DNA from: a virus
Virus record (IMG/VR): IMGVR_UViG_3300027850_000003
Span: 1 to 64,000 of that record
DNA: 64,000 nucleotides
Reading direction: 5' to 3' (one strand)
Shown here: positions 1-64,000 of the stretch, one piece after another
Numbering within the stretch: position 1 is the first letter of the stretch
How the letters are laid out: every line of letters starts with the position of its first letter
The notes under the pieces: generated by a model
The model's input: the letters and a program-made list of their open reading frames with translations, nothing else
What the model was told of the DNA's origin: nothing
Databases searched by the model: none
Translations under genes and position numbers: made by a program

Positions 1-138
1 AGACAATGGTTGCCCACTTGCCCAAAAATGAAGGCTTCTGCGTGAAACATTGAATAATTTAGCAAGCTGTTCCCAGGTTAACCCGCTTAATCTTCTCAAT
101 TCGCTAAGAGATTTCTGCGTTGCTTCTTGATTGAGCAT
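1..138 (-). CDS. Xre/Cro-type helix-turn-helix protein, N-terminal part
   Basis: Open frame reading leftwards from the ATG at 136-138 to the window edge, 46 codons without a stop, so the C-terminus lies outside the window. Residues about 12-45 fit a Cro/CI-like helix-turn-helix: a TWEQLAKLF helix followed by a recognition helix NVSRRSLHFW. Proteins with this domain usually bind operators or act as antitoxins. The gene is divergent from the plus-strand gene at 235, so both promoters must lie in the 96-bp gap. Family role is established knowledge; its target here is unknown. Confidence 0.6.
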   Translation of the reverse strand, partial: MLNQEATQKSLSELRRLSGLTWEQLAKLFNVSRRSLHFWASGQPLS

Positions 139-198
139 TAGTATTCTCTTTAAATGTAAAGAAATGTTACGAAATGAAAATTAGTAATTGCCTTGTAC

Positions 199-204
199 TA
201 TAAT
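199..204 (+). promoter_or_regulatory. Probable -10 box (TATAAT) of the gene at 235
   Basis: A perfect TATAAT lies 30 bases upstream of the ATG at 235. A TTG at 193 would overlap this box and give 14 extra residues not shared with the paralogue at 3641, which supports the ATG at 235 as the start. No clear -35 hexamer is seen. Confidence 0.5.
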
Positions 205-234
205 AGAGTAGTAAAGTTAAAAAGAATAATTTTT

Positions 235-969
235 ATGGACTTCAATAAATCTACTATTCAAATTGGTTCAACCTCTGCTGATGTATTTGTATCTGAAACA
301 AATGATTACTTTTACTCATTGACCTCAACTGCTGCTTTAATCGGAAAACCTGATAATTCAGCCCTACGCTTTCTTACCTCTAAGTCCTTCAAAGCTATGT
401 ATGGAGAGAGTTTTCAGCCCTACACTTTTACAGAAAAAAATCAAGACTACAAATTACTTCCGTGCAAAGTAGTTTCAAGTTATCTTATGTATTGGTGTAC
501 TAAAGGTAATGGAGAAGCAGCTAAAGTAATCTCTTCTTTGATGCAGGAGTCTTTGGAACTCAGAGCAGCTAAAGCATTTAATCAATTAACAGTCGAGAAA
601 GTCATTCAAGTTCAAAAGCTATCTGATGAATATCTGGTTACTAAAGCTAGAAGAGAAGCTAAAGACGAGCATTGTGCATTTCAACGTTCTTGCTGGCAGT
701 TAGGTTTTGTACCTTCTACTGTTCACGACTATTTAACTAAGCTAGTATTCGGGTATACTGCTAAAGAAGCTAGAGAATTACCAGAAGTTAACTTTGAAGA
801 TGAGATTTGGGAAGATTCAGAAATAGGAATCAACCATCATGAAGAACCAATCCTAATGAATCTATATCAAGCTATTAAGAGAAGATTTATCTCCTATAGG
901 AAAGGAACTTATATTGATAGAATTAATAGAGCTTATTTGGAACTCACTGAAAATGTACAACTAGGTTAG
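235..969 (+). CDS. Conserved protein of unknown function, paralogue of the 3641-4375 gene
   Basis: 244 residues from the ATG at 235. It aligns along its whole length with the 3641-4375 product: both open with QIG and a FYSLTS segment, then FLTS.(S/A)FKA.Y, YLMYWC.KG, QESLELRA.KAF, and an identical KLVFGYTAKEARELP stretch; both end with a FSYRKGT/ISYRKGT motif and ELTEN/EATEN. I recall similar proteins in cyanobacterial genomes, without a known function. The N-terminal part loosely resembles phage antirepressor-like DNA-binding modules, but that is weak. The pair brackets the portal gene on the same strand, suggesting an old local duplication. Confidence 0.75.
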   Translation: MDFNKSTIQIGSTSADVFVSETNDYFYSLTSTAALIGKPDNSALRFLTSKSFKAMYGESFQPYTFTEKNQDYKLLPCKVVSSYLMYWCTKGNGEAAKVISSLMQESLELRAAKAFNQLTVEKVIQVQKLSDEYLVTKARREAKDEHCAFQRSCWQLGFVPSTVHDYLTKLVFGYTAKEARELPEVNFEDEIWEDSEIGINHHEEPILMNLYQAIKRRFISYRKGTYIDRINRAYLELTENVQLG

Positions 970-977
970 TAATAATT

Positions 978-1018
978 TATCCTCTAGGACTTAATTTAAA
1001 TCTTAGAGGATATTTTTT
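978..1018. terminator. Bidirectional terminator between convergent genes
   Basis: An 8-9 bp stem (ATCCTCTA / TAGAGGAT) with an AT-rich loop is followed on the plus strand by six T residues. It lies just after the stop of the plus-strand gene at 969 and overlaps the stop of the convergent minus-strand gene at 1017, so it probably ends both transcripts. Confidence 0.7.
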
Positions 1019-1352
1019 ACCCTAAATTAAAAGTTTTTTGACCTTCCCATTTTTCATCTCCAATATACCACTGATAATTCTCTTGATAAATACGAGGTAA
1101 CTTATAAGTAAATAGTATAGCATTTAATCTACTCTTAGTAGTCGCAGTCTGATATCTCGCGTCTTTTACTAATAATTCTTTTCCACTAAGTAGTTGGGCG
1201 ATAGTACGATCAAATAGGGTAATATATATGTCATCTACTGGATATTCCTTGTTTATAGGCTCATCTTTAATAACAATTACTCTGGTATTACTGTTTTTCC
1301 ACTCTTTCTTATTTTGAATAGCTTTAATCATTTGCTCTTCAATCTTTCTCAT
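1017..1352 (-). CDS. Hypothetical protein, 111 aa
   Basis: Not recognised. Lys-rich N-terminal half with KNSNTRVIVIKDEPI and YITLFDRTIAQLLSG segments, no transmembrane segment or signal peptide. A pronounced mixed alpha/beta composition suggests a small folded cytoplasmic protein. It lies 10 bp downstream of the 1363-1809 gene in the same orientation, so the two probably share one transcript ending at the 978-1018 terminator. Confidence 0.55.
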   Translation of the reverse strand: MRKIEEQMIKAIQNKKEWKNSNTRVIVIKDEPINKEYPVDDIYITLFDRTIAQLLSGKELLVKDARYQTATTKSRLNAILFTYKLPRIYQENYQWYIGDEKWEGQKTFNLG

Positions 1353-1362
1353 AGTAATTCTC

Positions 1363-1809
1363 CTAGCTAAATATTAAATCTTCTTTATTTTGGTAAGAAA
1401 GTCTTAACCCTTTTACAAATTTTTCAGTCTTCTCTATCCAATTCCATGAATATTCTGTCTCTCCTTCTTCTACTGGTAAGAGGTCAATTAAAAGTTCTAA
1501 GCAATCTGCTATTTTTTTACAATATTTCCAAGAAATTGTACCATCACAATCGGAATGACTTAATAGTAAATTTAAAGAAGAATGTCTAAGACACTCCCAT
1601 TTAATAGGTAAATTTTTATCTAACTCTTGTAATATTCTGTCTGGTGGTGAAGAAGTCCATAAAGTAGGCATACCAGTTTCCAAAGGTTTATAGAATCCTT
1701 CCATAAGTTCTAAAGGTGGTAATCCTGCTACTTGAGCTATTCTTTTCCTCCAAGCCATAAATGCTCCATAACTGCCAACCCAAGTTTTGTGACTAATATT
1801 AAGTCCCAT
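1363..1809 (-). CDS. Hypothetical protein, 148 aa
   Basis: Starts MGLNISHKTWVGSYGAFMAWR. Proteins with such an MGLN(I/L)SH.. W.G.Y..F..WR opening are, from memory, widespread small bacterial and phage proteins of unknown function; this family assignment is tentative. Conserved-looking aromatic and His/Cys residues (CLRHSSLNLLLSHSDCDG) could bind a metal, but this is inference. First gene of a two-gene minus-strand unit with the 1017-1352 gene; divergent from the portal gene at 1870. Confidence 0.65.
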   Translation of the reverse strand: MGLNISHKTWVGSYGAFMAWRKRIAQVAGLPPLELMEGFYKPLETGMPTLWTSSPPDRILQELDKNLPIKWECLRHSSLNLLLSHSDCDGTISWKYCKKIADCLELLIDLLPVEEGETEYSWNWIEKTEKFVKGLRLSYQNKEDLIFS

Positions 1810-1869
1810 AAAATAGTCTCCTATATATTATGTTAAAGTCTTAGTAGAATAATAAATCTTATCTTAGCA

Positions 1870-3165
1870 ATGAATAGTAGTTTTCAAGAATCACTTTATA
1901 CCACGAATCATAGTAGTAAAATCTCTCGTTTATCTCAAAATACTGTACAAGAAATTAGTAGAGTAGATGATGTATCTTTAGCTGAATATCTTAGGATGTT
2001 ACATTCTGACCCAGTAGTTAAAGCTTGTGTAGATATAAAATGTCTTAGAGCTTCTAACACTTTTGGAATTTATCAGCATACTAAACCTGAAATAACTGAG
2101 TTTATGCAGTCTATGTTTGCTAATATGAAAGACACTCTTAAAAAAAATGTAGGAGAGTTAGCTGTTTGTTCTGCATTAGGTTTCTCAGTAGCTGAAATTA
2201 ACTTTAAGATAGATAAGATGTTTTTAGTCTTAGATTCTATCTATGTTTTAGATTTAGAGAAAGTTAAATTTAAAGGTTGTAAGGGGAATATTGAACACGT
2301 TCTTTACCATGATGGAAATAACTCTAATATCTATGTCCCTTATAAAAAAGTTATTCACGTAACTAACTCCTCCTCCACTACTTTTAACGATCCTTTTGGT
2401 TCGGCAGAGTGTAAAAGAGCTTATAAATATTCTAGAGCTAAGCTTGCAATTTTATCTGATATGGTACTTTCGGGAAGAAATTTAGCTACTGGCATTTTAA
2501 TAGGTAAAGTAGATAGCAATGTGACTACTAATACTACTGTTACTGATGCTTATGGGAATCATCTTATGGGAAGTGACGGAAAACCTATTAGAAAGAATGC
2601 TGCTCAAGCCCTATTTGAGAAGTTAGTTGCTTTGGAAAATCATTCAGTCTTAGTAACAGATAAAGCTAATGATATTTTTCCTATTACTGTTCCTGATGGT
2701 TCTCAGTTCTGGAATAACGCACTTCAACAATTAGATAAATATATTATGAGAAGTTTCGGTATTCCTACTCTAGTATTCGAGGAAGGTTCAGGAGCATTAG
2801 GAGTAGCTACTTTATCAGCAAAACAGTCCACTTTGTTAGATGCTACAGTTGAAGTAATTGTAACTCAAATCCAAGACCAGATTATAGAAAAAGTATGTAA
2901 ACCAATTATCCTATTTAATTTTGGTAAACAGAAAGATTATGGTAGATTTACTATTGATTCTAGTTCCGATCCTGGAATTGAAATGCAACAGTTACAATCT
3001 ATATTTACTGCTATATCAATGGGAATTTTTACCCCTGATGACCCAATTATTAACAATAGAATTAGAGGATTTTTAGGACTTCCACTACAAACTGAGAAAG
3101 AGATTGAAGAAGCTAAAGCACTTAAGCAATTAGATCAACAATCTCAAATGCAACAAGAGCTTTAG
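1870..3165 (+). CDS. Phage portal protein (DUF935/Mu gp29-like)
   Basis: 431 residues, the usual size for a portal subunit. In the family twelve subunits form the ring at the capsid vertex through which DNA is packaged. Visible here: an N-terminal part with SLAEYLRMLHSDPVVKACVDIK (typical portal opening), a central wing region with VPYKKVIHVTN, an AILSDMVLSGRNLATGILIGK helix, the stretch LQQLDKYIMRSFGIPTLVFEEG, and a C-terminal alpha-helical crown rich in Gln (LKQLDQQSQMQQEL). The gene stands alone on the plus strand; terminase and head genes do not follow it within the window, which is unusual. The family is recognised from sequence pattern only. Confidence 0.8.
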   Translation: MNSSFQESLYTTNHSSKISRLSQNTVQEISRVDDVSLAEYLRMLHSDPVVKACVDIKCLRASNTFGIYQHTKPEITEFMQSMFANMKDTLKKNVGELAVCSALGFSVAEINFKIDKMFLVLDSIYVLDLEKVKFKGCKGNIEHVLYHDGNNSNIYVPYKKVIHVTNSSSTTFNDPFGSAECKRAYKYSRAKLAILSDMVLSGRNLATGILIGKVDSNVTTNTTVTDAYGNHLMGSDGKPIRKNAAQALFEKLVALENHSVLVTDKANDIFPITVPDGSQFWNNALQQLDKYIMRSFGIPTLVFEEGSGALGVATLSAKQSTLLDATVEVIVTQIQDQIIEKVCKPIILFNFGKQKDYGRFTIDSSSDPGIEMQQLQSIFTAISMGIFTPDDPIINNRIRGFLGLPLQTEKEIEEAKALKQLDQQSQMQQEL

Positions 3166-3192
3166 ATGTAGTTTACTTTCTACCCATAAACT

Positions 3193-3459
3193 TTACCAAT
3201 CTCCTAGTGATAGTAGCCAAGCTTTCATGTCATTATTCGGGATAAAACTACTTTCTTCAAAATTAATCATCTCTTCTAAAGCTTCAATAGTGTTTTCTTC
3301 TTTATAAACACATTCTTCTAATCTACTCAGTAACTCATCTACTAAATTAGAGTAATCTGTGACCGTAACTTGATAGTTATAATCGCTACTATTTTGTACT
3401 TTAGAGTTTAGTGTATTTGCCAATTCACGATATAGTTCTAGCTCTTCTTTAGTTATCAT
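3193..3459 (-). CDS. Hypothetical acidic protein, 88 aa
   Basis: Not recognised. Acidic, helical, with no membrane segment; the N-terminal MITKEELELYRELANTLNSK and ECVYKEENTIEALEEMI segments could form a helical hairpin. Convergent with the portal gene. The start ATG is preceded by a 17-bp leader repeat (see 3461-3533) that supplies an AAAGG-like ribosome site somewhat far from the ATG. Confidence 0.55.
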   Translation of the reverse strand: MITKEELELYRELANTLNSKVQNSSDYNYQVTVTDYSNLVDELLSRLEECVYKEENTIEALEEMINFEESSFIPNNDMKAWLLSLGDW

Positions 3460-3460
3460 C

Positions 3461-3533
3461 TGGACTCGTACCTTTTTATAATAAGAATGATTAAACTTCC
3501 ATCTCTATAAAGGTTTTGGACTCGTACCTTTTT
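3461..3533 (-). repeat. Duplicated 17-bp leader sequence upstream of the 3193-3459 gene
   Basis: TGGACTCGTACCTTTTT occurs at 3461-3477 and again at 3517-3533, exactly 56 bp apart. Read on the minus strand it is AAAAAGGTACGAGTCCA directly before the ATG of the 88-aa gene. The second copy, further upstream, could be the relic of a duplicated start region or an operator pair. No third copy was noticed. Confidence 0.6.
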
Positions 3534-3640
3534 CTTCATAACGTTTAATTATACTTTAGACGGGAATCATAAGAAATTTGTATTTGTTGTTTAGCAGCTA
3601 TAAAGTTAAACTATAAAGGTACTGAAGAGAAAAGCTAATT

Positions 3641-4375
3641 ATGTTCACTAAGACTTCTGCTCAAATTGGTGGTTTTAAGGCAACTGTATTTTTGGATAAT
3701 GACACTAACGAGTATTTTTACTCACTGACTTCTGTAGCTGAATTAGTAGCAAAACCTCCTTCTAGCCCCTCGGAATTTTTAACTTCTAGAGCCTTCAAAG
3801 CTAGTTATAGTAAGGCTTTTACCCCCTCGGAATTTTCCGATGAAACAGGCGCTAGATATAAATTGTTATCCTGTGACGTTGCCTTAGAATATCTGATGTA
3901 TTGGTGTCAGAAAGGTGATAAAAAAGCATCTGCTATTATTTTTGCATTGGCTCAAGAATCTTTAGAACTCAGAGCTAGAAAAGCATTTGGAACTCTCACT
4001 TTAGAAACCCTCTCAGATGTTCACAAATTGACTGATGACGCTCTTATTACAGCTTTAAGGATAAATGCTAAGGATGCTCACAACACCTTTCAAAGGGCGT
4101 GTTACGGCTCGAAAATGAATCCAAGTGCAGTCCATGATAGAGTGACAAAATTAGTATTCGGATATACTGCTAAAGAAGCTAGAGAACTCCCTATGACAGA
4201 TTTAGAAGACGATGTTTGGTTAAATCAAGCTATTGGTATTAATCATGAACACACTAAGGACAGAGCGTTAATGCAAACTTACCGAGACGTTAAGAATAAA
4301 ATTTTCTCCTATAGAAAAGGAACTTGGGAAGAGAAAGTAGATAGAGCTTATCAAGAAGCTACAGAAAATATTTAG
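3641..4375 (+). CDS. Conserved protein of unknown function, paralogue of the 235-969 gene
   Basis: 244 residues, colinear with the 235-969 product (shared FYSLTSV, FLTSRAFKASY, YLMYWCQKG, QESLELRARKAFG and KLVFGYTAKEARELP). A TATAAA-like box about 30 bp upstream of the ATG (around 3614) may be its promoter. The gene is monocistronic, ended by the hairpin at 4385-4428. A function in phage regulation is possible but nothing in the sequence proves it. Confidence 0.75.
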   Translation: MFTKTSAQIGGFKATVFLDNDTNEYFYSLTSVAELVAKPPSSPSEFLTSRAFKASYSKAFTPSEFSDETGARYKLLSCDVALEYLMYWCQKGDKKASAIIFALAQESLELRARKAFGTLTLETLSDVHKLTDDALITALRINAKDAHNTFQRACYGSKMNPSAVHDRVTKLVFGYTAKEARELPMTDLEDDVWLNQAIGINHEHTKDRALMQTYRDVKNKIFSYRKGTWEEKVDRAYQEATENI

Positions 4376-4384
4376 TAAATAATT

Positions 4385-4428
4385 AGAGGTAGAAATCAAC
4401 TAAGACTCTACCTCTTTCTTTTTATTTT
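4385..4428. terminator. Bidirectional terminator
   Basis: A 9-bp perfect stem AGAGGTAGA / TCTACCTCT with a 13-nt loop, followed by a T-rich run on the plus strand. It separates the stop of the plus-strand gene at 4375 from the stop of the minus-strand gene at 4422. Confidence 0.75.
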
Positions 4429-4841
4429 AGGAATTCTTCTTCTAAGATATCAGCTATTTGATTAAAGTCTAATTCCCAAACATCGTTTAACTCAGCTAAA
4501 CTATAATAACCCCACGTATTAACTCTATCTTCTTTTTTATAATTTTCTTCTAGTATTTCTATTAGTTTTGGATTTTCTAAGCTGATTTTAAAAAGATGTG
4601 TTCTTTCTTCTAAGTCCAATAAGTTTAGAATACTCTTAGGTAATACACTCTCTTCATTTAAAATAGTACAGCAATCATCTTCTTCAAGTAGCGCTTCCCA
4701 GTCTATCCTGTTAGTGAGGTCACAGAGAACTCCTAGACAACAAAACTTATTATCTCTACTCCTTAAATAGGATTGTCCCTGTTGATACTCTCCACTTCTA
4801 AGAGCTTCGATCCATTCTTTGATAAAAATTAAGTTAGTCAT
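4422..4841 (-). CDS. Hypothetical phage protein, 139 aa
   Basis: The N-terminal EWIEALRSGEYQQGQSYLRS and the following FCCLGVLCDL segment match a small protein family often annotated as hypothetical in phages and bacteria (W...LRSG.Y.Q....L......CCLGVLC.L). No function is known to me. The Cys-Cys pair and a later Cys pair (DDCCTIL) may bind metal or form disulfides. Last gene of the minus-strand operon that begins near 8.3 kb. Confidence 0.7.
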   Translation of the reverse strand: MTNLIFIKEWIEALRSGEYQQGQSYLRSRDNKFCCLGVLCDLTNRIDWEALLEEDDCCTILNEESVLPKSILNLLDLEERTHLFKISLENPKLIEILEENYKKEDRVNTWGYYSLAELNDVWELDFNQIADILEEEFLK

Positions 4842-4848
4842 ATTTTTT

Positions 4849-4905
4849 TTAAAATACCAACATTAACAGCATGAGAAGAAAGATAATCAACATAAGTTCC
4901 ATCAT
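4849..4905 (-). CDS. Possible tiny membrane peptide, 18 aa
   Basis: ATG at 4903-4905 reads MMELMLIIFLLMLLMLVF and stops, an almost pure hydrophobic helix. It begins 1 nt downstream of the thyX stop, so translational coupling is plausible. The same layout recurs at 9706-9868 with two other tiny membrane peptides. With only 18 codons the frame could be open by chance. Confidence 0.3.
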   Translation of the reverse strand: MMELMLIIFLLMLLMLVF

Positions 4906-4906
4906 A

Positions 4907-5638
4907 TTAAACCCACCCTAAAGCTTCAGAAATTACTGGAAATTGTTCTTTAAATATAGCTTGAATCTGTAATGCTATTTCTCTATGTTCTTTTTGTACT
5001 CCTTCTCCTAATGCACGTACTTGAATATAGTGAATCCAGTTTCTAAGGTTATTCTTCATATAAAGTCTAGTAGTCATTGTAGTAGGTAGAAGGAAGCGAA
5101 TAGTTTCTTTAGCTATTCCTTTTTTTAATAAGCGTTTATATAGTTTAAGACTATTACTTAAATGCTCTTGAACCTCATCAAATATTTCTTCTATTCTATC
5201 TGTATCATCATAACTGTCACTATTAATAAGATTTAAGAAATTTTCAGTGTATAGTTCAACACTTTCCTCACTCACACGAGCTATTCTATCTAAACTATTT
5301 TGTCTATTCTTGTCGTCTTGAAGTCTAAATTCTATTGGCTCTAAAGATTCTACCTCTGCATATCTTGCTGAAAACTGTTGAAATTTAGCTTGATGTCTCA
5401 ATAGTTGAGCAGAAATTGCCTGACTGGTAACTATCTCAACTGTCATGTCCACTTGTTCAAATATAGACCAATGAGACTTTCTCACACAGTAGTTAAGAAG
5501 CTTATTTGCAGTATCTAGATTATTTTGATTTTTGGGGTTTGACACACGAGCTATAAATACAATATATTGCTCAGGAGTAGGAATTTTACCTTCAATCTTT
5601 ATTACTGGTTGAGTTAAGCTAACTAATTTAACTGTCAT
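4907..5638 (-). CDS. thyX: Flavin-dependent thymidylate synthase ThyX
   Basis: 243 residues. ThyX converts dUMP to dTMP with FAD, NADPH and methylenetetrahydrofolate in the cytoplasm. The ThyX signature is present as R81-H-Q-A-K-F-Q-Q-F-S90-x-R92-Y93; the third signature residue is Gln instead of the common Arg of RHRx7S. HWSIFEQVDMTVEI before it and a C-terminal LLPTTMTTRLYMKNNLRNWIHY segment with R-x-x-x-x-x-Q-x-E-I-R-like FAD and substrate contacts complete the fold. Overlaps the upstream gene by 11 nt. With dUTPase, ribonucleotide reductase and dNMP kinase in the same window it forms a dTTP-supply module. Confidence 0.93.
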   Translation of the reverse strand: MTVKLVSLTQPVIKIEGKIPTPEQYIVFIARVSNPKNQNNLDTANKLLNYCVRKSHWSIFEQVDMTVEIVTSQAISAQLLRHQAKFQQFSARYAEVESLEPIEFRLQDDKNRQNSLDRIARVSEESVELYTENFLNLINSDSYDDTDRIEEIFDEVQEHLSNSLKLYKRLLKKGIAKETIRFLLPTTMTTRLYMKNNLRNWIHYIQVRALGEGVQKEHREIALQIQAIFKEQFPVISEALGWV

Positions 5639-5927
5639 ATAATAGTTCCTCTACCATTTGATAAGCCAAGTCATAGTAAGAACTCTCATTACAAGAGTAA
5701 TTATAAGTATCATACCGATTAAGATTTTCTAGCCAATACCTCCAACTAAAATCGCTTAACTGTTCCCAGCCTAAAAATTCTAAGGTTCTTAATACTTCTA
5801 ATTCACTAATGCTTAAAGGTAGTACAATATCTATACTTCCCTTATTAGCTAAGATTTTAGTATTAGGAATAATACTTAAGAATACAGATAAACCTTGACA
5901 AATATTTAGAGTGTTATTATTTTGCAT
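5628..5927 (-). CDS. Hypothetical protein, 99 aa
   Basis: Not recognised. A hydrophobic N-terminal half (LSVFLSIIPNTKILANKGSIDIVLPLS) and an aromatic, Tyr-rich C-terminal half (WRYWLENLNRYDTYNY). No convincing transmembrane helix. Overlaps thyX by 11 nt downstream and starts 3 nt after the stop of the HD gene, so it is co-translated in the operon. Confidence 0.6.
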   Translation of the reverse strand: MQNNNTLNICQGLSVFLSIIPNTKILANKGSIDIVLPLSISELEVLRTLEFLGWEQLSDFSWRYWLENLNRYDTYNYSCNESSYYDLAYQMVEELLYDS

Positions 5928-5930
5928 TGT

Positions 5931-6485
5931 TTATTCTTTTTTTACTCTTAGTTGAATATCTTCTAAGCTTAGCTCTTCTTCTTGAGTATATAAAGCTTCT
6001 AAATACTCCCACATATACAAAATAGTAAAATTATCCTCCATCTTATCTCTTAAGAGTTCAGAAAATAAAGGAAACTCTTTCTTATATATTTTATATAACT
6101 TAGGATTATCGTCTAAGCTACACTCTGTATTAACTATCCTATCTACCAATTTAACCATCAGAGCTTTTCTATTAGTCTTAATTTTCTCAGCAGTTTTCTT
6201 TAGACTTTCTACTCTATTCTTAGCTGGAGTATTAGTGACTGCATAAACTATATCTGCTACTTCTTTACCGAATTGAATCCTTAATGTCTCATGGCTAACC
6301 CAACAATCTTCTATTGAGTCATGTAACCAAGCAGATGCTAATATAACTTCATCTTTTACTTTAAATAAACCTTTAAGAGTAGAATAGACATCTCTTAAGT
6401 GAGAAATATAAGGTAGTTCTCCATACTTTTGATTTCTGTGAACTATACTGGCAAATTCCTTAGCTCTAGCAATTAAGTCTGACAT
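5931..6485 (-). CDS. HD-domain (p)ppGpp hydrolase-like protein (MESH1/SpoT-type)
   Basis: 184 residues, the size of single-domain small alarmone hydrolases. Metal-binding pattern: H16 in FASIVHRNQKYG, H29 in PYISHL, H55-D56 with E59-D60 in LHDSIED, and D115 in LVDRIVN. In this family these residues coordinate Mn2+ for removal of the 3'-pyrophosphate of (p)ppGpp. The later motif is usually K-x-x-D-R-x-x-N and here reads VKLVDRIVN, a reasonable match. A phage alarmone hydrolase could keep host metabolism active during infection (inference). Stop/start overlaps the methylase gene by 1 nt. Confidence 0.8.
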   Translation of the reverse strand: MSDLIARAKEFASIVHRNQKYGELPYISHLRDVYSTLKGLFKVKDEVILASAWLHDSIEDCWVSHETLRIQFGKEVADIVYAVTNTPAKNRVESLKKTAEKIKTNRKALMVKLVDRIVNTECSLDDNPKLYKIYKKEFPLFSELLRDKMEDNFTILYMWEYLEALYTQEEELSLEDIQLRVKKE

Positions 6486-7150
6486 TATTTTATTCCTAAA
6501 TTTTTAAGTTCATTAATATTAGATATCATAACTAATATAGTAAATAGGTCATTACCAGGATGTACTCTACCATACTTACTCATCACTTTATTCCATTTAT
6601 AATAGTTACTCCCTAAATAGAAAAGAGTAGTAGCAAATGGTGAAGAATCACTAAACTTTTTTAACTCGTACTCTTTAAGAAAAAATTGAGCTAATCTATA
6701 TAGTTTATAAGTAACTAATAAGTGAAAAGTAGCAATAAATAGCTCTACATTAGTTAAGTCTCCAGGGATAAATTTAACTCTCTTATTTAACTCGCAGAAG
6801 GGGTAAGGGTAAAGTAATTGGTAAGTTTTAGTCTCAACAGCAGATTTTAAAAGAATAACAGCTTCTCTAACTCTTCCTTCTTCATATTCACTAATTAGTT
6901 TAGGGACTGCTTTATCTATTAAAGAGAACGGAGGATTTAACCAAACTGTACCAAACCAAGCTAAAGATAAACCATCATTTTCTTTAGTAAAATATCTCTC
7001 AGCTTTTACTGTTTTATTAGCTGAATGATTAGACATAGGGTCTAAATTAATATGTCCTAGAACTTCTCTAGCTGCTTCTATTAGATATTCAGGAGTATTA
7101 TGCTCATCACTATTACTGGATGTTAATACCTTTAATTGAGAGCTTTTCAT
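6485..7150 (-). CDS. Phage N6-adenine DNA methyltransferase (Dam family)
   Basis: 221 residues. EHNTPEYLIEAAREVLG, then the INLDPMSN segment (residues 35-41) and the catalytic N72-P-P-F75 motif in TVWLNPPFS mark the phage DNA N-6-adenine-methyltransferase family. It transfers a methyl group from S-adenosylmethionine to adenine in DNA and typically protects phage DNA from restriction. A C-terminal FATTLFYLGSNYYKW segment is also typical. Overlaps both neighbours by 1 nt (shared stop/start), showing tight operon packing. Confidence 0.9.
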   Translation of the reverse strand: MKSSQLKVLTSSNSDEHNTPEYLIEAAREVLGHINLDPMSNHSANKTVKAERYFTKENDGLSLAWFGTVWLNPPFSLIDKAVPKLISEYEEGRVREAVILLKSAVETKTYQLLYPYPFCELNKRVKFIPGDLTNVELFIATFHLLVTYKLYRLAQFFLKEYELKKFSDSSPFATTLFYLGSNYYKWNKVMSKYGRVHPGNDLFTILVMISNINELKNLGIK

Positions 7151-7518
7151 TAGTACAGCACTACCTTTAAACCTAAATCATATTTCTTAGCATTGTTTAT
7201 CATATTTTGACTACCTTTACTACCCTCTTTCACCATAAATACTATGCAGTGAGTAGCATATTTAGCCATTTCTTGATTTCTTACCATACCTGCTCCTCTA
7301 CCAAGACCATTCCAATCAGGGGTAAAGTATTTAACAGGGTATTCTTTGTTATGAGCATAAGTTGAACCCATACTATCCGCTCCTCTAGCACCTCCAGAAA
7401 TTACTTCAATATTTTTATCATTCAGTAAAGAGAGGTATTCGTCTACTTCTTTATTCAGTAACTCCCAAGCTTCATCGCTATGAAATTCTCTGGAACCTGC
7501 AATTATTAATTTAATCAT
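7150..7518 (-). CDS. DUF2493/YspA-like SLOG-family protein
   Basis: 122 residues. IIAGSREF at the N-terminus, VISGGARGADSMGSTYA (residues about 39-55) and GAGMVRNQEMAKYA form the Rossmann-like SLOG core shared by YspA-like proteins, which are thought to bind nucleotides or nucleotide-derived ligands. The biochemical role in phages is unknown. The leader carries a conserved CATACCGTATT sequence just before the ATG instead of a clear Shine-Dalgarno, plus an 11-nt-loop hairpin at 7578-7597. Confidence 0.85.
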   Translation of the reverse strand: MIKLIIAGSREFHSDEAWELLNKEVDEYLSLLNDKNIEVISGGARGADSMGSTYAHNKEYPVKYFTPDWNGLGRGAGMVRNQEMAKYATHCIVFMVKEGSKGSQNMINNAKKYDLGLKVVLY

Positions 7519-7525
7519 AATAAGA

Positions 7526-7537
7526 AATACGGTATGT
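7526..7537 (-). promoter_or_regulatory. Leader motif ACATACCGTATT shared with 10182-10193
   Basis: The minus strand reads ACATACCGTATT 7 nt upstream of the ATG at 7518, and an identical 12-mer lies 6 nt upstream of the ATG at 10175 (10182-10193). Neither gene has a purine-rich Shine-Dalgarno, so the motif sits where the ribosome site should be. Function unknown. Confidence 0.45.
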
Positions 7538-7577
7538 GGGAAAATACTAAGAGTGTAAAATTAGTCTTTTAATGTGT

Positions 7578-7597
7578 AGGGGTTAGTCACCTCCCCT
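7578..7597 (-). promoter_or_regulatory. Leader hairpin of the 11-nt-loop family (copy A)
   Basis: On the minus strand AGGGG, then GAGGTGACTAA overlapping the stem by one base, then CCCCT. It lies 60 nt upstream of the ATG at 7518. Five other hairpins in the window share the loop GRRGTNACTAA with different stems (12036, 23532, 41168, 44930, 48602). It could also act as terminator for dut, but the conserved loop argues for a protein- or ribosome-binding role. Confidence 0.55.
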
Positions 7598-7605
7598 ATT
7601 TATTT

Positions 7606-8151
7606 TTACTTCAGTCCAGAACTTCCAAAGCCTTTTCCTCCTCTATCTTTCTTTGGTATAGAATCAATTACAGTAAAGTCAATATTTGCTCTTGATACAC
7701 ATTGAATTTGTGCTACTCTATCTCCAATCTCATAAGGCTTTAACTCTTCAATTAAATGATAGAAAATAAGTGAATATTCTCCTGTATATCCCTCATCACC
7801 AGTACCAATTCCATTAGAAAGTATTAGTCCAGTCTTATAAATAGAACTTCTAGCCCTTATCTGTAATTCAGCTTCTTGTGGAAGGTCTAAAGCAAATCCT
7901 AAACCATATTGATATCCATAAGGACTATTACCATAATACCCATCTAGTACGTCAGTATAAATAGCTTTTTTACTAACTGCAAAAACATCATAACAAGAGT
8001 CAGTATAATTAGCTTTTTCTGGTAATCTAGCTTCTGGATGAAGTAATTGAATTCCTACTTGATGAGTTAAACACTTCTTAGTAATATCTAAAATTATTTC
8101 CTCAGTATTTCCGTTAAAACTATCCCCAATATGAACATTATATTTATTCAT
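7606..8151 (-). CDS. dut: dUTP diphosphatase
   Basis: 181 residues, longer than the 140-150 aa of typical trimeric dUTPases because of an insertion around residues 60-80 (YTDVLDGYYGNSPYGYQYG). Conserved motifs: DSCYDVFA (motif 1, Asp), RARSSIYKTGLIL (motif 2), NGIGTGDEGYTGEYSLIFY (motif 3 with the GxxDxxYxGE pattern), GDRVAQIQ (motif 4) and the C-terminal Gly-rich RGGKGFGSSG arm (motif 5) that closes over the substrate. It hydrolyses dUTP to dUMP, feeding ThyX and keeping uracil out of DNA. Its start overlaps the stop of the small upstream gene (ATGA). Confidence 0.92.
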   Translation of the reverse strand: MNKYNVHIGDSFNGNTEEIILDITKKCLTHQVGIQLLHPEARLPEKANYTDSCYDVFAVSKKAIYTDVLDGYYGNSPYGYQYGLGFALDLPQEAELQIRARSSIYKTGLILSNGIGTGDEGYTGEYSLIFYHLIEELKPYEIGDRVAQIQCVSRANIDFTVIDSIPKKDRGGKGFGSSGLK

Positions 8152-8312
8152 TGTTTTAGTTCTCCATCAATTTTTTCTTCTAGTTCCTTAATAGTCTCAA
8201 TCATTTCTTCTACTAGAAATTTTAGAGATTCTACTATGTCTTCAGGTTTAATATCGTAACCCTTGAGCATTGAGGTATAGTCTTGCTGATACTCTTCTGC
8301 TTTATTGCTCAC
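8148..8312 (-). CDS. Small hypothetical protein, 54 aa
   Basis: GTG start at 8310-8312 with an AGGAG ribosome site 8 nt upstream; the stop TGA overlaps the dut ATG as ATGA. The product is acidic and helical, probably a coiled coil (SLKFLVEEMIETIKELEEKI). Good ribosome site and coupled overlap support it as a real gene. Function unknown. Confidence 0.65.
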   Translation of the reverse strand: MSNKAEEYQQDYTSMLKGYDIKPEDIVESLKFLVEEMIETIKELEEKIDGELKQ

Positions 8313-8349
8313 ACTCTGTACTCCTAAAAAGTATTTGGAAATATACGCT

Positions 8350-8724
8350 TTAATAAGTTAAAGTACATTCACTATTAAAACAATACCCTGTCTCTCCATC
8401 TTCTTCTTCTATTGTTTTTTTATAGAAATAACCATTAATATCCTCTATTACAACGTGAAAATCTTTATTAGTTATTTGTTTTTTAACTACTCTTGCTATT
8501 AGCTCATCTATTACTAAATATGTGCTTATGAGAATAACATCATTTTCTACTAAACCATAAAGCTCTAAAAAACTAACAGTGCTATCATAACCACTATCTA
8601 AAATTATATCTACAAAAGGAGAAATACTAAAATCAGATATAGCTTCTCCTCTTCTACAGTAAATAATTATTGGTTTTAAATCTTCTATCTCAGCTAGTAT
8701 TTTTGTGATACTTTTAACGTTCAT
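8350..8724 (-). CDS. Hypothetical protein, 124 aa
   Basis: Not recognised. Alternating hydrophobic segments (IIIYCRRG, ISPFVDIILDSG, DVILISTYLVIDELIARVV) suggest an alpha/beta fold; a C-terminal acidic linker ends with two Cys (GYCFNSECTLTY). It has no signal peptide. It lies 10 nt downstream of the PduO-like gene and shares its operon. Confidence 0.55.
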   Translation of the reverse strand: MNVKSITKILAEIEDLKPIIIYCRRGEAISDFSISPFVDIILDSGYDSTVSFLELYGLVENDVILISTYLVIDELIARVVKKQITNKDFHVVIEDINGYFYKKTIEEEDGETGYCFNSECTLTY

Positions 8725-8734
8725 ATCTAATCCC

Positions 8735-9373
8735 TTAAAACTTAGGTGGATTATAGTCTGTAACCTTAGCTTCCCAATATAGCTCGTTAATACCTAGTTT
8801 CTTAGTAGTATATCTAGTAACCCAGAATAAATAAGTAGAACTTCTATTTAATAGAGCAGAAGTCTCTTTCTTACTATTAGTGATAGGTGCTAATCCATAA
8901 AGAGTTGCATACCACTCAGAATAAGAACTTTCTAACTTTCTAAAACTAATACGAGCAAAGTCTAACCATAAGAGTCTAATATCTCTAAAGGATAAGAAGT
9001 CTCTGCAATCGTCTAAATCTAACTGAAGATAATTGATTCTGTTATCTAAGGTTTCTACTACTGTATTAGGAAAGATATGATTAATAGAATCGTCACTTCC
9101 CCAAGTAAAACAATAAGTACCTAATGAATGGAGATTTTCTATAAACCATTGAATCTGATATTCGTCAAACTTTTCTAAAAAAGGATCTTGCAAATGACAG
9201 ACTAACACCATTGATAAAGCCCATTTAGTCTTCTCAATTTCTCCGTAAACTCTATGAGCAGGAGAATGTTTCGGTAATCTGAGTCCTTTAATAAACTCAG
9301 AAGATAAATCATCCCCCTTACCGTAATGCTTAGTGCCTAGTTTAATTCTTGGTACTTTCTTACTAATATTCAC
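8735..9373 (-). CDS. PduO-type ATP:cob(I)alamin adenosyltransferase-like protein
   Basis: 212 residues, close to the 180-200 aa of PduO-type enzymes, which make adenosylcobalamin from ATP and cob(I)alamin. The order of segments matches: GTKHYGKGDDLSSEF (family TKTGD.G.TSL phosphate loop), RVYGEIEKTKWAL (family AYG..DELNA), a LLWLDFARISFRKLE helix (family LHLART.CRRAE with the catalytic Arg), and LLNRSSTYLFWVTRYTTKKLG (family LNRLSDLLF.LAR....). The usual Asp of D-E-L is Glu here, so it is divergent. The cofactor would serve the B12-dependent ribonucleotide reductase at 15730-19182. Recognition is by motif order only. Confidence 0.6.
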   Translation of the reverse strand: MNISKKVPRIKLGTKHYGKGDDLSSEFIKGLRLPKHSPAHRVYGEIEKTKWALSMVLVCHLQDPFLEKFDEYQIQWFIENLHSLGTYCFTWGSDDSINHIFPNTVVETLDNRINYLQLDLDDCRDFLSFRDIRLLWLDFARISFRKLESSYSEWYATLYGLAPITNSKKETSALLNRSSTYLFWVTRYTTKKLGINELYWEAKVTDYNPPKF

Positions 9374-9702
9374 GTAATACTATTCTCCCACTCTTCTAAT
9401 AGTTGAATAGACATTAGTAGTTTTTCTAATCCAACATGAATATCTAACTTTTCCCATTGAATAGCTTCTTCACCTAATAAAGTTACTTTAGTTATCTCTT
9501 CCTCTGTCTTATCTATTAAACACTTAAAATCAATAACAGGGATAGCATAGGGAAAAATATTAATAGATGTATCTGACCTATACTCATCTTTTAAATAGAA
9601 TATTAATTCAATACTTTTAGTAGAGGGAAAATATGTTACACCTTCTATCTTCCAGTGCATTTTTTTTATATTTTTGTTTCGCTGCTTCCATTTAGTAATC
9701 AT
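9370..9702 (-). CDS. Hypothetical protein, 110 aa
   Basis: Not recognised. Very basic N-terminus (ITKWKQRNKNIKKMHWK) followed by a beta-rich body (VTYFPSTKSIELIFYLKDE, INIFPYAIPVIDFK). No membrane segment. Its stop overlaps the PduO-like start by 4 nt, so the two are translationally coupled. Confidence 0.6.
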   Translation of the reverse strand: MITKWKQRNKNIKKMHWKIEGVTYFPSTKSIELIFYLKDEYRSDTSINIFPYAIPVIDFKCLIDKTEEEITKVTLLGEEAIQWEKLDIHVGLEKLLMSIQLLEEWENSIT

Positions 9703-9705
9703 AAA

Positions 9706-9786
9706 TTATCTCCCAAATTCCATGATAAAGAACGCAAACATATACAGAGCAATACCCCAAAACAAGATATCTATTATGAGTTCCAT
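9706..9786 (-). CDS. Possible tiny membrane peptide, 26 aa
   Basis: ATG at 9784-9786 gives 26 residues, MELIIDILFWGIALYMFAFF then IMEFGR, a single hydrophobic helix with a charged end on each side. It starts 4 nt after the stop of the 25-aa peptide upstream. Similar coupled tiny hydrophobic frames recur at 4849-4905. Real but unannotated micro-proteins are common in phages; proof is lacking here. Confidence 0.4.
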   Translation of the reverse strand: MELIIDILFWGIALYMFAFFIMEFGR

Positions 9787-9790
9787 ATTT

Positions 9791-9868
9791 CTAACCTTGT
9801 TCTGCTACCCATAAAAAGATAAAAATTGCAATGAAAATACATCCAACGGCAAAGAAAAAGTTTAACAT
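9791..9868 (-). CDS. Possible tiny membrane peptide, 25 aa
   Basis: ATG at 9866-9868, 25 residues with one uninterrupted hydrophobic stretch (FFFAVGCIFIAIFIFLWVA) and a polar end. No strong Shine-Dalgarno. Paired with the 26-aa frame directly downstream; between them they fill the gap between two clear genes. Confidence 0.4.
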   Translation of the reverse strand: MLNFFFAVGCIFIAIFIFLWVAEQG

Positions 9869-9884
9869 GATTAGTTTTATAATT

Positions 9885-10175
9885 TCATATTGTAATTTCC
9901 AAAATCATCTTTTGAAAGTCAGGACAACTAGCCCACTGACTCATTCTCATATCTTTAGTCATAGTTAACTCTAAGTCCTCATAGTGAGCTATTAGTGGTA
10001 AACTATGCAAGTGACAAAACCCTCTTACTACGTTAAATATTGAAGCAGCAGAGGTAGATATCTTATAAGACTCTTTCTCTGTATCCTTTAAGAACTTGTT
10101 AAGAGATTGAATTACCTTATACTCAGAATGAAGTAGACTGTCTCTCATATAGTAGAAGTAAATTGTCTTAGTCAT
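9885..10175 (-). CDS. Hypothetical protein, 96 aa
   Basis: Not recognised. A Tyr-rich start (IYFYYMRDSLLHSEYK), then a His/Cys cluster (FCHLHSLPLIAHYEDLE) and a late Cys (ASCPDF). Could bind a metal, by inference only. Its leader contains the CATACCGTATT motif 6 nt before the ATG and no purine-rich ribosome site. Confidence 0.55.
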   Translation of the reverse strand: MTKTIYFYYMRDSLLHSEYKVIQSLNKFLKDTEKESYKISTSAASIFNVVRGFCHLHSLPLIAHYEDLELTMTKDMRMSQWASCPDFQKMILEITI

Positions 10176-10181
10176 AAAAGT

Positions 10182-10193
10182 AATACGGTATGT
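10182..10193 (-). promoter_or_regulatory. Leader motif ACATACCGTATT shared with 7526-7537
   Basis: Second copy of the identical 12-mer, 6 nt before the ATG at 10175. Upstream of it both leaders continue with TTTTC and a pyrimidine-rich stretch. The coincidence of position and sequence in two otherwise unrelated leaders suggests a shared control element. Confidence 0.45.
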
Positions 10194-10217
10194 AGAAAAC
10201 TCAGTGGATTTAGTACA

Positions 10218-10970
10218 TTATCTAAGAATATTTTGAATAAAGTTTGAATAATCTTCTTTTATAGGTAAGTTTTCATCCACCTTTAATACTCTTCTAGTAG
10301 TTACAACTTCTTTTTCAGTAATTGGGTTATATCCTTTCTTTTCATAATTCTTCCAATAAATACCTGTACCTCTTCTCTGCCAAGTAGGAGTATCATTAAA
10401 GTTAATCCCGTTACTAAATAAAAGTTCATTTTTAAATTCTTTAGTTTGCTTATCTAGCATTGAAGTAGCTTTTCTAGCGCTATTACCTAGCTTTCTTAAT
10501 GTCCAATAAGACCATCCATTTAACGCACATCTGGTAGCATCCGCCTGTCTCCAGTTAAAATAATCTACTACTAAAGATTTATTAGCTAAAGAGCAAAGTC
10601 TGCTATCAAAACTAACTATCTTATTAGAAATGTAAGAAAAATTAGAGCTAGCGATACTAGCTGAGATAGATACTAGCTTTTCAACTGATTTGTCAAAAAG
10701 ATTCCAATTGTCAATAGGAAATAAAATAGATATTTCATCTGACTCAGTATAAGCATAAAGTCCTTCTAATTCAAGCATTAAAGCTTCAGTAGTCTCTACC
10801 ATGAAGTTATGAAATTTACAATCAAAAGGTTTGTTAAAATTCTCTAATTTAGTAAATTTAGAAAAAGAACGTCCATCAACTCTAATTATTGTATATGTTT
10901 CAGGTAGTAGTTTTAAACTGTGAAAATATTCAAAAGAACGCATCTTAGTCTCAAACATATCATTGTTCAT
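10218..10970 (-). CDS. Thg1-like 3'-5' RNA polymerase (tRNA-His guanylyltransferase family)
   Basis: 250 residues, typical of Thg1-like proteins (TLPs). The two-metal catalytic residues are visible as R30-V-D32-G33-R-S-F-S-K-F and YTESD78-E79-I; SFDSRLCSL and the YFNWRQADATRCALNGWSYW stretch with R-K-L-G downstream are family hallmarks. Eukaryotic Thg1 adds G-1 to tRNA-His; bacterial and phage TLPs add nucleotides 3'-to-5' to repair 5'-truncated tRNAs. Together with the RNA ligase at 36534-37649 this suggests RNA repair during infection (inference). Preceded by the DUF932 gene. Confidence 0.88.
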   Translation of the reverse strand: MNNDMFETKMRSFEYFHSLKLLPETYTIIRVDGRSFSKFTKLENFNKPFDCKFHNFMVETTEALMLELEGLYAYTESDEISILFPIDNWNLFDKSVEKLVSISASIASSNFSYISNKIVSFDSRLCSLANKSLVVDYFNWRQADATRCALNGWSYWTLRKLGNSARKATSMLDKQTKEFKNELLFSNGINFNDTPTWQRRGTGIYWKNYEKKGYNPITEKEVVTTRRVLKVDENLPIKEDYSNFIQNILR

Positions 10971-11003
10971 ATTAATACCTCTTACTATTTACTAATTCAT
11001 TCG

Positions 11004-12008
11004 TTATTTTCTCACTCCTTGAATAAATCTTTTGCTAATATTATTTACTTTCCCAAATACTGAATCGTATATCTTATTTACTCCTCTAGTAAAATGAACT
11101 ACCTCAGTTAAAGCATTAAATACTCTATAAGCTGAATACTTACCTTTTGATAACTCTGCTCCTTTCTGTTCTTCTAAGAGTCTCATAGTTTCCTTAAATA
11201 GGTAGTTACTATCATAGTGTTCTACATTCTCTAACTCTAATGAATATCTAACTAGCTCAGTAATCTCCTTAGAATTTAAATCTAAAGAGTTCCAATACTG
11301 GTATAACTTAACAGTCTCTTGGAATGAGAAATCTTCTATATCAAAAGAAGTAAGCAGACTCTTATAGGTTTGGCTAGCATTTCCTCTATGACTTATAGTA
11401 TATCTCTGGTCGAAGTTACTAAGAGACATTCTAAGAGTGTTATCGCATACTACTCTGGTAATAGTTGAGTAAATTGCATTAGCTCCCTTATGATTACTCA
11501 GAAACATAAGAGTTAGTAGTAAGTCATCTCCTTCTACTACTGATAAAGTATTTTGCTCTAATTGAACCCAGAACATTTTACCTTGAAATAAGACCCCTGA
11601 ACTGTAATATTGTAATTTATCAGGAAACTCACTTCTTAGTTTCTCTGCTTTATCTAATACTTCTTTATGTTGGATAATTTCGTAAATATCCGAAACTGAA
11701 GAATTTAAAATAGTATTAATATCAGGTCTAGTTAGATAATGAACATCTTCACTAGGACTGAACCTATAATATTCATGAGTAAAATACGGTTTCTTTTCTA
11801 CTATGATATTCGAGACATTAGTATGATATTCAATATCTTCCTTAGTTATATTTCTATCATTAATAACTGTTGGAACCATTTTGAAACTTTCACCAGTATA
11901 AATGTTTCGATTAGTAGTTCCTGACCACCAAGGGAGTTCCTTGCCAATAAAGGGAATTAAAAACTCGGAGTTATCATTGATAGCTTCAACTTCGATACCG
12001 TGTGTCAT
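11004..12008 (-). CDS. DUF932 family protein
   Basis: 334 residues, the usual length of the phage/plasmid DUF932 family, whose function is not established. Supporting segments: GIEVEAINDNSEFLIPFIGKELPWW at the N-terminus (split here in description), a central SSGVLFQGKMFWVQLEQN, NHKGANAIYSTITRVVCDNTL (family D...RVVCxNT pattern), and a C-terminal SAYRVFNALTEVVHFTRG. The leader carries 11-nt-loop hairpin B 28 nt upstream of the ATG. Confidence 0.8.
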   Translation of the reverse strand: MTHGIEVEAINDNSEFLIPFIGKELPWWSGTTNRNIYTGESFKMVPTVINDRNITKEDIEYHTNVSNIIVEKKPYFTHEYYRFSPSEDVHYLTRPDINTILNSSVSDIYEIIQHKEVLDKAEKLRSEFPDKLQYYSSGVLFQGKMFWVQLEQNTLSVVEGDDLLLTLMFLSNHKGANAIYSTITRVVCDNTLRMSLSNFDQRYTISHRGNASQTYKSLLTSFDIEDFSFQETVKLYQYWNSLDLNSKEITELVRYSLELENVEHYDSNYLFKETMRLLEEQKGAELSKGKYSAYRVFNALTEVVHFTRGVNKIYDSVFGKVNNISKRFIQGVRK

Positions 12009-12035
12009 AGGTTTTATCCTTTAGTTAAGTGAATG

Positions 12036-12056
12036 AGTAGTTAGTTACTCCCTACT
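12036..12056 (-). promoter_or_regulatory. Leader hairpin of the 11-nt-loop family (copy B)
   Basis: Minus strand: AGTAG - GGAGTAACTAA - CTACT, 28 nt upstream of the DUF932 start. Same loop as copies D, E and F but in a different flanking context. The 5-bp stem is perfect. Confidence 0.6.
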
Positions 12057-12097
12057 TTTCTATACTTTTACTTTCGTTTCTTATCTTACGAACGAGA

Positions 12098-12298
12098 CTA
12101 TTGTGATTTGGAGTTGGGGAAGAGAAGATTATTAGTCATAAAACAGAAGTTTGTATTATTTATTTTATCTTAAGGCTCCAGAATTAAAATTTAATACATT
12201 ATCGTTTCTATTTTTTCACTACTTTTTACTCTACTATCTTCTATTATTATATTTATTTTTAGAATTCATAAGTTTTACCTATTGTAATTTGGAGTTGG
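12098..12298. repeat. Imperfect 20-bp direct repeat straddling the left inverted repeat
   Basis: CTATTGTGATTTGGAGTTGG at 12098-12117 and CTATTGTAATTTGGAGTTGG at 12279-12298, 181 bp apart with one mismatch. One copy is outside and one inside the left 39-bp inverted repeat of the helicase-like island. Could be protein-binding sites or the trace of a duplication. Confidence 0.6.
12156..12194. repeat. Left 39-bp inverted repeat of the helicase-like island
   Basis: A perfect 39-bp inverted match to 14239-14277, with the GC-richest core CTTAAGGCTCCAG. Two further bases either side match with single mismatches. The pair encloses the 12475-14154 gene plus 280 bp of non-coding DNA on one side and 84 bp on the other. 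Hairpins 2 kb apart are not terminators, so end repeats of a mobile unit or recombination sites are more likely. Confidence 0.85.
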
Positions 12299-12474
12299 AT
12301 AGGAAATAGTGATGTTTTATTATCTAAAGTAGATAAATAGCGGGGAAAGATATATAAAATCGAGTAAGAACGCTTAAAAAAATATCTACTCAAAATGTAC
12401 TACTTTTAATTATAACCTTACTTTTTTTTGTACTATAATACTATTATAGCTCTTTATATACGAAAAAGTAATAG

Positions 12475-14154
12475 CTAAACTATCTCGTACCCTGCAACAG
12501 TTTTATTATTGACAGACTTTCTAGTAGCTTGAATATTAAAAATTCTCTCAATATCACTAGCTTTAGCTTTTTTCTCTAATCCAATATCCTCATAAAGTCT
12601 AGTTAAAATCACTTTTATATCCTTAGATAAGTAAAAACCAAGAGTGAAAAGATTCTTAACCTCTTTGTCTATAAACTCTTGTGATCTTAAGTTATTAAAT
12701 TCTTTTCTAATCTTATCCGGTTGAAATCCTAGTCTTTTATAATCTCTTTTAGATAAGACTCCAATAGTTTCTTTTATTAATGGACAAGCATTACTAGCAG
12801 CTTCTAAACTAATTTCGTCGTTGCAATAAGCTTTAATAATATTTCTTGCATTTTTACTAACTATAAAATCTAATTTGATGAAGGGGTTTTCTAAAATTTC
12901 AAATCTTTTACTTTCTTCATAAAAACAATTGATAGAAAGCCCATTCTTATAAACTTCAATGACATCTTTGTATCTCCTCTTCTCTAATAGGAGGAGTAGC
13001 TCATCAAAGTATACTTGTCCTTCTTCATTTCTAGCCAAATAACTATCTTCTGTGAATCCCTTAGCTGCTGCTTCTTTTTGCTTATCTGTTCCAGTATTAT
13101 AAAGACTTAACCAATCATTAGTAGTCTCAATTTTTGTTTCAATTATACTTTCAAATTCTTCTTTAGTAATACTTAAAGGATTTTCATTAAATATGTGGAT
13201 AATATAGTGCCTAAAAGGATTAGTTTCAGTTCTAATACGTCCAGCCACTTGAAAAATATCAGTGTCAATGGAAACTAATGTGTTTTTATTCCTGTTATTT
13301 GAGACAACAAAAGCTAAACCTGTATCTGAATAAATATCTACTCCTTTAAATGCACAGGAAATTATAAAATTGAACATTTTCTCTGGGTTATTAGCAGTAG
13401 AAATACCAAAATACCCTAATTTTTTCTTATTTTCTAATGTATTACTACAAATAACTCTACATTCACTTATTAATAGGTCACAAGATTCAATAATATCTCG
13501 AATCATAGTAACACTGTTGACATAAAAATAGGCAGCTTGAGGTTTTTTTCCGTCTATTTCAATGTCCAAGCATTCGTCTCTAAATTTAGCTACTATTTGC
13601 TTAACTTTATAAATCGGGTTAGTAGTTTTTAAGGGAGTAACTTTAACTTTTTCAATATTATCCCACTCTAATTCAGTATAAGGAAGGTTTTTTAATTGAG
13701 TAGGAAGAAACTCTTTCTCTATTGGAGTAGCTGAGATAAAACTTACTTTAGGAAAATTCTCAATTGTAGTTAGTAGAGTATTAATTGCTTTATTTCTATA
13801 AGCATAAGCGTCTAATAAGTCACTAAATTCATCAATAACAATGTGGTACAAAGGTGATATAAAAGAAGCTACTTTATGAAAAGAATCGTAAGTCACCATT
13901 ATTTTAGGTACTTCTGTATTCTCAATATAATCTTTTATTGTGACTTCAGTAACTCCTGAGTAAACCCCTAATATATCTTCTTTTCTTCTATTATTAGGGT
14001 ATTGAGCTACTTTATTATTTATCATAGCTACTGTAGGAACTACTAAGACTAGAGCATCTGAGTTCTCAAGAGCAAATGAACTACAACCACACCCTGTAAT
14101 TTTTTTGTCAACTATACCTAAAGGGATTTCTGAGTATTTGTCTGAATAATACAT
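12475..14154 (-). CDS. Degenerate SF2-helicase-like protein within an inverted-repeat island (paralogue of 60645-62477)
   Basis: 559 residues. Helicase-like motifs in order: a P-loop position reading TGCGCSSFALEN with no Lys (residues about 20-31), VLVVPT, motif Ia-like, a DEFS Walker B in HIVIDEFSDLLD, motif III FISATPI, a VNSVTMIRDII motif IV, and motif VI QVAGRIRTETNPFRH. This is the layout of replication-origin-binding/Bacteroides BT4734-like helicases with the K-T-I-T-G-x-G-A-T type P-loop. Motor core about 1-330; the C-terminal 65 residues (KDIKVILTRLYEDIGLEKKAKA, then DIERIFNIQATRKSVNNK) are shared with a GIY-YIG protein at 45064. Weak ribosome site. Whether it hydrolyses ATP is unknown. 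Confidence 0.7.
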   Translation of the reverse strand: MYYSDKYSEIPLGIVDKKITGCGCSSFALENSDALVLVVPTVAMINNKVAQYPNNRRKEDILGVYSGVTEVTIKDYIENTEVPKIMVTYDSFHKVASFISPLYHIVIDEFSDLLDAYAYRNKAINTLLTTIENFPKVSFISATPIEKEFLPTQLKNLPYTELEWDNIEKVKVTPLKTTNPIYKVKQIVAKFRDECLDIEIDGKKPQAAYFYVNSVTMIRDIIESCDLLISECRVICSNTLENKKKLGYFGISTANNPEKMFNFIISCAFKGVDIYSDTGLAFVVSNNRNKNTLVSIDTDIFQVAGRIRTETNPFRHYIIHIFNENPLSITKEEFESIIETKIETTNDWLSLYNTGTDKQKEAAAKGFTEDSYLARNEEGQVYFDELLLLLEKRRYKDVIEVYKNGLSINCFYEESKRFEILENPFIKLDFIVSKNARNIIKAYCNDEISLEAASNACPLIKETIGVLSKRDYKRLGFQPDKIRKEFNNLRSQEFIDKEVKNLFTLGFYLSKDIKVILTRLYEDIGLEKKAKASDIERIFNIQATRKSVNNKTVAGYEIV

Positions 14155-14192
14155 ACGCTGATTTAATTACTTTTTATGTTGTTTTATTTATT

Positions 14193-14216
14193 ATAACTCA
14201 CTTTATATATAAAAAA
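14193..14216 (-). promoter_or_regulatory. 24-bp box shared with the GIY-YIG gene upstream region (45941-45964)
   Basis: The minus strand contains TATATATAAAGTGAGTTAT preceded by Ts; 24 consecutive bases are identical at 45941-45964. In both cases the box lies 40-75 bp upstream of the gene start, where a promoter is expected. Two genes that also share a protein domain thus share a control sequence. Confidence 0.65.
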
Positions 14217-14238
14217 GTAAAAACCCACCTAGATTGTG

Positions 14239-14277
14239 TTAAATTTTAATTCTGGAGCCTTAAGATAAAATAAATAA
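14239..14277. repeat. Right 39-bp inverted repeat of the helicase-like island
   Basis: Exact reverse complement of 12156-12194. It lies upstream of the helicase-like gene, outside its promoter-like box. Flanking bases diverge apart from a short imperfect extension. Confidence 0.85.
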
Positions 14278-14468
14278 CACATAATCGTCATAATTATATA
14301 ATCTATTTCTTAATTTTCCCAGCATTATAGTAAGTGATTAGCTATTATTGTAGTTAAATTTAGAATTTCTAAAAATAGCTATAATAATAATCTTTCAGCT
14401 ACTAAAGATTTACTGAAAATTAGAAAGAATAGATAATTACCAGGGAGTTTTTAGGCTCCCTTTCTCAT

Positions 14469-14675
14469 TTACTCTTTCAACTCATAATCAGTACAATTCT
14501 CAGCGTGGTATATTTCAGAAGGGTTTACAGCACAAGGAAGATGCTCATTCCCATTATAAAATACACATTCTGAGCAAGTAGGAGGTAGTTCTTCTATTAT
14601 CTTATATAGCCAGTCAGGATCGAAATCTTCTGGTAAATCTTCTAGCTCTTCAAATCCATCTTTTTCAATAGTCAT
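14469..14675 (-). CDS. Hypothetical Cys-containing acidic protein, 68 aa
   Basis: Very acidic N-terminus, then CSECVFYNGNEHLPCAVNPSE and a last Cys in ENCTDYE: four Cys in a C-x2-C...C...C arrangement that could bind one zinc ion. Similar short Cys clusters are frequent in phage proteins of unknown function. AGGAG ribosome site lies inside the end of the upstream small gene. Confidence 0.6.
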   Translation of the reverse strand: MTIEKDGFEELEDLPEDFDPDWLYKIIEELPPTCSECVFYNGNEHLPCAVNPSEIYHAENCTDYELKE

Positions 14676-14677
14676 AA

Positions 14678-14815
14678 TTAACTCCTAGTAATAATTAAGT
14701 AGACCAATATTTCAGATAGTAGTAAGCAAGTGCCTAGTGAGTTGTTTTCTGTCATGATACTTATCTTTTTAAATGTTTCCCAAGTTTTTTCGGTCAACAC
14801 ATTATGAATTATCAT
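14678..14815 (-). CDS. Small hypothetical protein, 45 aa
   Basis: ATG at 14813-14815, 2 nt after the stop of the 63-aa gene, giving a 45-residue product with a hydrophobic C-terminal helix (LLLSEILVYLIITRS). Its last codons carry the AGGAG ribosome site of the next gene. Position and coupling support it; codon content is too short for certainty. Confidence 0.45.
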   Translation of the reverse strand: MIIHNVLTEKTWETFKKISIMTENNSLGTCLLLSEILVYLIITRS

Positions 14816-14817
14816 TG

Positions 14818-15009
14818 TTAGAGTTTTTCCAAATAGACCCAAATACTACCTCGCATCGCTACCGCCTCTTTAACATAGTGATATCCTAGTGCCAGCCAAT
14901 CTCTATTACCTAATGATGAAGCTAACTCGTCAAAAGTGTCAATAGCTACCCAACCATTAATGCCGTCAAACGGGTGTTCTGTTATGTCAACCGCTTCTTG
15001 AATTGTCAT
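14818..15009 (-). CDS. Hypothetical protein, 63 aa
   Basis: Not recognised. Trp- and Gly-containing alpha/beta sequence (GINGWVAIDTFDELASSLG, then DWLALGYHYVKEAVAMRG). The leader holds a 7-bp hairpin, AGAGGAG / CTCCTCT, ending about 13 nt before the ATG, which could regulate translation of this gene. Confidence 0.55.
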   Translation of the reverse strand: MTIQEAVDITEHPFDGINGWVAIDTFDELASSLGNRDWLALGYHYVKEAVAMRGSIWVYLEKL

Positions 15010-15066
15010 CTTTATTTCCTAAGTTAGTAAGAGGAGTTTTATAATAGCTCCTCTAGTTATTATTTG

Positions 15067-15231
15067 TTAATTTAATTTATCTTTTACTGATTTAGTATCG
15101 TCTGTAACTTCACGATCAATTTTTTCTCTAGCTTTACTTTTTTCTTCAGGAGTAGAAGCTTCACGTCTGGGTTCCATTAGCTTATCTATTTCTTCTCTAG
15201 ATTCAGGGGAAACGTAGTTAGGGATATTCAT
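15067..15231 (-). CDS. Small hypothetical charged protein, 54 aa
   Basis: ATG at 15229-15231. Highly charged and helical (SREEIDKLMEPRREAS, EEKSKAREKIDREVTDD), probably intrinsically flexible or coiled. No recognisable domain. Lies between two other small genes in the same operon. Confidence 0.5.
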   Translation of the reverse strand: MNIPNYVSPESREEIDKLMEPRREASTPEEKSKAREKIDREVTDDTKSVKDKLN

Positions 15232-15259
15232 ATTATTTTTTCTACTATTTTATAATAAT

Positions 15260-15433
15260 TTAGTTGTTTTCTTCTTCATTTAAAGGATAGTCATCTAGCG
15301 GAATAAATTCTGAGTCATCTTGTTTAGCTACCTCTACTGCCATTTCAAAAGCTTCAGGAATTTCTAGCTCCGTAGCAATCTGATAAACTTCTAGATCGAA
15401 CTCAGGTAAATTGAGGTCATTTGAAAAAGTCAT
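15260..15433 (-). CDS. Small hypothetical acidic protein, 57 aa
   Basis: ATG at 15431-15433, overlapping the end of the 85-aa gene by 17 nt. The product is strongly acidic and helical (FDLEVYQIATELEIPEAFEM, then an acidic tail). Acidic small phage proteins often mimic DNA or bind host enzymes; nothing specific can be said here. Confidence 0.5.
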   Translation of the reverse strand: MTFSNDLNLPEFDLEVYQIATELEIPEAFEMAVEVAKQDDSEFIPLDDYPLNEEENN

Positions 15434-15674
15434 AATTTTTACTCTCTACTTTTAGATAAATCATTACGTTTTCTACCATATCTTTAAAAGAACTAAAGTG
15501 ATTTATTTCTTCATCTCCTATAAACCAATAATACTGCTGTTCTAATTCATTTCCTTGTTCGTCATATTTTTCACTTAAATAGTCTTCTCCACTTTTATAA
15601 GTAAAATCATGTAAATTATCAATGAAATAGTCTAGTAGATTTTTATAGAAATTCTCGTGGTATTCAGTTTCCAT
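15417..15674 (-). CDS. Hypothetical protein, 85 aa
   Basis: Not recognised. Acidic and aromatic (NFYKNLLDYFIDNLHDFTYK, QQYYWFIGDEEINHF). No membrane helix. It is the first gene after the ribonucleotide reductase terminator, so it may have its own promoter within or just after that hairpin. Confidence 0.5.
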   Translation of the reverse strand: METEYHENFYKNLLDYFIDNLHDFTYKSGEDYLSEKYDEQGNELEQQYYWFIGDEEINHFSSFKDMVENVMIYLKVESKNYDFFK

Positions 15675-15687
15675 AGTTTTTCTGATT

Positions 15688-15720
15688 TAAAAAGGTCTAA
15701 GATATTTCACCTAGACCTAT
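15688..15720 (-). terminator. Terminator after nrdJ
   Basis: Minus strand: a 7-bp stem AGGTCTA / TAGACCT with a 12-nt loop followed by TTT. It lies 10 nt downstream of the ribonucleotide reductase stop codon. Confidence 0.7.
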
Positions 15721-15729
15721 AAAGGTTAA

Positions 15730-18700
15730 TTATTTACTTTTTTCTGGCATTAAACATTTATCTGAGTCACATCCTGTACTACCTGACTCCGCTACAAAGT
15801 CAAATCCTTTAGAATATTGGTTAACTAGAGTTACAAAGTCAGTAGAAATTTGTCTATTTTTTACTGCTTGCATTTCTTCTAAGTATTTCTCATGAGTAAT
15901 AGGTTCAAAAGGTAGTCTAGGAAACGTCTCTAGTGAGTCGAATTTCGCGAGTAAGGCAGCAGAGATGTAACCTTCATCATTTTGTATTAGGTTGTAGATA
16001 GCGGTTCCTAGTGGCTCGATTTCAGCTTCTGTGAGTTCGATAGTAGCTGAAACAGTATGAGTAGCATAGTATTTCTGAACTTGCATAAAAAAATCAAGTT
16101 GAGCTAGCACAGTGTTTTCGCTAGGGTTGTAATCTGCCTTATCCGCTATAGATGCCCAAGATACTTCTACTGGAATTTCTATTAACACTTCATTAACTCT
16201 TGGGTCATTTATGTCATTTAGTAGATTTCCATTTTCGTCTTTGCATGATTGAGAAGGAACAATATTATAGCCATAATCTTTACTAGCACTAACAATAGGA
16301 CTATTACTACTAAAAGTAATCCTACGAATATATCTAGTAGCTTTAGGAGCGTGCCAACCAGCCGAAGCATTAGTAAGTAAAGAAACGGAGCCTGAAGGTT
16401 GTACAACAGTATAACGATTAGGTTGTTTAATACTATGTCTTTTGCAATACTCTTCAACTGTTTCTCTTACACTATTTTTCCATAACTCTAAATAATAACG
16501 TTCAGTATCTAAGAAATATTGAGCTTCTGAAGAGTCTTTACTTCTTCCAGTTTTCCACCATAACAGCCAGTCAGCACCAAACTTATTGACAAAGAAATCG
16601 AATAATCCAGTAAAAGAAATTCCGATAATAGGATCAATTTCACGAGAATATTTAAAATCTTCAATATCAAATTCATGACTAAGTAAAGGTAAAGCTGCTA
16701 AGGTAGATGCTTTAAATGCTTCTACTTGTTCCAGTTCGTTATTTGGGTCTAAATTATTTAAATGTACTTGAGATAAGTTGCACAGAAATTTTTCACCTAA
16801 AACCTCAAAACAATTGTGAGTGACGATACCATTAGCAATAAAAGAGTTAGTTAATGGGACGTGTAAATCATAAACAGTTTCTTCTCCTACTTCTTTTACT
16901 GAAACTACATTAGAAGAATAACGTTTATTTACTGTCTCCTCTAAATAGTTTATTAAAGGTTTTTCTACCCATAAATCTGCTTGTTCTTGTTTAAGAGGAC
17001 AAAGAGGAAACCCAATTATTTCCACAAACCTATTAAAACTCTCAGCAAATATTGATAAAGTATAACTACCATTATTATTACTTATTTTTTTTGTACCATC
17101 TTTTAAAGTATACGGAACTCCTTTAGCTCCTGACTTTACAGCGCATCTAGTAGATGATATAATTCCTAAGTTTAAAAGTAAAATTTGTATTTGCTCTATA
17201 AATTTTTTTGATTTATTCACTAACAGTGCTTGACGAGCTACTGCTTTATTAATATTCCCTACTGAACCATCAGCAGAAAATAAACCTTGCAAAAAACCTA
17301 TAATAGTTTCTCTTCTCTCTTGAAAAAAGCTAACAGGTAACTCTTCTTTTGTTTGCACGTTTAATCTATCAAACCAATCACTTAACTTTAAAGAACAGGA
17401 TTTAAATTCATACACTCCTTTGTGTAGTCTAGGAATATATCTATGCTCAGTAATTGTCTCTAAAGCATAAAGAACTGTAGTTCCTGCTGTTAAATATTCT
17501 TTAGGATTAAATACGAATCCTTTAGCTAAATACTCCGCTCTATTTTTACTTCTGCTTTTCATTTTCACGTTATACCCATCACCATACCACCAACCTAGCA
17601 TTTGAGACTGTTCAGAATTAATATTATTCTTAGAATCTTCACCCCATTTTCCTTCTCCTTGTTGAAATAAAACTTTATGTTCGGAAGTTAAATTTTTAGT
17701 TTCTACCCAACCTTTATCCGTAAAATGTTGATGATTAGAAGTAGATTTAACAGACAAACCATTAGCTAGTTTTACTTCATAAATAGCTTTAACTCCTGTA
17801 GAAAATGCAATAGCCTGTGTTTGGATTACTCCAGAAAGACCAATAGTTCTTAAATCTACAGAAGTCTCAAAAGTTTTACCAGCTAAATCTTGAATAGGAA
17901 CTAAACCATTGGCAGTAGCAATTAGAGTATCCCCAATTAGGCAGGGGTTGGCAGAATACCGTTGCATTCGATGTTCTAGTTCTTTATTATCCATTTCTTT
18001 TAAAGATAGGAGATAGTTACTACCATCTCTTCTTGACTGACAATAGAGTGCAATAAACTCTAGCTTCTTTTCGCTTGTATTCAGTAAATCAACATTACCT
18101 CTAGCAATAGCTTCTGGAACATATTGAATTGCCCCTTCTCCTGAGTAGTATTGCTTTCTAACTGCTTCAATAATAGTTTCCAAATCAGGTTTATTATGGT
18201 AACAAAGAGTATGATTTCCAAATCTAAGCATATCTCGGTCAGGGTCAATTTTCCAGTTACCTTGATCATCCTGAACCCATAAATTATCTTTTGACTCAGA
18301 AAAGAATTTATCGCTTGGAGTTCCTTGATTAATTCTCGCACTTCTTCTGATGTTCCCGGAAACGGCTATTACCCCATGAATAGCTAAGATTTTACATATT
18401 TCTAAACTATTTAATTTTCTTCCTACTGAAGTGTTTAGTATTTTGATAATATTTTTAAGCCCTTCTTCTAGTCTCTCAGGGTTACTTAATCCTCCAAAAC
18501 CTTTAAGAATTTTCCCAGCAGGTCTTACTTCCGATAAATCTATATAAAGGTGAATTTTTTCATATTTTACATTTTCAAAGTTATAAGAGAAATCAAAGGA
18601 TGCAAATTTTAATAAGTCAGTAGCAATATCAACCCAACCTTCTTTAGAATCTCCTACTTTATATTTAATAACTAAAGCTTTAGAATCTGAGTCTAGTGAA

Positions 18701-19182
18701 CAAGTATAATTGCTACTCTCAAAGATATTATTCTCATTCCATTGAGAGCCTAGCTCAACTACTTCTTTTACTTCAATAGAGTAATTAATCTCGGGCAACT
18801 GACTAATAATATGCTCCTCAACTACTGTCCCAACTCCACATCCCATTAGTAAAGCTCTAAAGTTAAATCTAAACGCTTTCCAGCTATCTACTGGAACTGA
18901 GGCACAATTATATGCACCAATAAAGTTCTTCTGCTGTTTTACCCAGTCAGTACCTCCGATCCAAAACCATCTACCAGATACAAAGACAATGTTCTTATAA
19001 AAATACTCCCTAACTAACTCTAATTCTTTATCTGTCAACAATCCAAAATCTTGTAATCCTTTAATCGCTCTATCTTTAGCTTCTTGAGCTGTCTCCTTAG
19101 CCCCAGTTGCAGAAGTTCGAGAATAGCTACGAAGAAATAACGGGTAAGCAGTAGTAGCAGTGAAATCAGTATTCTGAGGCAT
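15730..19182 (-). CDS. nrdJ: Adenosylcobalamin-dependent (class II) ribonucleotide reductase with an intein
   Basis: 1150 residues, of which 377 are an intein, leaving a 773-residue enzyme like monomeric class II reductases. It reduces ribonucleotides to deoxyribonucleotides through a thiyl radical generated from adenosylcobalamin. Visible: FVSGRWFWIGGT near residue 67, the N-terminal redox Cys region YNCASVPVDSW (about 91-101), MGCGVGT at 113-119, the active-site NPC split by the intein so that Cys791 follows it (CFEVLGEKF), the PSGSVSLLTNASAGWHA substrate loop (about 929-945), and a C-terminal redox pair C1138/C1143 in GCDSDKC. Links to ThyX, dUTPase and the PduO-like enzyme by pathway. Confidence 0.93.
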   Translation of the reverse strand: MPQNTDFTATTAYPLFLRSYSRTSATGAKETAQEAKDRAIKGLQDFGLLTDKELELVREYFYKNIVFVSGRWFWIGGTDWVKQQKNFIGAYNCASVPVDSWKAFRFNFRALLMGCGVGTVVEEHIISQLPEINYSIEVKEVVELGSQWNENNIFESSNYTCSLDSDSKALVIKYKVGDSKEGWVDIATDLLKFASFDFSYNFENVKYEKIHLYIDLSEVRPAGKILKGFGGLSNPERLEEGLKNIIKILNTSVGRKLNSLEICKILAIHGVIAVSGNIRRSARINQGTPSDKFFSESKDNLWVQDDQGNWKIDPDRDMLRFGNHTLCYHNKPDLETIIEAVRKQYYSGEGAIQYVPEAIARGNVDLLNTSEKKLEFIALYCQSRRDGSNYLLSLKEMDNKELEHRMQRYSANPCLIGDTLIATANGLVPIQDLAGKTFETSVDLRTIGLSGVIQTQAIAFSTGVKAIYEVKLANGLSVKSTSNHQHFTDKGWVETKNLTSEHKVLFQQGEGKWGEDSKNNINSEQSQMLGWWYGDGYNVKMKSRSKNRAEYLAKGFVFNPKEYLTAGTTVLYALETITEHRYIPRLHKGVYEFKSCSLKLSDWFDRLNVQTKEELPVSFFQERRETIIGFLQGLFSADGSVGNINKAVARQALLVNKSKKFIEQIQILLLNLGIISSTRCAVKSGAKGVPYTLKDGTKKISNNNGSYTLSIFAESFNRFVEIIGFPLCPLKQEQADLWVEKPLINYLEETVNKRYSSNVVSVKEVGEETVYDLHVPLTNSFIANGIVTHNCFEVLGEKFLCNLSQVHLNNLDPNNELEQVEAFKASTLAALPLLSHEFDIEDFKYSREIDPIIGISFTGLFDFFVNKFGADWLLWWKTGRSKDSSEAQYFLDTERYYLELWKNSVRETVEEYCKRHSIKQPNRYTVVQPSGSVSLLTNASAGWHAPKATRYIRRITFSSNSPIVSASKDYGYNIVPSQSCKDENGNLLNDINDPRVNEVLIEIPVEVSWASIADKADYNPSENTVLAQLDFFMQVQKYYATHTVSATIELTEAEIEPLGTAIYNLIQNDEGYISAALLAKFDSLETFPRLPFEPITHEKYLEEMQAVKNRQISTDFVTLVNQYSKGFDFVAESGSTGCDSDKCLMPEKSK
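16813..17943 (-). other. Intein with LAGLIDADG homing endonuclease inside NrdJ
   Basis: Residues 414-790 of the reductase. Starts with Cys (CLIGDTLIATANG, splicing block A), continues with STSNHQHF (block B, TxxH-like) and ends with SFIANGIVTHN followed by Cys (blocks F and G). Between them lie two DOD-type motifs, MLGWWYGDG (about 528-536) and IIGFLQGLFSADGSVG (about 627-642), so it is a full homing intein of normal size. Insertion is directly before the active-site Cys, a highly conserved site that inteins favour. All splicing residues look intact, so active splicing is likely. Confidence 0.93.
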
Positions 19183-19275
19183 ATTTTTATTTAAGAACGT
19201 TTACCTATTTTAACTTTGAAAATAAAGAAGATGCACATTGATTAGTTTTTTTAAATTCTTTCTTTAAGTCTATTA

Positions 19276-19725
19276 CTAATCCATATCTTCCCCATCAAAC
19301 CAGTTAATTAAATATTTGATGTTTTCTCTAGTAAGCTTATAGCCTAGTATTTCTTTTTTTTCATCAAACCAGCACTTATAAATATTAGTTTCCCAATTTA
19401 AATATTGAATAATAAATTGAACATAAACTACAAATTGATACTCTAAATCATAAGGATAACAGACATAGTAATTAAGCGGTTTTATATTGGAATCTTGGCT
19501 AAATTGATAAGAGTTACAATAAATGTGCTTCAATATATCTACTACTTTTTCACCAATTTTAATACTATAATTCTCACAATAAGTAGTTAAATCTAAAACA
19601 TAATCTGTTAAAAATAATAATCTTCTATTTCTTTCATCAACTACCTCTTCTAATTCTTCGTTTAGTGTGTAGCTTCTAGTAATTAGAAAATTATGATATT
19701 CTTGTTCTAATTTAGTTTTATTCAT
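19276..19725 (-). CDS. Hypothetical protein, 149 aa
   Basis: Not recognised. Tyr-rich and helical, with YVCYPYDLEYQFVVYVQFII in the centre and a C-terminal YLINWFDGEDMD. No signal peptide. It sits between polymerase-side genes and nrdJ on the same strand, with short spacing to the 60-aa gene upstream (4 nt), so it is part of the replication operon. Confidence 0.55.
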   Translation of the reverse strand: MNKTKLEQEYHNFLITRSYTLNEELEEVVDERNRRLLFLTDYVLDLTTYCENYSIKIGEKVVDILKHIYCNSYQFSQDSNIKPLNYYVCYPYDLEYQFVVYVQFIIQYLNWETNIYKCWFDEKKEILGYKLTRENIKYLINWFDGEDMD

Positions 19726-19729
19726 TTTT

Positions 19730-19912
19730 TTAGAAATAGGTATTTAGTATAGCTTCTGTGTAGTCCTCTAAGTTCAATTTTTTAAGAATTTTAGTAGTAT
19801 TAATTTTGTTAACCTCCTTATTAGTCAACTTTAAAATTTCTTGTACTACGATCATTACTCCTTCCGTTTGTCCACTAAAATAAAAACTAGCTTCCATAAT
19901 ATTATTTATCAT
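19730..19912 (-). CDS. Hypothetical protein, 60 aa
   Basis: Not recognised. A short helical protein (GVMIVVQEILKLTNKEVNKI, then TTKILKKLNLEDYTEAILN). Its start overlaps the 3' end of the polymerase gene by 11 nt, so translation is probably coupled to the polymerase. Confidence 0.55.
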   Translation of the reverse strand: MINNIMEASFYFSGQTEGVMIVVQEILKLTNKEVNKINTTKILKKLNLEDYTEAILNTYF

Positions 19913-22031
19913 TCCAAGATTGATGAGTTAAACTATTAGGGTCAAATTCTGTGTCTACTGGAATACTTTTAATCCAGTATCTAAGTTCTTCATGTAAAAT
20001 GCTCATGACACAACTATTTATCTCATAGGAATAAGTTCTTAATCCTATCCAATCGAGTTCATCATAGCAATTATTACAGAACCTAGCTTGCCACTGTGGA
20101 TTCTTGAAAAATTCTATTTGAATCCTACCTTGAGCAAATTTAATAATATCTGCTTCTCCACATAACCAGATAAGAGATATTGAATCAGTATATGGAATTT
20201 CCCATTTAGTTCCCCAATCATTTATTTTTTCCTGCTTCTTTAGATGAACAGTTCTATTAGTAAATGTCTTACACTTCCCATAATTCCCGGTAGTAGGATT
20301 ACCATTAATATTATAAAAAGGAAACTTAATATTATAGCTATTAGAAGTTTTTACATAGGATTGAATAAAAGCATAGAGGACAGCATACGTTTCACGATAA
20401 GCCTTCTGAATTAACTTACATTGTTCAAGTGGTACATCAATACCATTCTTCTTAAACGAGGCTTGTATCCTTTTAGCTCCTGCCTGATTAAGACCGGAGT
20501 AATTAGCTGTCTTTCCCCAACTTCTATATTCTTTAACTAACTTACTGCCTTCTTCATGGTGCTTACAAAACTCTTCATAGCCTACTTCATAACCATTAAG
20601 TTTAGCAATAGTATGTCCCATAATTAAATGAGCATCTTTACCATTCTTATAAATTTCAAGTAAAACAGGGTCTTGTGTTAATTCTGTACAAATCCGATAA
20701 TGACTTGCAGATAAATCAATAACCCCAAGAAAATAATCATCAGGAGCTTTAAAGAACGTCCTAAAATCTGGTAAGTTTTCTTCCTTAAACCAAAAGGGAG
20801 TTTTAGCAGGGTTCTGAAGTTGAGTACCTATCGATATCTTCTTTCTATTGCCTCTAGAATTTCTATAACTCAAATCCCCAGTACAACTAGACCTCCCACT
20901 TCCACTAGCGGTCATCTGCCTATAATTGGTTCTTACACTATAAAAACTCTCTCCTTTATTTTTCCAAGCTACATCTTTAATCCCTTGTGCATATTGAATA
21001 AGTACATTAAGAGTTCTCATCTTCAATAATGCTTTAGCCTCTGGATACTCAACTCTCTTAAGAGCTTCTACATCTAAAGACTCTAAGCAGAGTTCTGACC
21101 ATTTTTCATTAAAGGCTTGTCTTAATAATTCAACTTGCCCCCAATTGATATTAGGAAAAGAAGTAACAAGTATTTTATTATATTCTTCTAATTTACTTCT
21201 ATATTTATTAATGTTCTCATCTAAGAGTTCTATGTCTAAAGGGAAGCCATAAACTTCCATCTGAATAAAGGCACTTAAAACTAAACACTCAGACATTACC
21301 GAGTAATACAAATCATTTTTAACTACTAAGTCTTGAATATAAGGAAGAAGTCTTAAAGGTAAAACGGAGTCATTACCTGAGTAGTTATACTTTGCATTTG
21401 ATACTCTCCATCCCCAATCTTCTTTCTGCTCAGTCTTATCTATTAAAAATTCTGTGTTATATAATATGTTTATTCTTTCTGTTATAGCTTTGAGAGAATG
21501 ACTTAAGAGACACCTATCAGCTCTATTTTTTGAAGCATTTCCTGGTATTACCTCTATCCCTGCCCATATCACTTGAGAGCAAAGCATTAAGTCTCTACAG
21601 TTTAGTAATTGAATACCAAAATGATATAGGAGAAAACATCCATCAAATTTGAGATTTTGACCTACTATAGGAATATCGGTATTTTCACATTTACTCTTAA
21701 GGATTAAAAAGAATTTAGAGTTAATAAATATAGCTTTCTTTTTCTCTATATCGTCTAAGTTACCCCCTAAATCATATATAAGAGCAAAATAATCATCCTC
21801 TACTTGAATAGAAATAGATATAAGACGAATAAGACCAAAGTGAAAATATAAAGCAGAATACTCCTCATCACCATGCGTTTCTAAATCTAGTCCTACTATC
21901 TTAGCTTTACTGAATAAGTCTAAATATTTATTCCACTCTTCTTCAGATACTTTTCCTTCAACTATTATATTTCTTTCTAGCTCAACATCTGGAGTTAGTA
22001 TATTTGACCACTTTAACTGTAATGTCTTCAT
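19902..22031 (-). CDS. Family A DNA polymerase with 3'-5' exonuclease domain
   Basis: 709 residues, the replicative polymerase of this phage. Exonuclease: D49-x-E51 in VGLDLETHG, GQNLKFD130 and YSGND221. Polymerase: motif A VID439LSASH444YR446, motif B R503-SWG-K507-TAN-Y511-SG, motif C CY656-D657-E658-L. Differences from the E. coli Pol I type are clear: the motif A Glu that acts as steric gate (DYSQIEL) is His444, and the motif C His is Tyr656. The O-helix Tyr511 is the T7-like residue. No 5'-nuclease domain. Downstream partners are helicase, primase and SSB to the right. Confidence 0.92.
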   Translation of the reverse strand: MKTLQLKWSNILTPDVELERNIIVEGKVSEEEWNKYLDLFSKAKIVGLDLETHGDEEYSALYFHFGLIRLISISIQVEDDYFALIYDLGGNLDDIEKKKAIFINSKFFLILKSKCENTDIPIVGQNLKFDGCFLLYHFGIQLLNCRDLMLCSQVIWAGIEVIPGNASKNRADRCLLSHSLKAITERINILYNTEFLIDKTEQKEDWGWRVSNAKYNYSGNDSVLPLRLLPYIQDLVVKNDLYYSVMSECLVLSAFIQMEVYGFPLDIELLDENINKYRSKLEEYNKILVTSFPNINWGQVELLRQAFNEKWSELCLESLDVEALKRVEYPEAKALLKMRTLNVLIQYAQGIKDVAWKNKGESFYSVRTNYRQMTASGSGRSSCTGDLSYRNSRGNRKKISIGTQLQNPAKTPFWFKEENLPDFRTFFKAPDDYFLGVIDLSASHYRICTELTQDPVLLEIYKNGKDAHLIMGHTIAKLNGYEVGYEEFCKHHEEGSKLVKEYRSWGKTANYSGLNQAGAKRIQASFKKNGIDVPLEQCKLIQKAYRETYAVLYAFIQSYVKTSNSYNIKFPFYNINGNPTTGNYGKCKTFTNRTVHLKKQEKINDWGTKWEIPYTDSISLIWLCGEADIIKFAQGRIQIEFFKNPQWQARFCNNCYDELDWIGLRTYSYEINSCVMSILHEELRYWIKSIPVDTEFDPNSLTHQSWNDK

Positions 22032-22050
22032 TTTTCTCCTGATAATAAAT

Positions 22051-22078
22051 CCTCTAAGAGTAACTAAGCCCTTAGAGG
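22051..22078. promoter_or_regulatory. Intergenic hairpin upstream of the polymerase
   Basis: A perfect 8-bp stem CCTCTAAG / CTTAGAGG with a 12-nt loop AGTAACTAAGCC on the plus strand. The loop contains AGTAACTAA, the sequence conserved in the minus-strand leader hairpins, but here in inverted orientation. It may be a terminator for the 22103 gene or a leader element of the polymerase mRNA. Confidence 0.5.
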
Positions 22079-22102
22079 AAAACTAATCAAATATTACTTA
22101 TT

Positions 22103-22390
22103 CTATAAACTGTCAATATAGTTAATAGCATCTCTTTCTGCCTCTCCTACACTATAATAAAACTCATCCTCTTCAGCTTTTACTAACTCTTCACCTTTAT
22201 AAACTTTCCAAGAAGAAATATAGTTCCCTTCTAGTTCTGATTTAACCTCTACTCTTAATCCTTTATAATTATTTGTATATGTTTCGTCTTCACTATAGTA
22301 TTGAAGTTTTTTACCTAGTTCTAAGTTAATTAGCGTCTTAAGTCTTTTTAACTGAGAAGCTGAAAGTAAACTTAGCAAATAATCAAACAT
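22103..22390 (-). CDS. Hypothetical protein, 95 aa, HicB-like C-terminal half
   Basis: The N-terminal half is helical (LLSLLSASQLKRLKTLINLE). The C-terminal half, YKGLRVEVKSELEGNYISSWKVYKG then a helix ending AINYIDSL, follows the beta-beta-beta-alpha outline of HicB-like modules also seen in the 278-aa neighbour and in 43427-43657. Weak similarity; function unknown. Ribosome site is a run of eight G. Confidence 0.5.
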   Translation of the reverse strand: MFDYLLSLLSASQLKRLKTLINLELGKKLQYYSEDETYTNNYKGLRVEVKSELEGNYISSWKVYKGEELVKAEEDEFYYSVGEAERDAINYIDSL

Positions 22391-22396
22391 AGTTGT

Positions 22397-22404
22397 CCCC
22401 CCCC
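22397..22404 (-). promoter_or_regulatory. G8 homopolymer as ribosome site of the 22390 gene
   Basis: The minus strand reads AAGGGGGGGG ACAACT ATG: eight G residues 6 nt before the start codon. Homopolymeric G runs slip easily in replication and sequencing and could tune translation by changing the ribosome site spacing. A G7 run at 38105-38111 is the only comparable tract noticed. Confidence 0.6.
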
Positions 22405-22405
22405 C

Positions 22406-22666
22406 TTATTGGTTTTTACACATCCAAGCATAAAACTTAATTATTTTTTCTTTTGTTAAGTTCAAATCCCCATAAGGGTCTTCTATACTTTTTATTTCCC
22501 TTAGTCTAGTAGCTACTTGATTTCTGAATTCAGTTCTCTTATACTTGTCCATTAAATATAAATACATAAATCTAGAAATATACTCATAGAACTTAGTAAC
22601 TAAGTTGCTAACAAGAATACTTAACTGAAACAGTGATACCTGAAACTCAAGTGATAATTTATTCAT
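22406..22666 (-). CDS. Hypothetical protein, 86 aa
   Basis: Not recognised. The N-terminal half is amphipathic to hydrophobic (LEFQVSLFQLSILVSNLVTKFYEYIS), the C-terminal half basic. Shares its first base with the stop of the upstream 278-aa gene. Could be membrane-associated, but a clear transmembrane segment is not evident. Confidence 0.5.
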   Translation of the reverse strand: MNKLSLEFQVSLFQLSILVSNLVTKFYEYISRFMYLYLMDKYKRTEFRNQVATRLREIKSIEDPYGDLNLTKEKIIKFYAWMCKNQ

Positions 22667-23502
22667 TAAAATTTAGGTCTATCTACAATACTACTAGGAG
22701 ATACTAAACTTATTTTTTTTCCTGTTAGTTGACAATATAGATTAGCTTGTTCTTCTAGTTTATTAATAAAAGTCTCAAACTCTTTTTTTATAGGGTCAAT
22801 CTTTGATCCATAAAAATATTTTGGATTTTTATAAGGATTATTTTGAACTTTTCCAATTAGCCATCCTTTCTGTAATCCTTCTTCATAATTAATAGTAATA
22901 GTGACCCCTTTATAAGTATATATTTCGTCTGTGCTTAGCATATCCAACTTTTCTTTCAATTTAGAGATTTCAACTTTAATTTTCGCAATTTTACATTCTT
23001 TATCTGTAAGTACGATTTTAGTTACATTAGACTGAGCCATTTCTGCTTTCCCTTTACCTTCAATTATTTTATCTACTCTCAGCTTAAATTTATTTTCTAT
23101 TTCTCTAATAGAACTACTAATACACTTAAAAGTAGAGTTCTTATGAATTACACAAATACCAAAGTAATTATCTGCTTTAGGTTCTTTCCCAAAAGTTAAT
23201 CCATAGCCTCTATAAGATATTTTAGGTACTCCAGGCCAATTAGTACAGTCTAACCAGTCAGCGCAATACTCATCTACAAACTTTTTAAATTTAGAAATTA
23301 TTTTCTCATAATGAACACTCTCAATACTTTTCCGACGTTTCTTATAATTCTTACTCTCAAACTCTCCTAGATACCAAGCTCCGTTATTTTTTGGGTTCCT
23401 CTTAAGAGTTATCAACAACGATCTCCCTTTATAATCAATGTCTTTATAAGTATTTCCTCCCCATTCATGACGGACTTTTTCATAGATCATTTGTTCACTC
23501 AT
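22666..23502 (-). CDS. Protein with three HicB-like repeats, 278 aa
   Basis: Three segments share one outline: YKGRSLLITLKRNPKNNGAW ending in KKFVDEYC (about 24-80), YRGYGLTFGKEPKADNYFGI ending in ENKFKLRVDKII (about 97-150), and YKGVTITINYEEGLQKGWLI ending in FETFINKLEEQANLYC (about 198-260). Each is Y-(K/R)-G, three strands, then a helix, like HicB antitoxin or partial HicB modules; the short 43427 protein has one such unit. No HicA-like toxin was seen nearby. So a tandem-repeat nucleic-acid- or protein-binding role is inferred. The leader has 11-nt-loop hairpin C. Confidence 0.5.
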   Translation of the reverse strand: MSEQMIYEKVRHEWGGNTYKDIDYKGRSLLITLKRNPKNNGAWYLGEFESKNYKKRRKSIESVHYEKIISKFKKFVDEYCADWLDCTNWPGVPKISYRGYGLTFGKEPKADNYFGICVIHKNSTFKCISSSIREIENKFKLRVDKIIEGKGKAEMAQSNVTKIVLTDKECKIAKIKVEISKLKEKLDMLSTDEIYTYKGVTITINYEEGLQKGWLIGKVQNNPYKNPKYFYGSKIDPIKKEFETFINKLEEQANLYCQLTGKKISLVSPSSIVDRPKF

Positions 23503-23531
23503 TTCTTTTCCCTTACTTAATTAGGTTTTCT

Positions 23532-23554
23532 ACTGAGTTAGTCACCTCCTCAGT
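23532..23554 (-). promoter_or_regulatory. Leader hairpin of the 11-nt-loop family (copy C)
   Basis: Minus strand: ACTGAG - GAGGTGACTAA - CTCAGT, a perfect 6-bp stem, 30 nt upstream of the ATG at 23502 and 10 nt after the stop of the annealing-protein gene. Confidence 0.6.
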
Positions 23555-23564
23555 CAAAAGCTAT

Positions 23565-24290
23565 TTATTCTGGATTAGCTTCATTATATAAATCGTCAGC
23601 TATTTTCTTTAAATCTGCTAATGACCTTCCTAAATGCACTACTGAAGAATCTACTTCACGTCCTAAAGCAGAAGATGTGCTGATAATATACTGAATACCT
23701 TTCCACTTGGGGGAATTTTCAATGAGTCCTTTTGGAGCAATATCTTCTCTCGTATATAAACGTAGTCCTATTCCAGTATAAAGAGCTATTGCTTTAACTC
23801 CTGCTCTTGCTTTAGCGTCATTAATATCTCTAGCATCAGGATTAATAATCGCGTTATTCTTATTATCCATTACTGGGAAGAACAATGATGGGGTTCTTAA
23901 ACTTGTTTCTCTATCTATTAACTGAGCTAAAACATACCAACCTCTATTGGCGTATAGTAATGTGTTAAGTAATGTGTTAAGCTCTTCTTCTAACTTAGCT
24001 TTTACTTTCCAATCTGTGACACTAAGTAATAGCTCTTTCTTTTCGTTAAGAAGTTTAGTAATATCTTCTTTTGCTTCTTTTTTAAAAGTATTTTCTATTT
24101 TATGTCCAAAAGAGTTATTCTCATCTCTTTCAAATTCAACCACTATCTCAGGGAAAAACTGGTTAAGTAGTTTATTAGCATTTGACCAAGAGAGGTATTC
24201 TAGCTCTACTTTCTTAGACACTCCTGGAATGAAAAGATAACTGTTATAAGCAGCGGTAAAACGTTCAGCAGAGATAGTTAGATAAGACAT
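23565..24290 (-). CDS. Sak-type single-strand annealing protein (DUF1071 family)
   Basis: 241 residues. The stretch LFFPVMDNKNNAIINPDARD followed by INDAKARAGVKAIALYTGIGLRLYTREDI matches the family signature (LPVMD..N.AI.NPDA.DIN.A..R..VKAIA...GLGL.IY..ED). N-terminal LEYLSWSNANKLLNQFFPEI also fits (LSW.....L...FP). Such proteins anneal complementary single strands in phage recombination and work with an exonuclease and SSB, both encoded downstream. A helical insertion (residues about 60-115) is longer than usual. Confidence 0.75.
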   Translation of the reverse strand: MSYLTISAERFTAAYNSYLFIPGVSKKVELEYLSWSNANKLLNQFFPEIVVEFERDENNSFGHKIENTFKKEAKEDITKLLNEKKELLLSVTDWKVKAKLEEELNTLLNTLLYANRGWYVLAQLIDRETSLRTPSLFFPVMDNKNNAIINPDARDINDAKARAGVKAIALYTGIGLRLYTREDIAPKGLIENSPKWKGIQYIISTSSALGREVDSSVVHLGRSLADLKKIADDLYNEANPE

Positions 24291-24291
24291 A

Positions 24292-25755
24292 TTATTTATC
24301 TTCTTTATAATTTAGAATTTCTTTTATACGATCTTGATGCTCTTGAGATAATAGTCCCCAAATAGTGTCCTGGTCAATTTTACTTAGACCTTTAAATGCG
24401 TGATTCACATCTTCCTTTGTGGATGCCTCTTGTAATAGAACTGAAACGTCTTGATGTTTAATCATTAACCTTTCAGATTTTCCTAATATTCCTAGTGAAC
24501 CATATAGGTCTAAGATATAGTCAGGAATATAGTAATAATCAATTCCCTTACTTCTATTAGATTCTATAAAAGAGGACTGTTGTAACCTCTCTAACGTTAT
24601 AGTCAGAGTATCGTTGTTTTCATGACTTAGTTTATTTGCTATCTCTTCAATAGTTAAACCAGTACAAACATTTTCTCTATACTCATTTTGTTTTAATAAG
24701 TTCACTATCTTGACTTCTAAAGATAAAATTTCTGATGATATACCTTCCTCTTCTAATAGTTCTAAAGACTCTTTACTTCCATCTCTCTTTCCCCTTACTA
24801 CAAAGGTCGCAGCTACCCCATCTCTAGGAGTAGTTTTTAATATAAGAGCATTATGAGGGTACTTAGCATTGATAAGTTTACCTTTCTCATCTACGTTCTT
24901 AAACACACTAATAAGTTGGTTAGCTTCCCCTTCAATTGCAGATGTACCTGCTGCTTTCCCTGACTTATTATGATGGTGAAGAAGTATAATTGACAAGTTA
25001 TTAGCAATACTAAATGCTTGTAAATCCCCTACAGGGCCCGCCCATTCTGCACTATTCTCTGATAATCCTGAACCTCTCATAGCTCTTCTAAGAGTATCAA
25101 TAATAACTAGGCTAACCTTATTCTCTTTACCATACCTCTTAATATCTTTTTCTAATTGTCTCAAACCATCGTATATCTTAAGAGTTCTTATAATTATAAT
25201 TTGGTCAGTCTCAAGAGCTTTTAAAATATCTGTATTATCTTCATTATCAAAATCAGAACTCATAAGTCTTGCTTGAACTAACTTAGTAGGTTCTTCTAAC
25301 TGATAAAAAAGAATAGTACCTACTCGCCTAGTTGGAAACCCTAAGAACTCTTTACTAATAATAAGAGATTGAAGTAAGAAGTACATAAATCGACTTTTAC
25401 CAGTTTTAGCATAAGCAGATAAAAGGTTAACTCCAGTAGTAAAAATTCTAGGAACAATATCCCCTGTCAATTCCGTGTTTTTATAGTTAAGTATCTCCTT
25501 TAAGGTGTAAGCTCTTACAGTATCTACTTTAGGGGTAGCCCTTTCAAAATAATGTTTCCTCACATCATCTAGTTTAAAGCCTAAAACGTCCACATAAAGC
25601 CTGTGAATATTTATTAAATCAGCCTCTACTTGTAACGCAGAATACTCATACTTTTCTACTGCTGAGTGGAGGCTATCTAGGTGATTGATGTATGCTTGGG
25701 TTACAGCGGTATCTTTAAACGGGATAACGTTATTTACTTGAGAATTCATTTTCAA
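24292..25755 (-). CDS. RecA-like replicative helicase (RepA/AAA_25 type)
   Basis: 487 residues. Walker A A116-K-T-G-K-S121 in LLSAYAKTGKSRF, Walker B VSLVIID220TLRR, and a sensor-like LSIILLHHHNKSGKAAGTSAIEG segment (about 254-275) define the RepA/DnaB-like RecA fold. The N-terminal 80 residues are helical and the C-terminal third looks like a winged-helix region. By analogy with plasmid RepA and phage replisomes it would be the hexameric helicase, with the neighbouring primase as partner. It overlaps that primase gene by up to 26 nt; a Met three codons in is an alternative start. Confidence 0.8.
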   Translation of the reverse strand: MKMNSQVNNVIPFKDTAVTQAYINHLDSLHSAVEKYEYSALQVEADLINIHRLYVDVLGFKLDDVRKHYFERATPKVDTVRAYTLKEILNYKNTELTGDIVPRIFTTGVNLLSAYAKTGKSRFMYFLLQSLIISKEFLGFPTRRVGTILFYQLEEPTKLVQARLMSSDFDNEDNTDILKALETDQIIIIRTLKIYDGLRQLEKDIKRYGKENKVSLVIIDTLRRAMRGSGLSENSAEWAGPVGDLQAFSIANNLSIILLHHHNKSGKAAGTSAIEGEANQLISVFKNVDEKGKLINAKYPHNALILKTTPRDGVAATFVVRGKRDGSKESLELLEEEGISSEILSLEVKIVNLLKQNEYRENVCTGLTIEEIANKLSHENNDTLTITLERLQQSSFIESNRSKGIDYYYIPDYILDLYGSLGILGKSERLMIKHQDVSVLLQEASTKEDVNHAFKGLSKIDQDTIWGLLSQEHQDRIKEILNYKEDK

Positions 25756-26614
25756 ATATTTCCTTTAAATTATTATTATGAATTTCTTCTATATAATCTG
25801 CTATATCATAACCTCTCTTAAAATAAAGTCCTTGCCCTAAAGGTTCCAGTAGTTTAGTTCTGATATCAAATATCTTAGTAGGAATATTTAAACTCCAAGA
25901 TGCCTGTTGAAATACAGTAGCTTTTTTTAGTCCTGGTACATCCAAGTCTGGAATATACAAAAATTGCTTGACATTAGGTATAAGAGATTTACTAAGCATT
26001 AAGACTTCTTTAATTTTCTCTAAAGAGTAAGAATAAGTAGTATGGTAAGTGAACGCTTCTATTCCTTGTGCGTTAAGATACTCAACACATTTTTCTCCTT
26101 CTACTACTAATATCAACTCTCCTATAAGAGGTCTTTGATTACTATATATAGGAAAAAGATTATCTCCTATACCATTTACCCAATCACTAGAAACTAACAC
26201 TTGAGGAAATATACTTTTCTTTCCACTACTTTTTACTTTGTTTATTCTTAAGGTTCTTTGTGTATTACTATAAGAGTAAATAATTTTAGCATTAGGGTTA
26301 GAGTACCCCTCATCTAAGTTATGGAGAGAAGGAGGATTAAATATAGGAGATAATTTAACGTTTAATAGATTTGATACTTCTTGGATAATTATTGGTAACT
26401 TCTTCACCTTTTTCTCATAAGGGATACTTGAATTTTTAAATATCTCGTAGGAGATAGATTGAATGTTACAAAGACACTTATAATTCTTATATTTTAGAGT
26501 ATTCTTATTTATTTTTAATCCTGTACTTTTACACTTAGGACATAAATATTCTATCCAAGTTGAATGCTCTTTAACTAATACTAACCGAGAAGCAAAGAGT
26601 TCTAAAATATCCAT
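25730..26614 (-). CDS. DnaG-like primase: zinc ribbon plus Toprim
   Basis: 294 residues. N-terminal zinc ribbon C25-P-K-C28 ... C47-L-C49, then a linker, and a Toprim core with ILVVEGEKCVEYLNAQG (catalytic Glu, about 165-181) and FLYIPDLDVPGLKKA (DxD-like Asp cluster, about 219-233). In this family these make RNA primers at the fork. It lacks the extra C-terminal helicase domain of T7-like proteins; the helicase is the separate downstream gene. Confidence 0.8.
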   Translation of the reverse strand: MDILELFASRLVLVKEHSTWIEYLCPKCKSTGLKINKNTLKYKNYKCLCNIQSISYEIFKNSSIPYEKKVKKLPIIIQEVSNLLNVKLSPIFNPPSLHNLDEGYSNPNAKIIYSYSNTQRTLRINKVKSSGKKSIFPQVLVSSDWVNGIGDNLFPIYSNQRPLIGELILVVEGEKCVEYLNAQGIEAFTYHTTYSYSLEKIKEVLMLSKSLIPNVKQFLYIPDLDVPGLKKATVFQQASWSLNIPTKIFDIRTKLLEPLGQGLYFKRGYDIADYIEEIHNNNLKEIFENEFSSK

Positions 26615-26634
26615 TGCTTAGTACCATAATAGAT

Positions 26635-27453
26635 TTATCCTTTAGTTTTAAGCTCTATTCGGTCAGGTAAAAAATTATTAGGAGCAATACGGGGATAACC
26701 TCTATCATCATCGTAAACTCCTAAACTTTCTTTCATCTTACTCCAATCACATTTTTTCTTATCGTAGTACCCTTGTAATAACTCTTTATAAATACTCCAA
26801 TATCTACCTAACTTCATAGGGTTAAGGTAATAGTAAGTTGTCATCTTAGGACTAACTATAACTAATAGAGCTTTATTTAATCCATAAGTGAGTTGAGTAG
26901 AAAAGTTAAAAGCAGCACAATAAGCAGATAGTTGAAGGCAATACCCTATTAAATGTACTGGTTGTTTAGCTTTATTAGGATTCTTGTAGTCTATAATAAA
27001 AAGCTCTTGAGGGTTCTTAAATACTGAGGTACTTGTTTTATAGTGAACAAAATCTGAAACATTGAGGCATGAGACATTATCCATTTTTCCTCCAAAACCT
27101 TTTCCTTCTTCAAGATAGGCTACTTTAGTCTCAAGAAATAAAGCAGAGGAAGTAATATCAATAAGGTCTTTATATCCATCTAGATACTTTTTCTCTTCAT
27201 TGCTAAACTTATCTACCATTTCAGTAAATTTAGCAGTATTAGTATGAAGATTATACAGCGCCTTATGAATATTAGTCCCCCTCATCCTAGCTGAAGAACA
27301 AGTAGTATCCGCTTTTAAAGGATTTCTACTCTTCCAATCGTTTAAGAATTTCTTATCTTCGTGATAGGAGATTATTTGGGTCACAGAGGGACACTTTTGG
27401 TCATTAACTTTATAGTATCTCTCGAATCCCTTATCTACTAGCTCAATTTTCAT
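26635..27453 (-). CDS. RecB/Cas4-like PD-(D/E)XK exonuclease
   Basis: 272 residues. Motif order: RGTNIHKALYNLH (about 58-70, the R-G-x-x-x-H of RecB-like nucleases), LFLETKVAY, FGGKMDNVS with the metal Asp (about 119-127), FIIDYKN (about 148-154, D-x-K) and QLSAYCAAFN (Q-x-x-x-Y). It likely degrades or trims DNA ends and would supply single strands to the Sak-like protein. Confidence 0.8.
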   Translation of the reverse strand: MKIELVDKGFERYYKVNDQKCPSVTQIISYHEDKKFLNDWKSRNPLKADTTCSSARMRGTNIHKALYNLHTNTAKFTEMVDKFSNEEKKYLDGYKDLIDITSSALFLETKVAYLEEGKGFGGKMDNVSCLNVSDFVHYKTSTSVFKNPQELFIIDYKNPNKAKQPVHLIGYCLQLSAYCAAFNFSTQLTYGLNKALLVIVSPKMTTYYYLNPMKLGRYWSIYKELLQGYYDKKKCDWSKMKESLGVYDDDRGYPRIAPNNFLPDRIELKTKG

Positions 27454-27466
27454 CAGTTTTTCATGT

Positions 27467-27805
27467 TCACTTCCCCTTTATTTTAACCTGATTCAGGATA
27501 GTATTTTCGCCAAATATCTCCTCTAACTTTTCTTCTAAATCTTTGGCTATTTCTACTAGAGAGTTATAAGGTTCCATTACTATCTCAATAATGTTTTTGT
27601 ATTCTAAGTGGGTATTGAATTCACTTTTATCAACGTGAACTATAAATTTAAGTTCTCTAAGTTTAGTTACTAATCCTTGAAAGCTTAAGAGATAGTTAGT
27701 ATTTTCAAACTCTAAAGGGTTAATTTCTATTTTTAAGAGATTCTGATATCTGGAAGGTACTAAAGATATTACTGCTTTTTTCTGGTATTTTTTAAGTTCT
27801 CTCAT
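27467..27805 (-). CDS. Hypothetical protein, 112 aa
   Basis: Not recognised. A basic start (MRELKKYQKKAVISLV) then an alpha/beta body (LLKIEINPLEFENTNYLLSF, IHVDKSEFNTHLEYKNIIEI). Located between SSB and the RecB-like nuclease, so a recombination or replication accessory role is possible. The leader has a perfect 7-bp hairpin at 27816-27844. Confidence 0.5.
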   Translation of the reverse strand: MRELKKYQKKAVISLVPSRYQNLLKIEINPLEFENTNYLLSFQGLVTKLRELKFIVHVDKSEFNTHLEYKNIIEIVMEPYNSLVEIAKDLEEKLEEIFGENTILNQVKIKGK

Positions 27806-27815
27806 TATATAAAAT

Positions 27816-27844
27816 GGGTCAACTAGCTCTTAACCAATTGACCC
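27816..27844 (-). promoter_or_regulatory. Hairpin between ssb and the 27805 gene
   Basis: Minus strand: GGGTCAA - 15 nt - TTGACCC, then ATTTT and the ATG at 27805. It may be a partial terminator lowering expression downstream of ssb, or a leader structure. Confidence 0.5.
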
Positions 27845-27870
27845 CTAATTAAATTAAACTACATTACTAC

Positions 27871-28326
27871 TTATCCGGCAAAAGATGGTCTTGAGGGCTT
27901 ATCTGAAGGAATAGAAAACTCTCCTTTTGGTACTAAGTTATCTTCTTTAAAGCTCTCAGGTGATTCTTTTCCTCCTTCAGGTTTCTTAGAATCGAATGTT
28001 CCCCGTGTTACTCCATAGGCATCAATAGCTAAGTTCAATGAACATTTACCTTCATTAGAATAGGATGCAGAGTATTGATTTAAAGTATAAGGCATCTTAC
28101 CTGCCACCATTACACAACTACCTTTTTTCAGAGTAGCCATAAACTTATCATCTGCTGAGACGTTATAGGATACTTTGTACCAGATGGTAGCATCTGATTT
28201 GGTTTCCTTATCCTTAGCATTTTGAGCTAAAGTGAATTTCCAAATAGCTCCTCCATCGGGGAAATGGTGGACAGTTGGGTCGTTGATTAGATTACCATTG
28301 AGAGTAATAACGCAAAAAGTAGCCAT
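27871..28326 (-). CDS. ssb: Single-stranded DNA-binding protein
   Basis: 151 residues. An OB fold is recognised from FCVITLNGNLINDPTVHHFP at the N-terminus, IWKFTLAQNAKD (family V..F.LA.N), TIWYKVSYN (family W..V..F) and LKKGSCVMVAGKMPY (family K.G..V.V.G.L). The tail is short and ends GKPSRPSFAG-like rather than with an acidic DIPF tip. It protects single strands during replication. In the order of genes it precedes nuclease, primase and helicase. Confidence 0.85.
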   Translation of the reverse strand: MATFCVITLNGNLINDPTVHHFPDGGAIWKFTLAQNAKDKETKSDATIWYKVSYNVSADDKFMATLKKGSCVMVAGKMPYTLNQYSASYSNEGKCSLNLAIDAYGVTRGTFDSKKPEGGKESPESFKEDNLVPKGEFSIPSDKPSRPSFAG

Positions 28327-28436
28327 AGATTTAGTTTCCTGTGTTAGTTGTTATATTGTAACGTAAAATTGAACTTAGTGACCAGCATTGAAAGAAGCTA
28401 GTATCACTTTTTAAATCTTCTAATGAATCTGGTCAA

Positions 28437-28967
28437 TCATTTAGGGATTTTAAAACTACTATCAGCTTCATCTTCAAAAGAATTCTCAGTAGATAGTTCT
28501 TTACCTCCTGCTTTTAAGTAGCTTACCATTGTTTTTCCAGCCTCTGATAAGGTCAGAACCTTAGCGAATACTCCCAATAGAGTTTCATATCTAATCTTAT
28601 CAGACTTTCCTTGTAGATGAGGTTGAATTTGTAGTGACCAATCATTTTCTAATTCTTCATCTATAGCCTCTTCTAAGTCTTTAGAGAGTTCGTAAAGCTT
28701 ATTTAGTAGGAATCTTTGAATGTTTAGTAGATTAATTTTCTTACGTTCTAAGGCTCTACGAATAACCTTATGACTTCTCCTACAAATCGCAGCTCCACTA
28801 AGCTTTTCTTCTTTCTTAGTTTTATCTAGATACTCCCCATCTACTTTCTCAAGAGGCATTGCGGATAATAATACATCTCTAAATTGTTCAAAGTCTTCAT
28901 TATCTGGAGACTCATAAGACTTATCAGGGTAAGCAGAAATAAACATGAATTGAGCAAGTGTTGTCAT
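28437..28967 (-). CDS. Hypothetical helical protein, 176 aa
   Basis: Not recognised. Largely alpha-helical and charged (KVIRRALERKKINLLNIQRF, then LYELSKDLEEAIDEELENDW), with a C-terminal TMVSYLKAGGKELS and an acidic tail. Encoded directly upstream of ssb, so a replication accessory role is possible. The tail (EDEADSSFKIPK) resembles acidic protein-interaction tails. Confidence 0.5.
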   Translation of the reverse strand: MTTLAQFMFISAYPDKSYESPDNEDFEQFRDVLLSAMPLEKVDGEYLDKTKKEEKLSGAAICRRSHKVIRRALERKKINLLNIQRFLLNKLYELSKDLEEAIDEELENDWSLQIQPHLQGKSDKIRYETLLGVFAKVLTLSEAGKTMVSYLKAGGKELSTENSFEDEADSSFKIPK

Positions 28968-28994
28968 ATTAGTTTTTATTAAAGAGTAAAGGAA

Positions 28995-29024
28995 AACTAC
29001 TTAATATTACGCTACTAAGTAGTT
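28995..29024 (-). promoter_or_regulatory. Perfect 9-bp leader hairpin
   Basis: AACTACTTA and TAAGTAGTT flank a 12-nt loop. It lies 28 nt upstream of the ATG at 28967, a distance like that of the 11-nt-loop hairpins, though its loop is different. It is 9 nt after the stop of the 103-aa gene. Confidence 0.5.
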
Positions 29025-29033
29025 CCAAGTTGA

Positions 29034-29345
29034 TTAGTACCACTCAGCAGTAGACTCAGATACTTGAGAAGTAGGATGTTTAATGATAGGTACTTTATCA
29101 CTATTACACTGTTCAAGATAAAGCTTGTTCTCTTTTTCAATCTTACACTGGACTTTTCCTAAATGAGCAGCAACTACTATAAGAGGATCGTGTCCTGGAA
29201 TAGCAAGATCAAGAGTTTTAGAGAGAAAGTGAGCAGAATAACCTAAATAGTAAGCAGAAAATAAATAAGCTTCCTCTTTTTCAGGGTAAACTTCTTTAAA
29301 TTTCTTTTTGATTTCTGGAATATTTAGATTGATAGGAGTATTCAT
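29034..29345 (-). CDS. Hypothetical protein, 103 aa
   Basis: Not recognised. Helical N-terminus (IPEIKKKFKEVYPEKEEAYL), a central GHDPLIVVAAHLGKVQCKIE and a Ser/Glu-rich end. The AHL... stretch faintly recalls DUF4054 head-adaptor proteins but the match is not convincing. Confidence 0.5.
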   Translation of the reverse strand: MNTPINLNIPEIKKKFKEVYPEKEEAYLFSAYYLGYSAHFLSKTLDLAIPGHDPLIVVAAHLGKVQCKIEKENKLYLEQCNSDKVPIIKHPTSQVSESTAEWY

Positions 29346-29369
29346 TTAGCTTACTTCAATGATATATCT

Positions 29370-29621
29370 TTATTCTACATCATTATCAGTATCTTCATTA
29401 TTATAATATTCCGACACTAACGCCATAAACTTCACCATTGATTTCTCGTCTAAGTCTCCTAAAAATAAAAGATTCCCTAAATCCCTCAAGTACACTCCTA
29501 ATGTTTTAGGATATAGTCTGTCTTGTGGTAATAGCTCTTCAACTACTTCCTTGAGAACATCTCTAAACCTCCTATACAACTCTGGAGGTAAATCAAATTT
29601 GTTACTTTTTAATATTGACAT
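29370..29621 (-). CDS. Hypothetical protein, 83 aa
   Basis: Not recognised. Helical, with LPPELYRRFRDVLKEVVEEL and a C-terminal MVKFMALVSEYYNNEDTDND. Overlaps the next upstream gene by 13 nt, which indicates coupled translation. Confidence 0.5.
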   Translation of the reverse strand: MSILKSNKFDLPPELYRRFRDVLKEVVEELLPQDRLYPKTLGVYLRDLGNLLFLGDLDEKSMVKFMALVSEYYNNEDTDNDVE

Positions 29622-29854
29622 AGCAGTTCTATATATGCTAACTCATGTGCTTTCAGTATTCTTACTATATGTTGAACCCCCCTTGTCATAGGAAGTTCAT
29701 AAGACTCATTCTCGTAAGGTACAAGCATTAAGGAATTTTTGTATTTATCTATCCCTAGCAGTAGCCACAAATCATCCTCTGTAGTTATATCTCTATAGAC
29801 GTGGAGGAGAGATATTGCCATTAAAAGGGTAGCTAAATCTGGCTCTTTATTCAT
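29609..29854 (-). CDS. Hypothetical protein, 81 aa
   Basis: Not recognised. Helical (LATLLMAISLLHVYRDITTE, MTRGVQHIVRILKAHELAYI). No membrane segment. The leader contains a GGGGA / TCCCC hairpin around 29866-29894. Confidence 0.5.
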   Translation of the reverse strand: MNKEPDLATLLMAISLLHVYRDITTEDDLWLLLGIDKYKNSLMLVPYENESYELPMTRGVQHIVRILKAHELAYIELLCQY

Positions 29855-29907
29855 TTTTTTAAGTATAGGGGGGACACAGATTACTCTATATCCCCAAGAA
29901 CAACTAT

Positions 29908-30354
29908 TTAGTTAAAGGCTACTACATATTTCCTCATGTTGGTTTTCTTTTTTTCTAAGTTATGAGGAACGTAAGAAAGTGCAGTAGTTCTTACAAATTC
30001 TCTAAACTGACTATTCTTAACCAACAAGAGCAAACCTAACATCTTAGGAGTAAATTGATAGCTTATCTTTGTCAATCCTTTACCTTCTACCGATATCTGT
30101 GCTAAGTTTTTATCCATTAAAGTTAAATTCTCCACTTTGAGGTCTTCTTGAAACTTTAAGACAAAATACCTAGTACGTTGGTAGTTGTCAGGGTACTTAT
30201 CTCCAAAGGTATAGATAGATAGTTCAGGAAGACTTAATTTATCCCCTAAGCTAGATGATAGAAACTCTTCAACTAAATTTATTACTGCTCTTTTGTCTTG
30301 CTCATCGTCACTAAGAAAAGTGTTGACGATCGTAGAGTTAGGAAGGTTCATCAT
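29908..30354 (-). CDS. Hypothetical protein, 148 aa
   Basis: Not recognised. Alpha/beta composition with a basic C-terminal tail (SYVPHNLEKKKTNMRKYVVAFN) that could contact nucleic acid. Starts with two Met codons; the first overlaps the stop of the 55-aa gene (ATGA type). Confidence 0.5.
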   Translation of the reverse strand: MMNLPNSTIVNTFLSDDEQDKRAVINLVEEFLSSSLGDKLSLPELSIYTFGDKYPDNYQRTRYFVLKFQEDLKVENLTLMDKNLAQISVEGKGLTKISYQFTPKMLGLLLLVKNSQFREFVRTTALSYVPHNLEKKKTNMRKYVVAFN

Positions 30355-30518
30355 CTAATTATGCTCCAAGTAGTAGGTCGATTATTTCCGAGGTCTGCAA
30401 TAGCTTGTTCTAGAGAGGTTAATTCTTGAGTTTTCCCATTATAAATAGGAATGACTTGTTCAGAACTAACCTTTTCACTAGGCCTTGGTTTTTTGTCTTT
30501 GTCTGTTGATAGAAACAT
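30351..30518 (-). CDS. Small hypothetical protein, 55 aa
   Basis: ATG at 30516-30518 inside the 3' end of the nuclease-like gene (41-nt overlap), preceded by GGAAG 7 nt upstream. Reads MFLSTDKDKKPRPSEKVSSE, then QVIPIYNGKTQELTSLEQAI and ADLGNNRPTTWSIIR. Its stop overlaps the next ATG. Amino-acid composition and overlaps support a real gene missed by length cut-offs. Confidence 0.6.
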   Translation of the reverse strand: MFLSTDKDKKPRPSEKVSSEQVIPIYNGKTQELTSLEQAIADLGNNRPTTWSIIR

Positions 30519-31185
30519 ACTGGTTCTTCCATTGAATAGGAAATATAGTTTTAGCTTGTGCTACTAAATGTACTATTTCTCTGCTATCTGTGTTTAGAAT
30601 CCTCCTTAACGTATCTATGGAATATAAGTCACCAGGTCTTCTCCTTAGTAACGTAATTAGGTCAACGTATTCTCTCTTTACTGGTATTTTTAACCACTTA
30701 GAAAGATTAGATAAGTATTGAGAAACGTGAGACTCCCCTTTAATATTTAAATAGCTAACCCCAGGAGCCTCAAATTCATTGCTAGTAAGGTCAACCTTAT
30801 ACTTTTTTCCTTTAACACAGTAGAACGGGTCAAGCTTTTTGTTTTCATACTTAGTCAAGTAGTTAGTACAATTTTTTGCACTCGATTTAGCTTGAAAACC
30901 CCAAACATCATCTCCTTTTCTGAGAAGAACATCTATTTTAAGATTAATGTTGAACACAGAGTTCACTCCTGTCTCATACACTTCTGCATCTAAAAACCTA
31001 CAAACATTTACTATTTTCAGCTCATTGCTCCTATTAGGAGTATTATTTTGAACAGGTAGAACATAGTAATCGTTATGGTAATTAATACCAATCGCTTTAT
31101 TCTCTTGAAATCCTAAATGTCTCAGAACTTCAAAATCAGAGAGTTCAATTTTTACAGCCTTTCCATAAAATCCAAAGCTAACCAT
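30478..31185 (-). CDS. Putative PD-(D/E)XK-type endonuclease-like protein, 235 aa
   Basis: Central core CRFLDAEVYETGVNSVFNIN followed by LKIDVLLRKGDDVWGFQAKSS resembles E...(10-20)...D-V-L ... G-x-Q-x-K of restriction-endonuclease-like folds with the Q-x-K variant (residues about 85-125). The C-terminal 80 residues look like a winged-helix (VDLITLLRRRPGDLYSIDTL, then RRILNTDSREIVHLVAQAK). A nuclease with a DNA-binding tail is therefore a reasonable guess. The 11-nt-loop motif is absent from its leader. Confidence 0.45.
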   Translation of the reverse strand: MVSFGFYGKAVKIELSDFEVLRHLGFQENKAIGINYHNDYYVLPVQNNTPNRSNELKIVNVCRFLDAEVYETGVNSVFNINLKIDVLLRKGDDVWGFQAKSSAKNCTNYLTKYENKKLDPFYCVKGKKYKVDLTSNEFEAPGVSYLNIKGESHVSQYLSNLSKWLKIPVKREYVDLITLLRRRPGDLYSIDTLRRILNTDSREIVHLVAQAKTIFPIQWKNQYVSINRQRQKTKA

Positions 31186-31204
31186 TTGTTCCTCCTAAAT
31201 TTAC

Positions 31205-31237
31205 AAAAAAAGACCTAGCATTTCTACTAAGTCTTTT
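31205..31237 (-). terminator. Terminator after the 31261 gene
   Basis: Minus strand: AAAGAC - 16-nt loop - GTCTTT followed by TTTT. It closes the transcript of the 187-aa gene and stands 20 nt before the start of the nuclease-like gene at 31185. Confidence 0.75.
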
Positions 31238-31260
31238 GACAACTACTAAAGTGGAATCAA

Positions 31261-31824
31261 TTAGATAGGTTGCTCTAAATATTGATTATAGAATTTAGAG
31301 GAAACTGCTTTCCCCTTTAAATCAGGAACCAGACTCTCAGGAGCTAAATCACTTCCATAATTCATCATGAAAGACTCATAAATTTTGTACTCTGGGTGAT
31401 TTTGCATAGGAGCCTTTGTGTCCTGTATTGGCTGAAGTTCCAATAGCACAGACATTAGGGAGTCGCGAATTGCTGCTACTTCAATATCATCCCAATCCTC
31501 ACGAGGCTCATAATACTCCAAAATCTCTTGATATAGTGCTTGTTCCTCATCTGATACAATCACAACCCAAATCTGTAAATTCTCAAAGAAAGATTGAATT
31601 CCTTGAGAGGTATTAGAAACTGGGTCTAACAAGAAAAAGATAACCTGTTTCGTCAACCCTTTTGCAGGTAAGTATTTTTTCAGAAAACGATACTCACTGC
31701 AAGCTTTCCGAATTGCACTCTTGATGTTTTCTCCTAAACCGTAAGATAGCTGAGAACGAAGAAGATTTTCAAGAGAAAAAAGGTCTTCATCATTAAATAC
31801 GATTGCATGGTTCAAGATGGACAT
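31261..31824 (-). CDS. Hypothetical protein, 187 aa
   Basis: Not recognised. Helical and acidic in the middle (ILEYYEPREDWDDIEVAAIR), with PVSNTSQGIQSFFENLQIWV before it. No catalytic motif seen. Base composition is slightly richer in G+C than the neighbours. Confidence 0.5.
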   Translation of the reverse strand: MSILNHAIVFNDEDLFSLENLLRSQLSYGLGENIKSAIRKACSEYRFLKKYLPAKGLTKQVIFFLLDPVSNTSQGIQSFFENLQIWVVIVSDEEQALYQEILEYYEPREDWDDIEVAAIRDSLMSVLLELQPIQDTKAPMQNHPEYKIYESFMMNYGSDLAPESLVPDLKGKAVSSKFYNQYLEQPI

Positions 31825-31895
31825 ATGTTTAGCCTCGTGAGGATTGGTAAATGCTACTTAAAAGGTTAACTCAGTAGCTTAGTTTGACCTAAGAT

Positions 31896-32075
31896 TTATT
31901 CTTCAAACGTACCTATTAAGCCTTCTCTCATAAACTTAAGAAGCATTTCCTTAGCAGACATATTTTGGTCGTATAAATTTAGTGCTATACTCTTAAGCAA
32001 TTCAAATTGTTCTACAGTTATATTGGAAAGTATAACTCTATTTTTTACGTTTTCAAAGTCTTTCTCAAGATTCAT
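31896..32075 (-). CDS. Small hypothetical protein, 59 aa
   Basis: ATG at 32073-32075; helical product MNLEKDFENVKNRVILSNIT, then VEQFELLKSIALNLYDQNMS and AKEMLLKFMREGLIGTFEE. It resembles short ribbon-helix or coiled-coil regulators in size but no motif is decisive. Its start overlaps the stop of the upstream open frame (TAATG), consistent with coupling. Confidence 0.55.
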   Translation of the reverse strand: MNLEKDFENVKNRVILSNITVEQFELLKSIALNLYDQNMSAKEMLLKFMREGLIGTFEE

Positions 32076-32182
32076 TAATCTAATCCTAATACAGTTTTTA
32101 AAGCTTGGTTAAGGTAGCTGATATCGTTACTAGATATAGTCTCCACCGATCTGTGGAGTTCAAAATTAACCCCTTCAACGTT
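32075..32182 (-). pseudogene. Coding-like open frame without a normal start, possible gene remnant
   Basis: 35 sense codons ending in TAATG over the next start. The C-terminal part reads ISSNDISYLNQALKTVLGLD, which looks protein-like. There is no ATG; only a GTG at 32144-32146 without a ribosome site. It may be the tail of a decayed gene or a 23-residue GTG-started peptide. Confidence 0.3.
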
Positions 32183-32207
32183 TCAGAGCGCACTTCGGCT
32201 GAGTTAT

Positions 32208-32588
32208 TTAGCGGAGAATTAAATTGTAATCATTATCAAACAATGGAACAAACTCATCCCAGTAAATTAATGGATCTAGTCTGCCCCATAAAAGCTTCTC
32301 CCAATTCTTCTCAGTTCTATAATAATTAATTTCAGAGTAAAATTTAGCTTCTCTCACTGCAAGATTAAAACTAAACTTACAATCTTCTTTCCATTCTTTT
32401 ACTTGCTTAGTATTATTGATTCTCCTCATTGCTGTTAATCGCCCTTCAGTAAAATAAGGAGCTTCCAAATATTGAATTTGACATACTTCAGGAATATCTG
32501 AATTTGGATATAGCTCTACTAAAGCTAATGTGTTGGAATTGAGTCTTAAGAATCGGTACTTAACTGGTACTATCATAAAAACCTCCAA
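32208..32588 (-). CDS. Hypothetical protein, 126 aa
   Basis: Not recognised. Beta-rich N-terminus (VPVKYRFLRLNSNTLALVEL) and an aromatic C-terminus (YYRTEKNWEKLLWGRLDPLI). Good GGAGG ribosome site before the ATG at 32588. Confidence 0.55.
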   Translation of the reverse strand: MEVFMIVPVKYRFLRLNSNTLALVELYPNSDIPEVCQIQYLEAPYFTEGRLTAMRRINNTKQVKEWKEDCKFSFNLAVREAKFYSEINYYRTEKNWEKLLWGRLDPLIYWDEFVPLFDNDYNLILR

Positions 32589-32610
32589 AGAGAAAAGAAA
32601 TTTAACGAGA

Positions 32611-32979
32611 CTATACTTTTTCCTTAATTACTCTAATTTTTCCATCAGAACCTAAATAACTAAAAACCTCCCATTGTGAAGTAGAAGAGCAGTTTACCAA
32701 TACTCCTAAGTTGTTTAAAACTCTTTCTTCCCAATCAGAGTACAAATCATTAAGAGAAATAGTAAGACTGTCATTAACTGAAATATCACTAACATCCTCT
32801 AACGGTGCTACATACACCTTTTCAGTAAAAATAATAGTAATATTGACACTAATATCTTGCTCTATTAGGGGATAAATGTCTCTTGGACTTTCCACTACTG
32901 CATCCCATCCTCCTGTTATCCAATGCCCTTGTAGTATCCTAGACTCATCTAAAGCTTTCTGGACATTAATTAAGGTCAT
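32611..32979 (-). CDS. Hypothetical protein, 122 aa
   Basis: Not recognised. Beta-rich, acidic (SVNITIIFTEKVYVAPLEDV, ISLNDLYSDWEERVLNNLG). No membrane segment. Precedes the 126-aa gene with 22 nt between them. Confidence 0.5.
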   Translation of the reverse strand: MTLINVQKALDESRILQGHWITGGWDAVVESPRDIYPLIEQDISVNITIIFTEKVYVAPLEDVSDISVNDSLTISLNDLYSDWEERVLNNLGVLVNCSSTSQWEVFSYLGSDGKIRVIKEKV

Positions 32980-33045
32980 AATTTTCTTTGATAGTAAGAG
33001 TGAGCTTTCATTGTTCTAATAATCTGCACATCTAAATAAAAGAAT

Positions 33046-33094
33046 ACTCGTACTAATTGTTTCTAACTAATACGAGCAAATTTTATTTTTTTTC
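33046..33094. terminator. Hairpin terminator between 32979 and 33110 genes
   Basis: CTCGTA / TACGAG stem (33047-33052 and 33071-33076) with an imperfect inner extension; a strong T-rich run follows on the plus strand and a weaker one on the minus strand. For the minus-strand gene 33110-33478 it lies 30 nt after the stop. Confidence 0.55.
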
Positions 33095-33109
33095 TTTAAA
33101 CCTTAAGAG

Positions 33110-33478
33110 CTAAGAACCAAATCCTAACTCAATTGCATTCTCAATAATAGGGAGAAAGTCTAGAGGATACGCAGCAACATGAGCGGTTTGTTGTTTTCCA
33201 CTTTTATCAACATAGCGTTTAATAGCTTGAGCAGGTTTTTTACCAGTTAGATTTCTATATCCTACTGCAATGTCCGGTACACCATTTTCAAAAGTACGCC
33301 GATCGTCCTCAAACCCAAGCTCTGTAAGCATTTCAACTAGCTTTTTTGACATCTGCTGAACGTCCAAATTACTTCGAGAAATACCTAGTAGCTGACACAA
33401 TCCGTATTTTGTAATACTTCCTTTTCCTTCTTTATCTACTGATATTTCTGACCGAATACCTTTAAGCACTTCTACCAT
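33110..33478 (-). CDS. Hypothetical protein with helix-turn-helix-like N-terminus, 122 aa
   Basis: The segment GSITKYGLCQLLGISRSNLD (about 19-38) is consistent with a helix-turn-helix, followed by a helical MSKKLVEMLTELGFE and a basic stretch KKPAQAIKRYVDKSGKQQ. The C-terminal part is hydrophobic (PLDFLPIIENAIELGFG). A transcription or replication regulator is possible. Base composition is richer in G+C than neighbours. Confidence 0.45.
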   Translation of the reverse strand: MVEVLKGIRSEISVDKEGKGSITKYGLCQLLGISRSNLDVQQMSKKLVEMLTELGFEDDRRTFENGVPDIAVGYRNLTGKKPAQAIKRYVDKSGKQQTAHVAAYPLDFLPIIENAIELGFGS

Positions 33479-33592
33479 TTGAGAATTTAAATTAGAAAGT
33501 CATTATTTTTATTTGTTTTAATTGTTCTACTTTATTCTAATTGATAACAGCAGATTTGTCAAGCAACTTCTAAAAAATACCTATTAAATCTA

Positions 33593-33982
33593 CTACCAAT
33601 CACAATCATCTCTACTACACTTAATACCTTCAGGATTATACTTATTACACTTAGTACAAATATAAAGGTTATTAATAACTTCTAAGGCTTGAGTAGCAGT
33701 AATAGATGCGTTCATTTCACCTTGTTTTAAAGGGATTATTTGTCTATCATCTACTTTATTAATAAATTTTTTTACCCAATCAGGGTTATCTATCGCCTTA
33801 AATATTTTAGTATTCAAAAAATGAGTACACCCAAAATCTAAGGAAAATATATCATCTCTTTTACCTTTAATACAGTTAAAGATAGGGCAACCTACAAGTC
33901 TGCGTTGCTCCCCTACTATCTCATCTTCACTTTTACTTTTCAACCAAGATTTGAACTCGTCTAATGTCAAGGGATAGCTCAT
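33593..33982 (-). CDS. Hypothetical zinc-ribbon-containing protein, 129 aa
   Basis: C-terminal CTKCNKYNPEGIKCSRDDC: a C-x2-C ... C-x4-C arrangement (about 108-126), likely a zinc ribbon. Two more Cys pairs in VGCPIFNC may bind a second metal or an iron-sulfur cluster. Function unknown. Confidence 0.55.
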   Translation of the reverse strand: MSYPLTLDEFKSWLKSKSEDEIVGEQRRLVGCPIFNCIKGKRDDIFSLDFGCTHFLNTKIFKAIDNPDWVKKFINKVDDRQIIPLKQGEMNASITATQALEVINNLYICTKCNKYNPEGIKCSRDDCDW

Positions 33983-34001
33983 AGTATTTTTCCTCTAAGA
34001 G

Positions 34002-34475
34002 TTAAACGTAAACTTCTATGTCAAATAAGCAATCTTTAAATGTATCTGTAATTACTTCAATAACTTTTTCTCTATTCAATCCGCCTTGTCCACATCCTAT
34101 AAGAGGTACAGCTAACAAAGGAGACGGGTACTCATTATTAGGGAATATACTTATAATATCTATTACTAGCTGGGCTAATCCTTTTTCTATCCAATCTATT
34201 TTTGAGGGCTTCCTCCAATCTTCTTTAGTACAAAAATTAATGATACGTCTATCTCCTTTTAAGTAGTCTTCTACTTTAGGATAATAAAATAATAAATCAC
34301 CTCCTTTAGGACTAGAAGAGGAACAGAAAGACTTATAAAATTTAAAGTTCTCAGGAAATCGTTGTTTCATCTCAAGAGCTAACCCTTTTCCCATAACCCC
34401 TTTAGTATTAACTGGGTTAATTAAATAGTTAGCCGTCGAACTAAATATGTCTTGATCTTTCTTAAATATAATCAT
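34002..34475 (-). CDS. Macrodomain protein (DarG/TARG1-like)
   Basis: 157 residues, a lone macrodomain. Family features: YLINPVNTKGVMGKGLALEM (about 17-36) with the ADP-ribose-binding Asn and Lys-Gly loop, FPENFKFYKSFC, and LLAVPLIGCGQGGLN (about 118-132), the second ligand loop. DarG-type macrodomains remove ADP-ribose from DNA; TARG1 types act on proteins. In a phage this could undo DarT-like or other ADP-ribosylating defence, by inference. Overlaps the upstream gene by 14 nt. Confidence 0.85.
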   Translation of the reverse strand: MIIFKKDQDIFSSTANYLINPVNTKGVMGKGLALEMKQRFPENFKFYKSFCSSSSPKGGDLLFYYPKVEDYLKGDRRIINFCTKEDWRKPSKIDWIEKGLAQLVIDIISIFPNNEYPSPLLAVPLIGCGQGGLNREKVIEVITDTFKDCLFDIEVYV

Positions 34476-34743
34476 AGAAGTAATCCTCCATTAATTCTTT
34501 AGTAGTTATCTCGTTTACAAGACTCTCAATTTTATAACTTCCTGCTTTACTATCCTTGCTTATGAAGTTACTAGGATTATTCTTAAACAATCTATTATTA
34601 AGAGCTTGAGTCCCATTTTTGTATAACATATCAAGGGATAAGTTTTTCCCGGTCTCTACTCCTAATAGTGGTCTGTTTCTCTTAAGACTTTTGATTGTCT
34701 CGGAGATTTTATTGATTCTTTTTTCTGGTACTTTATGTCTCAT
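34462..34743 (-). CDS. Hypothet. basic protein, 93 aa
   Basis: Not recognised. Basic, Asn- and Lys-rich (KISETIKSLKRNRPLLGVET, NNRLFKNNPSNFISKDSKAG). It ends inside the start of the macrodomain gene (14-nt overlap), so the two are co-translated and may act together. Confidence 0.5.
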   Translation of the reverse strand: MRHKVPEKRINKISETIKSLKRNRPLLGVETGKNLSLDMLYKNGTQALNNRLFKNNPSNFISKDSKAGSYKIESLVNEITTKELMEDYFYDYI

Positions 34744-34795
34744 GAGTTTTCTCCTAGAGTTTAGTAGCTAAAGTGTCAATTAATTAGATATAGTC

Positions 34796-34966
34796 TCAAT
34801 GATTGTAAGGGTAAAGTTGATTAACTAATAGGAGTAAAATTGCGCCTACCAATATTTGAGATAAACTACTAATCGAATAATTTCTAATGATAGAGTTAAT
34901 GGTTCTATCACTTATTCCAAAAGTTAATAAAAATACAACTAACCACCAGCATTGAAGCTTACTCAT
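34796..34966 (-). CDS. Small membrane protein, 56 aa
   Basis: ATG at 34964-34966 overlaps the end of the 103-aa gene by 8 nt (ATGAGTAA). Two hydrophobic segments, LQCWWLVVFLLTFGI and SSLSQILVGAILLLLVNQLY, separated by a polar basic loop, predict a two-helix membrane protein. A holin-like role cannot be shown; it is too far from any lysis gene seen. Confidence 0.6.
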   Translation of the reverse strand: MSKLQCWWLVVFLLTFGISDRTINSIIRNYSISSLSQILVGAILLLLVNQLYPYNH

Positions 34967-35270
34967 ACAAACCTACTTTATTAGGAAAGATTATTTCTAA
35001 TTGATTATATAAATTTTTTGCTACTTCTTCTATTGCTACTGTTCTAGAAAGTTCAAAATTCCAATCTTGTAGATGTTTGCTATTCTCTGCTAAAAAAGTG
35101 CCTTCTACTTCCCAACTATATTCCCACAAAAATTTTGCTAAGAGATTAAGCTCCTCTTTAGTAAGTCTTAGCTTCCCTCCTATAGATACTTGGATATAAT
35201 ATTCTTCAAGTTGAATATCGTCATGAATCTTAATTAATATTTTGTTGTACTTATCCATAAGATTATTCAT
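34959..35270 (-). CDS. Hypothetical protein, 103 aa
   Basis: Not recognised. Helical with acidic and aromatic residues (LLAKFLWEYSWEVEGTFLAE). Overlaps ruvC-like gene by 8 nt upstream and the 56-aa membrane gene downstream. A Met four codons in (MDKYNK) is an alternative start. Confidence 0.5.
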   Translation of the reverse strand: MNNLMDKYNKILIKIHDDIQLEEYYIQVSIGGKLRLTKEELNLLAKFLWEYSWEVEGTFLAENSKHLQDWNFELSRTVAIEEVAKNLYNQLEIIFPNKVGLYE

Positions 35271-35724
35271 CTTTAGTATCCACTAAATAAAGACCAATCG
35301 CATCAATAGTATCTAACTCTTTTTTAGGAATTTTAGATACATCCATTTTTTTAGCTACCCAAAACCTAACCTCATCTTTACTAGCATTTCCTTTTCCGGT
35401 TAACCTAAGTTTCATAGTCTTGGGGGAAATAGTTCGATAAATAGAATTAGTTAGGTAACATTCAAGCTCTACTATACCAACTACCTTAGATAGATTAGAA
35501 CCATTAAGTCCAGCTAATACGGGTAATTCAACTAAACAATCTTCTATCTTATGTTCAGAAAACAGATTAGATAGAAAAACCTTAATAGAATTTAATCTTT
35601 CACCATTACTTTCTTTAGGAGTAGTAGTGAATGTTCCGTATTTGATTAGTTCGTTATTACTGGATATTGCCCAACCTAATCGAGTAAATCCTATATCGAG
35701 GTAAATATTTGAGATATCAGTCAT
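35263..35724 (-). CDS. RuvC-like Holliday junction resolvase
   Basis: 153 residues, the length of RuvC and of phage resolvases. Catalytic carboxylates: D10 in IYLDIGFTRLGWA, E66 in LVELPV, and D138 with D141 in KELDTIDAIGL. The LTGKGNASKDEVRFWV helix matches the family (GKGRASKEEV). It cuts four-way DNA junctions during recombination and before packaging. Its start codon and ribosome site are inside a perfect inverted repeat (35719-35756). Confidence 0.85.
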   Translation of the reverse strand: MTDISNIYLDIGFTRLGWAISSNNELIKYGTFTTTPKESNGERLNSIKVFLSNLFSEHKIEDCLVELPVLAGLNGSNLSKVVGIVELECYLTNSIYRTISPKTMKLRLTGKGNASKDEVRFWVAKKMDVSKIPKKELDTIDAIGLYLVDTKDE

Positions 35725-35756
35725 GCTACAACCTTTTTTCTTATCATAGCATGACT
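35719..35756 (-). promoter_or_regulatory. Inverted repeat that locks the resolvase start codon
   Basis: AGTCATGCTA at 35719-35728 and its exact complement TAGCATGACT at 35747-35756 form a 10-bp stem. On the minus strand the second arm carries the ATG of the resolvase gene (TAGC ATG ACT) and the 18-nt loop carries its AAAAAAGG Shine-Dalgarno. So the leader can fold into a hairpin that blocks initiation; it may be a target for a temperature, protein or autoregulatory switch. Confidence 0.7.
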
Positions 35757-35793
35757 TAAAAATCTACTAGCTATCACTTAAATGAAACAGACT

Positions 35794-35822
35794 GTAAACC
35801 TGTTATTGTCGTTAAGGTTTAC
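35794..35822 (-). promoter_or_regulatory. Intergenic 7-bp hairpin
   Basis: GTAAACC and GGTTTAC flank a 15-nt loop, 2 nt after the stop of the 35825 gene. It lacks a T run on the minus strand, so it could be an mRNA-stabilising end or weak terminator. Confidence 0.5.
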
Positions 35823-35824
35823 TA

Positions 35825-36478
35825 TTAGAAATGGAACTCTCTTTCAAACTTTTCTCCTGTCTTTAAGTTCATTACTCTTTTAATTTTTGGTTTAGTTTTT
35901 TGTTTGCTAATAAGGGTAACTTCCATTGTTTCCCTATAAACACATTTAGGTACTTCCTCAAAAAAGAGTCTGTTTTTACCTCTACCTAGATATTCATTAG
36001 ACTTTATGGTATAAGTTCCTTTGCATCCTGGAAAAACTACTACATCCCCTGTTTCTAAATTTCTTACTAATTTAGTCTCAGGAAATTCTTCAACCTTAGA
36101 CTCTACTGAACTCATCTTCCTCTCAAAATATAGCTTTTTTACATCATTGAGACTAATATCGAAAACCCCATAGAACAGAGCATGAGCCTCAACTAACTGC
36201 TGTCTTAGTTCAAGCGGACTCCAATCATTCTTCTCTTCTTTTCCTGCTAAGTCATCAAGATAAACACAAAGTTGGTCTAACATATTATCCTCTTTTTTAC
36301 TACCTAAATATGTGAATTGCTCTGTATCACCATAAAGCCTAGAAGCATTCATACCTTCATAATAAATTTCAGTTGCTGCATCTGCATACATCTTCACGCT
36401 CCTTACTGTACAAACACTTTTACTATATGGAGGATTTACTACATCTCCTACTTTCAATTCACTAGCTCTTATAGTCAT
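35825..36478 (-). CDS. Hypothetical protein with two small-barrel-like repeats, 217 aa
   Basis: Residues 5-50 (LKVGDVVNPPYSKSVCTVRS then an aromatic tail) and 135-180 (LETGDVVVFPGCKGTYTIKS) share the L.(V/T)GDVV.PP..K outline of SH3/KOW-like barrels. A helical linker lies between. The end is basic (KTKPKIKRVMNLKTGEKFER). RNA binding is possible. The leader carries the conserved TTAAAC motif at 36504-36526. Confidence 0.5.
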   Translation of the reverse strand: MTIRASELKVGDVVNPPYSKSVCTVRSVKMYADAATEIYYEGMNASRLYGDTEQFTYLGSKKEDNMLDQLCVYLDDLAGKEEKNDWSPLELRQQLVEAHALFYGVFDISLNDVKKLYFERKMSSVESKVEEFPETKLVRNLETGDVVVFPGCKGTYTIKSNEYLGRGKNRLFFEEVPKCVYRETMEVTLISKQKTKPKIKRVMNLKTGEKFEREFHF

Positions 36479-36503
36479 TGTGATTTCTCCTAAGTAAATT
36501 GGT

Positions 36504-36526
36504 AATAGTTTAACGTCATTACGGAC
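36504..36526 (-). promoter_or_regulatory. Conserved leader sequence with possible MTLNY leader peptide (copy 1)
   Basis: GTCCGTAATGACGTTAAACT plus three more bases are shared with 49024-49046 with one mismatch. Read from its ATG it gives MTLNYYQFT and a stop overlapping the ribosome site of the next gene. The other copy starts MTLNYSVHLPLRRII in frame with its gene. The two genes are otherwise unrelated, so the block may be a leader-peptide regulator or promoter-proximal repeat. Confidence 0.5.
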
Positions 36527-36533
36527 AAAGAAC

Positions 36534-37649
36534 TTACTTTTTGCTATCGTAATGTTGATTCATTACTTTACAACTAAGATTATTACTATCTAACGTTCTT
36601 ACTATTATACCTTCCACTGCCCAGTTATCATTTATCTCATAATCATTAAAAATACCTTCAGCAATTTCTACTAAATGATTGTAGTCTTTAGGGAAAATTT
36701 GAGTATAAGTGACGTACTCTAGTTCTAATTCTTTACAGATGGATTCTACTTCTTTAGGTAGTAGTTTAGTAGCATAGCCACCACTTAAATCTAAATCATC
36801 TATTCCAAATATTGATAATCCTGATTTTAGTTTAGAGTGTGGATTTTGTTTATTACCAGAACCTTTAGTTACTTCCGACCCATATATCTCACCTCTAAAA
36901 GCTAACTGTCTGTTATACCTTAAGGCTTTTTCGTATAGCCCTGTAGAATGTGCAAGTTTGACCCATCTATCTTCATTACTTGGATTATCTGCATCTTTCT
37001 TTTCTAATACTCTACTGCACACACCTACTGTTAGCCCACTTTCTTTCTCTTTAACATACAGAGAAAAACTAGAACCATCTATCTTTAAGGAATAACCAAT
37101 AGACTCCCCCGATTCAATAAGCCTATTAATATAAGATTTGAGATTTGCGCTGTTTTCTTCGTCAGTTTTATATAGAAATCCTGGTAGATTACCTTTAGTA
37201 TTACCAGTACCAAATTTTTCAGGTTCTTCATACTTAGTAATATTTAAAAACTCAGCTAAGTCATTCACATCTTCAGGAATATCTACTTCATTTTCAGGTA
37301 AAAGAATACCATTTGAATAAATAACGTCGCTACTATTCTCCTTAGTAAAGTTAAATTTAATAGCTCTAATCCTATTATTTCTGCCTAGTTTAGATTTTTT
37401 AGGATCACCATTAGGAGTTATAAAGCTACTAAATAGTTTCGTATCAGGAACACAGTAGTCAGGTTGAATATATAGCGCTTTATCTCCAATCTGATATAAA
37501 TCTTTTTGAGACACTACATTGAACCCACATTCCTCCCCATTAAGGAATGAGAAATTAATTAGTTCTATATTTGTAGCTTCTTCTCCCGTTCCTTTCTTAA
37601 TTAGTGGGTATTTAACAGTGATAGTTACAATTTCTACTGGATTAATCAT
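36534..37649 (-). CDS. RNA ligase (Rnl5/DraRnl-type)
   Basis: 371 residues, larger than T4 Rnl2-type cores because of an N-terminal OB-like module (residues about 1-120), a hallmark of the Deinococcus DraRnl/Rnl5 group. Nucleotidyl-transferase motifs: motif I K189-I-D-G-S in YSLKIDGSS, motif Ia GVCSR, motif IIIa RGEIYGSE, IFGIDDL (motif III region), motif IV AVEGIIVR, motif V LSCKVMN. It joins 3'-OH/5'-phosphate RNA ends using ATP. With the Thg1-like enzyme it suggests RNA repair. Overlaps the 95-aa gene by 4 nt. Confidence 0.85.
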   Translation of the reverse strand: MINPVEIVTITVKYPLIKKGTGEEATNIELINFSFLNGEECGFNVVSQKDLYQIGDKALYIQPDYCVPDTKLFSSFITPNGDPKKSKLGRNNRIRAIKFNFTKENSSDVIYSNGILLPENEVDIPEDVNDLAEFLNITKYEEPEKFGTGNTKGNLPGFLYKTDEENSANLKSYINRLIESGESIGYSLKIDGSSFSLYVKEKESGLTVGVCSRVLEKKDADNPSNEDRWVKLAHSTGLYEKALRYNRQLAFRGEIYGSEVTKGSGNKQNPHSKLKSGLSIFGIDDLDLSGGYATKLLPKEVESICKELELEYVTYTQIFPKDYNHLVEIAEGIFNDYEINDNWAVEGIIVRTLDSNNLSCKVMNQHYDSKK

Positions 37650-37933
37650 TTTTTGTACTCAGTTCTTAATCTAAAAAACTCTTCTAACTCCTCAATATAA
37701 TTCACTACACTAAACAAGAATAATGAATTAAGAGCCTCATCTTCTCCATGTCTGTCTTCTGATAACTTCCATGCTAAACATATAGTAGCTAATGAAACAT
37801 CTCGGTATAATAGATCATCATAAAATCTAACTTTGAGTTTATCAATTAGTCCTGCTTTCTTCTCTAGTGGAGTAGGTTCTTCTAAATCAACTTCATAAGC
37901 ACCCGACTCGATTAAGTCTTTTACTGTCAACAT
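37646..37933 (-). CDS. Hypothetical protein, 95 aa
   Basis: Not recognised. Acidic helical protein with VKDLIESGAYEVDLEEPTPL and ATICLAWKLSEDRHGEDEAL. Overlaps the RNA ligase start by 4 nt, so it is translationally coupled to the ligase. Confidence 0.55.
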   Translation of the reverse strand: MLTVKDLIESGAYEVDLEEPTPLEKKAGLIDKLKVRFYDDLLYRDVSLATICLAWKLSEDRHGEDEALNSLFLFSVVNYIEELEEFFRLRTEYKK

Positions 37934-37963
37934 AATAGTAAATTAAGAATTGAATAGTTTATT

Positions 37964-38152
37964 TCAAGGTAACTCTGAAGAAATTACTTTAGCATTGTCT
38001 TTGTTGGTGGTGGCTTCTAAAAGCTTAAAAACCTTACCAGTAAAGAGTTGTAGATTTTTAAGTAGCTCTCTATTGGTAGGCTCGTTAACTCGGAGTAATT
38101 AAACTACCCCCCCACGTAAATCTGATGGTAATTTTTTTTCTATTATTGGCAT
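37964..38152 (-). pseudogene. Small gene split by one in-frame TAA
   Basis: The frame from ATG 38150-38152 reads MPIIEKKLPSDLRGGVV, then TAA at 38099-38101, then 44 further codons (LLRVNEPTNRELLKNLQLF, TGKVFKLLEATTNKDNAKVI, SSELP) and TGA. Both parts look protein-like and lie in the same frame without any indel. A G7 tract (38105-38111) precedes the TAA. So this is a recent nonsense mutation, a readthrough site or a sequence error. No proper ribosome site precedes the ATG. Confidence 0.45.
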
Positions 38153-38232
38153 CCTATAAACGAGTAAAACTCTTACCTACAGAAGGTTCTAGACTTTTAA
38201 ATATACTTTTATTGGCAGGGCTTCAAGTCGTT

Positions 38233-39114
38233 TTAATCTTCTTCTTCAAAAACATTGTCTACTGACTCGCTTAGCTTTAAAAGTTCATCTACCTCTTCTT
38301 CTTCTTCTTCTTCTGAGTAATCATTTGACTCCACTACTCTTTCCTCAATAAAACTATTGCCTACTATAATAGGAAATTCAATAATATTTATAGTTAGAGT
38401 CTTATTACAAGAGATAACTGAGTAATTAAAATCTCCGTAGTCATCGTAATACCCATAAGTAGCGTGAAGAATCCTATAAAAAGAGTCTTGAGAGTTATAT
38501 TTAATTGATATAGGTATATTGAAAGGTTCAGTATCCTCAGCACTGTTTACATCTATTTTCTCTACAAACTCTAATATAGTTTTATCTAGTTCTTGTAAAT
38601 CTCTTAAGGGTAATTCTAAGATATACTTCTTAGCTACTGGTTTCTCTTTCTTTTGTCTTTTCTTAGGGGTGGGTTTTTCAGTTTCTTCTATATCAATATT
38701 CTTGATAGGTTTAGAGATAGTATCTTCAAAAATTATATGAAGTTTATCTATAAATATGTTAAGTTCAATAGGAGCTTTTTTAGCACTTAATACTCTCAGG
38801 AAATCTATAGTAGCTAATGGTAATTCTTTTGTTACCTCTATAGGTTGAAATTTACACCTAAGAGTAATAGAAATAAGTGCTGAATCTAGCAAGTAATATA
38901 GCTCACACTCACTATTTTTTACTTCAATCGCACAAGCCTTAAGAGATTTATTAATACCTAAATCATCTAGTCGGAAGAATTCTTTATAATCTCTAGGGTC
39001 TAAGAGTTCAACAATGCTGTTATCAGGAGTCTCATTACCTAATAGATAGTCTGTAACTTGACCTACTTCTAATTCTTCAATCTTCTTAGTTATGGATTCC
39101 AGTACAGTAGCCAT
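38233..39114 (-). CDS. Hypothetical protein with acidic tail, 293 aa
   Basis: Not recognised. Two similar-looking alpha/beta halves (about 1-125 and 165-265) around a basic linker KPTPKKRQKKEKPVAKK, and a strongly acidic C-terminus (EEEEEEEVDEL). An acidic tail and a two-part layout recall single-strand-binding or clamp-like phage proteins, but this is speculation. Confidence 0.5.
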   Translation of the reverse strand: MATVLESITKKIEELEVGQVTDYLLGNETPDNSIVELLDPRDYKEFFRLDDLGINKSLKACAIEVKNSECELYYLLDSALISITLRCKFQPIEVTKELPLATIDFLRVLSAKKAPIELNIFIDKLHIIFEDTISKPIKNIDIEETEKPTPKKRQKKEKPVAKKYILELPLRDLQELDKTILEFVEKIDVNSAEDTEPFNIPISIKYNSQDSFYRILHATYGYYDDYGDFNYSVISCNKTLTINIIEFPIIVGNSFIEERVVESNDYSEEEEEEEVDELLKLSESVDNVFEEED

Positions 39115-39115
39115 A

Positions 39116-39535
39116 TTAGCAGATTATAAATTTACTGACGTGTTCAAAATTAATATCAACTTTACTTAGAACTAATTTTTGATATTTAACAGGAAGTTCT
39201 GAATAATCTCTAGTCCTAATAATCGCACTAAGAAGATTAAAAGGAAAAAATAAGTGCTTTGTAGGTTGCTGAGTAGCTTTAAATTTTTCATCTTCAAAAT
39301 AGAGTTTAATATAACTTTCAAACGTAACTTTCCATTCTAGTTCTATTCCCTCTTTCATAATATATTGCCAAATCATCTTATCAATTTGAACAAACACGAA
39401 CCTAGTAAGAATATCTTCAGGTAAAAAGTCAGCAGTTAAATTTATGCAAGTACCTGTTTTAGCGAATACTCTTTGATTAGGAGTTAAAAATTGCCAGAGC
39501 TGTCTATCTTGTTTAGTTTTTAGTTTTAGACTCAT
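39116..39535 (-). CDS. Hypothetical protein, 139 aa
   Basis: Not recognised. Basic start (LKLKTKQDRQLWQFLTPNQR), aromatic and hydrophobic body (FVFVQIDKMIWQYIMKEGIE). It overlaps the end of the GIY-YIG gene by 23 nt, so the endonuclease may have inserted just upstream of it. Confidence 0.5.
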   Translation of the reverse strand: MSLKLKTKQDRQLWQFLTPNQRVFAKTGTCINLTADFLPEDILTRFVFVQIDKMIWQYIMKEGIELEWKVTFESYIKLYFEDEKFKATQQPTKHLFFPFNLLSAIIRTRDYSELPVKYQKLVLSKVDINFEHVSKFIIC

Positions 39536-40220
39536 TTTTTCCGATAATTAGTGACCAACCTTTGTGACTTTTTTGCTTACCTATAACTAAAGTAGAAACC
39601 CCAGCAGCAGCTAAATTAAACTTAGTTACAAATTCACATTGTAAGAGAGTATGTGTTCCATGTTCTTTATGGGTAAGCGTCACACTATTACCTCTATTAT
39701 TTATGTTAAGTACATTGCTACATTTATTTTCTGCTAGTACCCAATCTCCAACTCTGTTTCGTTTTTTACTAACTAAATCACATACACGATCTAGTTCTGG
39801 ATATTTTATTCTCAGTTCTAATCTGGTTCCAGTAACTACTCCGTATTTAGGGTTATACAAGTTAACAATTTCAGGGTTATATGTTAGATTATTTTCCCCA
39901 TCTATTCCACCTCCTTTGGCTGTATTATACCCTTTAGCAGTATTACAAGTGTCTAAATCAGCGATAAAAAATCTTTCATATTCGTATACCTTTTCATGTT
40001 CAACTTTTGCTAAAATATACCATTGCCAACTCTCAGGAGGATAAAATTTAAGTGCATTAGCAAAATGATGGGAGTATTTTACAGTATTTTTGAAATGATC
40101 TTTTTTTCTAATTGCTAAAGTTCTAGTCGTAAATCCAATATATTTCTTGCCACTAATACTATTTTCAGCACAGTAGATAGTAGCTAAAGGTTTTCTAGTA
40201 TCAGTAGCAAGAGAAGACAT
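39513..40220 (-). CDS. GIY-YIG homing endonuclease
   Basis: 235 residues. The catalytic domain is seen in TIYCAENSISGKKYIGFT (G-x-Y / Y-I-G), with a catalytic Arg in FTTRTLAIRKKDHF and Glu in KVYEYERFFI, followed by NTAKGGGIDG. The C-terminal part (NNRGNSVTLTHKEHGTHTLL, then LAAAGVSTLVIGKQKSHKGW) is a NUMOD-like DNA-binding region typical of free-standing homing enzymes. It cuts a specific DNA site to spread its own gene. It differs from the other two GIY-YIG proteins in this window. Confidence 0.85.
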   Translation of the reverse strand: MSSLATDTRKPLATIYCAENSISGKKYIGFTTRTLAIRKKDHFKNTVKYSHHFANALKFYPPESWQWYILAKVEHEKVYEYERFFIADLDTCNTAKGYNTAKGGGIDGENNLTYNPEIVNLYNPKYGVVTGTRLELRIKYPELDRVCDLVSKKRNRVGDWVLAENKCSNVLNINNRGNSVTLTHKEHGTHTLLQCEFVTKFNLAAAGVSTLVIGKQKSHKGWSLIIGKNESKTKN

Positions 40221-40233
40221 AAGACTTAACTCC

Positions 40234-40788
40234 TTAGATAAATTTAATTAACTGATTAACTAGAGATTCATTCTCTCTATCGTATCTTTGAGATTGATTA
40301 TTGATTACTATTCCGTCACTATTTGGTTTGAGGTAGGACTCATAATTAGATTCAGAATCTGCTTTACTATTATTTATTAAATCACTTTGAACGTACAGAG
40401 ACTTATAGTTGACTGTATAATCTTTAAAACATCTACCTAATTTTTTAAAATATAAGGACTCATACGGGTAGCGACAATCTGACACCACTATTTTAGTATT
40501 TTTAGGTAGGTTAAAAAGAATCTGATTATAAACATATTTACAGTGAATATAAATATCTACTTCTTTCATCTTTTCTCCCAACTCAATTAGGTAAGGTCTA
40601 GCGACTTCTTTTCTTTCCCTCTCCTCTAATTGCTTTAAAGTAATACCATGAATAAGACAGTAGTTTAACTTAATCAATCCTGCTAATTTCAAGTGAAGAT
40701 ATCCAAATCGTTCTTCTAGAATCTTAGCAATATGGTCTTTCCCAGACCCAATAAAGCCTGACAATGCTAGAATTTTTATTTCTTTCAT
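40234..40788 (-). CDS. Deoxynucleoside monophosphate kinase-like protein
   Basis: 184 residues. Walker A in ALSGFIGSGKDHIAK (G-F-I-G-S-G-K17-D), then a helical lid with RKEVARPYLIELGEKMKE, and VVSDCRYPYESLYFKKLG, the family D-x-R motif for nucleotide specificity. Phage enzymes of this kind phosphorylate dNMPs to dNDPs and complement the dNTP module. Confidence 0.8.
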   Translation of the reverse strand: MKEIKILALSGFIGSGKDHIAKILEERFGYLHLKLAGLIKLNYCLIHGITLKQLEERERKEVARPYLIELGEKMKEVDIYIHCKYVYNQILFNLPKNTKIVVSDCRYPYESLYFKKLGRCFKDYTVNYKSLYVQSDLINNSKADSESNYESYLKPNSDGIVINNQSQRYDRENESLVNQLIKFI

Positions 40789-40845
40789 CTTTTCTCTTTT
40801 TTATTAACTACTAAAAAGGGAGATAAGAACTACCTCCCAATATTT

Positions 40846-41145
40846 CTAATACAATTCTTTCTCTAGTTCTAACTGTTCTTTAGCCGTAGTACAATTAGAT
40901 AGCCACTCTTCATTTTGTCTTCTCAATTCCTCTAAATTTAAATTCTTTGGGAATCCATAAAGGAAATATTGAGTCTCTGAAATAACTTGTTTACCTACAT
41001 CTTCTAACTTCCAAGAATGTGTATTAGAGTAAGGGGAATGCAGTAGATGACAATGACTTGCCACAGAATAATAGCGACAACCAAAGCAACTTTCAGTTAG
41101 TTTTGTAGCAAATGGGCATTGAATAGACTCACAGATATTAATCAT
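40846..41145 (-). CDS. Hypothetical Cys-rich protein, 99 aa
   Basis: Cys at 5, 10, 20, 23 and 32 with His residues (NICESIQCPFATKLTESCFG, CRYYSVASHCHLLHSP) could bind zinc or an iron-sulfur centre. C-terminal half helical. Function unknown. Leader hairpin D lies 23 nt upstream of the ATG. Confidence 0.5.
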   Translation of the reverse strand: MINICESIQCPFATKLTESCFGCRYYSVASHCHLLHSPYSNTHSWKLEDVGKQVISETQYFLYGFPKNLNLEELRRQNEEWLSNCTTAKEQLELEKELY

Positions 41146-41167
41146 TTTTTCTCCTTAGTTAATTGAG

Positions 41168-41192
41168 TTAGTAGTTAGTTACTTCCTACTAA
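41168..41192 (-). promoter_or_regulatory. Leader hairpin of the 11-nt-loop family (copy D)
   Basis: Minus strand: TTAGTAG - GAAGTAACTAA - CTACTAA, the longest stem of the family (7 bp), 23 nt upstream of the ATG at 41145 with an AAGGAG ribosome site between. Confidence 0.6.
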
Positions 41193-41207
41193 TTAAACTA
41201 TTAGCTC

Positions 41208-41414
41208 TTACTTAGAACTGGAACCAGGATATGAGCGGAACAAAGCGGAACATAAGATAACTAGCCAACAGGCTTGCCAAAAGTCAATTACAGTAAGTCC
41301 AAAAATCACAGGAATCACTGCATTCCAGGCTACCATCACAATCAAACCTGATAGAAAAGATAGAAGAATTAAACCAATGACAAGTTCGAGAAATGTCCAA
41401 GTTGTTGAATTCAT
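41208..41414 (-). CDS. Small membrane protein, 68 aa
   Basis: Two hydrophobic segments, FLELVIGLILLSFLSGLIVM and VIPVIFGLTVIDFWQACWLV, continuing into ILCSALF, predict two to three transmembrane helices and a polar C-terminus (RSYPGSSSK). No known family. A host-envelope role is possible. Confidence 0.6.
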   Translation of the reverse strand: MNSTTWTFLELVIGLILLSFLSGLIVMVAWNAVIPVIFGLTVIDFWQACWLVILCSALFRSYPGSSSK

Positions 41415-41463
41415 GTGTTTTTTCTTGTAATTTTTCTAGTTTTATGACATCTCGGTCAAAAAT

Positions 41464-41553
41464 CTATTTCTTTGAAGTCTTACAACGTAGAATTTTCCGA
41501 AGCCATTTAATAGGAATAGCTACAAAAACGTACAGAAACTCTCGTCTACTCAT
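41464..41553 (-). CDS. Small basic peptide, 29 aa
   Basis: ATG at 41551-41553 overlaps the stop of the 113-aa gene as ATGAGTAG. Reads MSRREFLYVFVAIPIKWLRK then ILRCKTSKK: a short hydrophobic stretch between basic ends. Overlap type matches other coupled genes of this phage. Function unknown. Confidence 0.45.
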   Translation of the reverse strand: MSRREFLYVFVAIPIKWLRKILRCKTSKK

Positions 41554-41887
41554 TTTCTTCTATCTCACAACTATAAGGATAAAATTCAATTGATTCAGTA
41601 ATATTATTATCTGAAACTTCTAAAGTATTAATCCAAGGAAGATTACTTTTAATACCTCTATTTTTCTGATAAATAATAGCCTTAGTAACTTCTTTAGGAT
41701 TAGGTACTTGATCTAAAAAACTAAGAGAAAGAATATAACTCCAAAAAATAAAGAAATTATGATCCAAAACTAAGTTATAAGTGTTCTCCCAAGCTATTCC
41801 TCCTGACTCAATTGAATTATTAGAAATCAAGTCTAGTGGAAATACTCTTTTTTTACTTCCTACTATAAATTCAATTTTCATTTTCAT
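41546..41887 (-). CDS. Hypothetical protein, 113 aa
   Basis: Not recognised. Beta-rich start (MKIEFIVGSKKRVFPLDLIS), a hydrophobic centre with FFIFWSYILSLSFLDQVP and an acidic end. Abuts the next gene with no gap. Confidence 0.55.
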   Translation of the reverse strand: MKMKIEFIVGSKKRVFPLDLISNNSIESGGIAWENTYNLVLDHNFFIFWSYILSLSFLDQVPNPKEVTKAIIYQKNRGIKSNLPWINTLEVSDNNITESIEFYPYSCEIEENE

Positions 41888-42250
41888 CTAAAACACTTGA
41901 AATATAACACTGCTATCTGTAAAGCCTACTATGGAAGTTCTATCTTCTAAATAGTCTTGTAATATCTCTTTTAGCTCCTTCTCTTCAATATCCTCCCAAT
42001 TAATTACCTCATCATTATAAACAAAATCATTAATATCTAAACTATATTCCTCAATAAACTCGTCAAAAATTAGTTCATTGAAATCACAACAAAAGCCAAT
42101 AACATCTAGCTCTATTTCTTCCCCTATATCTTCTTCCAAATATTCTAAATAATCAAAAAGTAATCGTAAACCAGAAGGACTAAAATTATCTTCTCGATTG
42201 TAATCTTTAAATTCTTTAATAAAATCATCTACATCAACTGTCTTTTTCAT
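41888..42250 (-). CDS. Hypothetical very acidic protein, 120 aa
   Basis: Highly acidic (many D/E in KEFKDYNREDNFSPSG, YLEYLEEDIGEEIELDVI, VINWEDIEEKELKEILQDYL). Such proteins often mimic nucleic acid, for example anti-restriction proteins; no specific family was recognised. Confidence 0.55.
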   Translation of the reverse strand: MKKTVDVDDFIKEFKDYNREDNFSPSGLRLLFDYLEYLEEDIGEEIELDVIGFCCDFNELIFDEFIEEYSLDINDFVYNDEVINWEDIEEKELKEILQDYLEDRTSIVGFTDSSVIFQVF

Positions 42251-42296
42251 AAATTCTCCTTACCATCTAAGAGCTAAAGAATAAAGTCTAAAGAGA

Positions 42297-42848
42297 TTAT
42301 TCAAAAGTTATCTTACACCCGGGTAAGCTCCCTCTTAAAGAATTTATTTGAGCTAAGTCTAAAGGATTACCAAACAAATTGAGTTCAACTAACCCCGTAA
42401 GAGATTTTAAACTATTTATATCTTTTATCTGATTACTTTTTAGTCCTAAGAGCTTAAGGTTTCTCATATTAGTTAGAGGAGAAATATCAGTAATTTGATT
42501 GAAACCTAAGAATAATTCTCTTAGTCCTACGAGTTCTTCAATTCCGTCAAGAAACCTAATATTGTTTCCAATTAGGTTTAGATGTACTAGACTTTCCATA
42601 TTACAAATAGGAGTAATATCAGTAATTCGGTTATTAAATAAGACCAAATACTCAGGTCTTAGAGATTTAATAGGCTCTAAGGATAAAATATCTGATTCAT
42701 TAAGAGTTACTTGTTTTTGATTTTTCCAGTACCAGGCTGTATCCTCTAAGAAGAATGCCCCGGATTTCTTTTTTAGAACATCAATAGTAAATCTATCTTC
42801 TGGAGATAAATTGTCATAATTCTTCAAATAGTCGAGTAATGTGTTCAT
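42297..42848 (-). CDS. Leucine-rich repeat protein
   Basis: 183 residues. About five 22-residue internalin-type repeats (L..L.L..N.I.DI..L), for example LVHLNLIGNNIRFLDGIEEL, LRELFLGFNQITDISPLTNM, LKLLGLKSNQIKDINSLKSL (about 85-160). The N-terminal 65 residues are a helical cap. LRR proteins bind proteins; this one may bind a host factor. No signal peptide. Such short internalin-like proteins are common in cyanobacteria. Confidence 0.85.
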   Translation of the reverse strand: MNTLLDYLKNYDNLSPEDRFTIDVLKKKSGAFFLEDTAWYWKNQKQVTLNESDILSLEPIKSLRPEYLVLFNNRITDITPICNMESLVHLNLIGNNIRFLDGIEELVGLRELFLGFNQITDISPLTNMRNLKLLGLKSNQIKDINSLKSLTGLVELNLFGNPLDLAQINSLRGSLPGCKITFE

Positions 42849-42899
42849 TATTTTAATATAAATTTACTGGAAACTGTTTTTTTTGATTCTACTATTCAA

Positions 42900-43094
42900 T
42901 CACTGTTTTACCTCATATTTATACCCGAGACTCAAGTATTTCTGAGCAGTGGCAAATCCTGATTGAGACGACATCTTAACATCTGGAACATAAAATCGAG
43001 ATTGTTTATAGTTTATCCATTTATCTTTCTCAAACACTTCAAGGGATAGGGGAGAGTCCTCAGATACTCTTGTCCATCTTAATAGTTTATTCAT
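42900..43094 (-). CDS. Hypothetical protein, 64 aa
   Basis: Not recognised. Basic and aromatic (NKLLRWTRVSEDSPLSLEVF, then KWINYKQSRFYVPDVKMSSQ). No membrane segment. Confidence 0.5.
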   Translation of the reverse strand: MNKLLRWTRVSEDSPLSLEVFEKDKWINYKQSRFYVPDVKMSSQSGFATAQKYLSLGYKYEVKQ

Positions 43095-43149
43095 CGTTTA
43101 ATTGTCCTATTATAGTAATCAGATTAATAATAAGGAGTATATCTTAGTC

Positions 43150-43458
43150 TTAATTATCTCCTAAAATATTCACAGCATCAACTATTGATAGTAAAGTGAC
43201 CTTAATCTTCTTACTTATCATTTTATTGAAAAGAGTAGAGATTCTTAAAGCTTCTCTTTCACTATCAACTCCATAGATGGAAATAATAGTATCTAAATCT
43301 ATCTCATCGGTGTTCTGTAACGAGTAAGAGATAGGTCTAGCTACTAAGACATTTTCCTCTTCTTGAACGATTCTTACAGCATAGAACCTTTTTAATATAG
43401 GGGCAGTATCTTCTTTTACCCAAGTCTTAAGTAGCACTACTCCTCCAATTAGACTCAT
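43150..43458 (-). CDS. Hypothetical protein, 102 aa
   Basis: Not recognised. Beta-rich with basic stretches (LLKTWVKEDTAPILKRFYAV, RIVQEEENVLVARPISYSLQ). Overlaps the HicB-like gene by 32 nt, so the pair is co-translated. Confidence 0.5.
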   Translation of the reverse strand: MSLIGGVVLLKTWVKEDTAPILKRFYAVRIVQEEENVLVARPISYSLQNTDEIDLDTIISIYGVDSEREALRISTLFNKMISKKIKVTLLSIVDAVNILGDN

Positions 43459-43657
43459 AAGGTTTATCCGGTTCCTGTCCTAATTCTTTGCAAAATTCTA
43501 GATAATCGTCGATTGAATTTTGAAATTCTTGCTGAGCTTCTTCAATGGTTTTTGCTTTAAAGGTCACTACGTCATTAATGTCAAGCACTAGACCAAACAG
43601 AATACCAGCTTCTAAATCAACTTCAATGCTTGCACTGTAACCTTTGTAAGTCATCAT
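43427..43657 (-). CDS. HicB-like antitoxin-fold protein, 76 aa
   Basis: MMTYKGYSASIEVDLEAGIL, FGLVLDINDVVTFKAKTIEE and AQQEFQNSIDDYLEFCKELG follow the partial RNase-H fold of HicB antitoxins (Y.GY.a.....E.....G.V......v.f....eea...f...iddYl..C). No HicA toxin gene adjoins it. A free-standing HicB-like protein may neutralise a host HicA or act as regulator. Confidence 0.7.
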   Translation of the reverse strand: MMTYKGYSASIEVDLEAGILFGLVLDINDVVTFKAKTIEEAQQEFQNSIDDYLEFCKELGQEPDKPYESNWRSSAT

Positions 43658-43711
43658 GCCTGTAATATTATCCCTTTTTGAATAAGTTAAACTAAGGTAA
43701 TTTCTGCTAAC

Positions 43712-43903
43712 TCAATCATTCTCTACTTTCCATAATAAATAAGCAGTTATTAGTAAAGGGATTACCACTGCTCCCATACAAATCAATACTTCTGTGTTTG
43801 ACAGGAGAACCTCGCTAACAGGAATTTTCTTCGTTGAGTAATCGGAATAATAAAGATACGTTTGAACAAGTAATTTATTCGTAATCATAATCATCCCAAG
43901 CAT
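43712..43903 (-). CDS. Small membrane protein, 63 aa
   Basis: One C-terminal transmembrane segment, TEVLICMGAVVIPLLITAYL then LWKVEND. The start is uncertain: ATG at 43901 overlaps the previous gene by 29 nt, and in-frame ATGs 3 and 5 codons on are alternatives. Function unknown. Confidence 0.55.
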   Translation of the reverse strand: MLGMIMITNKLLVQTYLYYSDYSTKKIPVSEVLLSNTEVLICMGAVVIPLLITAYLLWKVEND

Positions 43904-44117
43904 TAGGGTTATATACTAATCTATCCCACTCAACATTTTTCAAAAATTCTGTAACTGCTAAATTCTTTAAGAAATCAGTAGCGTTTATTTCAACTACATT
44001 TCTAACCAATAACTTAGATTCTACTCCCTCTTGTATTTTCTCAACATCTTCTCTTAAAAGACTTGACATTTCTGTATCATTCAACCAATCTTTTACTACT
44101 TTAGTTTCCCAGTTCAT
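43875..44117 (-). CDS. Hypothetical protein, 80 aa
   Basis: Not recognised. Acidic and helical (NWETKVVKDWLNDTEMSSLL, NATDFLKNLAVTEFLKNVEW). Overlaps the membrane-protein gene. Confidence 0.5.
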   Translation of the reverse strand: MNWETKVVKDWLNDTEMSSLLREDVEKIQEGVESKLLVRNVVEINATDFLKNLAVTEFLKNVEWDRLVYNPNAWDDYDYE

Positions 44118-44150
44118 AATATCCTCTCAGTTGGTTCTACTTACTTATTT

Positions 44151-44206
44151 AAGACACTCTACAGCTAAAAACGATGGATTGTACGTCCAGAGATGCAAAG
44201 TGCCTT
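44151..44206 (-). ncRNA. Possible structured RNA element
   Basis: In the 112-bp gap upstream of the 44117 gene the minus strand reads AAGGCACT ... AGTGTCTT, closing an 8-bp stem (one G-T pair) over 40 nt that contains an inner TGGA / TCCA hairpin with a 7-nt loop. It resembles the tRNA-like elements at 47-58 kb in layout but its 7-nt loop lacks the T-loop pattern. Confidence 0.3.
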
Positions 44207-44229
44207 AAAACTCAAAATATGATGGCTAA

Positions 44230-44703
44230 TCAGATATCCCCATAATCCCAAGGTCTAGGTGGAAACTTAGAGTAGAAATCTTGGTATCCTTCTTCTGAAT
44301 CTGCAAAAACTTCATGTTCAAAATCACCTCTGACTTTACCTAACTTAGGATGTTCAGCTTTAAATTCATTTACCCAACGGAAATAATCTTCATGAACCCG
44401 GGCTGAAATAGTCCAACCATTCTCATGAGTCTTAGAGTATTCTCCTATCTTCCTACAACCTGCATCCCAATAACCTACATCCTCAGAACTTAAAGTTAAA
44501 GCTCCTCCCTTAGAGTCAAAATCGATTCCAAATTTCTTAGTAATCATTGTTTTGTTCTCTTTTTTTTCATTGTCTTCCATTATTTCTACCCATTCAGTCA
44601 TATTAGTGATAATAGCTTTTTCTACATCACTAAACTTTGAGATTCTGTCGTAAAGCTCTTTGGGGATATCTATTTCTTCTAGAACGTACTCCCAGTCAGT
44701 CAT
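44230..44703 (-). CDS. Hypothetical protein, 157 aa
   Basis: Not recognised. Acidic helical N-terminus with VEIMEDNEKKENKTMITKKF, then a beta-rich Trp/Gly-containing half (GYWDAGCRKIGEYSKTHENG, WTISARVHEDYFRWVNEF). No catalytic motif obvious. Confidence 0.55.
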   Translation of the reverse strand: MTDWEYVLEEIDIPKELYDRISKFSDVEKAIITNMTEWVEIMEDNEKKENKTMITKKFGIDFDSKGGALTLSSEDVGYWDAGCRKIGEYSKTHENGWTISARVHEDYFRWVNEFKAEHPKLGKVRGDFEHEVFADSEEGYQDFYSKFPPRPWDYGDI

Positions 44704-44736
44704 TGTTTTTTCCTCCTAAGAAATAAGTGGACTTAA

Positions 44737-44901
44737 CTATCTCCCTTCTCCTCTTTCTGGTGGTTTTTCTTCTTTTTCTTCTTTATTCTTTTTCTTAGGA
44801 AGAATTACCGAAGATTTATAAGTTACCTCTTGTGAGGCATATTTAATAGAAGGAGAAGGAGAAGTAGTGATAATTTGTAGCATGATAGGAAAATAAAGCA
44901 T
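44737..44901 (-). CDS. Small hypothetical protein, 54 aa
   Basis: ATG at 44899-44901 with AAGGAG 8 nt upstream. Reads MLYFPIMLQIITTSPSPSIK and a very charged C-terminus (KKKNKEEKEEKPPERGEGR). Hydrophobic start and polar tail could be a membrane-anchored peptide. Leader hairpin E is 29 nt upstream. Confidence 0.6.
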   Translation of the reverse strand: MLYFPIMLQIITTSPSPSIKYASQEVTYKSSVILPKKKNKEEKEEKPPERGEGR

Positions 44902-44929
44902 GGAAAACTCCTTATTGGTGATTATTGGA

Positions 44930-44950
44930 AGTAGTTAGTAACTCCCTACT
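44930..44950 (-). promoter_or_regulatory. Leader hairpin of the 11-nt-loop family (copy E)
   Basis: Minus strand: AGTAG - GGAGTTACTAA - CTACT, 5-bp stem, 29 nt upstream of the ATG at 44901. Confidence 0.6.
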
Positions 44951-45063
44951 AGAAACATTTTATTTCTCAGTGTCTAGATTTTTCTTGCAAAAACTACTAA
45001 ATTACACTTTTATTTGTTGATATAAGAATTATTTCGGTATTTTTACCGATATTCTATCTAACA

Positions 45064-45867
45064 TTAACAATTAATAATTTTAAGCATTGCAACTTTTTTA
45101 CCTTGCACTCTTTTATCATGTTCTTTGATAGTGTACCATTGAGACAAATCAGTCGCCTTAGCAATTTTGTTAATGCCTAAAATAGTATAAATGTTCTGTA
45201 GTTCTTTTTTAATAAGTGTTCTATCCACTAATTGACCTACTTTCAAGTCAAGAATACTGACAATCTTACTTTCCATACTAAGAGTAATTTTCAAGTTAAG
45301 TAATACAGCAGTGAAATTACTTGCTCTGTAATTTAAAGCTTTCATTTTCTCAACTCCTAATTTTTTATAAGCTTCTTCTATTAAAGGAAAACTAATCTCA
45401 ATTTCTTTAATTACTTCTTGATTATTATCTTCTTTAGCTTGGATATATTCTAAACATAGCTTCTTAAAACTAGGTTTTTTAGCCAATCTCAGCCTATTTA
45501 AAGTAGAAGATGAAGTTATATTAGCCTCTACTTCTTCCAGACAATATTTAGTAGGTAAGTTACTAACAATTAAAGATAATGTATCGGGATAAACTTTATC
45601 AATATTATACTTAGGTTTTAGGACGCTAATTAAGTATGTTTCAAGTAACTCACAATCTACTAAAGAGTTACAAAAGTAGTATTCTATTTTACTAATTTCT
45701 GTTTTCCAAGATTCTGTAATACTATTCTTTTTAAGTTCAAAATTTAAATGTCGTTGCAACCTATTAATTAGATTAGAACTTTTTCCTATATAGGCTAGTT
45801 GAGTTCCAACATAGAATAGATAAACTCCTTTTTTGTTCTTAACTGGTCTGAGGTTAAAATATTTCAT
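45064..45867 (-). CDS. GIY-YIG endonuclease fused to the C-terminal domain of the helicase-like proteins
   Basis: 267 residues from the ATG at 45865-45867; the TTG 12 nt upstream is less likely because both GIY-YIG paralogues begin M(K/T)YFNL(R/K)PV. Catalytic N-terminus: KKGVYLFYVGTQLAYIGKSS, then RLQRHL and LETYLISVLKPKYNIDK. Residues about 130-267 are a domain related to the end of both helicase-like proteins: LGVEKMKALNYRASNF against VGTKRIRTLNYAKVAI, and ELQNIYTILGINKIAKATDL against QVLGKIYKDFKIEKTPKAVEL. Not flanked by an obvious inverted repeat but it carries the 24-bp upstream box. Likely a homing-type nuclease of the same element family. Confidence 0.8.
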   Translation of the reverse strand: MKYFNLRPVKNKKGVYLFYVGTQLAYIGKSSNLINRLQRHLNFELKKNSITESWKTEISKIEYYFCNSLVDCELLETYLISVLKPKYNIDKVYPDTLSLIVSNLPTKYCLEEVEANITSSSTLNRLRLAKKPSFKKLCLEYIQAKEDNNQEVIKEIEISFPLIEEAYKKLGVEKMKALNYRASNFTAVLLNLKITLSMESKIVSILDLKVGQLVDRTLIKKELQNIYTILGINKIAKATDLSQWYTIKEHDKRVQGKKVAMLKIINC

Positions 45868-45940
45868 AAGTGAAAACAACGACTTAAGTTATTAATATCA
45901 TTGTACACTATTTTTAATCTTAAGTATACTGTTTTATTAA

Positions 45941-45964
45941 ATAACTCACTTTATATATAAAAAA
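45941..45964 (-). promoter_or_regulatory. 24-bp box shared with the helicase-like gene upstream region
   Basis: Identical over 24 bp to 14193-14216, 74 bp upstream of the ATG. AT-rich with a TATATATAAAG core. The preceding GTTTTATT is also shared. Confidence 0.65.
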
Positions 45965-46079
45965 TACAGACATACCTGCAACAAAAAGTCCTAAATTATT
46001 CTATTACTCAAGATAGAAATACAATAAAAAGTTCAAGTAAAGAGGCTACCAAAATCAAGTAACCTCTTATCTTTATCTA

Positions 46080-46547
46080 CTATCCTAAGTCTCCACTAGG
46101 AAAACGTACAGGACAACCTTCTATTTCTCTCCAATATATATGATCCTCATAGCTTCCTTTTTCTTTTTCCTCAGAGATGTTACTCATTCTTTTTCTGTAA
46201 TTTTCGATCGCATCAATTAACTCTTTCTCCGCCTCAATAGCTATCCCCAAAGCAGCTAAATTTAAGTCACAAATACCAAATTCTCCTAGTTTGTACCAAG
46301 TAAATTTTTCAGAGAGAGGAGTAGTGTTTAAGTACCAAGAGTCTAATCTAGCTTCTACTTCATCATTTTGAAAGATAAGAGTAACGTCACCAAAATACTC
46401 TGCACCAACTCGTAACCCTTTAAATTCTCCTACATTAGGTAAAGTTCTTAGTTGAGTAGTGAATCGAAAAGTATTTAAAGCATCTACGTTAGCTTCCCAA
46501 ACAGAGTAGTAGTCAGTTGATTGGATATTATTGATGGTAATAGGCAT
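46080..46547 (-). CDS. Hypothetical protein, 155 aa
   Basis: Not recognised. Beta-rich first half (ITINNIQSTDYYSVWEANVD, NTFRFTTQLRTLPNVGEF), helical middle (LAALGIAIEAEKELIDAIEN), aromatic end. First of a long series of orphan genes separated by structured RNA elements. Confidence 0.5.
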   Translation of the reverse strand: MPITINNIQSTDYYSVWEANVDALNTFRFTTQLRTLPNVGEFKGLRVGAEYFGDVTLIFQNDEVEARLDSWYLNTTPLSEKFTWYKLGEFGICDLNLAALGIAIEAEKELIDAIENYRKRMSNISEEKEKGSYEDHIYWREIEGCPVRFPSGDLG

Positions 46548-46582
46548 GATTTTCTCCTTTTATTAGAGCTGAGGAAAGTTAA

Positions 46583-46615
46583 ATCCCCTACAGAATAGAA
46601 AAAACTATAGGGGAT
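46583..46615. terminator. Strong 8-bp hairpin between 46547 and 46637 genes
   Basis: ATCCCCTA / TAGGGGAT with a 17-nt loop, 21 nt after the stop of the 46637 gene on the minus strand. The T run is weak, so it may be a terminator or mRNA-stabilising element. Confidence 0.5.
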
Positions 46616-46636
46616 AGATGGCAATGATGTGTTCCT

Positions 46637-46984
46637 TTAGAGGACTGTTAATCCTTCTCTGGAAAGCCGGACACAACTATTTCTGTACTCCTGCAAATTA
46701 ACTGCTGGGAGAGGAAAGAAACCATCATCACCTTTTTTCATCGCTACCACCAACGGAAACCGCCCAGTCAAACCGTGTATAACAGTTACTACCAATACTG
46801 ATAGCGGAGCTAACCCCGGCGACACTATAGTTACATCTTCGCTTCCATCTCCCACTATAGGGGACAAATAGACTATGAGATTTGCCAGAAGATCCGGATC
46901 TTCCAATCTAACATGGAATTGGTGATTGACGTAACCCTCAGCTTCCAATACTGCATTAGGATGAGAAAAATTGATCTTGATCAT
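46637..46984 (-). CDS. Hypothetical protein, 115 aa
   Basis: Not recognised. Beta-rich and hydrophobic, less AT-rich than most genes here (GSEDVTIVSPGLAPLSVLVV, VIHGLTGRFPLVVAMKKGDD). No signal peptide. Its leader carries the tRNA-like element at 47027-47069. Confidence 0.5.
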   Translation of the reverse strand: MIKINFSHPNAVLEAEGYVNHQFHVRLEDPDLLANLIVYLSPIVGDGSEDVTIVSPGLAPLSVLVVTVIHGLTGRFPLVVAMKKGDDGFFPLPAVNLQEYRNSCVRLSREGLTVL

Positions 46985-47026
46985 GAGTTTATAGAATCCC
47001 TATTGGTAAAGATTTATAGGGGAAAA

Positions 47027-47069
47027 GCCTAAGAGGGAGTCGAACCCTCATCAGAGCAACCTGCTAGGC
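47027..47069 (-). ncRNA. tRNA-like element T1 (T-arm plus closing stem)
   Basis: Minus strand: GCCTAG - CAGGTTGCTCTGAT - GAGGG TTCGACT CCCTC - TTAGGC. The closing stem is 6 bp (one G-T) and the 7-nt loop has the T54, C56, A58 pattern of a tRNA T-loop. No room for an anticodon arm; a 3-bp D-arm-like hairpin with GG can form in the 14-nt middle. It begins 8 nt after a stop codon. Confidence 0.5.
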
Positions 47070-47077
47070 ATTAACCT

Positions 47078-47491
47078 TTAGAGCCCGTGGGCAAACTCTA
47101 AATATTGCTTTTCGATATCGCAAATATTCCCATTGACTACTTCTTTAACAAGGTCAACATTAACCTCCTCCCACGTCAAATCTTTCGACAATTGTACAAC
47201 GACTGGACGAGGGTTAGACATTATCTCCTGCCCTACTTCTGTTAGCGCTACAAAAGTGTTTTCGACAATAGCAAAGTGATAATCTACAATCTGCGAAGAA
47301 AGCTGTATATACTCCATTTCAGCACCTGAGATGTTCCCTTTGGCACACTCTAATTCGAGATCAACTTCAACTTCTGAGGAAATAAAGTCTTTTGAAAGTT
47401 TTAAGACGATTGGGCGAGGGGATTTCATAACTTCGACACCAAACCGAGAGTTTGCTACTAAGTCGTTGTCTAAGATTTTAAAGTGACGCAT
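47078..47491 (-). CDS. Hypothetical protein with internal tandem duplication, 137 aa
   Basis: Two halves match: VEVMKSPRPIVLKLSKDF with VEVDLELECAKGNISGAEMEYI (about 19-65) and QEIMSNPRPVVVQLSKDL with VNVDLVKEVVNGNICDIEKQYL (about 88-135). Each is a P-R-P-(I/V)-V strand-helix unit. Function unknown; the duplication suggests a repeat-type binding protein. Confidence 0.6.
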   Translation of the reverse strand: MRHFKILDNDLVANSRFGVEVMKSPRPIVLKLSKDFISSEVEVDLELECAKGNISGAEMEYIQLSSQIVDYHFAIVENTFVALTEVGQEIMSNPRPVVVQLSKDLTWEEVNVDLVKEVVNGNICDIEKQYLEFAHGL

Positions 47492-47544
47492 TTTCTTTAT
47501 CTTTCTAGTGTTAGATTACTACTGATTGCAGTAAAAACTAGAAT

Positions 47545-47594
47545 GCTCTAACTAAGACTTTCACTTAGTTGTAAGATATAAGAACCTATAGAGC
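47545..47594 (-). ncRNA. tRNA-like three-way junction T2
   Basis: Minus strand: GCTCTA - TAGG TTCTTATAT CTTA - CAA - CTAAG TGAAAGT CTTAG - T - TAGAGC. A 6-bp closing stem, a 4-bp D-arm-like hairpin (one G-T pair) and a 5-bp T-arm-like hairpin. Same plan as T8, T10 and T11 with different stem sequences. Confidence 0.6.
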
Positions 47595-47619
47595 GATTAG
47601 AATTAGGCGTTAAGTGTGA

Positions 47620-47991
47620 TTAATACCAGAGATTGTAATAGAACGACGCGTCTATACCAGCCTTCTCTGGATCGAAGTCAATATCTTGCCACTCCAACGC
47701 AGCGATACTAGGATGAACGAGCCACCAAACCCCATCAATTATCTCTCCGTAGCTACAGGTGCTTTCGACATAAAATTCTTTCCAATCTTCTTGTTCGATT
47801 AAGTTCTTGGCGAAGGATATCTTCTCGGAACTTTCTTCCGATCTCAGTAAATGTAATGCTTGCTCGGTAGCAATCAATTCTCGTTCTTTACTAAATACAA
47901 AATCCATTATTTTCTCCTGCGTTTTTTTACTAGCATCGTCAGTGATAAAGTAGTAATCTTTACCAGACACCTCCTTTAGGTGTTTCAGCAA
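47620..47991 (-). CDS. Hypothetical protein, 123 aa
   Basis: Not recognised. Helical first half (EKIMDFVFSKERELIATEQA, LHLLRSEESSEKISFAKNLI), aromatic second half (IIDGVWWLVHPSIAALEWQD). Part of the 46-58 kb orphan operon. Confidence 0.5.
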   Translation of the reverse strand: MLKHLKEVSGKDYYFITDDASKKTQEKIMDFVFSKERELIATEQALHLLRSEESSEKISFAKNLIEQEDWKEFYVESTCSYGEIIDGVWWLVHPSIAALEWQDIDFDPEKAGIDASFYYNLWY

Positions 47992-48084
47992 TTATTAGTA
48001 CAGCGATCTACAAGCCCTTTTAATGTTCTCGCTGATAGTGAGCAATGTAGTCAAATTTAGAGGTTGTAAAGCTGGTGAGATTGT

Positions 48085-48267
48085 TTATCCTAGCACGTTA
48101 GAGTCGATTATTAACTCACGGGTTATCAATTTGAATTGTCGCCGTCCAGTACGGGAGGCATCACGCTTTACCCAACACATTGTACGCGATTTTTTGGTTG
48201 ATATTTTAGCGTCTGAGATGCTGTAGTTACGTCCGTTTAATAATTTGTGATAGTTCCCCTTCATCAT
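48085..48267 (-). CDS. Hypothetical basic protein, 60 aa
   Basis: Start taken at ATG 48265-48267 because AAGGAG lies 9 nt upstream; a longer frame to 48330 would run into the tRNA-like element T3. Basic (MMKGNYHKLLNGRNYSISDA, KISTKKSRTMCWVKRDASRT, GRRQFKLITRELIIDSNVLG); could bind nucleic acid. Confidence 0.55.
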   Translation of the reverse strand: MMKGNYHKLLNGRNYSISDAKISTKKSRTMCWVKRDASRTGRRQFKLITRELIIDSNVLG

Positions 48268-48319
48268 AGTTAGTCTCCTTTGAAGTAGATAATCCCTTAA
48301 CTGAGTTGTTAAGAGGAAG

Positions 48320-48370
48320 AGTCTAGCCAAGAATCGAACTTGGTTGTTAAATTACCATTAACTCTAGACT
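48320..48370 (-). ncRNA. tRNA-like three-way junction T3
   Basis: Minus strand: AGTCTAG - A - GTTAA TGGTAAT TTAAC - AA - CCAAG TTCGATT CTTGG - CTAGACT. The 7-bp closing stem is perfect, the D-arm-like hairpin has 5 bp and a GG-containing loop, and the T-arm matches a canonical tRNA T-arm. Only the anticodon arm is missing. The best single example in the window. Confidence 0.65.
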
Positions 48371-48381
48371 TATGAGATAGA

Positions 48382-48579
48382 TTAAGTAGTCATGTTTGTG
48401 CTAATTTTGCCTAACTTAAATTTTACATGAAGATAGAATCCATCATCAAAATGTCCAATGCAGAAAATATTAGACCCAAAATACATAGTGGTTTGTACTT
48501 CAGAATCGCAGTAAACTCCTAGTCTTAATTTGTCAACGCAAAAATGGAAAGAACCGTCATTTTTTACAGTGAGTTTCAT
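48382..48579 (-). CDS. Hypothetical beta-rich protein, 65 aa, paralogue of 55985-56191
   Basis: MKLTVKNDGSFHFCVDKLRL and YCDSEVQTTMYFGSNIFCIG align with MTLIVTANGSIDLFSDALNV and MYTDDGRFNVYYKSNFVDVG of the 55985 gene. Small all-beta protein; function unknown. Leader hairpin F is 23 nt upstream. Confidence 0.55.
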   Translation of the reverse strand: MKLTVKNDGSFHFCVDKLRLGVYCDSEVQTTMYFGSNIFCIGHFDDGFYLHVKFKLGKISTNMTT

Positions 48580-48601
48580 TGTGACTCCTAAGTGGTAGAT
48601 A

Positions 48602-48624
48602 ACTAGGTTAGTTACTTCCCTAGT
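48602..48624 (-). promoter_or_regulatory. Leader hairpin of the 11-nt-loop family (copy F)
   Basis: Minus strand: ACTAGG - GAAGTAACTAA - CCTAGT, 6-bp stem, 23 nt upstream of the ATG at 48579 with TTAGGAG between. Confidence 0.6.
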
Positions 48625-48664
48625 ATTTCTTATCTCAACTAATTGATGCGGGGATAACCTCTTT

Positions 48665-48994
48665 TCATGTATTAGATAATGGTTTATACCTTAATTCAAA
48701 CCTTTGGACAGCCTCAAATAAAGGGATGTTAAACCTGCTATCACTATTCCATCCTGCTACAACCTGATTATTTCTGATATAGATATTAAACGATTGAAAT
48801 GTATCAGGAAGCGAACCAAAATTTAAGCAAAGAGGGAGAATTTCTAATGCTTTTTTAGTAGGTTTTGTCAGACTCCCAGTATCTATCAAGCTTTTAATCA
48901 GTTTAATTCTTTCGATAGAGAAAACTTGAAATCCAGTGTCAATCAGAGCAGGAAATAATTGCGCGTGAAGTCCAGTGAGTTTTTGAGTAGACAT
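48665..48994 (-). CDS. Hypothetical protein, 109 aa
   Basis: Start taken at ATG 48992-48994 with AAGGAG 7 nt upstream. A longer in-frame start at 49037-49039 would add MTLNYSVHLPLRRII from the conserved leader block. Helical/aromatic (LHAQLFPALIDTGFQVFSIE, FNIYIRNNQVVAGWNSDSRF). Not recognised. Confidence 0.55.
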   Translation of the reverse strand: MSTQKLTGLHAQLFPALIDTGFQVFSIERIKLIKSLIDTGSLTKPTKKALEILPLCLNFGSLPDTFQSFNIYIRNNQVVAGWNSDSRFNIPLFEAVQRFELRYKPLSNT

Positions 48995-49023
48995 GATAAT
49001 TCTCCTTAGTGGTAAATGAACAG

Positions 49024-49046
49024 AATAGTTTAACGTCATTGCGGAC
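49024..49046 (-). promoter_or_regulatory. Conserved leader sequence with possible MTLNY leader peptide (copy 2)
   Basis: Differs from 36504-36526 at one of 23 positions. Here the ATG inside the block is in frame with the 48665-48994 gene, so it could add 15 residues or act as an upstream start. Both copies are about 30-45 nt before the AAGGAG- or TAGGAG-led start. Confidence 0.5.
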
Positions 49047-49075
49047 TAAATATTCTCGAAGCAAGGCTCTACGAG

Positions 49076-49465
49076 CTAAATCTCTCTTATCTCAACTAAT
49101 TGATATGGAGATAAGCCTTCCTCAGTTAGCCAGTCTCCGTTCAACTGTTTCTCTGCACAATCTAACGCAGAAGAGAGCGAGTCGAACTCCTCATCTTCCA
49201 CATAATATTTCTGCACTCCCACAAAGGAATGTTCTAAATAGACTACATATTCTCCGGCTCTCCTTAGACTTAAATTTGCATTTAAGACCAACTCAAAAAT
49301 CTTGTCTAAGTCGTCATCTTCCCAAAACTCTTGGTTAGTTGTTAACTGAAAATCAAACCAGTTACTGTTATCTTTAACTTCCACTTTGACGATATGTGGG
49401 GAGTTAAGCAAGTCTATTTCTAAACAAGCCACTATTTCTGGAATTATTTCTGAGTAGTTTAACAC
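49076..49465 (-). CDS. Hypothetical acidic protein, 129 aa
   Basis: Not recognised. Acidic, alternating beta and helical segments (VEVKDNSNWFDFQLTTNQEF, GEYVVYLEHSFVGVQKYYVE, SLSSALDCAEKQLNGDWLTE). Ribosome site is poor. Confidence 0.5.
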   Translation of the reverse strand: MLNYSEIIPEIVACLEIDLLNSPHIVKVEVKDNSNWFDFQLTTNQEFWEDDDLDKIFELVLNANLSLRRAGEYVVYLEHSFVGVQKYYVEDEEFDSLSSALDCAEKQLNGDWLTEEGLSPYQLVEIREI

Positions 49466-49504
49466 GTACAGAAGAAGTCATAGTGAATAAGAATTTATGA
49501 CTAA

Positions 49505-49575
49505 ACACTCTCTAGGGATTGCACCTAGTAACTGAGAAGAAATTATCCTCTAGCAGTTAGCTGATTTTAGAGTGT
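49505..49575 (-). ncRNA. tRNA-like element T4, nearly full cloverleaf
   Basis: Minus strand: closing stem ACACTCT / AGAGTGT (7 bp, perfect), a weak D-arm region, a 5-bp hairpin AGAGG ATAATTT CTTCT in the anticodon-arm position, and T-arm CTAGG TGCAATC CCTAG. Length 71 nt is tRNA-like. Against a working tRNA: no GG in the D region, G instead of T at position 55 and T at 37. Probably a relic or a non-tRNA structure. Confidence 0.5.
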
Positions 49576-49580
49576 GAATA

Positions 49581-49630
49581 AATACTCACTAAGACTTGCA
49601 CTTAGTTGATAGCTTAGAACTAAGAGGTAA
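49581..49630 (-). ncRNA. tRNA-like element T5 (T-arm and D-arm-like hairpins)
   Basis: T-arm-like CTAAG TGCAAGT CTTAG (49589-49605) and a CTTAGTTCTAAG hairpin (49613-49624). A closing stem is not evident. It directly precedes T4 on the minus-strand transcript. Confidence 0.35.
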
Positions 49631-49634
49631 ATTA

Positions 49635-49991
49635 TTAGCTTTTTTTTGCTTTTGCTACTTTTTCATCTAGAGAATCTAAGAAACGTTCTTTTTCTTCATC
49701 TGTCATGAGATAATATAAAGTGTCTCGAATTACTTTGTTTTCTTCATTTCTTATTTTTTGTCTTTCTAAGCCTTCAACAATTCTTACTTCCTTGATTCTT
49801 TGATTAACTAGATTCTTTATTTCTTCCTCCTCATTGCAAATTGACCTCATAGTATTAGGCATATTTTCATAAGAAACTAGACTATAAGATGCCATTTTCA
49901 CTGCTAATGAACTATCTACTTCCCTCATCACTAATGTAAAAGCACTCACCAGTTCTGAATCAGTAGCCACAGAGATGTAGTTGTAAGACAT
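49635..49991 (-). CDS. Hypothetical helical protein, 118 aa
   Basis: Not recognised. Helical and charged (VSAFTLVMREVDSSLAVKMA, IKNLVNQRIKEVRIVEGLER, YLMTDEEKERFLDSLDEKVA). The end is basic. No membrane segment. Confidence 0.5.
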   Translation of the reverse strand: MSYNYISVATDSELVSAFTLVMREVDSSLAVKMASYSLVSYENMPNTMRSICNEEEEIKNLVNQRIKEVRIVEGLERQKIRNEENKVIRDTLYYLMTDEEKERFLDSLDEKVAKAKKS

Positions 49992-50054
49992 TTGAGTTTT
50001 CCTTTCACTAAGTAAGTAATTAGCCAGTTTTAAGACATAGCTAAGTCATAAGAG

Positions 50055-50645
50055 TTAATCAATAACTTCGATAAACTCTACATTAAATTTTGTCATATTC
50101 TCAAGAAACTTCTCTTGTAAATAAGGAAGTCTTGCCTCTAACCAGATTTTAAGCTCATCAACCTCTAATTTAAGAATAGTTTCTAATGAGTCCACATCAA
50201 AACTTAAGTCTAGTAAAGTATTGCTACAGAAGTATGACCTGTATTCTTCTTTTTCCGTATCACTGTGTTGCTTAGGTTCTGAGTTCTTAAAAACTCGATA
50301 CTCATTCCGATAGCACTCATAGAAATGCATAGTATTAGCTATGTAGTGCATAGGAGTTCCATCTTGACCGCATCCATGAAAAGGTATCAATGCTTTGAGT
50401 TCAGGTTTTCTTTCAACTATTAAGTCATGAATACATCCACAAGAGTCTTCTACCCATCTCTCTTTATCGTTTTCTCTTCGATAAGTTTCCCCAGTAATAT
50501 AAAAATATGGGTTAGAGTTCCCATAGATATAGTGCATCCCAAATTCAGCTGTTCCTTTATACTGAAAATAATCATCATCTTCCCAAGTACCTAAGTCTAT
50601 TAGCTGTTTAGTTTCAATACTCTTTGTTCTTTTTGTAGTGACCAT
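50055..50645 (-). CDS. Hypothetical protein, 196 aa
   Basis: Not recognised. Beta-rich with aromatic and His/Cys residues (YIYGNSNPYFYITGETYRRE, SCGCIHDLIVERKPELKALI, MHYIANTMHFYECYRNEYRV). The CGC-H and H-Y-E-C stretch may bind metal. C-terminal third helical. Confidence 0.5.
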   Translation of the reverse strand: MVTTKRTKSIETKQLIDLGTWEDDDYFQYKGTAEFGMHYIYGNSNPYFYITGETYRRENDKERWVEDSCGCIHDLIVERKPELKALIPFHGCGQDGTPMHYIANTMHFYECYRNEYRVFKNSEPKQHSDTEKEEYRSYFCSNTLLDLSFDVDSLETILKLEVDELKIWLEARLPYLQEKFLENMTKFNVEFIEVID

Positions 50646-50690
50646 GATAATTCTCCTTAAAATACCTATAAGAGCTAGGGTAAAAACTAA

Positions 50691-50709
50691 CTTAGGAGTT
50701 GCACCTAAG
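50691..50709 (-). ncRNA. T-arm-like hairpin T6
   Basis: Minus strand: CTTAGG TGCAACT CCTAAG, a perfect 6-bp stem and the T54/C56/A58 loop pattern. No closing stem recognised. Lies between the 50756 and 50645 genes. Confidence 0.4.
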
Positions 50710-50755
50710 CTTTCCAGACATATAGCCTAAAAAGAATCTCATTTAGCTGAAGTAA

Positions 50756-51046
50756 CTAAGCTAGTTTTACTAATCTATATAGGAAACTGGCAGCCTCATG
50801 AGTAATAACTTTTTCAAAAATTGAGTCATCTTCTAATTTTTCTAACGGGGATAAGCTATTTTCTACTAAGACATCAATTGATTCAAGAATTTTATTAATA
50901 TAAGCATCTTTAACTAGATTTACTACTATCTCGATAGAAGATTCTGAGTTTAGTAACCGCAATAAATCCTCAAACTCATCCTCAAAATCTTGATTTGAGA
51001 GACTAGAACAAAGCAGAGATAAAGTGATTTGGCGAATATAAGTCAT
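50756..51046 (-). CDS. Hypothetical acidic protein, 96 aa
   Basis: Not recognised. Helical (TLSLLCSSLSNQDFEDEFED, LVKDAYINKILESIDVLVEN). It sits after a possible acetyltransferase remnant. Confidence 0.5.
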   Translation of the reverse strand: MTYIRQITLSLLCSSLSNQDFEDEFEDLLRLLNSESSIEIVVNLVKDAYINKILESIDVLVENSLSPLEKLEDDSIFEKVITHEAASFLYRLVKLA

Positions 51047-51062
51047 AATAATTTTCTCTTTT

Positions 51063-51168
51063 TTAACGATAAACGTATCTTCTGCTATCTTCTTCTTGAA
51101 TGAAACCTAACCTCTCATACAAAGACTTTCTCTTATGTCCGAAACCGTCTGCATTATAGACATAAAAA
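51063..51168 (-). pseudogene. Coding-like fragment, possibly the end of a GNAT-type acetyltransferase
   Basis: A frame without a start codon reads YVYNADGFGHKRKSLYERLG, FIQEEDSRRYVYR and stops at 51063-51065. The LYERLGF pattern is typical of the end of GNAT acetyltransferases. Its 5' end runs into the T run of the terminator at 51163-51201, so only a tail is left. A TATAAT at about 51154 (minus strand) may be a promoter instead. Confidence 0.35.
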
Positions 51169-51201
51169 AATCCCCTACTCCTAATTAAAGGAATAGAGGA
51201 T
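51163..51201 (-). terminator. Strong terminator after the 51229 gene
   Basis: Minus strand: a 13-bp stem (a few G-T pairs) with a 6-nt TTAATT loop, followed by six further T. It lies 27 nt after the stop of the 266-aa gene and is the strongest terminator seen in the window. Confidence 0.8.
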
Positions 51202-51228
51202 AGGAAGATTATGAAAGGTGAGAGAGAG

Positions 51229-52029
51229 TTATGTGCTAGGTTCCTCTGTATCTGTGCTAGTGATATCGACTATCGGAGCATCGACTGCACTCTTACTCTC
51301 AGTTGTAGACTCTTCTGAAATATTTTGGTCTACTGTCTCGGATTCTATTGGTTTCTCCGTTACAGTTTCCGATGGTGGGAGAGCAGGTAAACCCTGATAA
51401 TGACGGGATAAATGCCCCAAATCAGTTTTAACTGCTAAATCAAGCTTATACTGATAGGTTTCTATCACTTCTTCGGTGCTTACTTCTAAGTTAGGAGAAG
51501 CATCACCAGTTCCTTTCTCACCTGAGATAAGGTTTGTGCGGGTTTCCAGATATGATATGTAGAAGAGGATCATCTTCACTAATCCCACTGTATAGCCGTT
51601 TGTTGCAGCGCTAGATGTTAAATGTGTATAGAAAGCATCCCCGAATACCCATTGGGCAAACAAGTCTTCTAATGAGGTAGACTCAAACTCATCATAATTT
51701 GAGTTGATAGGAAGATGGATGCGATCCACCTTATCTATATATGATGGCTCAAACGATAGCTTAACAGTAGCATTAGAGTTAACCTCAAACGTTGCTACGG
51801 TTCTTGGGATTTGATCGACCGCACTCTGATAACTGAATTTTAACAACTTTGATGTTTTGCTGGCAGTCAAAGAAATCTGTAAATATTCAGTCTTGCTATC
51901 TTTTTTTGGCTTGAAGACCTTGAAGACCTTTCCTGTTTTTTTATCTTCTTTCTTTACCATAGTCGCTGGTAGAATCGATAAACGAACGTATTCGATAGAT
52001 TGAATAGATGCGATTTTTTGGTAAGACAT
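51229..52029 (-). CDS. Hypothetical protein with disordered C-terminus, 266 aa
   Basis: N-terminal 190 residues are beta/alpha (LQISLTASKTSKLLKFSYQS, VATFEVNSNATVKLSFEPSY); the last 60 are Ser/Thr/Glu-rich and probably disordered (ETVTEKPIESETVDQNISEE). No family recognised. Higher G+C than most neighbours. Possibly co-expressed with the 972-aa gene upstream. Confidence 0.55.
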   Translation of the reverse strand: MSYQKIASIQSIEYVRLSILPATMVKKEDKKTGKVFKVFKPKKDSKTEYLQISLTASKTSKLLKFSYQSAVDQIPRTVATFEVNSNATVKLSFEPSYIDKVDRIHLPINSNYDEFESTSLEDLFAQWVFGDAFYTHLTSSAATNGYTVGLVKMILFYISYLETRTNLISGEKGTGDASPNLEVSTEEVIETYQYKLDLAVKTDLGHLSRHYQGLPALPPSETVTEKPIESETVDQNISEESTTESKSAVDAPIVDITSTDTEEPST

Positions 52030-52076
52030 AATTAGTATCCTTTGTTGATGGTTGACGGTTTACAATCCTGATATTA

Positions 52077-52113
52077 CTTAGTAGTTAGGTAGATCGTTAG
52101 ATCCGTTACTAAG
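52077..52113. promoter_or_regulatory. Intergenic hairpin between 51229 and 52162 genes
   Basis: CTTAGTA / TACTAAG, a 7-bp stem with a 23-nt loop that can form an inner GATC/GATC pairing. It lies in the leader of the 51229 gene. Confidence 0.4.
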
Positions 52114-52161
52114 CTATTAGGAATGGCTAGGATAATTTACCAGAATACCCCAGCCTATGAA

Positions 52162-55080
52162 TTAGCAGTGATTCAAAGCGTATTCTAACGCCTCTAGATG
52201 GTTAGTTAGGTTTTGGCTTATTGACTCTCTCCAGCTAGGTATGACTGTATCAAGTTTATGCTCTAGAGTGTCAATTGATAGCTGTAACAAACTCTCTATT
52301 CCCACGTTAGGCTGATAACTTTGGAAGATATCTATTAGCTGAATCTTGACTCGATAGTTCCAAGTCTGAGCTGAAGTATCTAATAAACTCCACGGTGTTA
52401 GAAGTACACCATCTGAAGTTCTAAAACCTATCTTGAGATTAGATAAAATATGTAGCTCATCAATGAATGCCCCCCAAACTATTTGCGAGTGATGTCCTCT
52501 AGTTTTGTAGTGAATACTAGCCAGTAGATCCCCAGGGTTTTTACAACTGAGAACTACTCCAGCTAACTCTAACTCTGCCTCTGATTTTGCCCATACTTTC
52601 CAGTTTTTGATCATTGCATCGAATAAAATCTGATTATCGTGTTGATCGTAAACCTCAAGAGTTAAGAGATTGACCAATTTTCCTATATTTACCTCCGAGT
52701 TTGAAGTATAAGGAATTGTGAACTTTTTAAACTCTTTTAGAACTTGTGGCAACCCTTTTGAGTTACCCGTGAACCCTAATAGATCCTTAGTAGACACTGT
52801 TTGAGTCGTTTTGTTTTCTCTCTCTCTTGAGAATAGTCGAACATTATTGTTGATAAACTTTTGACAAATAGCGTTTAGATCGCTTTGTGTTTTTTGAAGT
52901 AGATCAAAGTCTTTTCTCTCATTAGTACACTTAAGGAATGACTGCAAGTTATCCAGAGAAAAACCTAGAGATGATGAGACTTTGACTGGTATCTTACCTT
53001 GCCGTTCCTTATCTCCTATAGGTTTAGTGATTGAGATTAATTGGCGTGTTTGAATATCTCCGTTGAGATATATTTCAACTACTAGCCGTTTGTCAGTCCT
53101 AACAATCATCTCTGACTCGGAGTTAGTAAATGATTTGTCTACTTTCTCACCTTCCTTTAACCTCTTTTTGTAGAATGGGTATACAGACATTAGATGCGCT
53201 TTAATCTCATCATTAGTAGGATAATCTTCCTTAAAGTGCTTTGAGAGTATTTGTGGGATACGTCTCAACCAATTTATCACTAAAGGAATACTAGATCGCC
53301 GAGTAACTCTCTCATCCCCTAAGACTGTCATCGAATAGGTGGGCTTCTCAGTTTCTACTGTCTCAACTATCTTGATGTTGCCGAGTACATGGTATCGGTA
53401 GTAATTATCAGAGTAGCTAGATTCATGCTTTATGTAGTTCTCATTAAGCACAGATCGTATTGATTGTGTTGCTCCTAGAACATCTGTTTTATCAGGTTTT
53501 ATTCCTGATTTGATGTTAGACGTTAGTTGGTCTAATTGAGAGATGATTAGATTGACATTAGTATTAGTGTTTTTTAACTGCACTAATTCAGTTATCTGCT
53601 TAGCTATATGCTCTAACAAATCCCTAGATGGGAGTTTATCAGAAAGATAAATGGTTAAGTCTAATGGATTAGTCCTTATTGGCAGTGCGATTAGTTGCCA
53701 TTGTTGATTAGACTTCTGTACTGTTAAGATACATGGGACGTTTCCTAAGATTGTTCTTAACTGCAATTCGTGATTGTTAGTCCGGGAACCATCGATCTTG
53801 ACTGGTTTAGGTTCTACTCTCTCTGTGATTGTGGCAGGTTTGGGGGGTGATGCGGGTAAATTAGGATGATCAAAACCTTTAAACCATACCGGGGAAACTA
53901 GAAATTTTTCTTGTACTTTGTTTGCAGAAGATACATCCACTTTCTGATTTACACTATCAAGGTATCTCAGAGACTTTGAGGTTTCCCAATGATTAGAATC
54001 TTTATCCATTGGGGATAGGTGTTCTAGACCTATTTTCCACACAGAGAGATCCGGGAATATTTCAGGATCAGAAACTATTGGGTGTAAGTTATGCTCGTTA
54101 GAATCTTTGTTGAAATATGCTAAATGTCTACTCTCCGGGTCAAAGTATGCTATTTTACTCATCCCCTGCACCCACCTACTATCCACTTTCTTGAGATAGG
54201 TTTGGCACAAAAAAGTTTTTTCTTTCTCCTGCACTTTGATAATAGACGGCTCTAATAATGATGCATAGATAGGAGCCGACTCTCTCCCATTTCTTTCTAT
54301 TATCGAACCTTTGCGGTTTTTGATTTCTGCGATTTTCTGTGAGCGATGCACTACTTTTCTCAAATTGCCATCTTGATTGACTTCATAACTTACCGCCGGA
54401 TAGCAGTAAAGAGTCACGGCGTTATATTTTCCGGTTTCTAACTCCCTAATAAAATCTGACTTTTGCCCGGTGGCAGACAGTAAAGCGTTAAGGAATGGCT
54501 CGATGTCCTCATACTTTAAGATTGTTGGGATCTTGACGATCCTGTTTTCTGAATCTTTTTGCCCCATGAAGATAGGGATAGAAAGAGCTAAGTCTTCATC
54601 ATCATCATCATCAGAATTACCAGTTACTGGATCTGAAATCGTTGATTGCTCGACTATCTCAGGTGGATCAATAGGTTCCGAGTCAAAATCATCACTATCA
54701 CCATCATCATCTGAGAATAAATCACTAATCAGTCCGGAGGATACTTTTTCAGTAAACGGGGCAACAGGTGTAGTCTGATTAACCTCTGCTACTTTTTGCG
54801 GTTCATTTATACCTCCGAATAGACCAGTCTCAACACTAAACTCAACATCAACCTCAGCACCATAAATTTGTAATAGCTTTACGTCAGGCAATCTCCCTAA
54901 CGCAGTTCTTAGCTCAGAAATTTTAATCACTCTGCAAGTATCAAAAACTCTTAAAGCTTGACGATCCCATTCATAAACAACACTCTCAATCGTGAAGGTG
55001 AGTAATAGAGGATACTCCGTAAATGCAGATTTCAGAAGATTAAAACCTTCAATCTTATCTTTGATTTTGGGATTGTACAT
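52162..55080 (-). CDS. Large protein of unknown function, 972 aa
   Basis: The largest unrecognised gene. An N-terminal domain of about 100 residues, then acidic low-complexity linkers (SDLFSDDDGDSDDFDSEP, DPVTGNSDDDDDEDLALSI), a middle region with AEIKNRKGSIIERNG, a Pro-rich linker near 400 (ASPPKPATITERVEPKPVK), and two long alpha/beta regions (about 430-560 and 570-950). No Walker, polymerase or protease motif was found. In size and position it might be a tail, structural or internal protein, but this is a guess. Base composition is less AT-rich than neighbours. Confidence 0.6.
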   Translation of the reverse strand: MYNPKIKDKIEGFNLLKSAFTEYPLLLTFTIESVVYEWDRQALRVFDTCRVIKISELRTALGRLPDVKLLQIYGAEVDVEFSVETGLFGGINEPQKVAEVNQTTPVAPFTEKVSSGLISDLFSDDDGDSDDFDSEPIDPPEIVEQSTISDPVTGNSDDDDDEDLALSIPIFMGQKDSENRIVKIPTILKYEDIEPFLNALLSATGQKSDFIRELETGKYNAVTLYCYPAVSYEVNQDGNLRKVVHRSQKIAEIKNRKGSIIERNGRESAPIYASLLEPSIIKVQEKEKTFLCQTYLKKVDSRWVQGMSKIAYFDPESRHLAYFNKDSNEHNLHPIVSDPEIFPDLSVWKIGLEHLSPMDKDSNHWETSKSLRYLDSVNQKVDVSSANKVQEKFLVSPVWFKGFDHPNLPASPPKPATITERVEPKPVKIDGSRTNNHELQLRTILGNVPCILTVQKSNQQWQLIALPIRTNPLDLTIYLSDKLPSRDLLEHIAKQITELVQLKNTNTNVNLIISQLDQLTSNIKSGIKPDKTDVLGATQSIRSVLNENYIKHESSYSDNYYRYHVLGNIKIVETVETEKPTYSMTVLGDERVTRRSSIPLVINWLRRIPQILSKHFKEDYPTNDEIKAHLMSVYPFYKKRLKEGEKVDKSFTNSESEMIVRTDKRLVVEIYLNGDIQTRQLISITKPIGDKERQGKIPVKVSSSLGFSLDNLQSFLKCTNERKDFDLLQKTQSDLNAICQKFINNNVRLFSRERENKTTQTVSTKDLLGFTGNSKGLPQVLKEFKKFTIPYTSNSEVNIGKLVNLLTLEVYDQHDNQILFDAMIKNWKVWAKSEAELELAGVVLSCKNPGDLLASIHYKTRGHHSQIVWGAFIDELHILSNLKIGFRTSDGVLLTPWSLLDTSAQTWNYRVKIQLIDIFQSYQPNVGIESLLQLSIDTLEHKLDTVIPSWRESISQNLTNHLEALEYALNHC

Positions 55081-55109
55081 TTTTCTCCGATGCCTTAGTA
55101 ACAGGCTAT

Positions 55110-55164
55110 GGCTAACTAGGGAATTGCACCTTAGTGATGGGCTTTATTTATTTACCTAATAGCC
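55110..55164 (-). ncRNA. tRNA-like element T7
   Basis: Minus strand: GGCTA ... TAGCC closes 45 nt containing ACTAAGG TGCAATT CCCTAGT, a T-arm-like hairpin with one A-C mismatch. The middle is AT-rich without a clear second hairpin. It lies just after the stop of the 55171 gene, in the leader of the 972-aa gene. Confidence 0.4.
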
Positions 55165-55170
55165 GTTAGA

Positions 55171-55494
55171 CTACAAGCCTTTGATTTGTTCTAAGTAGAT
55201 CGAAAAATCATCCTGTTGTGCTTTGTTTTTCTCTATTAGCTCTTTCAAAGATGCTAGAAGACCATCAATAAAATTACACCTTTCAGAGATAGGGAGCAGG
55301 TCTCCGTTATCCACCAGCCACGGTAAATTTACTATACCGTCATCAGCTTTATAGTATATTCCAACTTTCCCATCGTACTCTAATAAAAAATCTCCCTCTA
55401 AGCTATCTCGTATGTAACTCTCGACTTCTGTGTAAAGGATCTTTTCGATGACTAAATCAACTAATTTCTCAAACTGATTTTTGGTTAGTGACAT
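55171..55494 (-). CDS. Hypothetical acidic protein, 107 aa
   Basis: Not recognised. Helical ends (LTKNQFEKLVDLVIEKILYT, GLLASLKELIEKNKAQQDDF) with a beta-rich centre (DFLLEYDGKVGIYYKADDGI). First gene after element T7. Confidence 0.5.
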   Translation of the reverse strand: MSLTKNQFEKLVDLVIEKILYTEVESYIRDSLEGDFLLEYDGKVGIYYKADDGIVNLPWLVDNGDLLPISERCNFIDGLLASLKELIEKNKAQQDDFSIYLEQIKGL

Positions 55495-55595
55495 GATTTT
55501 CTTTATCTTTCTAACGTGTTTTCTCAGTCAGTATAGATCACTTTTTAAGTAACCTATATTTGATGAGATGTCCTTAGTTACCTCGGACGATTGAG

Positions 55596-55883
55596 TTATG
55601 GGAATAGTCTATTTGACTCTGCAATTAAAGAGATAAGCTCAACAGTTTCAAATGTCCTTTGAGATTTTTCACTTCCTAGTGAGATATAATTGAAATCTCT
55701 GTCACATATCAAATCTAAATACTGAATAGAATTAGCACGTATTCCGACTTTACTCATTGTTACTATCTGATAAGCGTTCCCATTGGTGAAGTGTTCAGTG
55801 AATGTCACAACGTCCCAATCGCGGAATAAATCAGGTGCATCTTTAACTGTGGAAGCTACTGTGTACTGTGTTTGAGTAGTCAT
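55596..55883 (-). CDS. Hypothetical protein, 95 aa, paralogue of 56800-57393
   Basis: Begins MTTQTQYTVASTVKDAPDLF and contains YLDLICDRDFNYISL; the 56800 gene begins MTTQTQPTVASTVKGDVPEL and contains FTDLICDRDFNYLSA. So the two are a recent duplicate pair, this one ending earlier. Leader hairpin at 55904-55923 and element T8 lie upstream. Function unknown. Confidence 0.6.
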   Translation of the reverse strand: MTTQTQYTVASTVKDAPDLFRDWDVVTFTEHFTNGNAYQIVTMSKVGIRANSIQYLDLICDRDFNYISLGSEKSQRTFETVELISLIAESNRLFP

Positions 55884-55903
55884 TGTGTATCCTTTGTGTA
55901 AAA

Positions 55904-55923
55904 GTCACCCGGAATTAGGTAAC
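55904..55923 (-). promoter_or_regulatory. CCGG leader hairpin (copy 1)
   Basis: Minus strand: GTTAC - CTAATTCCGG - GTGAC, a 5-bp stem (one G-T), 20 nt before the ATG at 55883. Same sequence plan at 57410-57429 and 57898-57917, each time just downstream of a T-arm-like element. Confidence 0.55.
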
Positions 55924-55926
55924 AAA

Positions 55927-55976
55927 GCTCTAATCAAGACTTTCACTTGATAGTAAGATATAAGAACCTATAGAGC
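55927..55976 (-). ncRNA. tRNA-like three-way junction T8
   Basis: Minus strand: GCTCTA - TAGG TTCTTATAT CTTA - CT - ATCAAG TGAAAGT CTTGAT - TAGAGC. Compared with T2, T-arm bases differ on both sides of the stem yet pairing is kept. Confidence 0.6.
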
Positions 55977-55984
55977 AGTTAGAC

Positions 55985-56191
55985 TTAGTAATTTTCCGTT
56001 TCTACGGTAATCTTGAATCCCACTACCTTTAGATACATTTTGAAGTGCGATTTCTCAACACCTTTACCTCCTACATCTACAAAATTACTCTTATAGTAGA
56101 CGTTGAACCGCCCATCATCAGTGTACATTCCCACATTCAGTGCATCAGAAAACAAGTCGATAGAACCGTTAGCAGTTACGATTAATGTCAT
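55985..56191 (-). CDS. Hypothetical beta-rich protein, 68 aa, paralogue of 48382-48579
   Basis: Start taken at ATG 56189-56191, the position that aligns with the start of the 48382 paralogue; a GTG at 56228-56230 would overlap element T9. Reads MTLIVTANGSIDLFSDALNV, then GMYTDDGRFNVYYKSNFVDV. Function unknown. Confidence 0.55.
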   Translation of the reverse strand: MTLIVTANGSIDLFSDALNVGMYTDDGRFNVYYKSNFVDVGGKGVEKSHFKMYLKVVGFKITVETENY

Positions 56192-56229
56192 GGTCTTAGC
56201 AGCTAGTCGGTAAAGAATTACTAGCAACA

Positions 56230-56290
56230 CTCTTTCTAGGAGTCGAACCTAGATCAAGCTAACCCGATTATTTAATCGTATAGCAAAGAG
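56230..56290 (-). ncRNA. tRNA-like element T9
   Basis: Minus strand: CTCTTT - GCTATACGATTAAATAATCG - GGTTAGC TTGAT - CTAGG TTCGACT CCTAG - AAAGAG. A 6-bp closing stem, a long single arm (GCTA / TAGC around CGATT / AATCG) and a canonical-looking T-arm. It fills the gap between two small genes. Confidence 0.55.
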
Positions 56291-56296
56291 AAGAAA

Positions 56297-56695
56297 TTAG
56301 ATGCGGGGATAATTTTGTATATCCGTCTCGCAGAACTCTAGGTATTCTACACTATTTAGCTCCACCTGCTCGTTGTAAGCAGCGTTTGTATCCGAGATAT
56401 GCTCAGGTTGTTTAGTAACAGGTTTTACTAATTTAGCTTTGGGATTGCGTGTGCGTTGTGTCGCTAGGTTTCCCCAGCTTACTACCTCAAAGTTTGGTTC
56501 GATCCAGTTCCCCCAGTCACTTTTATTAGTAGAGCCAATTGGAAAGTGAGCCGGACTTTGACTCGCCCACAGTTTAGCTTGACCTATTGCCTTTACCTCC
56601 GACAGGAAGAAGCTAACAGTGATCCCGCCTGGATTAGGTACACTCCAGAACTCATTAAGATTGACAGAAGTGTTAATTGTGTTAGTGGTAATCAT
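56297..56695 (-). CDS. Hypothetical protein, 132 aa
   Basis: Not recognised. Beta-rich with many Trp (NEFWSVPNPGGITVSFFLSE, AKLWASQSPAHFPIGSTNKS, DWGNWIEPNFEVVSWGNLAT). Ends with an acidic stretch. Part of the orphan operon. Confidence 0.5.
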   Translation of the reverse strand: MITTNTINTSVNLNEFWSVPNPGGITVSFFLSEVKAIGQAKLWASQSPAHFPIGSTNKSDWGNWIEPNFEVVSWGNLATQRTRNPKAKLVKPVTKQPEHISDTNAAYNEQVELNSVEYLEFCETDIQNYPRI

Positions 56696-56743
56696 GGTAC
56701 AAGATAAGCTACATGGAATAAGAAATTTCTCATATAGCTAATT

Positions 56744-56791
56744 CCCCAAATAAGACTTTCACTTAAAAGACAGATATAAGAACTGTTAGGG
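56744..56791 (-). ncRNA. tRNA-like three-way junction T10
   Basis: Minus strand: CCCTAA - CAG TTCTTATAT CTG - TCTTT - TAAG TGAAAGT CTTA - TTTGGGG region. The closing stem is CCCTAA / TTGGGG with one T-G pair; both the closing stem and the D-arm-like stem differ from T2, T8 and T11 but still pair, and the TTCTTATAT and TGAAAGT loops are identical. Confidence 0.55.
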
Positions 56792-56799
56792 CGGTTGAG

Positions 56800-57393
56800 T
56801 TAGATGATAAAACAGAACACGTTACGGATGAACTCAACACTTTTCATTTTCTCTCCGTCAATTTTCCCGTAGTGGAATAAAGCAGAACATAACCTATCAT
56901 CAATTTCACCTACACTTCCTCTGAACGCTCCTAGTATTCGCCAAAAGCAGATACTTACTACACAATCATCATCACATTGAATGTGGATTATAGCATCTGA
57001 TATTGGGTGCAAACCTTCTGCACGGAATACCAAGTTACCTAGTGAATATTGCAAGATTTTGGCTGATGAGTCTAAGACTTGTTCCTTCAAGGATTGACTT
57101 TTGATCGTACCCGTAGCTGACAAGGTTTTTACCTCATAATCCAGTTCCCGTTGCCTGATGCTTTCTAGTGCGTTATCTGATGCTGAGAGATAATTGAAAT
57201 CTCTGTCACATATTAAGTCAGTAAAGTGATTAGAGCTGGCGCTCAGTTCATTTTTACTCGTCACTACTATCTGGTAGATACCTCCGTAATTAGCAACATA
57301 TTCAGTCGATGTTACAACGTGCCAACTCGAAAATAGCTCAGGTACGTCACCTTTAACTGTAGAAGCTACTGTAGGCTGTGTTTGAGTAGTCAT
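56800..57393 (-). CDS. Hypothetical protein, 197 aa, paralogue of 55596-55883
   Basis: Start taken at ATG 57391-57393 (MTTQTQPTVASTV), matching the paralogue and preceded by CGGAGAAAG; a GTG 21 nt upstream falls in the leader hairpin. N-terminal 85 residues match the paralogue; the remaining part (LQYSLGNLVFRAEGLHPISD, AIIHIQCDDDCVVSICFWRI) is unique. Function unknown. Confidence 0.6.
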   Translation of the reverse strand: MTTQTQPTVASTVKGDVPELFSSWHVVTSTEYVANYGGIYQIVVTSKNELSASSNHFTDLICDRDFNYLSASDNALESIRQRELDYEVKTLSATGTIKSQSLKEQVLDSSAKILQYSLGNLVFRAEGLHPISDAIIHIQCDDDCVVSICFWRILGAFRGSVGEIDDRLCSALFHYGKIDGEKMKSVEFIRNVFCFII

Positions 57394-57409
57394 GTGCTTT
57401 CTCCGATAA

Positions 57410-57429
57410 GTCACCCGGTATTAGGTAAC
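57410..57429 (-). promoter_or_regulatory. CCGG leader hairpin (copy 2)
   Basis: Minus strand: GTTAC - CTAATACCGG - GTGAC, 16 nt before the ATG at 57393. Confidence 0.55.
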
Positions 57430-57432
57430 GAT

Positions 57433-57483
57433 GCTCTAGTTAAGATTTTCACTTAACAGTTAGGATATAAGAACCTATAGAGC
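57433..57483 (-). ncRNA. tRNA-like three-way junction T11
   Basis: Minus strand: GCTCTA - TAGG TTCTTATAT CCTA - ACT - GTTAAG TGAAAAT CTTAAC - TAGAGC. All three stems are perfect Watson-Crick; relative to T8 the G-T pair of the D-arm-like stem has become G-C. Confidence 0.6.
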
Positions 57484-57490
57484 GGTTGAG

Positions 57491-57868
57491 TTAATCCTTT
57501 AGACGATCCATGATGTCATCTTTTGTCATCCAAGCTTGATACATTGAGTCTAACTTAGAATGAATTCGGCAACCTGTACTGATAAACTCTTCCCCGTCCT
57601 CATCAAGGTGAGACTGGAATGAGAAACCGCACGATGATTTAAAAATGCAATGTACCAGTTCCCCGACGATGTAGGGAGTGCCAACTACTTTTAACTGCCA
57701 CCGGATCGAGTTTGGATTACCGAGATAGTCAAGAGTCTCAAACTGAAAACCCGCATCGACTAAGTTGTGCTCAATCTTTAGTGCCTGTGAGACTTGGGTT
57801 AACAGTTCAGCAACCTCTGGGTTAGAAGAGAGATACTGTTGGCAGAATGCAGTTTGTGTAATAGCCAT
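57491..57868 (-). CDS. Hypothetical protein, 125 aa
   Basis: Not recognised. Helical N-terminus (AFCQQYLSSNPEVAELLTQV), beta middle (WQLKVVGTPYIVGELVHCIF), and a Cys-containing acidic end. First gene of the 46-58 kb minus-strand block, so its leader in the gene-free region may carry the main promoter. Confidence 0.5.
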   Translation of the reverse strand: MAITQTAFCQQYLSSNPEVAELLTQVSQALKIEHNLVDAGFQFETLDYLGNPNSIRWQLKVVGTPYIVGELVHCIFKSSCGFSFQSHLDEDGEEFISTGCRIHSKLDSMYQAWMTKDDIMDRLKD

Positions 57869-57897
57869 TTGATTTTCTCCGTTTGTTGTGTGTAAAA

Positions 57898-57917
57898 GTC
57901 ACCCGGTAGTGAGTGAC
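57898..57917 (-). promoter_or_regulatory. CCGG leader hairpin (copy 3)
   Basis: Minus strand: GTCAC - TCACTACCGG - GTGAC; compared with copies 1 and 2 the stem gains a perfect C-G in place of T-G. 29 nt before the ATG at 57868. Confidence 0.55.
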
Positions 57918-57927
57918 AAAGCTCATA

Positions 57928-57944
57928 GAAGGAATCGAACCTTC
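57928..57944 (-). ncRNA. T-arm-like hairpin T12
   Basis: Minus strand: GAAGG TTCGATT CCTTC, identical in form to a tRNA T-arm. No matching acceptor strand was found for the flanking TATGAGC. About 20 nt upstream is a TCTC / GAGA hairpin with a 7-nt loop, possibly a decayed anticodon arm. Confidence 0.45.
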
Positions 57945-58998
57945 TTCTCTTGATTTGAGATTGTCCCGCACACGATCGAGTAACTCCTAAGAGATTTTAG
58001 ACCGTGATTAGTAGGTGACTTATTTTCCCGGGCGGGCTAGATAACTATTATAGTAAGAACTTTTTAGCTCCTACCTAGCAACCTAGATCCGCGGGGATGA
58101 TTTGAGGTACGCAGGTAACTTAGCGATCTCTTATCTTTGATATCTCCTCCTGGTAACTTAGGAAGTGTGTTTCTTAACTCTTATAATCTATCTTTTATCT
58201 CTTAGAGTGTCAAGTCTTTTTAAACTTTTCTCTTATAAGATTTTCTGATGGACTAAAGGTTAGAAGTTCCTTTTAGGCTTATGAAAGCTTTAAAGGTTTG
58301 GCGCGGTTAGAGTGCTGTGTGTGTCCTCCCCGTTTCCATGTATTTAAGATAACAAGTCTTTAGGGATGTGTCAAGCCCTTAAGCGTGTTACTTTCAAACT
58401 ACTTTTCCACTACACGTCTCGGTATCTCTTAAGACTTCTAAGGTGGTCTATAGGGATATAGATAGATAGTACATTTAACGCTCCAGCATCGGTTGAGCAG
58501 GAAGATAGAGCCATCTGGTAGCATTCTGGTAAGGATTAATAGGGATAATATAAGCAATCCCATGTAGTAGTCTGATAATGGACTAGGGTTCCACTACTAA
58601 ATAGGGATAGGGCTTAGGTCTAGCTGAGATGGTAGCAGTCTATGGGAGTACAGGTATAGTAGACGCTCTCGAACCATTACACAGTCTATGGTCTAGGTTC
58701 ACAATCAATCGAACACCTATATATAAGGATCATAGGGTAGCAGATAGTTATCAGATGTCAAGTTAAAATATCTTATAGGTATAATGGATGGAATAGGGAA
58801 TGGTTATATGGAGGTATGTATATGATATATAAGTGAGAGTATACAATGTATAAGAGGCATATTTTGGGGATTTGTGAGTTATTACCCCCTTAACCCTATA
58901 ACAACTAAACCAAACCTAATAACAAATAACCACATTAAATATTAGTTTAAAATACCAAGTAGAATAAGAATAGAGAACATTAATAGTAGATATACAAT

Positions 58999-59673
58999 AT
59001 GGCATTTGAAAAGAAATGGGATTGGGAGTCAATCAGAATGGACTATATGATAGGAGAGATATACATTAATAAGAGTGGTTTAGAAACACATCGACCATTC
59101 ACCATCGCTCGACTATCTGAAAAACATGGAATTCCAAACCCTACAATAGCTGAAAGATGTAAAAAAGAAAAATGGGTTCATCAACGTAACCTATTAGACT
59201 CTCAACTAAAAAGAAGAATGACTGAAGGTAAAGTCACTTCTATATTAGGAGAAGCTAGTATGTTTGATAACTTAGCTCTTGCACAACTAGGTAAAACTAG
59301 CGAATTAGTAAACGCCTATTTTAAACAATATACTGATGTCTTAGCTAGGGACATTAACACTTATGAGTTAGAGTCAGAAGTATACGAACCTCCTAAGATT
59401 AATCCCAGAGACTTAAAGGATATAGTAGGAGTAATCAAAGAAATCCATACCTTATCCAAAGTAATAATGGGAACAGATACTCTCCAAGACAAACTAGAAG
59501 AGATACAAAATAAAAATAAGACTAAACAATTTAAACCCACTGAGATGAATGACAGGATCAAAAAACTCTTAGAGGAAAGACAACGAATGCAATCTATGAT
59601 GAGCCAAGAGAAACGAGCAGTTGAGGAAGTAAATATCTTCAACGTAAAAACAATAACTGAGATAGAATCTTAA
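58999..59673 (+). CDS. Putative terminase small subunit
   Basis: 224 residues. N-terminal WDWESIRMDYMIGEIYINKS then RPFTIARLSEKHGIPNPTIA ERCKKEKW matches the helix-turn-helix pattern (W..IR..Y..G........P.TL..LA..HG....T...R...E.W) of small terminases and related DNA-binding phage proteins. The C-terminal half is coiled-coil-like with LKDIVGVIKEIHTLSKVIMG and KKLLEERQRMQSMMSQEKR. In the family it recognises the packaging site and recruits the large subunit. No large terminase follows, so the assignment is only fair. Confidence 0.45.
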   Translation: MAFEKKWDWESIRMDYMIGEIYINKSGLETHRPFTIARLSEKHGIPNPTIAERCKKEKWVHQRNLLDSQLKRRMTEGKVTSILGEASMFDNLALAQLGKTSELVNAYFKQYTDVLARDINTYELESEVYEPPKINPRDLKDIVGVIKEIHTLSKVIMGTDTLQDKLEEIQNKNKTKQFKPTEMNDRIKKLLEERQRMQSMMSQEKRAVEEVNIFNVKTITEIES

Positions 59674-59689
59674 CCCTTAATATAAAAAG

Positions 59690-59720
59690 AACTCCTTAGC
59701 TAAATACTAGGGAGTTTTAT
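59690..59720 (+). terminator. Terminator after the 58999 gene
   Basis: AACTCC / GGAGTT stem with an inner TAG / CTA extension, then TTTT, 17 nt after the stop codon. Confidence 0.65.
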
Positions 59721-59763
59721 TACTATAAGAGTTAAAAAAGGAGCTTTGAAACTATCTTAACTC

Positions 59764-60345
59764 CTATACTTTCCAGTTATCTAAGTTAGTAATATCTAAA
59801 TCATTAGTAGCAAAATGTTCAACTGCTTTATCAGTAGCTTTAGTAAAGTCCTGGTCAATGAAAGCTTTTATTTTATAAGACTTCTCACTATGCTCAATAG
59901 TTAAATAATTATGCTTAGAGTCTAATAGTGAAAGAGTTAAGAGGTATTTATTACAGAAGCTAGGTAGCTGCTTAGGAATAGCCACATAGCATGAACCACA
60001 CTCTTCAACGTTTCCCATTAAATTATTATTGAGATCAATCCATTGACATTTAGAGACTTTAACAGTAGTGATAGAAGGTTTAATAGTAAATTCTTTTTTC
60101 TCCAATTGAGCTATTGACTTTTTACTTGCTAAGTCAGTTTTTTCTATTTTTTGTTCAGGTATTTGGTAGCAGTATTCATAACCAGAAGAGAAGAAGGAGT
60201 CTAAATAGTCTACTTGAGTAAACTTATCGAAGTAGGAATGATTATAGATAATAATAGTACCAAATTCAGTATCAATCCTTTTCTTAATGTGGATGATATC
60301 TTCTTTATTACGGATTAGGAAATTAGTAAGTATTTGCTGAATCAT
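59764..60345 (-). CDS. Hypothetical protein, 193 aa
   Basis: Not recognised. A Cys-containing centre (CQWIDLNNNLMGNVEECGSC) and an alpha/beta C-terminus (YLTIEHSEKSYKIKAFIDQD). Convergent with the 58999 gene. About 20 nt upstream of its ATG the leader contains GGAGTAACTAG, nearly the loop sequence of the hairpin family but without a stem. Confidence 0.5.
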   Translation of the reverse strand: MIQQILTNFLIRNKEDIIHIKKRIDTEFGTIIIYNHSYFDKFTQVDYLDSFFSSGYEYCYQIPEQKIEKTDLASKKSIAQLEKKEFTIKPSITTVKVSKCQWIDLNNNLMGNVEECGSCYVAIPKQLPSFCNKYLLTLSLLDSKHNYLTIEHSEKSYKIKAFIDQDFTKATDKAVEHFATNDLDITNLDNWKV

Positions 60346-60481
60346 TATTTTATTATTAATAGTTTTCTAGTTACTCCTTACATTATAGCAAGATAAGAGC
60401 TATTCTCCTAGCTACTAATATAGGAATGAGAGAACGAGTTCAGGCGAGAGAAAGAATGAGACTTAGTTACCTTGAGTTATT

Positions 60482-60507
60482 GGAAGAGTAGGATTCTTCC
60501 TTTTTTT
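60482..60507 (+). terminator. Plus-strand terminator upstream of the second island
   Basis: GGAAGA - GTAGGAT - TCTTCC followed by seven T. It would stop rightward transcription before the helicase-like island at 60580. Confidence 0.7.
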
Positions 60508-60579
60508 ACTGTAACTATACTTTTGGTTAGTCTATTATTTCAGATATTTTTGGAAAAACTTACAAAACTTATTTATTAG

Positions 60580-60610
60580 ATTCCATTTTTTACAGTAATT
60601 ATTCAGTATA
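60580..60610. repeat. Left 31-bp inverted repeat of the second helicase-like island
   Basis: Perfect inverted match to 62507-62537, containing TTTTTTACAGTAATTATTC. The repeat runs into a TATAAT (60607-60612) that may be the promoter of the gene. The sequence is unrelated to the 39-bp repeat of the first island although the enclosed genes are paralogues. Confidence 0.85.
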
Positions 60611-60644
60611 ATAGATATATAAACTAATAAAAAAGGTAATATCT

Positions 60645-62477
60645 GTGTCTGATATAATTAAAATCCAAGCTCCTGAGTCTGCTCTTTATATGAGTAACTT
60701 TATGACTGAGCTTCCTCACGGCATTATAAATAAAAAAGCTTGCGGAGTAGGAGGTAGTTTCATTGCTATTACTAATCCAGAGAATTATATTATTGCTGTA
60801 CCTACTACAGAATTAATAAAGAATAAATGTTTTCAACACTCTGATTTACTAGGTATTTACTCAATTAAAGATAGTGGAGTTACCTTCAAAATGTTTAAAG
60901 AGTATATTGAGACTCATAAAGTCTTTAAGATAATGACAACCTATGATTCTTTACCTAGAGTAGTCAAATGGTTAAAAGCTTTAAAATTAAATGTCTATGA
61001 AGACTTTAAACTTTTAATAGATGAGTACCATAAAATTCTTAGTGATTATAGTTATAGAGATAAAGCAATACAAGGGCTATTAGAAGAGTCATTAAAATTT
61101 AACTACTATACTTTCCTTTCTGCTACTCCGATTAACCCTAAGTTTATTCCTAAAGAATTAGTCGAATTACCTTACTATGAAATTGAATGGCATAGTACCA
61201 AAAGTATTAAACCTTATAGGAAAAAGACTGCTAAACCTTTACTTCATGCAGCTCATATCATTAGCAATTATAAAGCTAATAACTATTCCGCTGAACTTAA
61301 AGTAGACGGACAAATCTGTATTAGTAATGAAGCGTATTTCTTTGTAAACTCAGTTCATTCTATAGCAGATATCTTACACGCAACTAACTTAGTTCCAAGT
61401 GAAGTAAAAATTATCTGTGCTAATAATTCCACTAATAGAGATGTGTTAGACCCTTTTCCTATTTCATCAGTAACAGATACAAATAAACCTTTTACATTTG
61501 TTACTTCTAAATCTTTTTTAGGATGCGACTTCTACTCAGAAAGTGGGATAGTTTATATGATTAGTAATGTAAATAAGAAACATACTCTACTAGATATTTC
61601 AACTGATATTTTTCAGATTAGTGGGAGAATCAGAAATACTAATAATCCTTTTAGAAATATTCTTTTCCACATTTATAATACTGGAACTTCTGATTTAACT
61701 AAAGAAGAGTTTGAAACTATTTTAGAAGAGAAAGTAGCTAATACTAATGTTCAAATAGAAACTTTTAATGGACTAAGTGAACTAGCAAAGAAAGCTAATC
61801 TTAAAAGATACTCAATGGATTTAGAAGATGATTATAGTTATTACAATCCAGATACTAATCTCTTACAATTTAATGAACTAAAGAAACTAAATGAAGAGTT
61901 TCAGTTTAGTATTATCAATGATATTTATACTAATGGTTTCTCAGTTAGAAGTGCTTATGAAAATGCAGGATTTGATGTAAGTGAAGATCAAGAATATATT
62001 TCCTATGAAGAAGATTTCATTGAAAATATGACAAAGATTAGCTTCAAAGGTATCATGCTAGAGTATTGTAAGCTAGCAGATAATATTGAGAATTTAGATT
62101 TAGAATTTGTAAACAGTAGAAGATTTACTTTAGAAAAACTAGCTCAAGAAAATTTATCATTAGATATAAAAGAGATAGTAAAAAAAGTAGGAACTAAAAG
62201 AATCCGAACACTAAATTATGCTAAAGTAGCTATCAACAAAGAATTATATAGCAAGTGTGATGAGGTGAAAGATGCTATTAGTGAAGCGATCTACAACAAA
62301 CTAGAGAAGAATACTTTTTATTCTACAGCTCAAATTAAACAAGTTTTAGGAAAAATTTATAAAGATTTTAAGATTGAAAAAACACCTAAAGCAGTAGAAC
62401 TTGATAAATATTGTAGTATTCGCAAGGTAAGTAGAACTGTAGAAAATAAATTAGTTAAAGGAGTCTTTATAGTGTAA
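60645..62477 (+). CDS. Degenerate SF2-helicase-like protein within an inverted-repeat island (paralogue of 12475-14154)
   Basis: 610 residues from a GTG with an AAAGG site; an ATG at 60690 is a possible later start. Motif order as in the paralogue: CGVGGSFIAI at the P-loop position (no Lys), IIAVPT, LLIDEYHKILSD (Walker B), FLSATPI (motif III), VNSVHSIADIL, QISGRIRNTNNPFRN (motif VI). C-terminal domain about 470-610 with FYSTAQIKQVLGKIYKDFKI and a basic end RKVSRTVENKLVKGV is shared with the GIY-YIG fusion. Together with the following GIY-YIG gene it looks like a mobile unit. Confidence 0.7.
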   Translation: MSDIIKIQAPESALYMSNFMTELPHGIINKKACGVGGSFIAITNPENYIIAVPTTELIKNKCFQHSDLLGIYSIKDSGVTFKMFKEYIETHKVFKIMTTYDSLPRVVKWLKALKLNVYEDFKLLIDEYHKILSDYSYRDKAIQGLLEESLKFNYYTFLSATPINPKFIPKELVELPYYEIEWHSTKSIKPYRKKTAKPLLHAAHIISNYKANNYSAELKVDGQICISNEAYFFVNSVHSIADILHATNLVPSEVKIICANNSTNRDVLDPFPISSVTDTNKPFTFVTSKSFLGCDFYSESGIVYMISNVNKKHTLLDISTDIFQISGRIRNTNNPFRNILFHIYNTGTSDLTKEEFETILEEKVANTNVQIETFNGLSELAKKANLKRYSMDLEDDYSYYNPDTNLLQFNELKKLNEEFQFSIINDIYTNGFSVRSAYENAGFDVSEDQEYISYEEDFIENMTKISFKGIMLEYCKLADNIENLDLEFVNSRRFTLEKLAQENLSLDIKEIVKKVGTKRIRTLNYAKVAINKELYSKCDEVKDAISEAIYNKLEKNTFYSTAQIKQVLGKIYKDFKIEKTPKAVELDKYCSIRKVSRTVENKLVKGVFIV

Positions 62478-62506
62478 TTACCTTTTCTCTAAGTATTTTT
62501 ATCCTA

Positions 62507-62537
62507 TATACTGAATAATTACTGTAAAAAATGGAAT
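62507..62537. repeat. Right 31-bp inverted repeat of the second helicase-like island
   Basis: Exact reverse complement of 60580-60610, 30 nt after the stop codon. The following TTATAATAGAGG may be the promoter of the GIY-YIG gene downstream, which lies outside the repeat. Confidence 0.85.
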
Positions 62538-62598
62538 ACTAAGTTATAATAGAGGTAGTTAAGTGAGAACTCTCAGCATTAAATTACCTCTTTCTTTT

Positions 62599-62895
62599 AT
62601 GACCTATTTCAATTTAAAACCAGTCCAAGACCAGAAAGGAATCTATCTTCTATACGTTAAAGATGAGCTTGCTTATGTAGGTAAAAGCAATAATATTTTA
62701 ATAAGACCACAACAGCGTTTTTATATTACAGATAAAGAATCATCTACTAAAGATATAGATAGAATTGAATATTATGTTTGTAACTCCTTAACAGACTGTG
62801 AACGACTAGAGACTTATCTTATTAATACTTTTGCTCCTAAATATAATTTAGATGAAGTTTCTCCTGATAAATTAACTTTAGTAATTGGTAATTAG
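62599..62895 (+). CDS. Short GIY-YIG endonuclease-like protein, paralogue of the 45064 N-terminus
   Basis: 98 residues from ATG 62599; an upstream GTG at 62563 would add 12 residues absent from the paralogue. MTYFNLKPVQDQKGIYLLYV, DELAYVGKSN, IEYYVCNSLTDCERLETYLI and FAPKYNLDEVSPDKLTLVI match the 45064 product one to one, but the protein ends where that one enters its C-terminal domain. It is a lone catalytic domain, either truncated or working with the helicase-like protein upstream, which carries the missing domain. Confidence 0.75.
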   Translation: MTYFNLKPVQDQKGIYLLYVKDELAYVGKSNNILIRPQQRFYITDKESSTKDIDRIEYYVCNSLTDCERLETYLINTFAPKYNLDEVSPDKLTLVIGN

Positions 62896-63047
62896 TAATA
62901 GTCTATTTTGTTTTTTTTTATCCATAAATATCTCATAGTAGAGGTAATAAGTTAATATACTTAATTGAGAGATAGAAAGAATAAACTAACTCATTTATCT
63001 TTCTTCTCTTCAATAAAGTACACTAAATATAGTACATAAAAAATAAG

Positions 63048-63419
63048 ATGCAGTTACTAATTCCAAGACTTAAGTTAATAAAATTCGGTAGAAAACTAGG
63101 TAGTAAAGATAAAAAGAAGAGAAACTTAAAAGCTAAAAATGTTACTTATCAAGGAGTCAAATACAAGTTAGGAGCTAGTAAAATCAGTACCAATAAGAAT
63201 AAGAAAAGGGTTAGAGAAATTACTAACTTATCTACTGGAGCAACTAAGAAAGTACATTATGGTTATAAACCTATGGATAACTACGGTAATGGTCATAGAA
63301 GTGAGAAGAGAAGAAATAATTATTTATCGAGAAGTGCTGGTATAAGAGATGGACAAGGGAACCTAACTAAAGGTAATCCCATGTCTCCTAATTTTCTAAG
63401 TAGAGAAGATTTATGGTAG
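63048..63419 (+). CDS. Hypothetical basic protein, 123 aa
   Basis: Very basic (KFGRKLGSKDKKKRNLKAKN, ISTNKNKKRVREITNLSTG). The end, RRNNYLSRSAGIRDGQGNLT then KGNPMSPNFLSREDLW, follows the H..E.RR..YL.R..........T.G.P.SPN..SR..LW pattern that I recall from proteins in large DNA viruses and some phages (DUF5754-like). A DNA-binding or virion role is possible. Confidence 0.5.
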   Translation: MQLLIPRLKLIKFGRKLGSKDKKKRNLKAKNVTYQGVKYKLGASKISTNKNKKRVREITNLSTGATKKVHYGYKPMDNYGNGHRSEKRRNNYLSRSAGIRDGQGNLTKGNPMSPNFLSREDLW

Positions 63420-63429
63420 TGTAAATATT

Positions 63430-63612
63430 TTACTCATCTTCAAATAAAAGTTTAATTAGCCCATTATGTTCTTTTAGTAACTTACTATTATAGATAGTAA
63501 TCTTTGCATATATCTTTCCATTATCAGAAGGGGATATCATAGCTGTTCCTACTTGTTCTCCAGTGGAAACAATTACTACTGGAACTTTTTTCTCGTCTAC
63601 ACTTTTATTCAT
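63430..63612 (-). CDS. Hypothetical protein, 60 aa
   Basis: Not recognised. Beta-rich (VPVVIVSTGEQVGTAMISPS, GKIYAKITIYNSKLLKEHNG). Overlaps the 68-aa gene by 8 nt. Confidence 0.5.
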   Translation of the reverse strand: MNKSVDEKKVPVVIVSTGEQVGTAMISPSDNGKIYAKITIYNSKLLKEHNGLIKLLFEDE

Positions 63613-63811
63613 TATTTTCTTTTCTAGTTATTTGATTAGTAAAATACTCGTACACTTTATCTTTGTCTAAGAAGGAACAACTAGATATCCTAGTAGCATG
63701 AGTACATCCATTAGCGTATAAAGAATATTTGTTTTTCTCTTTAATTGCGTAGTAACCGAATTTTCCAAGATCCCATTCCCAAATGATACTAGATTTTTTT
63801 ATTTTTGACAT
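63605..63811 (-). CDS. Hypothetical protein, 68 aa
   Basis: Not recognised. Aromatic N-terminal half (IIWEWDLGKFGYYAIKEKNK), helical C-terminus (LDKDKVYEYFTNQITRKENN). Start overlaps the end of the gene that enters from the right edge. Confidence 0.5.
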   Translation of the reverse strand: MSKIKKSSIIWEWDLGKFGYYAIKEKNKYSLYANGCTHATRISSCSFLDKDKVYEYFTNQITRKENNE

Positions 63812-64000
63812 ATAGCTCTTTATATTTCTTAGTTACAAGCTTAGTAGCATCAATAAAATGATGACCACCAAATACAGCAAAGTTCAATTGAGTGAGCCTA
63901 GTATAACAATCTAAAGTGTTCCAGTTGAATCCTACTACACATTTATGATTAGGACTTTTAACTACCATGCTTCCATTATCATTCTCTACTAAATGACCTC
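63789..64000 (-). CDS. C-terminal part of an unknown protein (runs off window)
   Basis: Open frame from the right edge to the stop at 63789-63791, 69 codons visible: GHLVENDNGSMVVKSPNHKC, VVGFNWNTLDCYTRLTQLNF, AVFGGHHFIDATKLVTKKYK, ELYVKNKKI. It overlaps the start of the 68-aa gene by 23 nt, as other genes of this operon do. Not recognised; N-terminus outside the window. Confidence 0.55.
   Translation of the reverse strand, partial: GHLVENDNGSMVVKSPNHKCVVGFNWNTLDCYTRLTQLNFAVFGGHHFIDATKLVTKKYKELYVKNKKI

What the first reader, a model, noticed from the sequence alone, without database searches (positions are those of the whole stretch)
12156..14277. Helicase-like gene enclosed by a perfect 39-bp inverted repeat
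Seen: 12156-12194 and 14239-14277 are exact reverse complements over 39 bp and enclose only the 559-aa degenerate SF2-helicase-like gene plus short non-coding DNA. Such an arrangement is how simple transposons look, yet the enclosed gene is no known transposase or recombinase. Inference: an IR-bounded selfish unit that moves or is copied by a helicase-like protein, perhaps using phage replication.
Basis: partly seen in the sequence, partly recalled or inferred. Interest (0 to 1): 0.85.

Follow-up and report, generated by a model that had tools for sequence, protein, structure and literature searches.

The report
Repeat-bounded, mobile phage helicase genes
A bacterial virus carries five related helicase genes, several of them enclosed by private mirror-image (or direct) repeats, and close relatives of these genes sit at other places in related viruses, so the unit looks like a small jumping element that carries no known transposase.

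Summary
In detail: 12156-12194 and 14239-14277 are exact 39-bp inverted repeats (45/47 when extended) around one gene for a 559-aa SF2-helicase-like protein (HLP).

It is not a one-off. The phage (129,969 bp) has five HLP genes. The only three close exact inverted repeats of 20 bp or more in the genome frame three of them (39, 31 and 26 bp). In G000 and six related phage records, 8 of 15 HLP genes have inverted repeats within 150 bp that no control gene (0 of 293) reaches; others have direct repeats. Repeat sequences differ from unit to unit. For one unit, a ~62-bp repeat lies on both sides of the gene in two phages, at different loci, and homology ends at the repeats. So the repeats travel with the gene, as a mobile unit requires. 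The closest relative of copy E lies elsewhere in another phage (86% identical; typical genes 54%), and the D site is empty in five relatives.

No unit holds a transposase. HLPs often neighbour GIY-YIG/HNH nucleases, several sharing the HLP's winged-helix-like tail. How the unit moves, and whether the helicase does it, is inferred. The 39-bp repeat of the given copy has no counterpart elsewhere.

The parts
12475..14154 (-). HLP-A, 559-aa SF2-helicase-like protein with C-terminal winged-helix-like tail
   Evidence: motifs K17-x3-G21-x-G23, D108-E109, A142-T143, Q302-xx-x-R306-x-R308 invariant in 40 sequences; model pLDDT 87.7; eIF4A/DbpA Z about 21, DinG Z 19.6
12156..12194 (+). left arm of the perfect 39-bp inverted repeat (12152-12198 at 45/47)
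14239..14277 (-). right arm of the perfect 39-bp inverted repeat (14235-14281 at 45/47)
14189..14220 (-). upstream promoter-like sequence of HLP-A (TTACTTTTTTATATATAAAGTGAGTTATAAT), repeated downstream of A and upstream of the GIY-YIG gene at 45064
   Evidence: only three copies in the genome
12442..12471 (-). direct copy of that sequence just after the HLP-A stop codon
14330..14399 (-). ~70-bp semi-palindromic boundary element, TATTATT type, outside the right arm; homologues found only next to HLP genes in three other phages
12242..12278 (.). possible degenerate half copy of the same boundary element left of HLP-A (37 nt, 81%); not above the shuffle maximum in the second test
12075..12099 (+). 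intergenic repeat T3, shared (96%) with the flank of HLP-C at 86783-86807, outside the left arm
60684..62477 (+). HLP-B, second copy (33% identical to A over the aligned length); ORF can start at 60645
60580..60610 (+). left arm of the perfect 31-bp inverted repeat of HLP-B; with gaps 60576-60640 against 62477-62542, 85%
62507..62537 (-). right arm of the HLP-B inverted repeat
60497..60518 (+). third, imperfect copy of the core of the HLP-B arm (19/22)
60416..60469 (+). intergenic repeat T1, 91% identical to the flank of HLP-E at 119129-119182 (inverted)
62563..62895 (+). GIY-YIG-like ORF (110 aa; shared HLP tail not found, apparently truncated) directly after the HLP-B right arm
45064..45879 (-). 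GIY-YIG nuclease whose C-terminal part matches the HLP tail (36% to HLP-C, E 7e-12) and whose upstream region (45930-45964) is 92% identical to that of HLP-A

Best explanation
Each HLP gene with the repeats that frame it is a small mobile cassette of phages. Shown: HLPs are multi-copy; many are framed by unit-specific inverted or direct repeats of 13-66 bp; in the C family the repeats move with the gene and mark the ends of the homology between two loci; near relatives lie at different loci; sites are empty in related phages; the genes are under purifying selection. Inferred: the winged-helix-like tail of the HLP binds the repeats of its own unit; DNA breaks made there or nearby by a GIY-YIG or HNH nuclease (often the neighbouring gene, often with the same kind of tail) are repaired by copying the cassette from a sister genome during phage replication and recombination; and the SF2 motor remodels DNA at the repeats to help this (strand invasion, branch migration or opening of the semi-palindromes). 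For HLP-A the perfect 39-bp arms would also allow the gene to invert between them, and the landmarks outside the arms suggest that this has happened. So it works like a homing cassette with a helicase as cargo or helper rather than like a transposon with a transposase.
For: Five HLP copies in the phage plus a C-terminal remnant. The only close exact inverted repeats in the genome frame three of them. 8 of 15 HLP genes against 0 of 293 controls have such repeats; direct repeats are also enriched (C, G001_90731, G002_102813, A, G006). C family: 62-bp element on both sides in two phages, E about 1e-12, nowhere else in the roughly 720 kb searched, homology of the two units ends there. E relative: 86% identical in G002, with 1 of 70 core genes higher (median 54.4%), located between other genes, and the E position in G002 lacks an HLP. 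D site without an HLP in five relatives. dN/dS 0.04-0.12. Nuclease neighbours: GIY-YIG, MUG113, T5orf172 or HNH domains among the genes next to HLPs; shared tail. Tail topology alpha-beta-alpha-alpha-beta-beta in the model. Inversion hint: T repeat and boundary element lie on the opposite sides of gene A compared with C, B, G001, G002 and G006.
Against: No junction was seen at base level; synonymous divergence (dS 0.8-2.0) makes flanks of these pairs hard to align, and only for the C pair do the repeats demonstrably travel. The E pair has no repeats in either phage and the A arms are not in the 69% relative of A. Many distant HLPs (Bacteroidota, Bacillota) show no flanking repeats. HLP-A, C and D have no adjacent nuclease gene, and the one beside B looks truncated. 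Several arms overlap promoters, as operators would. Relocation could also be old duplication plus loss, or ordinary recombination between phages. No binding, cleavage or movement was measured.
Confidence: 0.5

Rival explanations
1. The repeats are regulatory: each HLP is an autoregulated phage gene, its winged-helix-like tail binds operator copies in its promoter and behind the gene, and the genes change place only by ordinary phage recombination.
For: Several upstream arms overlap or adjoin the promoter of the HLP (B, D, G001_90731, G002_19462, G004_37166, L112), HLP-A has a promoter-like copy behind its stop codon, and the nuclease gene at 45064 shares the HLP-A promoter sequence.
Against: A perfect 39-bp match is far longer than an operator needs; the copies lie only at the two ends of the gene, including the 3' end, where an operator has no obvious use; in the C family both end copies are kept at two different loci and mark the limit of homology.
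Confidence: 0.25
2. HLP is an initiator-like helicase and the repeats are its origin: the cassette is a mobile replication module, and the GIY-YIG proteins with the same tail are origin-directed nucleases that attack competing modules, as Odn of phage ICP1 does to PLE origins.
For: Shared tail between a motor protein and a nuclease; semi-palindromic AT-rich elements of about 65 bp next to the gene; precedent of Odn/RepA (PMC8263062). The GC-skew minimum lies near the terminase-proximal HLP in G000, G001 and G004, though gene direction alone could give this.
Against: Five copies in one genome with different repeats; skew has no extreme at the other copies; no primase or Rep domain was found in the HLPs; the phage has a DNA-polymerase-like gene of its own (by inspection).
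Confidence: 0.13
3. The 39-bp inverted repeat is an invertible switch: recombination between the arms flips HLP-A and turns its expression on or off (phase variation).
For: Perfect arms; the landmarks outside the arms (T3 left, boundary element right) are on the sides opposite to those at other HLP loci relative to the gene; the upstream boundary element is inverted between G000 and G004 in the C family.
Against: The promoter-like sequence of HLP-A lies inside the invertible part and would flip with the gene; no dedicated invertase was seen; C, E and several relatives lack long inverted repeats.
Confidence: 0.07
4. The repeats are an assembly or amplification artefact or chance.
For: The source appears to be a metagenome-derived virus record, and inverted chimeras occur in amplified DNA (own knowledge).
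Against: Three loci in one record and several units in independent records show the pattern, with imperfect and family-conserved arms; shuffles and 293 control genes do not.
Confidence: 0.03

Closest known systems
Free-standing homing endonuclease genes and collaborative homing in phages (PMC10448857, PMC2988022)
   Same: single-gene selfish cassettes in phage genomes, scattered over loci, with GIY-YIG or HNH genes nearby, presumably spread by break repair
   Different: the enclosed gene is an SF2 helicase with no nuclease domain; it is framed by unit-specific inverted or direct repeats, which free-standing homing genes do not have as a rule (own knowledge)
Odn and RepA of phage ICP1 and its satellite PLE (PMC8263062)
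   Same: a GIY-YIG-superfamily nuclease and a DNA-acting replicon protein share a DNA-binding domain, and repeated semi-palindromic sites are involved
   Different: here the partner is an SF2 helicase, the shared domain is a C-terminal winged-helix-like tail, not RepA_N, and both genes sit in the same phage
IS elements and other DDE transposons (own knowledge)
   Same: one gene between terminal inverted repeats
   Different: no transposase, no target-site duplication seen, repeats not shared between family members
Transpovirons of giant viruses (PMC7031253, PMC8877843; helicase gene from own knowledge)
   Same: parasitic DNA of a virus with terminal inverted repeats and a helicase gene
   Different: 7-kb episomes of eukaryotic giant viruses with several genes; the HLP unit is about 2 kb, one gene, within a phage genome
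DEAD-like helicase followed by an HNH endonuclease in Psychrobacter phage D'Alembert (OV696620.1)
   Same: homologous HLP (26.5% over 60% of A) directly followed by a nuclease gene
   Different: HNH instead of GIY-YIG; no long flanking repeat stood out in the screen that included this locus

Membership tests
SF2 helicases | two RecA-like domains with conserved helicase motifs | tested here: met
   D108-E109, A142-T143, Q302, R306, R308 invariant in 40 sequences; model pLDDT 87.7; Z about 20 to eIF4A, DbpA, DinG over residues 1-430
SF2 helicases | canonical Walker A GK[ST] | tested here: not met
   motif I reads K17-x3-G21-x-G23-x-S/T, with the invariant lysine displaced upstream; activity therefore not assured
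DDE or other IS transposon | transposase gene inside the repeats | tested here: not met
   one ORF inside the arms; Pfam and PHROGs give no transposase, DEAD box at best in relatives
DDE or other IS transposon | terminal inverted repeats shared by members of the family | tested here: not met
   arms differ between units; only the C pair and the same-locus pair G001_90731/G002_102813 share them
DDE or other IS transposon | target-site duplication | tested here: not met
   no matching short direct repeat just outside the arms of A, B or D (sequence)
Homing endonuclease genes | nuclease domain in the mobile gene | tested here: not met
   HLPs hold no nuclease family match; nucleases are separate neighbours at some loci only
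Homing endonuclease genes | presence or absence polymorphism at the same site in related phages | tested here: met
   D absent in five relatives and E position without HLP in G002; not testable for A
Odn/RepA-like pair | DNA-binding domain shared by a replication protein and a GIY-YIG-superfamily nuclease | tested here: inconclusive
   shared tail shown, but DNA binding and a replication role are not
Helitron-like elements | HUH Rep nuclease fused to the helicase | tested here: not met
   no Rep family match in 17 HLPs
Herpesvirus-type origin-binding helicases | sequence membership (Pfam Herpes_ori_bp) | tested here: inconclusive
   recalled resemblance only; no such Pfam match

The most novel reading that the evidence does not exclude
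A new kind of phage mobile element: a one-gene unit encoding an SF2 helicase with a DNA-binding tail, which spreads (and may invert) with its own unit-specific inverted or direct end repeats, using phage replication or a nuclease in trans that carries the same kind of tail.
Probability: 0.35. Interest if true: 0.88.

Novelty: new variant of a known kind. Interest (0 to 1): 0.7.

Why it matters
If confirmed, gene mobility in phages would not need a transposase or a nuclease within the mobile unit: a DNA-remodelling motor with a specific DNA-binding tail and matching end repeats would suffice, with breaks supplied by partner nucleases or by replication. It would also explain a large, unannotated family of DEAD-like helicases in phages and bacteria, and gives a pair of proteins (motor and nuclease) with one kind of tail, which makes the question of how such tails set the target directly testable.

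Tried and rejected
Exact search of viral contigs with the core of the 39-bp arm: no hit. Looking for relatives of locus A through the DUF932 neighbour: none. Base-level empty-site junctions for D: the flanks align only up to the neighbouring genes, and the D arm is not recognisable in the empty sites. Rfam over 11900-14700: nothing. PDB sequence search with HLP profiles: nothing, or weak hits without meaning. GC skew as evidence for origins: confounded by gene direction. Repeats as family-wide terminal repeats: rejected, arms differ. Flanking repeats in distant HLPs of Bacteroidota and Bacillota: mostly absent. The boundary element as a strong DNA hairpin: beyond all shuffles in G002 and G006 but not in G000 or G001, so it is described as a semi-palindromic element, not as a proven hairpin. 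The winged-helix reading of the tail rests on the order of secondary-structure elements alone.

Full report
OBSERVATION. The 39-bp arms at 12156-12194 and 14239-14277 are exact reverse complements and extend to 45/47 at 12152-12198/14235-14281. They enclose one ORF, 12475-14154 (-), 559 aa, with 276 bp of non-coding DNA on its 3' side and 80 bp on its 5' side. The window lies in a 129,969-bp virus record, a tailed phage by its large-terminase-like, portal-like and 3228-aa tape-measure-like ORFs (identification by inspection). An exact-match scan of the whole record gives ten inverted pairs of 20 bp or more; only three have arms less than 30 kb apart, and each of these frames a gene of the same family: 39 bp around A (12475-14154), 31 bp around B (60645-62477) and 26 bp around D (102520-104304).

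THE GENE FAMILY. A search of the phage with protein A finds five full copies (A; B; C 87131-88843; D 102559-104241; E 119410-121086), 35-49% identical to A, a C-terminal remnant at 88966-89166 and a shared tail in a GIY-YIG gene at 121036-121827. No Pfam or PHROGs family covers HLP-A; DEAD appears at E 4e-5 in relatives. With 40 sequences the AlphaFold model reaches pLDDT 87.7 and residues 1-430 match DEAD/DEAH and DinG helicases at Z about 20. Helicase motifs are conserved, but motif I has its lysine upstream of the GxG. The last 80 residues have the order helix, strand, helix, helix, strand, strand, the order of a winged helix; this reading is mine, no fold match was obtained for that part. 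Relatives occur in cyanobacterial (Pseudanabaena, 37%), Bacteroidota and Bacillota genomes and in many viral contigs, and in a few named phages.

FLANKING REPEATS ARE A PROPERTY OF THE FAMILY IN THIS PHAGE GROUP. For 15 HLP genes of G000 and six related virus records, the best ungapped inverted match between the 150-bp flanks was scored (+1/-2). B 33, D 26, G002_19462 20, G001_90731 17, G002_102813 15, G004_37166 15, G004_57491 14, G001_20141 13; 293 other ORFs of at least 200 aa in the same genomes never exceed 11. A's long arms fall outside that 150-bp frame on one side; with 300 bp and shuffled flanks as control A is also beyond all shuffles. Two of these eight are the same locus in G001 and G002, so seven loci are independent. 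Direct repeats are also in excess: C 17, G001_90731 and G002_102813 16, A 14, G006 14, against a control 99th percentile of 12 (a few controls reach more). Outside this group the pattern recurs in L111/L112 (28/31 bp), L136 and L102 (55-bp direct), and is mostly absent in distant homologues. The repeat sequences differ from unit to unit, and the full arms of A, B and D do not occur elsewhere in the genome.

THE C FAMILY SHOWS THAT THE REPEATS TRAVEL WITH THE GENE. HLP-C and G004_57491 are 80% identical (dS 1.1) and lie at different loci: C beside the tail-tube-like gene, its relative among genes that match 35-60 kb of G000. A ~62-bp element, TGACATATTTTAT...TTTATGTCA, is present on both sides of both genes (86957-87022 and 88901-88967 in G000; 57366-57430 and 59290-59356 in G004), each with E about 1e-12, and nowhere else in the seven phage records and extra loci searched. 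The homology between the two units stretches from this element upstream to this element downstream and ends there. In G000 the two copies are direct, in G004 they are inverted. So the upstream copy has turned round in one lineage, and an inverted and a direct frame are two states of one arrangement.

A second ~70-bp semi-palindromic element (TTATTATT...TTTTAGA...TCTAAATTTAACT...AATAATA) lies beside A (14330-14399), G001_90731, G002_102813 and G006_39173, again only beside HLP genes, and on both sides of the G006 gene. Its DNA-fold stability exceeds shuffles in G002 and G006 only.

MOVEMENT. HLP-E is 86% identical to G002_90238, higher than all but one of 70 reciprocal best pairs between these phages (median 54.4%), yet it lies between other genes: G002_90238 sits between the homologues of G000:129183 and of the portal-like gene at 1870, and in G002 the homologues of two genes that frame the E cluster in G000 (117631 and 122576) are about 6 bp apart. 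A's closest relative (69%) lies in the terminase-proximal region of G001. D has no counterpart at its site in five relatives, where only small ORFs separate the same two genes. The remnant at 88966-89166, most similar to A's C-terminus (59-60%), begins at the very end of the downstream element of unit C, as if C had replaced the rest of an older A-like unit. Old duplication and loss can explain single cases, but the tree joins G000 copies with copies of three different phages, these pairs (A, C, D, E) with support 0.999-1.0. dN/dS of 0.04-0.12 shows that the proteins are under selection.

NUCLEASE PARTNERS. GIY-YIG genes lie next to B (truncated), E, G002_19462 and L103, and the GIY-YIG proteins at 45064 and 121036 carry the HLP-type tail. 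Among 32 genes scanned, nearly all of them neighbours of HLPs, the Pfam families GIY-YIG, MUG113 and T5orf172 are the commonest, and one HNH directly follows the HLP of Psychrobacter phage D'Alembert. The upstream sequence of HLP-A occurs three times in the genome: before A, behind A, and before the GIY-YIG gene at 45064.

A HINT OF INVERSION AT THE GIVEN LOCUS. Short intergenic repeats are shared only by the flanks of A, B, C and E (T1, T2, T3). In C and B they lie upstream of the gene on the gene's strand, and the TATTATT element lies downstream in G001, G002 and G006. Around A the two landmarks are on the opposite sides relative to the gene, while both are outside the 39-bp arms. The simplest reading is that the piece between the arms has turned round. 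This rests on two landmarks (and in E the T repeats are upstream but on the other strand), so it is a lead, not a result.

MECHANISM. I favour a homing-like cassette: tail binds repeats, a partner nuclease or replication makes the break, the phage's recombination copies the cassette, the SF2 motor helps. Only the anatomy, the travelling of the repeats in one family, the empty sites and the relocation are shown; the role of every protein is inferred. The main rival is that the repeats are operators; the next is a replication-origin module, for which Odn/RepA of ICP1 and PLE is the precedent (PMC8263062). The homing background is from PMC10448857 and general knowledge.

NOVELTY. No paper found describes a helicase-only, repeat-bounded mobile unit in phages; the library lacks most subscription journals. 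I file it as a new variant of single-gene phage mobile cassettes, with a fair chance that it deserves a class of its own.

Noticed in passing
60580-62537: A second HLP gene (B) with its own, different perfect 31-bp inverted repeat; with gaps the arms reach about 65 bp and run up to the start and stop codon region.
   Followed up: yes
15730-19182: B12-dependent (class II) ribonucleotide reductase interrupted by an intein with a LAGLIDADG homing endonuclease domain.
   Followed up: no
10218-10970: A tRNA-His guanylyltransferase (Thg1) gene in a phage.
   Followed up: no
12079-12099, 60416-60469; G000 86783-86828 and 119129-119232: Intergenic repeats T1-T3, 91-96% identical, shared only by the flanks of four HLP loci and lying outside their end repeats; perhaps traces of exchange between HLP loci or a preferred target.
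   Followed up: partly
G000 88966-89166 (L009 5466-5666): C-terminal remnant of an A-like HLP directly behind unit C, as if C had replaced an older unit.
   Followed up: partly
L117, L123, L127, L131, L134, L143 (gene after the HLP): In distant phages a gene that looks like a MUG113/T5orf172-type (GIY-YIG superfamily) nuclease overlaps or closely follows the HLP stop codon, suggesting a widespread helicase plus nuclease operon.
   Followed up: partly
193-969 and 3641-4375: Two similar proteins (258 and 244 aa) that look like Bro/antirepressor-type proteins, sharing a 24-bp exact direct repeat (754/4163).
   Followed up: no
55596-57889 and 47490-47596: Clustered exact direct repeats of 18-24 bp between intergenic regions (for example GTAAGATATAAGAACCTATAGAGC at 47571 and 55953), unrelated to HLPs; possibly shared promoters.
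   Followed up: no

What the first reader, a model, noticed from the sequence alone, without database searches (positions are those of the whole stretch)
45064..45867. GIY-YIG endonuclease carries the C-terminal domain of the two helicase-like proteins
Seen by eye: the last 130 or so residues of the GIY-YIG protein align with the ends of the 559- and 610-aa proteins (shared ALNY/TLNY, IY..L/F.I.K..KA..L and a basic end). The shared module is probably the site-specific DNA-binding part, so nuclease and helicase may recognise the same target. A second GIY-YIG copy without the module sits right behind the 610-aa gene. Together this suggests a two-component selfish system: one protein opens or loads, the other cuts.
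Basis: partly seen in the sequence, partly recalled or inferred. Interest (0 to 1): 0.8.

Follow-up and report, generated by a model that had tools for sequence, protein, structure and literature searches.

The report
Nuclease borrows rival helicase's DNA-reading domain
A phage DNA-cutting enzyme carries the same tail domain, probably a DNA reader, as a family of movable helicase-like genes in related phages, which suggests that phages may build nucleases against rival elements by borrowing the rivals' own DNA-reading domain.

Summary
The last ~140 residues of the GIY-YIG protein (ATG 45867 to 45064, minus strand) match the C-termini of the 559- and 610-aa proteins: profile-profile probability 99.9%, E 4e-31. 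AlphaFold predicts a helical module ending in a winged helix. The host proteins have the fold and most motifs of SF2 helicases but lack the Walker A lysine.

The module recurs: four helicase copies in this 130-kb phage, nine in relatives, and members in other phages and plasmids. In the module tree, six GIY-fused modules fall in five separate places among 34 helicase modules, so the domain was exchanged repeatedly. The window nuclease's nearest module belongs to a helicase of another phage, not its own.

Ten of 13 helicase genes in this phage group are flanked by copy-specific inverted box pairs (p<0.05). Helicase genes sit at different places in related phages.

Best reading: an Odn-like chimeric nuclease, aimed by a borrowed winged helix at the boxes or origin of rival helicase elements. 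Binding, cleavage and the helicase's role as initiator are inferred.

The parts
45064..45879 (-). GIY-YIG endonuclease with C-terminal module (P0003, 271 aa from TTG; ATG at 45867)
45604..45840 (-). GIY-YIG catalytic domain (residues 14-92); R40, E80 and N92 kept in all 4 GIY+module proteins aligned
   Evidence: UvrC GIY domain, Z 6.4
45067..45489 (-). module shared with the helicase-like proteins (residues 131-271)
45070..45282 (-). predicted winged helix at the end of the module (residues 200-270)
12475..14154 (-). SF2-helicase-like protein H12k, 559 aa; module in the last 165 aa (12478-12972)
14235..14281 (.). upstream arm of a 47-bp inverted repeat (45/47) around H12k
12152..12198 (.). downstream arm of the same inverted repeat
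60645..62477 (+). SF2-helicase-like protein H60k, 610 aa; module in the last 165 aa (61980-62474)
60580..60639 (.). upstream box pair of H60k, 60 bp
62478..62537 (.). downstream inverted copy of the H60k box pair, between H60k and the next GIY-YIG gene
62563..62895 (+). GIY-YIG protein without module, 110 aa, behind H60k

Best explanation
The GIY-YIG protein is a chimeric, sequence-directed nuclease. Its C-terminal winged-helix module comes from a family of mobile, SF2-helicase-like proteins that bind copy-specific boxes flanking their own genes (operators or origin-like sites). The module brings the GIY-YIG domain to the boxes of a rival helicase element carried by a competing phage or plasmid, and the nuclease cuts there. 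This is the logic shown for Odn of phage ICP1. Shown here by computation: the shared domain, its repeated exchange between helicases and GIY nucleases, a predicted winged helix, copy-specific flanking boxes, different places of the helicase genes in related phages. Inferred: that the module binds the boxes, that the helicase is an initiator or self-regulator, that the nuclease cuts, and that the target is a rival.
For: Module homology E 4e-31. Tree of 40 modules: the 6 GIY-fused ones need 5 changes of label, forced by well-supported branches, 5-5 in the bootstrap range. At least two GIY subfamilies carry it: Pfam GIY-YIG (P0003; L090; GIY121k by 39% identity to P0003) and MUG113/T5orf172 (L100; the Kehishuvirus protein matches L100, E 3e-15). 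Nearest modules: G6_H31k for P0003 (47% over 120 columns), B_H102k/G7_H90k for GIY121k (50% over 125), both types outside this record, whose ORFs show four helicases, H12k, H60k, H87k, H119k. Two module-only searches of 50,697 phage records found helicases of the family and the crAss-type GIY protein, nothing else (5 and 8 records). Winged-helix fold. Box test: 10 of 13 helicases at p<0.05 against mismatched flanks, 0 of 12 other genes. Boxes of the two foreign types absent from this genome at <=1 mismatch (weak evidence). Plasmids: ParA-like gene 0.9 kb from the helicase in NZ_CP123920 (by eye), no Rep_3 in 4 of 4 plasmids. Published precedent Odn.
Against: No direct evidence that the module binds any box. 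The GIY+module genes themselves show no significant boxes. In L100 the nuclease sits directly behind the helicase with its closest module (38%), which fits a partner better than a rival. The record is a virus contig and may be incomplete, so absence of a cognate helicase is not certain. In G2 the GIY half is decayed while the module is kept. The box test fails for H119k, G2_H37k and G7_H90k; the best motif of B_H102k and G2_H57k has the opposite orientation to the other eight; the p-values are uncorrected. Outgroup helicases and plasmids (9 tested) show no such boxes. The fold matches of the module are moderate (Z 5-6) and the overall model pTM is 0.49.
Confidence: 0.5

Rival explanations
1. 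Two-component homing system: helicase and nuclease share the module to act at one target, the nuclease makes the break and the helicase gene is copied in.
For: Helicase genes vary in place: H87k sits behind the tail-tube gene only in this phage; the 700 bases read behind it in 7 of 7 relatives hold no helicase (positions). H119k and B_H90k are 86% identical but at different loci. A nuclease gene (GIY-YIG, HNH or PD-(D/E)XK-like) is the next or convergent gene in 14 of 37 loci read. L100 has adjacent helicase and MUG113+module genes.
Against: No recognised nuclease beside 10 of 13 helicases here; the gene at 45064 is about 15 kb from the nearest helicase and its module is not of this phage's types. 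The tail-tube insertion is not a clean insert: about 4 kb of other sequence comes with it.
Confidence: 0.22
2. The module is a general phage DNA-binding or replisome-contact domain; the GIY-YIG protein is an ordinary free-standing homing endonuclease that picked it up and targets unrelated genes.
For: Phage homing endonucleases exchange DNA-binding modules widely (PMC10448857, passages). Winged helices are common; fold matches are only Z 5-6. GIY genes lack boxes.
Against: In two module-only searches of annotated phages the module appeared only in the helicase family and in GIY proteins, and GIY modules fall inside helicase clades at five places.
Confidence: 0.2
3. The helicase-nuclease neighbourhood is a phage recombination or replication module, and the shared domain only brings both to replicating DNA without site choice.
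For: PD-(D/E)XK-like genes behind helicases in six records; the MT836525 helicase continues into a further domain that looks primase-associated (by eye).
Against: Several divergent copies per genome at changing places, with private boxes.
Confidence: 0.08

Closest known systems
Odn (Gp88), origin-directed nuclease of Vibrio phage ICP1 (PMC8263062)
   Same: GIY-YIG superfamily nuclease fused to a DNA-binding domain like that of another element's replication protein; domain shuffling as the source of specificity.
   Different: Odn's DNA-binding domain is an N-terminal RepA_N and its nuclease is T5orf172. Here the domain is a C-terminal module of an SF2-helicase-like family, four of the six fusions are to the Pfam GIY-YIG type, and the label changes five times in the tree. 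Origin cutting is shown for Odn, not here.
T4-type GIY-YIG homing endonucleases such as I-TevI
   Same: N-terminal GIY-YIG plus a C-terminal DNA-binding part with a helix-turn-helix; phage-borne (I-TevI layout: passage).
   Different: The Pfam scan of P0003 shows no NUMOD or zinc-finger match; the DNA-binding part is a helicase C-terminus.
SF2 DEAD-like helicases
   Same: Fold (Foldseek E 6e-9 to 7e-8 for Hjm, BLM, DbpA, Lhr; query TM 0.31-0.41); DE, (S/T)AT and QxxGRxR kept in 28 of 28 rows.
   Different: No Walker A lysine in the 27 filled rows (the sixth letter N seen). No convincing Pfam, PHROG, NCBIfam or PADLOC match for those scanned; the plasmid member reaches Pfam DEAD only below the cut-off (E 7e-4). 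No PDB sequence match.
UvrC GIY-YIG domain
   Same: Catalytic fold, Z 6.4 over 76 residues; NCBIfam UvrC models match the same part, far below their cut-offs.
   Different: DNA repair enzyme, no such module (recalled).

Membership tests
GIY-YIG nuclease superfamily | Pfam GIY-YIG domain over its cut-off | tested here: met
   31.3 bits vs 22.6; UvrC fold Z 6.4
GIY-YIG nuclease superfamily | catalytic Arg and Glu present | tested here: met
   R40 and E80 invariant in 4 aligned proteins; that these are the catalytic positions is inferred from the family (Arg and Glu named in PMC8263062)
Odn-like origin-directed nuclease | nuclease fused to a DNA-binding domain homologous to one in another element's replication protein | tested here: inconclusive
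   homology to helicase C-termini met; that the helicase is a replication protein is only suggested
Odn-like origin-directed nuclease | cuts the rival's origin | not testable with these tools
   needs protein
Free-standing homing endonuclease | gene present or absent at a cognate site in close relatives | tested here: inconclusive
   shown for the helicase H87k; G001 has no GIY+module gene but the site of the 45064 gene was not compared base by base
Active SF2 helicase | Walker A GK(S/T) | tested here: not met
   no K in 27 filled rows
Active SF2 helicase | helicase core fold with DE, (S/T)AT, QxxGRxR | tested here: met
Plasmid replication initiator | the plasmid's replication gene, needed for its replication | tested here: inconclusive
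   0 of 4 plasmids have Rep_3; other Rep families not scanned; gene tables incomplete

The most novel reading that the evidence does not exclude
An undescribed class of mobile 'origin or operator cassettes': an SF2-like ATPase without the Walker A lysine, with a C-terminal winged helix and private flanking box pairs, which moves among phages and drives replication of some plasmids. Phages repeatedly turn its box-reading domain into a weapon by fusing it to GIY-YIG nucleases, so that box specificity works like an incompatibility or immunity type.
Probability: 0.3. Interest if true: 0.88.

Novelty: new variant of a known kind. Interest (0 to 1): 0.74.

Why it matters
Odn was presented by its authors as, to their knowledge, the first anti-element gene in which a captured DNA-binding protein is fused to a nuclease to destroy the genome it came from (PMC8263062, Discussion). 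Here an unrelated domain family shows five such exchanges on a tree of 40 modules, which would make this a general route to new phage-phage weapons. It also supplies natural pairs of module and boxes for testing how specificity changes, and gives a candidate role to a helicase-like family that the model libraries scanned here do not recognise.

Tried and rejected
Single-protein and 9-row alignment scans of viral contigs failed; scans with other queries worked. The helicase profile (28 rows) has no match in PDB sequences. The module profile gave only scattered weak hits (best E 9e-4, a tail-tube chain), not taken as homology; PHROGs for 25 module rows likewise. NCBIfam and PADLOC: no convincing helicase match (best Cas3d E 0.003 for P0001; PDC-S14 E 9e-4 for the GIY half of P0003). 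Rfam on seven helicase loci at gathering scores: only an ALIL pseudoknot elsewhere on a plasmid. Iterons in the upstream stretches: only short two- or three-copy repeats, inconclusive. Boxes around the 45064 gene looked plausible by eye but failed the test (p 0.33). Divergence of the last 25 aa as box determinant: one ortholog pair with unlike boxes (36%) against four with like boxes (52-100%); n too small. GIY-helicase adjacency in this phage alone: 2 of 4 GIY genes, p 0.012, uncorrected. Folds missing from the structural lists are not excluded.

Choices and rows dropped: the module tree left out L098 and L104 as near copies. The adjacency tally (37 loci) left out L087 (helicase broken), L098 and L099 (end of contig), L104 (copy of L103) and MT836525 (fused gene); L106, kept, has a short helicase frame. 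Only 4 of the 17 plasmid records were opened. L044 was too short to read the tail-tube site. In one search the start of B_H102k was moved 39 bases to match its ortholog, and mismatched flanks served as null, orthologs included. Random intervals reached 34 and 41 once each in 1000, about the scores of the H60k and H12k repeats, probably by landing on them; not checked.

Full report
WHAT WAS CHECKED. The window lies in G000, a 129,969-base virus record whose portal, tail and DNA polymerase-like genes (named by eye) are those of a tailed phage. The GIY-YIG gene at 45064-45879 (minus; ATG at 45867) matches Pfam GIY-YIG over its cut-off. Its C-terminus matches the ends of the 559-aa (H12k) and 610-aa (H60k) proteins weakly in pairs but decisively as profiles: probability 99.86%, E 4.2e-31, 143 columns, GIY residues 131-271. 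In a shuffle control the best of 500 scored 30.4 bits, against 34-143 bits for the real module over 13 helicases.

THE REST OF THE PHAGE. Searching the whole record with the protein finds two more helicase copies with the module, H87k (87089-88876) and H119k (119410-121092), and a second GIY+module gene, GIY121k (121036-121827). GIY121k and H119k lie tail to tail and overlap by 57 bases; the GIY121k frame reads past its module end into the reverse strand of H119k (by eye). Behind H87k lies an in-frame leftover of another helicase's module.

RELATIVES. Phage G001 (150 kb) is largely collinear with G000. Further relatives were found through the tail-tube protein. In all, 13 helicase genes of this group were compared. 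Their places differ. H87k is behind the tail-tube gene only in G000; the 700 bases read there in 7 of 7 relatives hold no helicase (L044 too short). H119k and B_H90k are 86% identical, more than the nearby genes with a counterpart (42-68%), but at different loci. H60k and B_H19k are at the same locus, each with a GIY-YIG gene behind it, but only 37% identical. G002 carries a GIY+module gene with a decayed GIY half.

WIDER FAMILY. The helicase family occurs in Psychrobacter phage D'Alembert, Acinetobacter phage Phab24, Edwardsiella phage ET-ABTNL-9 and faecal phage contigs, further IMG/VR contigs, and 16 Acinetobacter and 1 Bacteroides plasmid records. The members scanned have no convincing Pfam, PHROG, NCBIfam or PADLOC match (weak short hits such as phrog_31753, E 0.001); the plasmid member reaches Pfam DEAD below its cut-off (E 7e-4) and most plasmid members are annotated as DEAD/DEAH box helicase. 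No PDB sequence relative. The predicted structure (pLDDT 85.6) matches SF2 helicases (Foldseek E from 2e-9, query TM about 0.3-0.4). D126, E127, A160, T161, Q324, G327, R328 and R330 are invariant in 28 of 28 rows. The Walker A lysine is absent in the 27 filled rows, and Lys30 is invariant in 27 (for the one letter not listed).

NUCLEASE NEIGHBOURS. The next or convergent gene is a recognised nuclease in 3 of 13 loci of this group (GIY-YIG at H60k, B_H19k and H119k) and in 11 of 24 other loci. These are HNH in D'Alembert and, after a 640-base gap, in ET (PHROG E 9e-48 and 4e-23); GIY-YIG+module in L090 and MUG113+module in L100; a GIY-like gene in Phab24 by eye only (no Pfam or PHROG match); and six related PD-(D/E)XK-like small proteins in MT836675, L086, L095, L097, L102 and L105 (mutual BLAST and motif; Pfam at best weak). 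None was recognised in MT838459, L082, L085, L089, L091, L096, L101, L103, L106 or the four plasmids opened. Nine next genes without a nuclease look were run against Pfam and gave no nuclease domain over its cut-off (the L103 one is an SF1-type helicase with a weak ExoX-like C-terminus); the rest were judged by eye or annotation. Loci were read as found, and several are related.

THE MODULE. The alignment of 42 modules shows a helical part and a part with IK..L..IY..L.I.K.AKATD+..Y. AlphaFold on P0003 (mean pLDDT 81.6, pTM 0.49) gives most of residues 141-271 above 90, and the order helix, strand, helix, helix, strand, strand at 202-270 is that of a winged helix. The structural second look finds the RFX DNA-binding domain (Z 6.0, 64 residues) and the C-terminal region of NrS-1 (Z 5.2, 62 residues) for residues 200-270, and UvrC GIY-YIG for the N-terminus; these Z values are moderate. 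In a tree of 40 modules the six GIY-fused ones need 5 changes, forced by well-supported branches; Keh and L090_GIYm have long branches. P0003's module falls with G6_H31k, G2GIY and B_H19k/G3_H32k, GIY121k's with B_H102k/G7_H90k, and L100's with the helicase next to it. Module-only searches of annotated phages found the module in crAss-type phages (5 records; the Kehishuvirus one is the 181-aa GIY protein, the other four are hypothetical proteins not opened) and in helicases of the family.

THE BOXES. In a test that compares each gene's true downstream flank with those of other genes, 10 of 13 helicase genes show four copies of a 12-base box, two inverted on each side (p<0.05 each, uncorrected). 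In eight of the ten the order is -> <- gene -> <-, at -69 to -48, -24 to -6, -1 to +32 and +38 to +64; in B_H102k and G2_H57k the best motif runs the other way. Of 12 other genes (3 GIY+module, 9 outgroup helicases) none passes. A simpler inverted-repeat test passes at p<=0.03 for 9 of 13 and for none of the 12; it fails for H12k, H87k, H119k and B_H90k, though H12k has a 47-bp repeat just outside its reach. H119k fails both. Boxes differ between copies (TTACTTTTTT, ATTCCATTTTTT, TGTGGAGTTTTT), and the long repeats of H12k and H60k have no second home in G000 or G001 beyond chance-size matches. Three box patterns of the foreign types matching the GIY modules are absent from G000 at up to one mismatch and hit 3, 1 and 0 times at two. 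The helicase-free tail-tube site of G001 and L049 holds CCTCTATTTTTATGTCAA, close to the H87k box, but L047 and L048 read ATGCTT there and the other three differ; this was seen afterwards and is not a test.

INTERPRETATION. A winged-helix module on mobile helicase-like genes with private boxes, repeatedly moved onto nucleases, matches the logic of Odn. In that system a GIY-YIG-superfamily (T5orf172) nuclease carries a domain like the RepA_N domain of the PLE satellite and cuts the PLE origin (PMC8263062: abstract, section 7, first part of section 10, passages). That plasmid members may be replication initiators is suggested by a ParA-like gene 0.9 kb away in NZ_CP123920 (by eye), by the absence of Rep_3 in 4 of 4 plasmids and by stretches without listed genes upstream, 1.36-1.41 kb in three plasmids and 3.25 kb in the fourth (gene tables incomplete). 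None of this is proof. Work on domain exchange among phage homing endonucleases was seen as passages only (PMC10448857). Literature searches (listings with titles and abstract starts) showed no description of this family or fusion; the library lacks most subscription journals and holds no preprints.

VERDICT. The shared domain is real. The nuclease is best read as an Odn-like chimera with a new kind of targeting domain. The target, the cutting and the helicase's role remain to be shown.

Noticed in passing
window 15730-19182: Ribonucleotide reductase-like gene (1150 aa) with what looks like an intein in the middle (CLIGDTLIATANGLVPIQDL ... THNC), by eye.
   Followed up: no
window 39513-40220: A fourth GIY-YIG gene, without the module, matching PHROG homing endonucleases (E 5e-13); its relative in G001 is 52% identical.
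   Followed up: no
G000 about 88970-89170 (L007 about 3970-4170): In-frame remnant of an H12k-like helicase module directly behind H87k, a trace of module-level recombination.
   Followed up: partly
G000 121036-121092 (L008 4037-4093): GIY121k and H119k abut tail to tail at their module ends; GIY121k has no stop of its own there and reads into the reverse strand of H119k.
   Followed up: partly
L010 3584-4931, L012 1755-3988, L017 3529-4889, L019 3483-4889: Stretches of 1.3-2.2 kb without annotated genes upstream of helicase genes in two phages and two plasmids, partly conserved between plasmids and between D'Alembert and ET; no Rfam match there.
   Followed up: partly
helicase motif I, residues 30-38 of the 610-aa protein: Walker A lysine missing in the filled rows, with an invariant lysine at position 30 that might replace it.
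   Followed up: no
window 4422-4841; G000 122069-122479 and 125615-126010: Three genes of 131-139 aa whose best G001 match is the same gene; the first two share WIEALRSGxYxQGQ, a repeated small family.
   Followed up: no
window 11004-12008 and L101 6835-7851: The gene downstream of H12k is DUF932, and that downstream of the L101 helicase is DUF3871.
   Followed up: no
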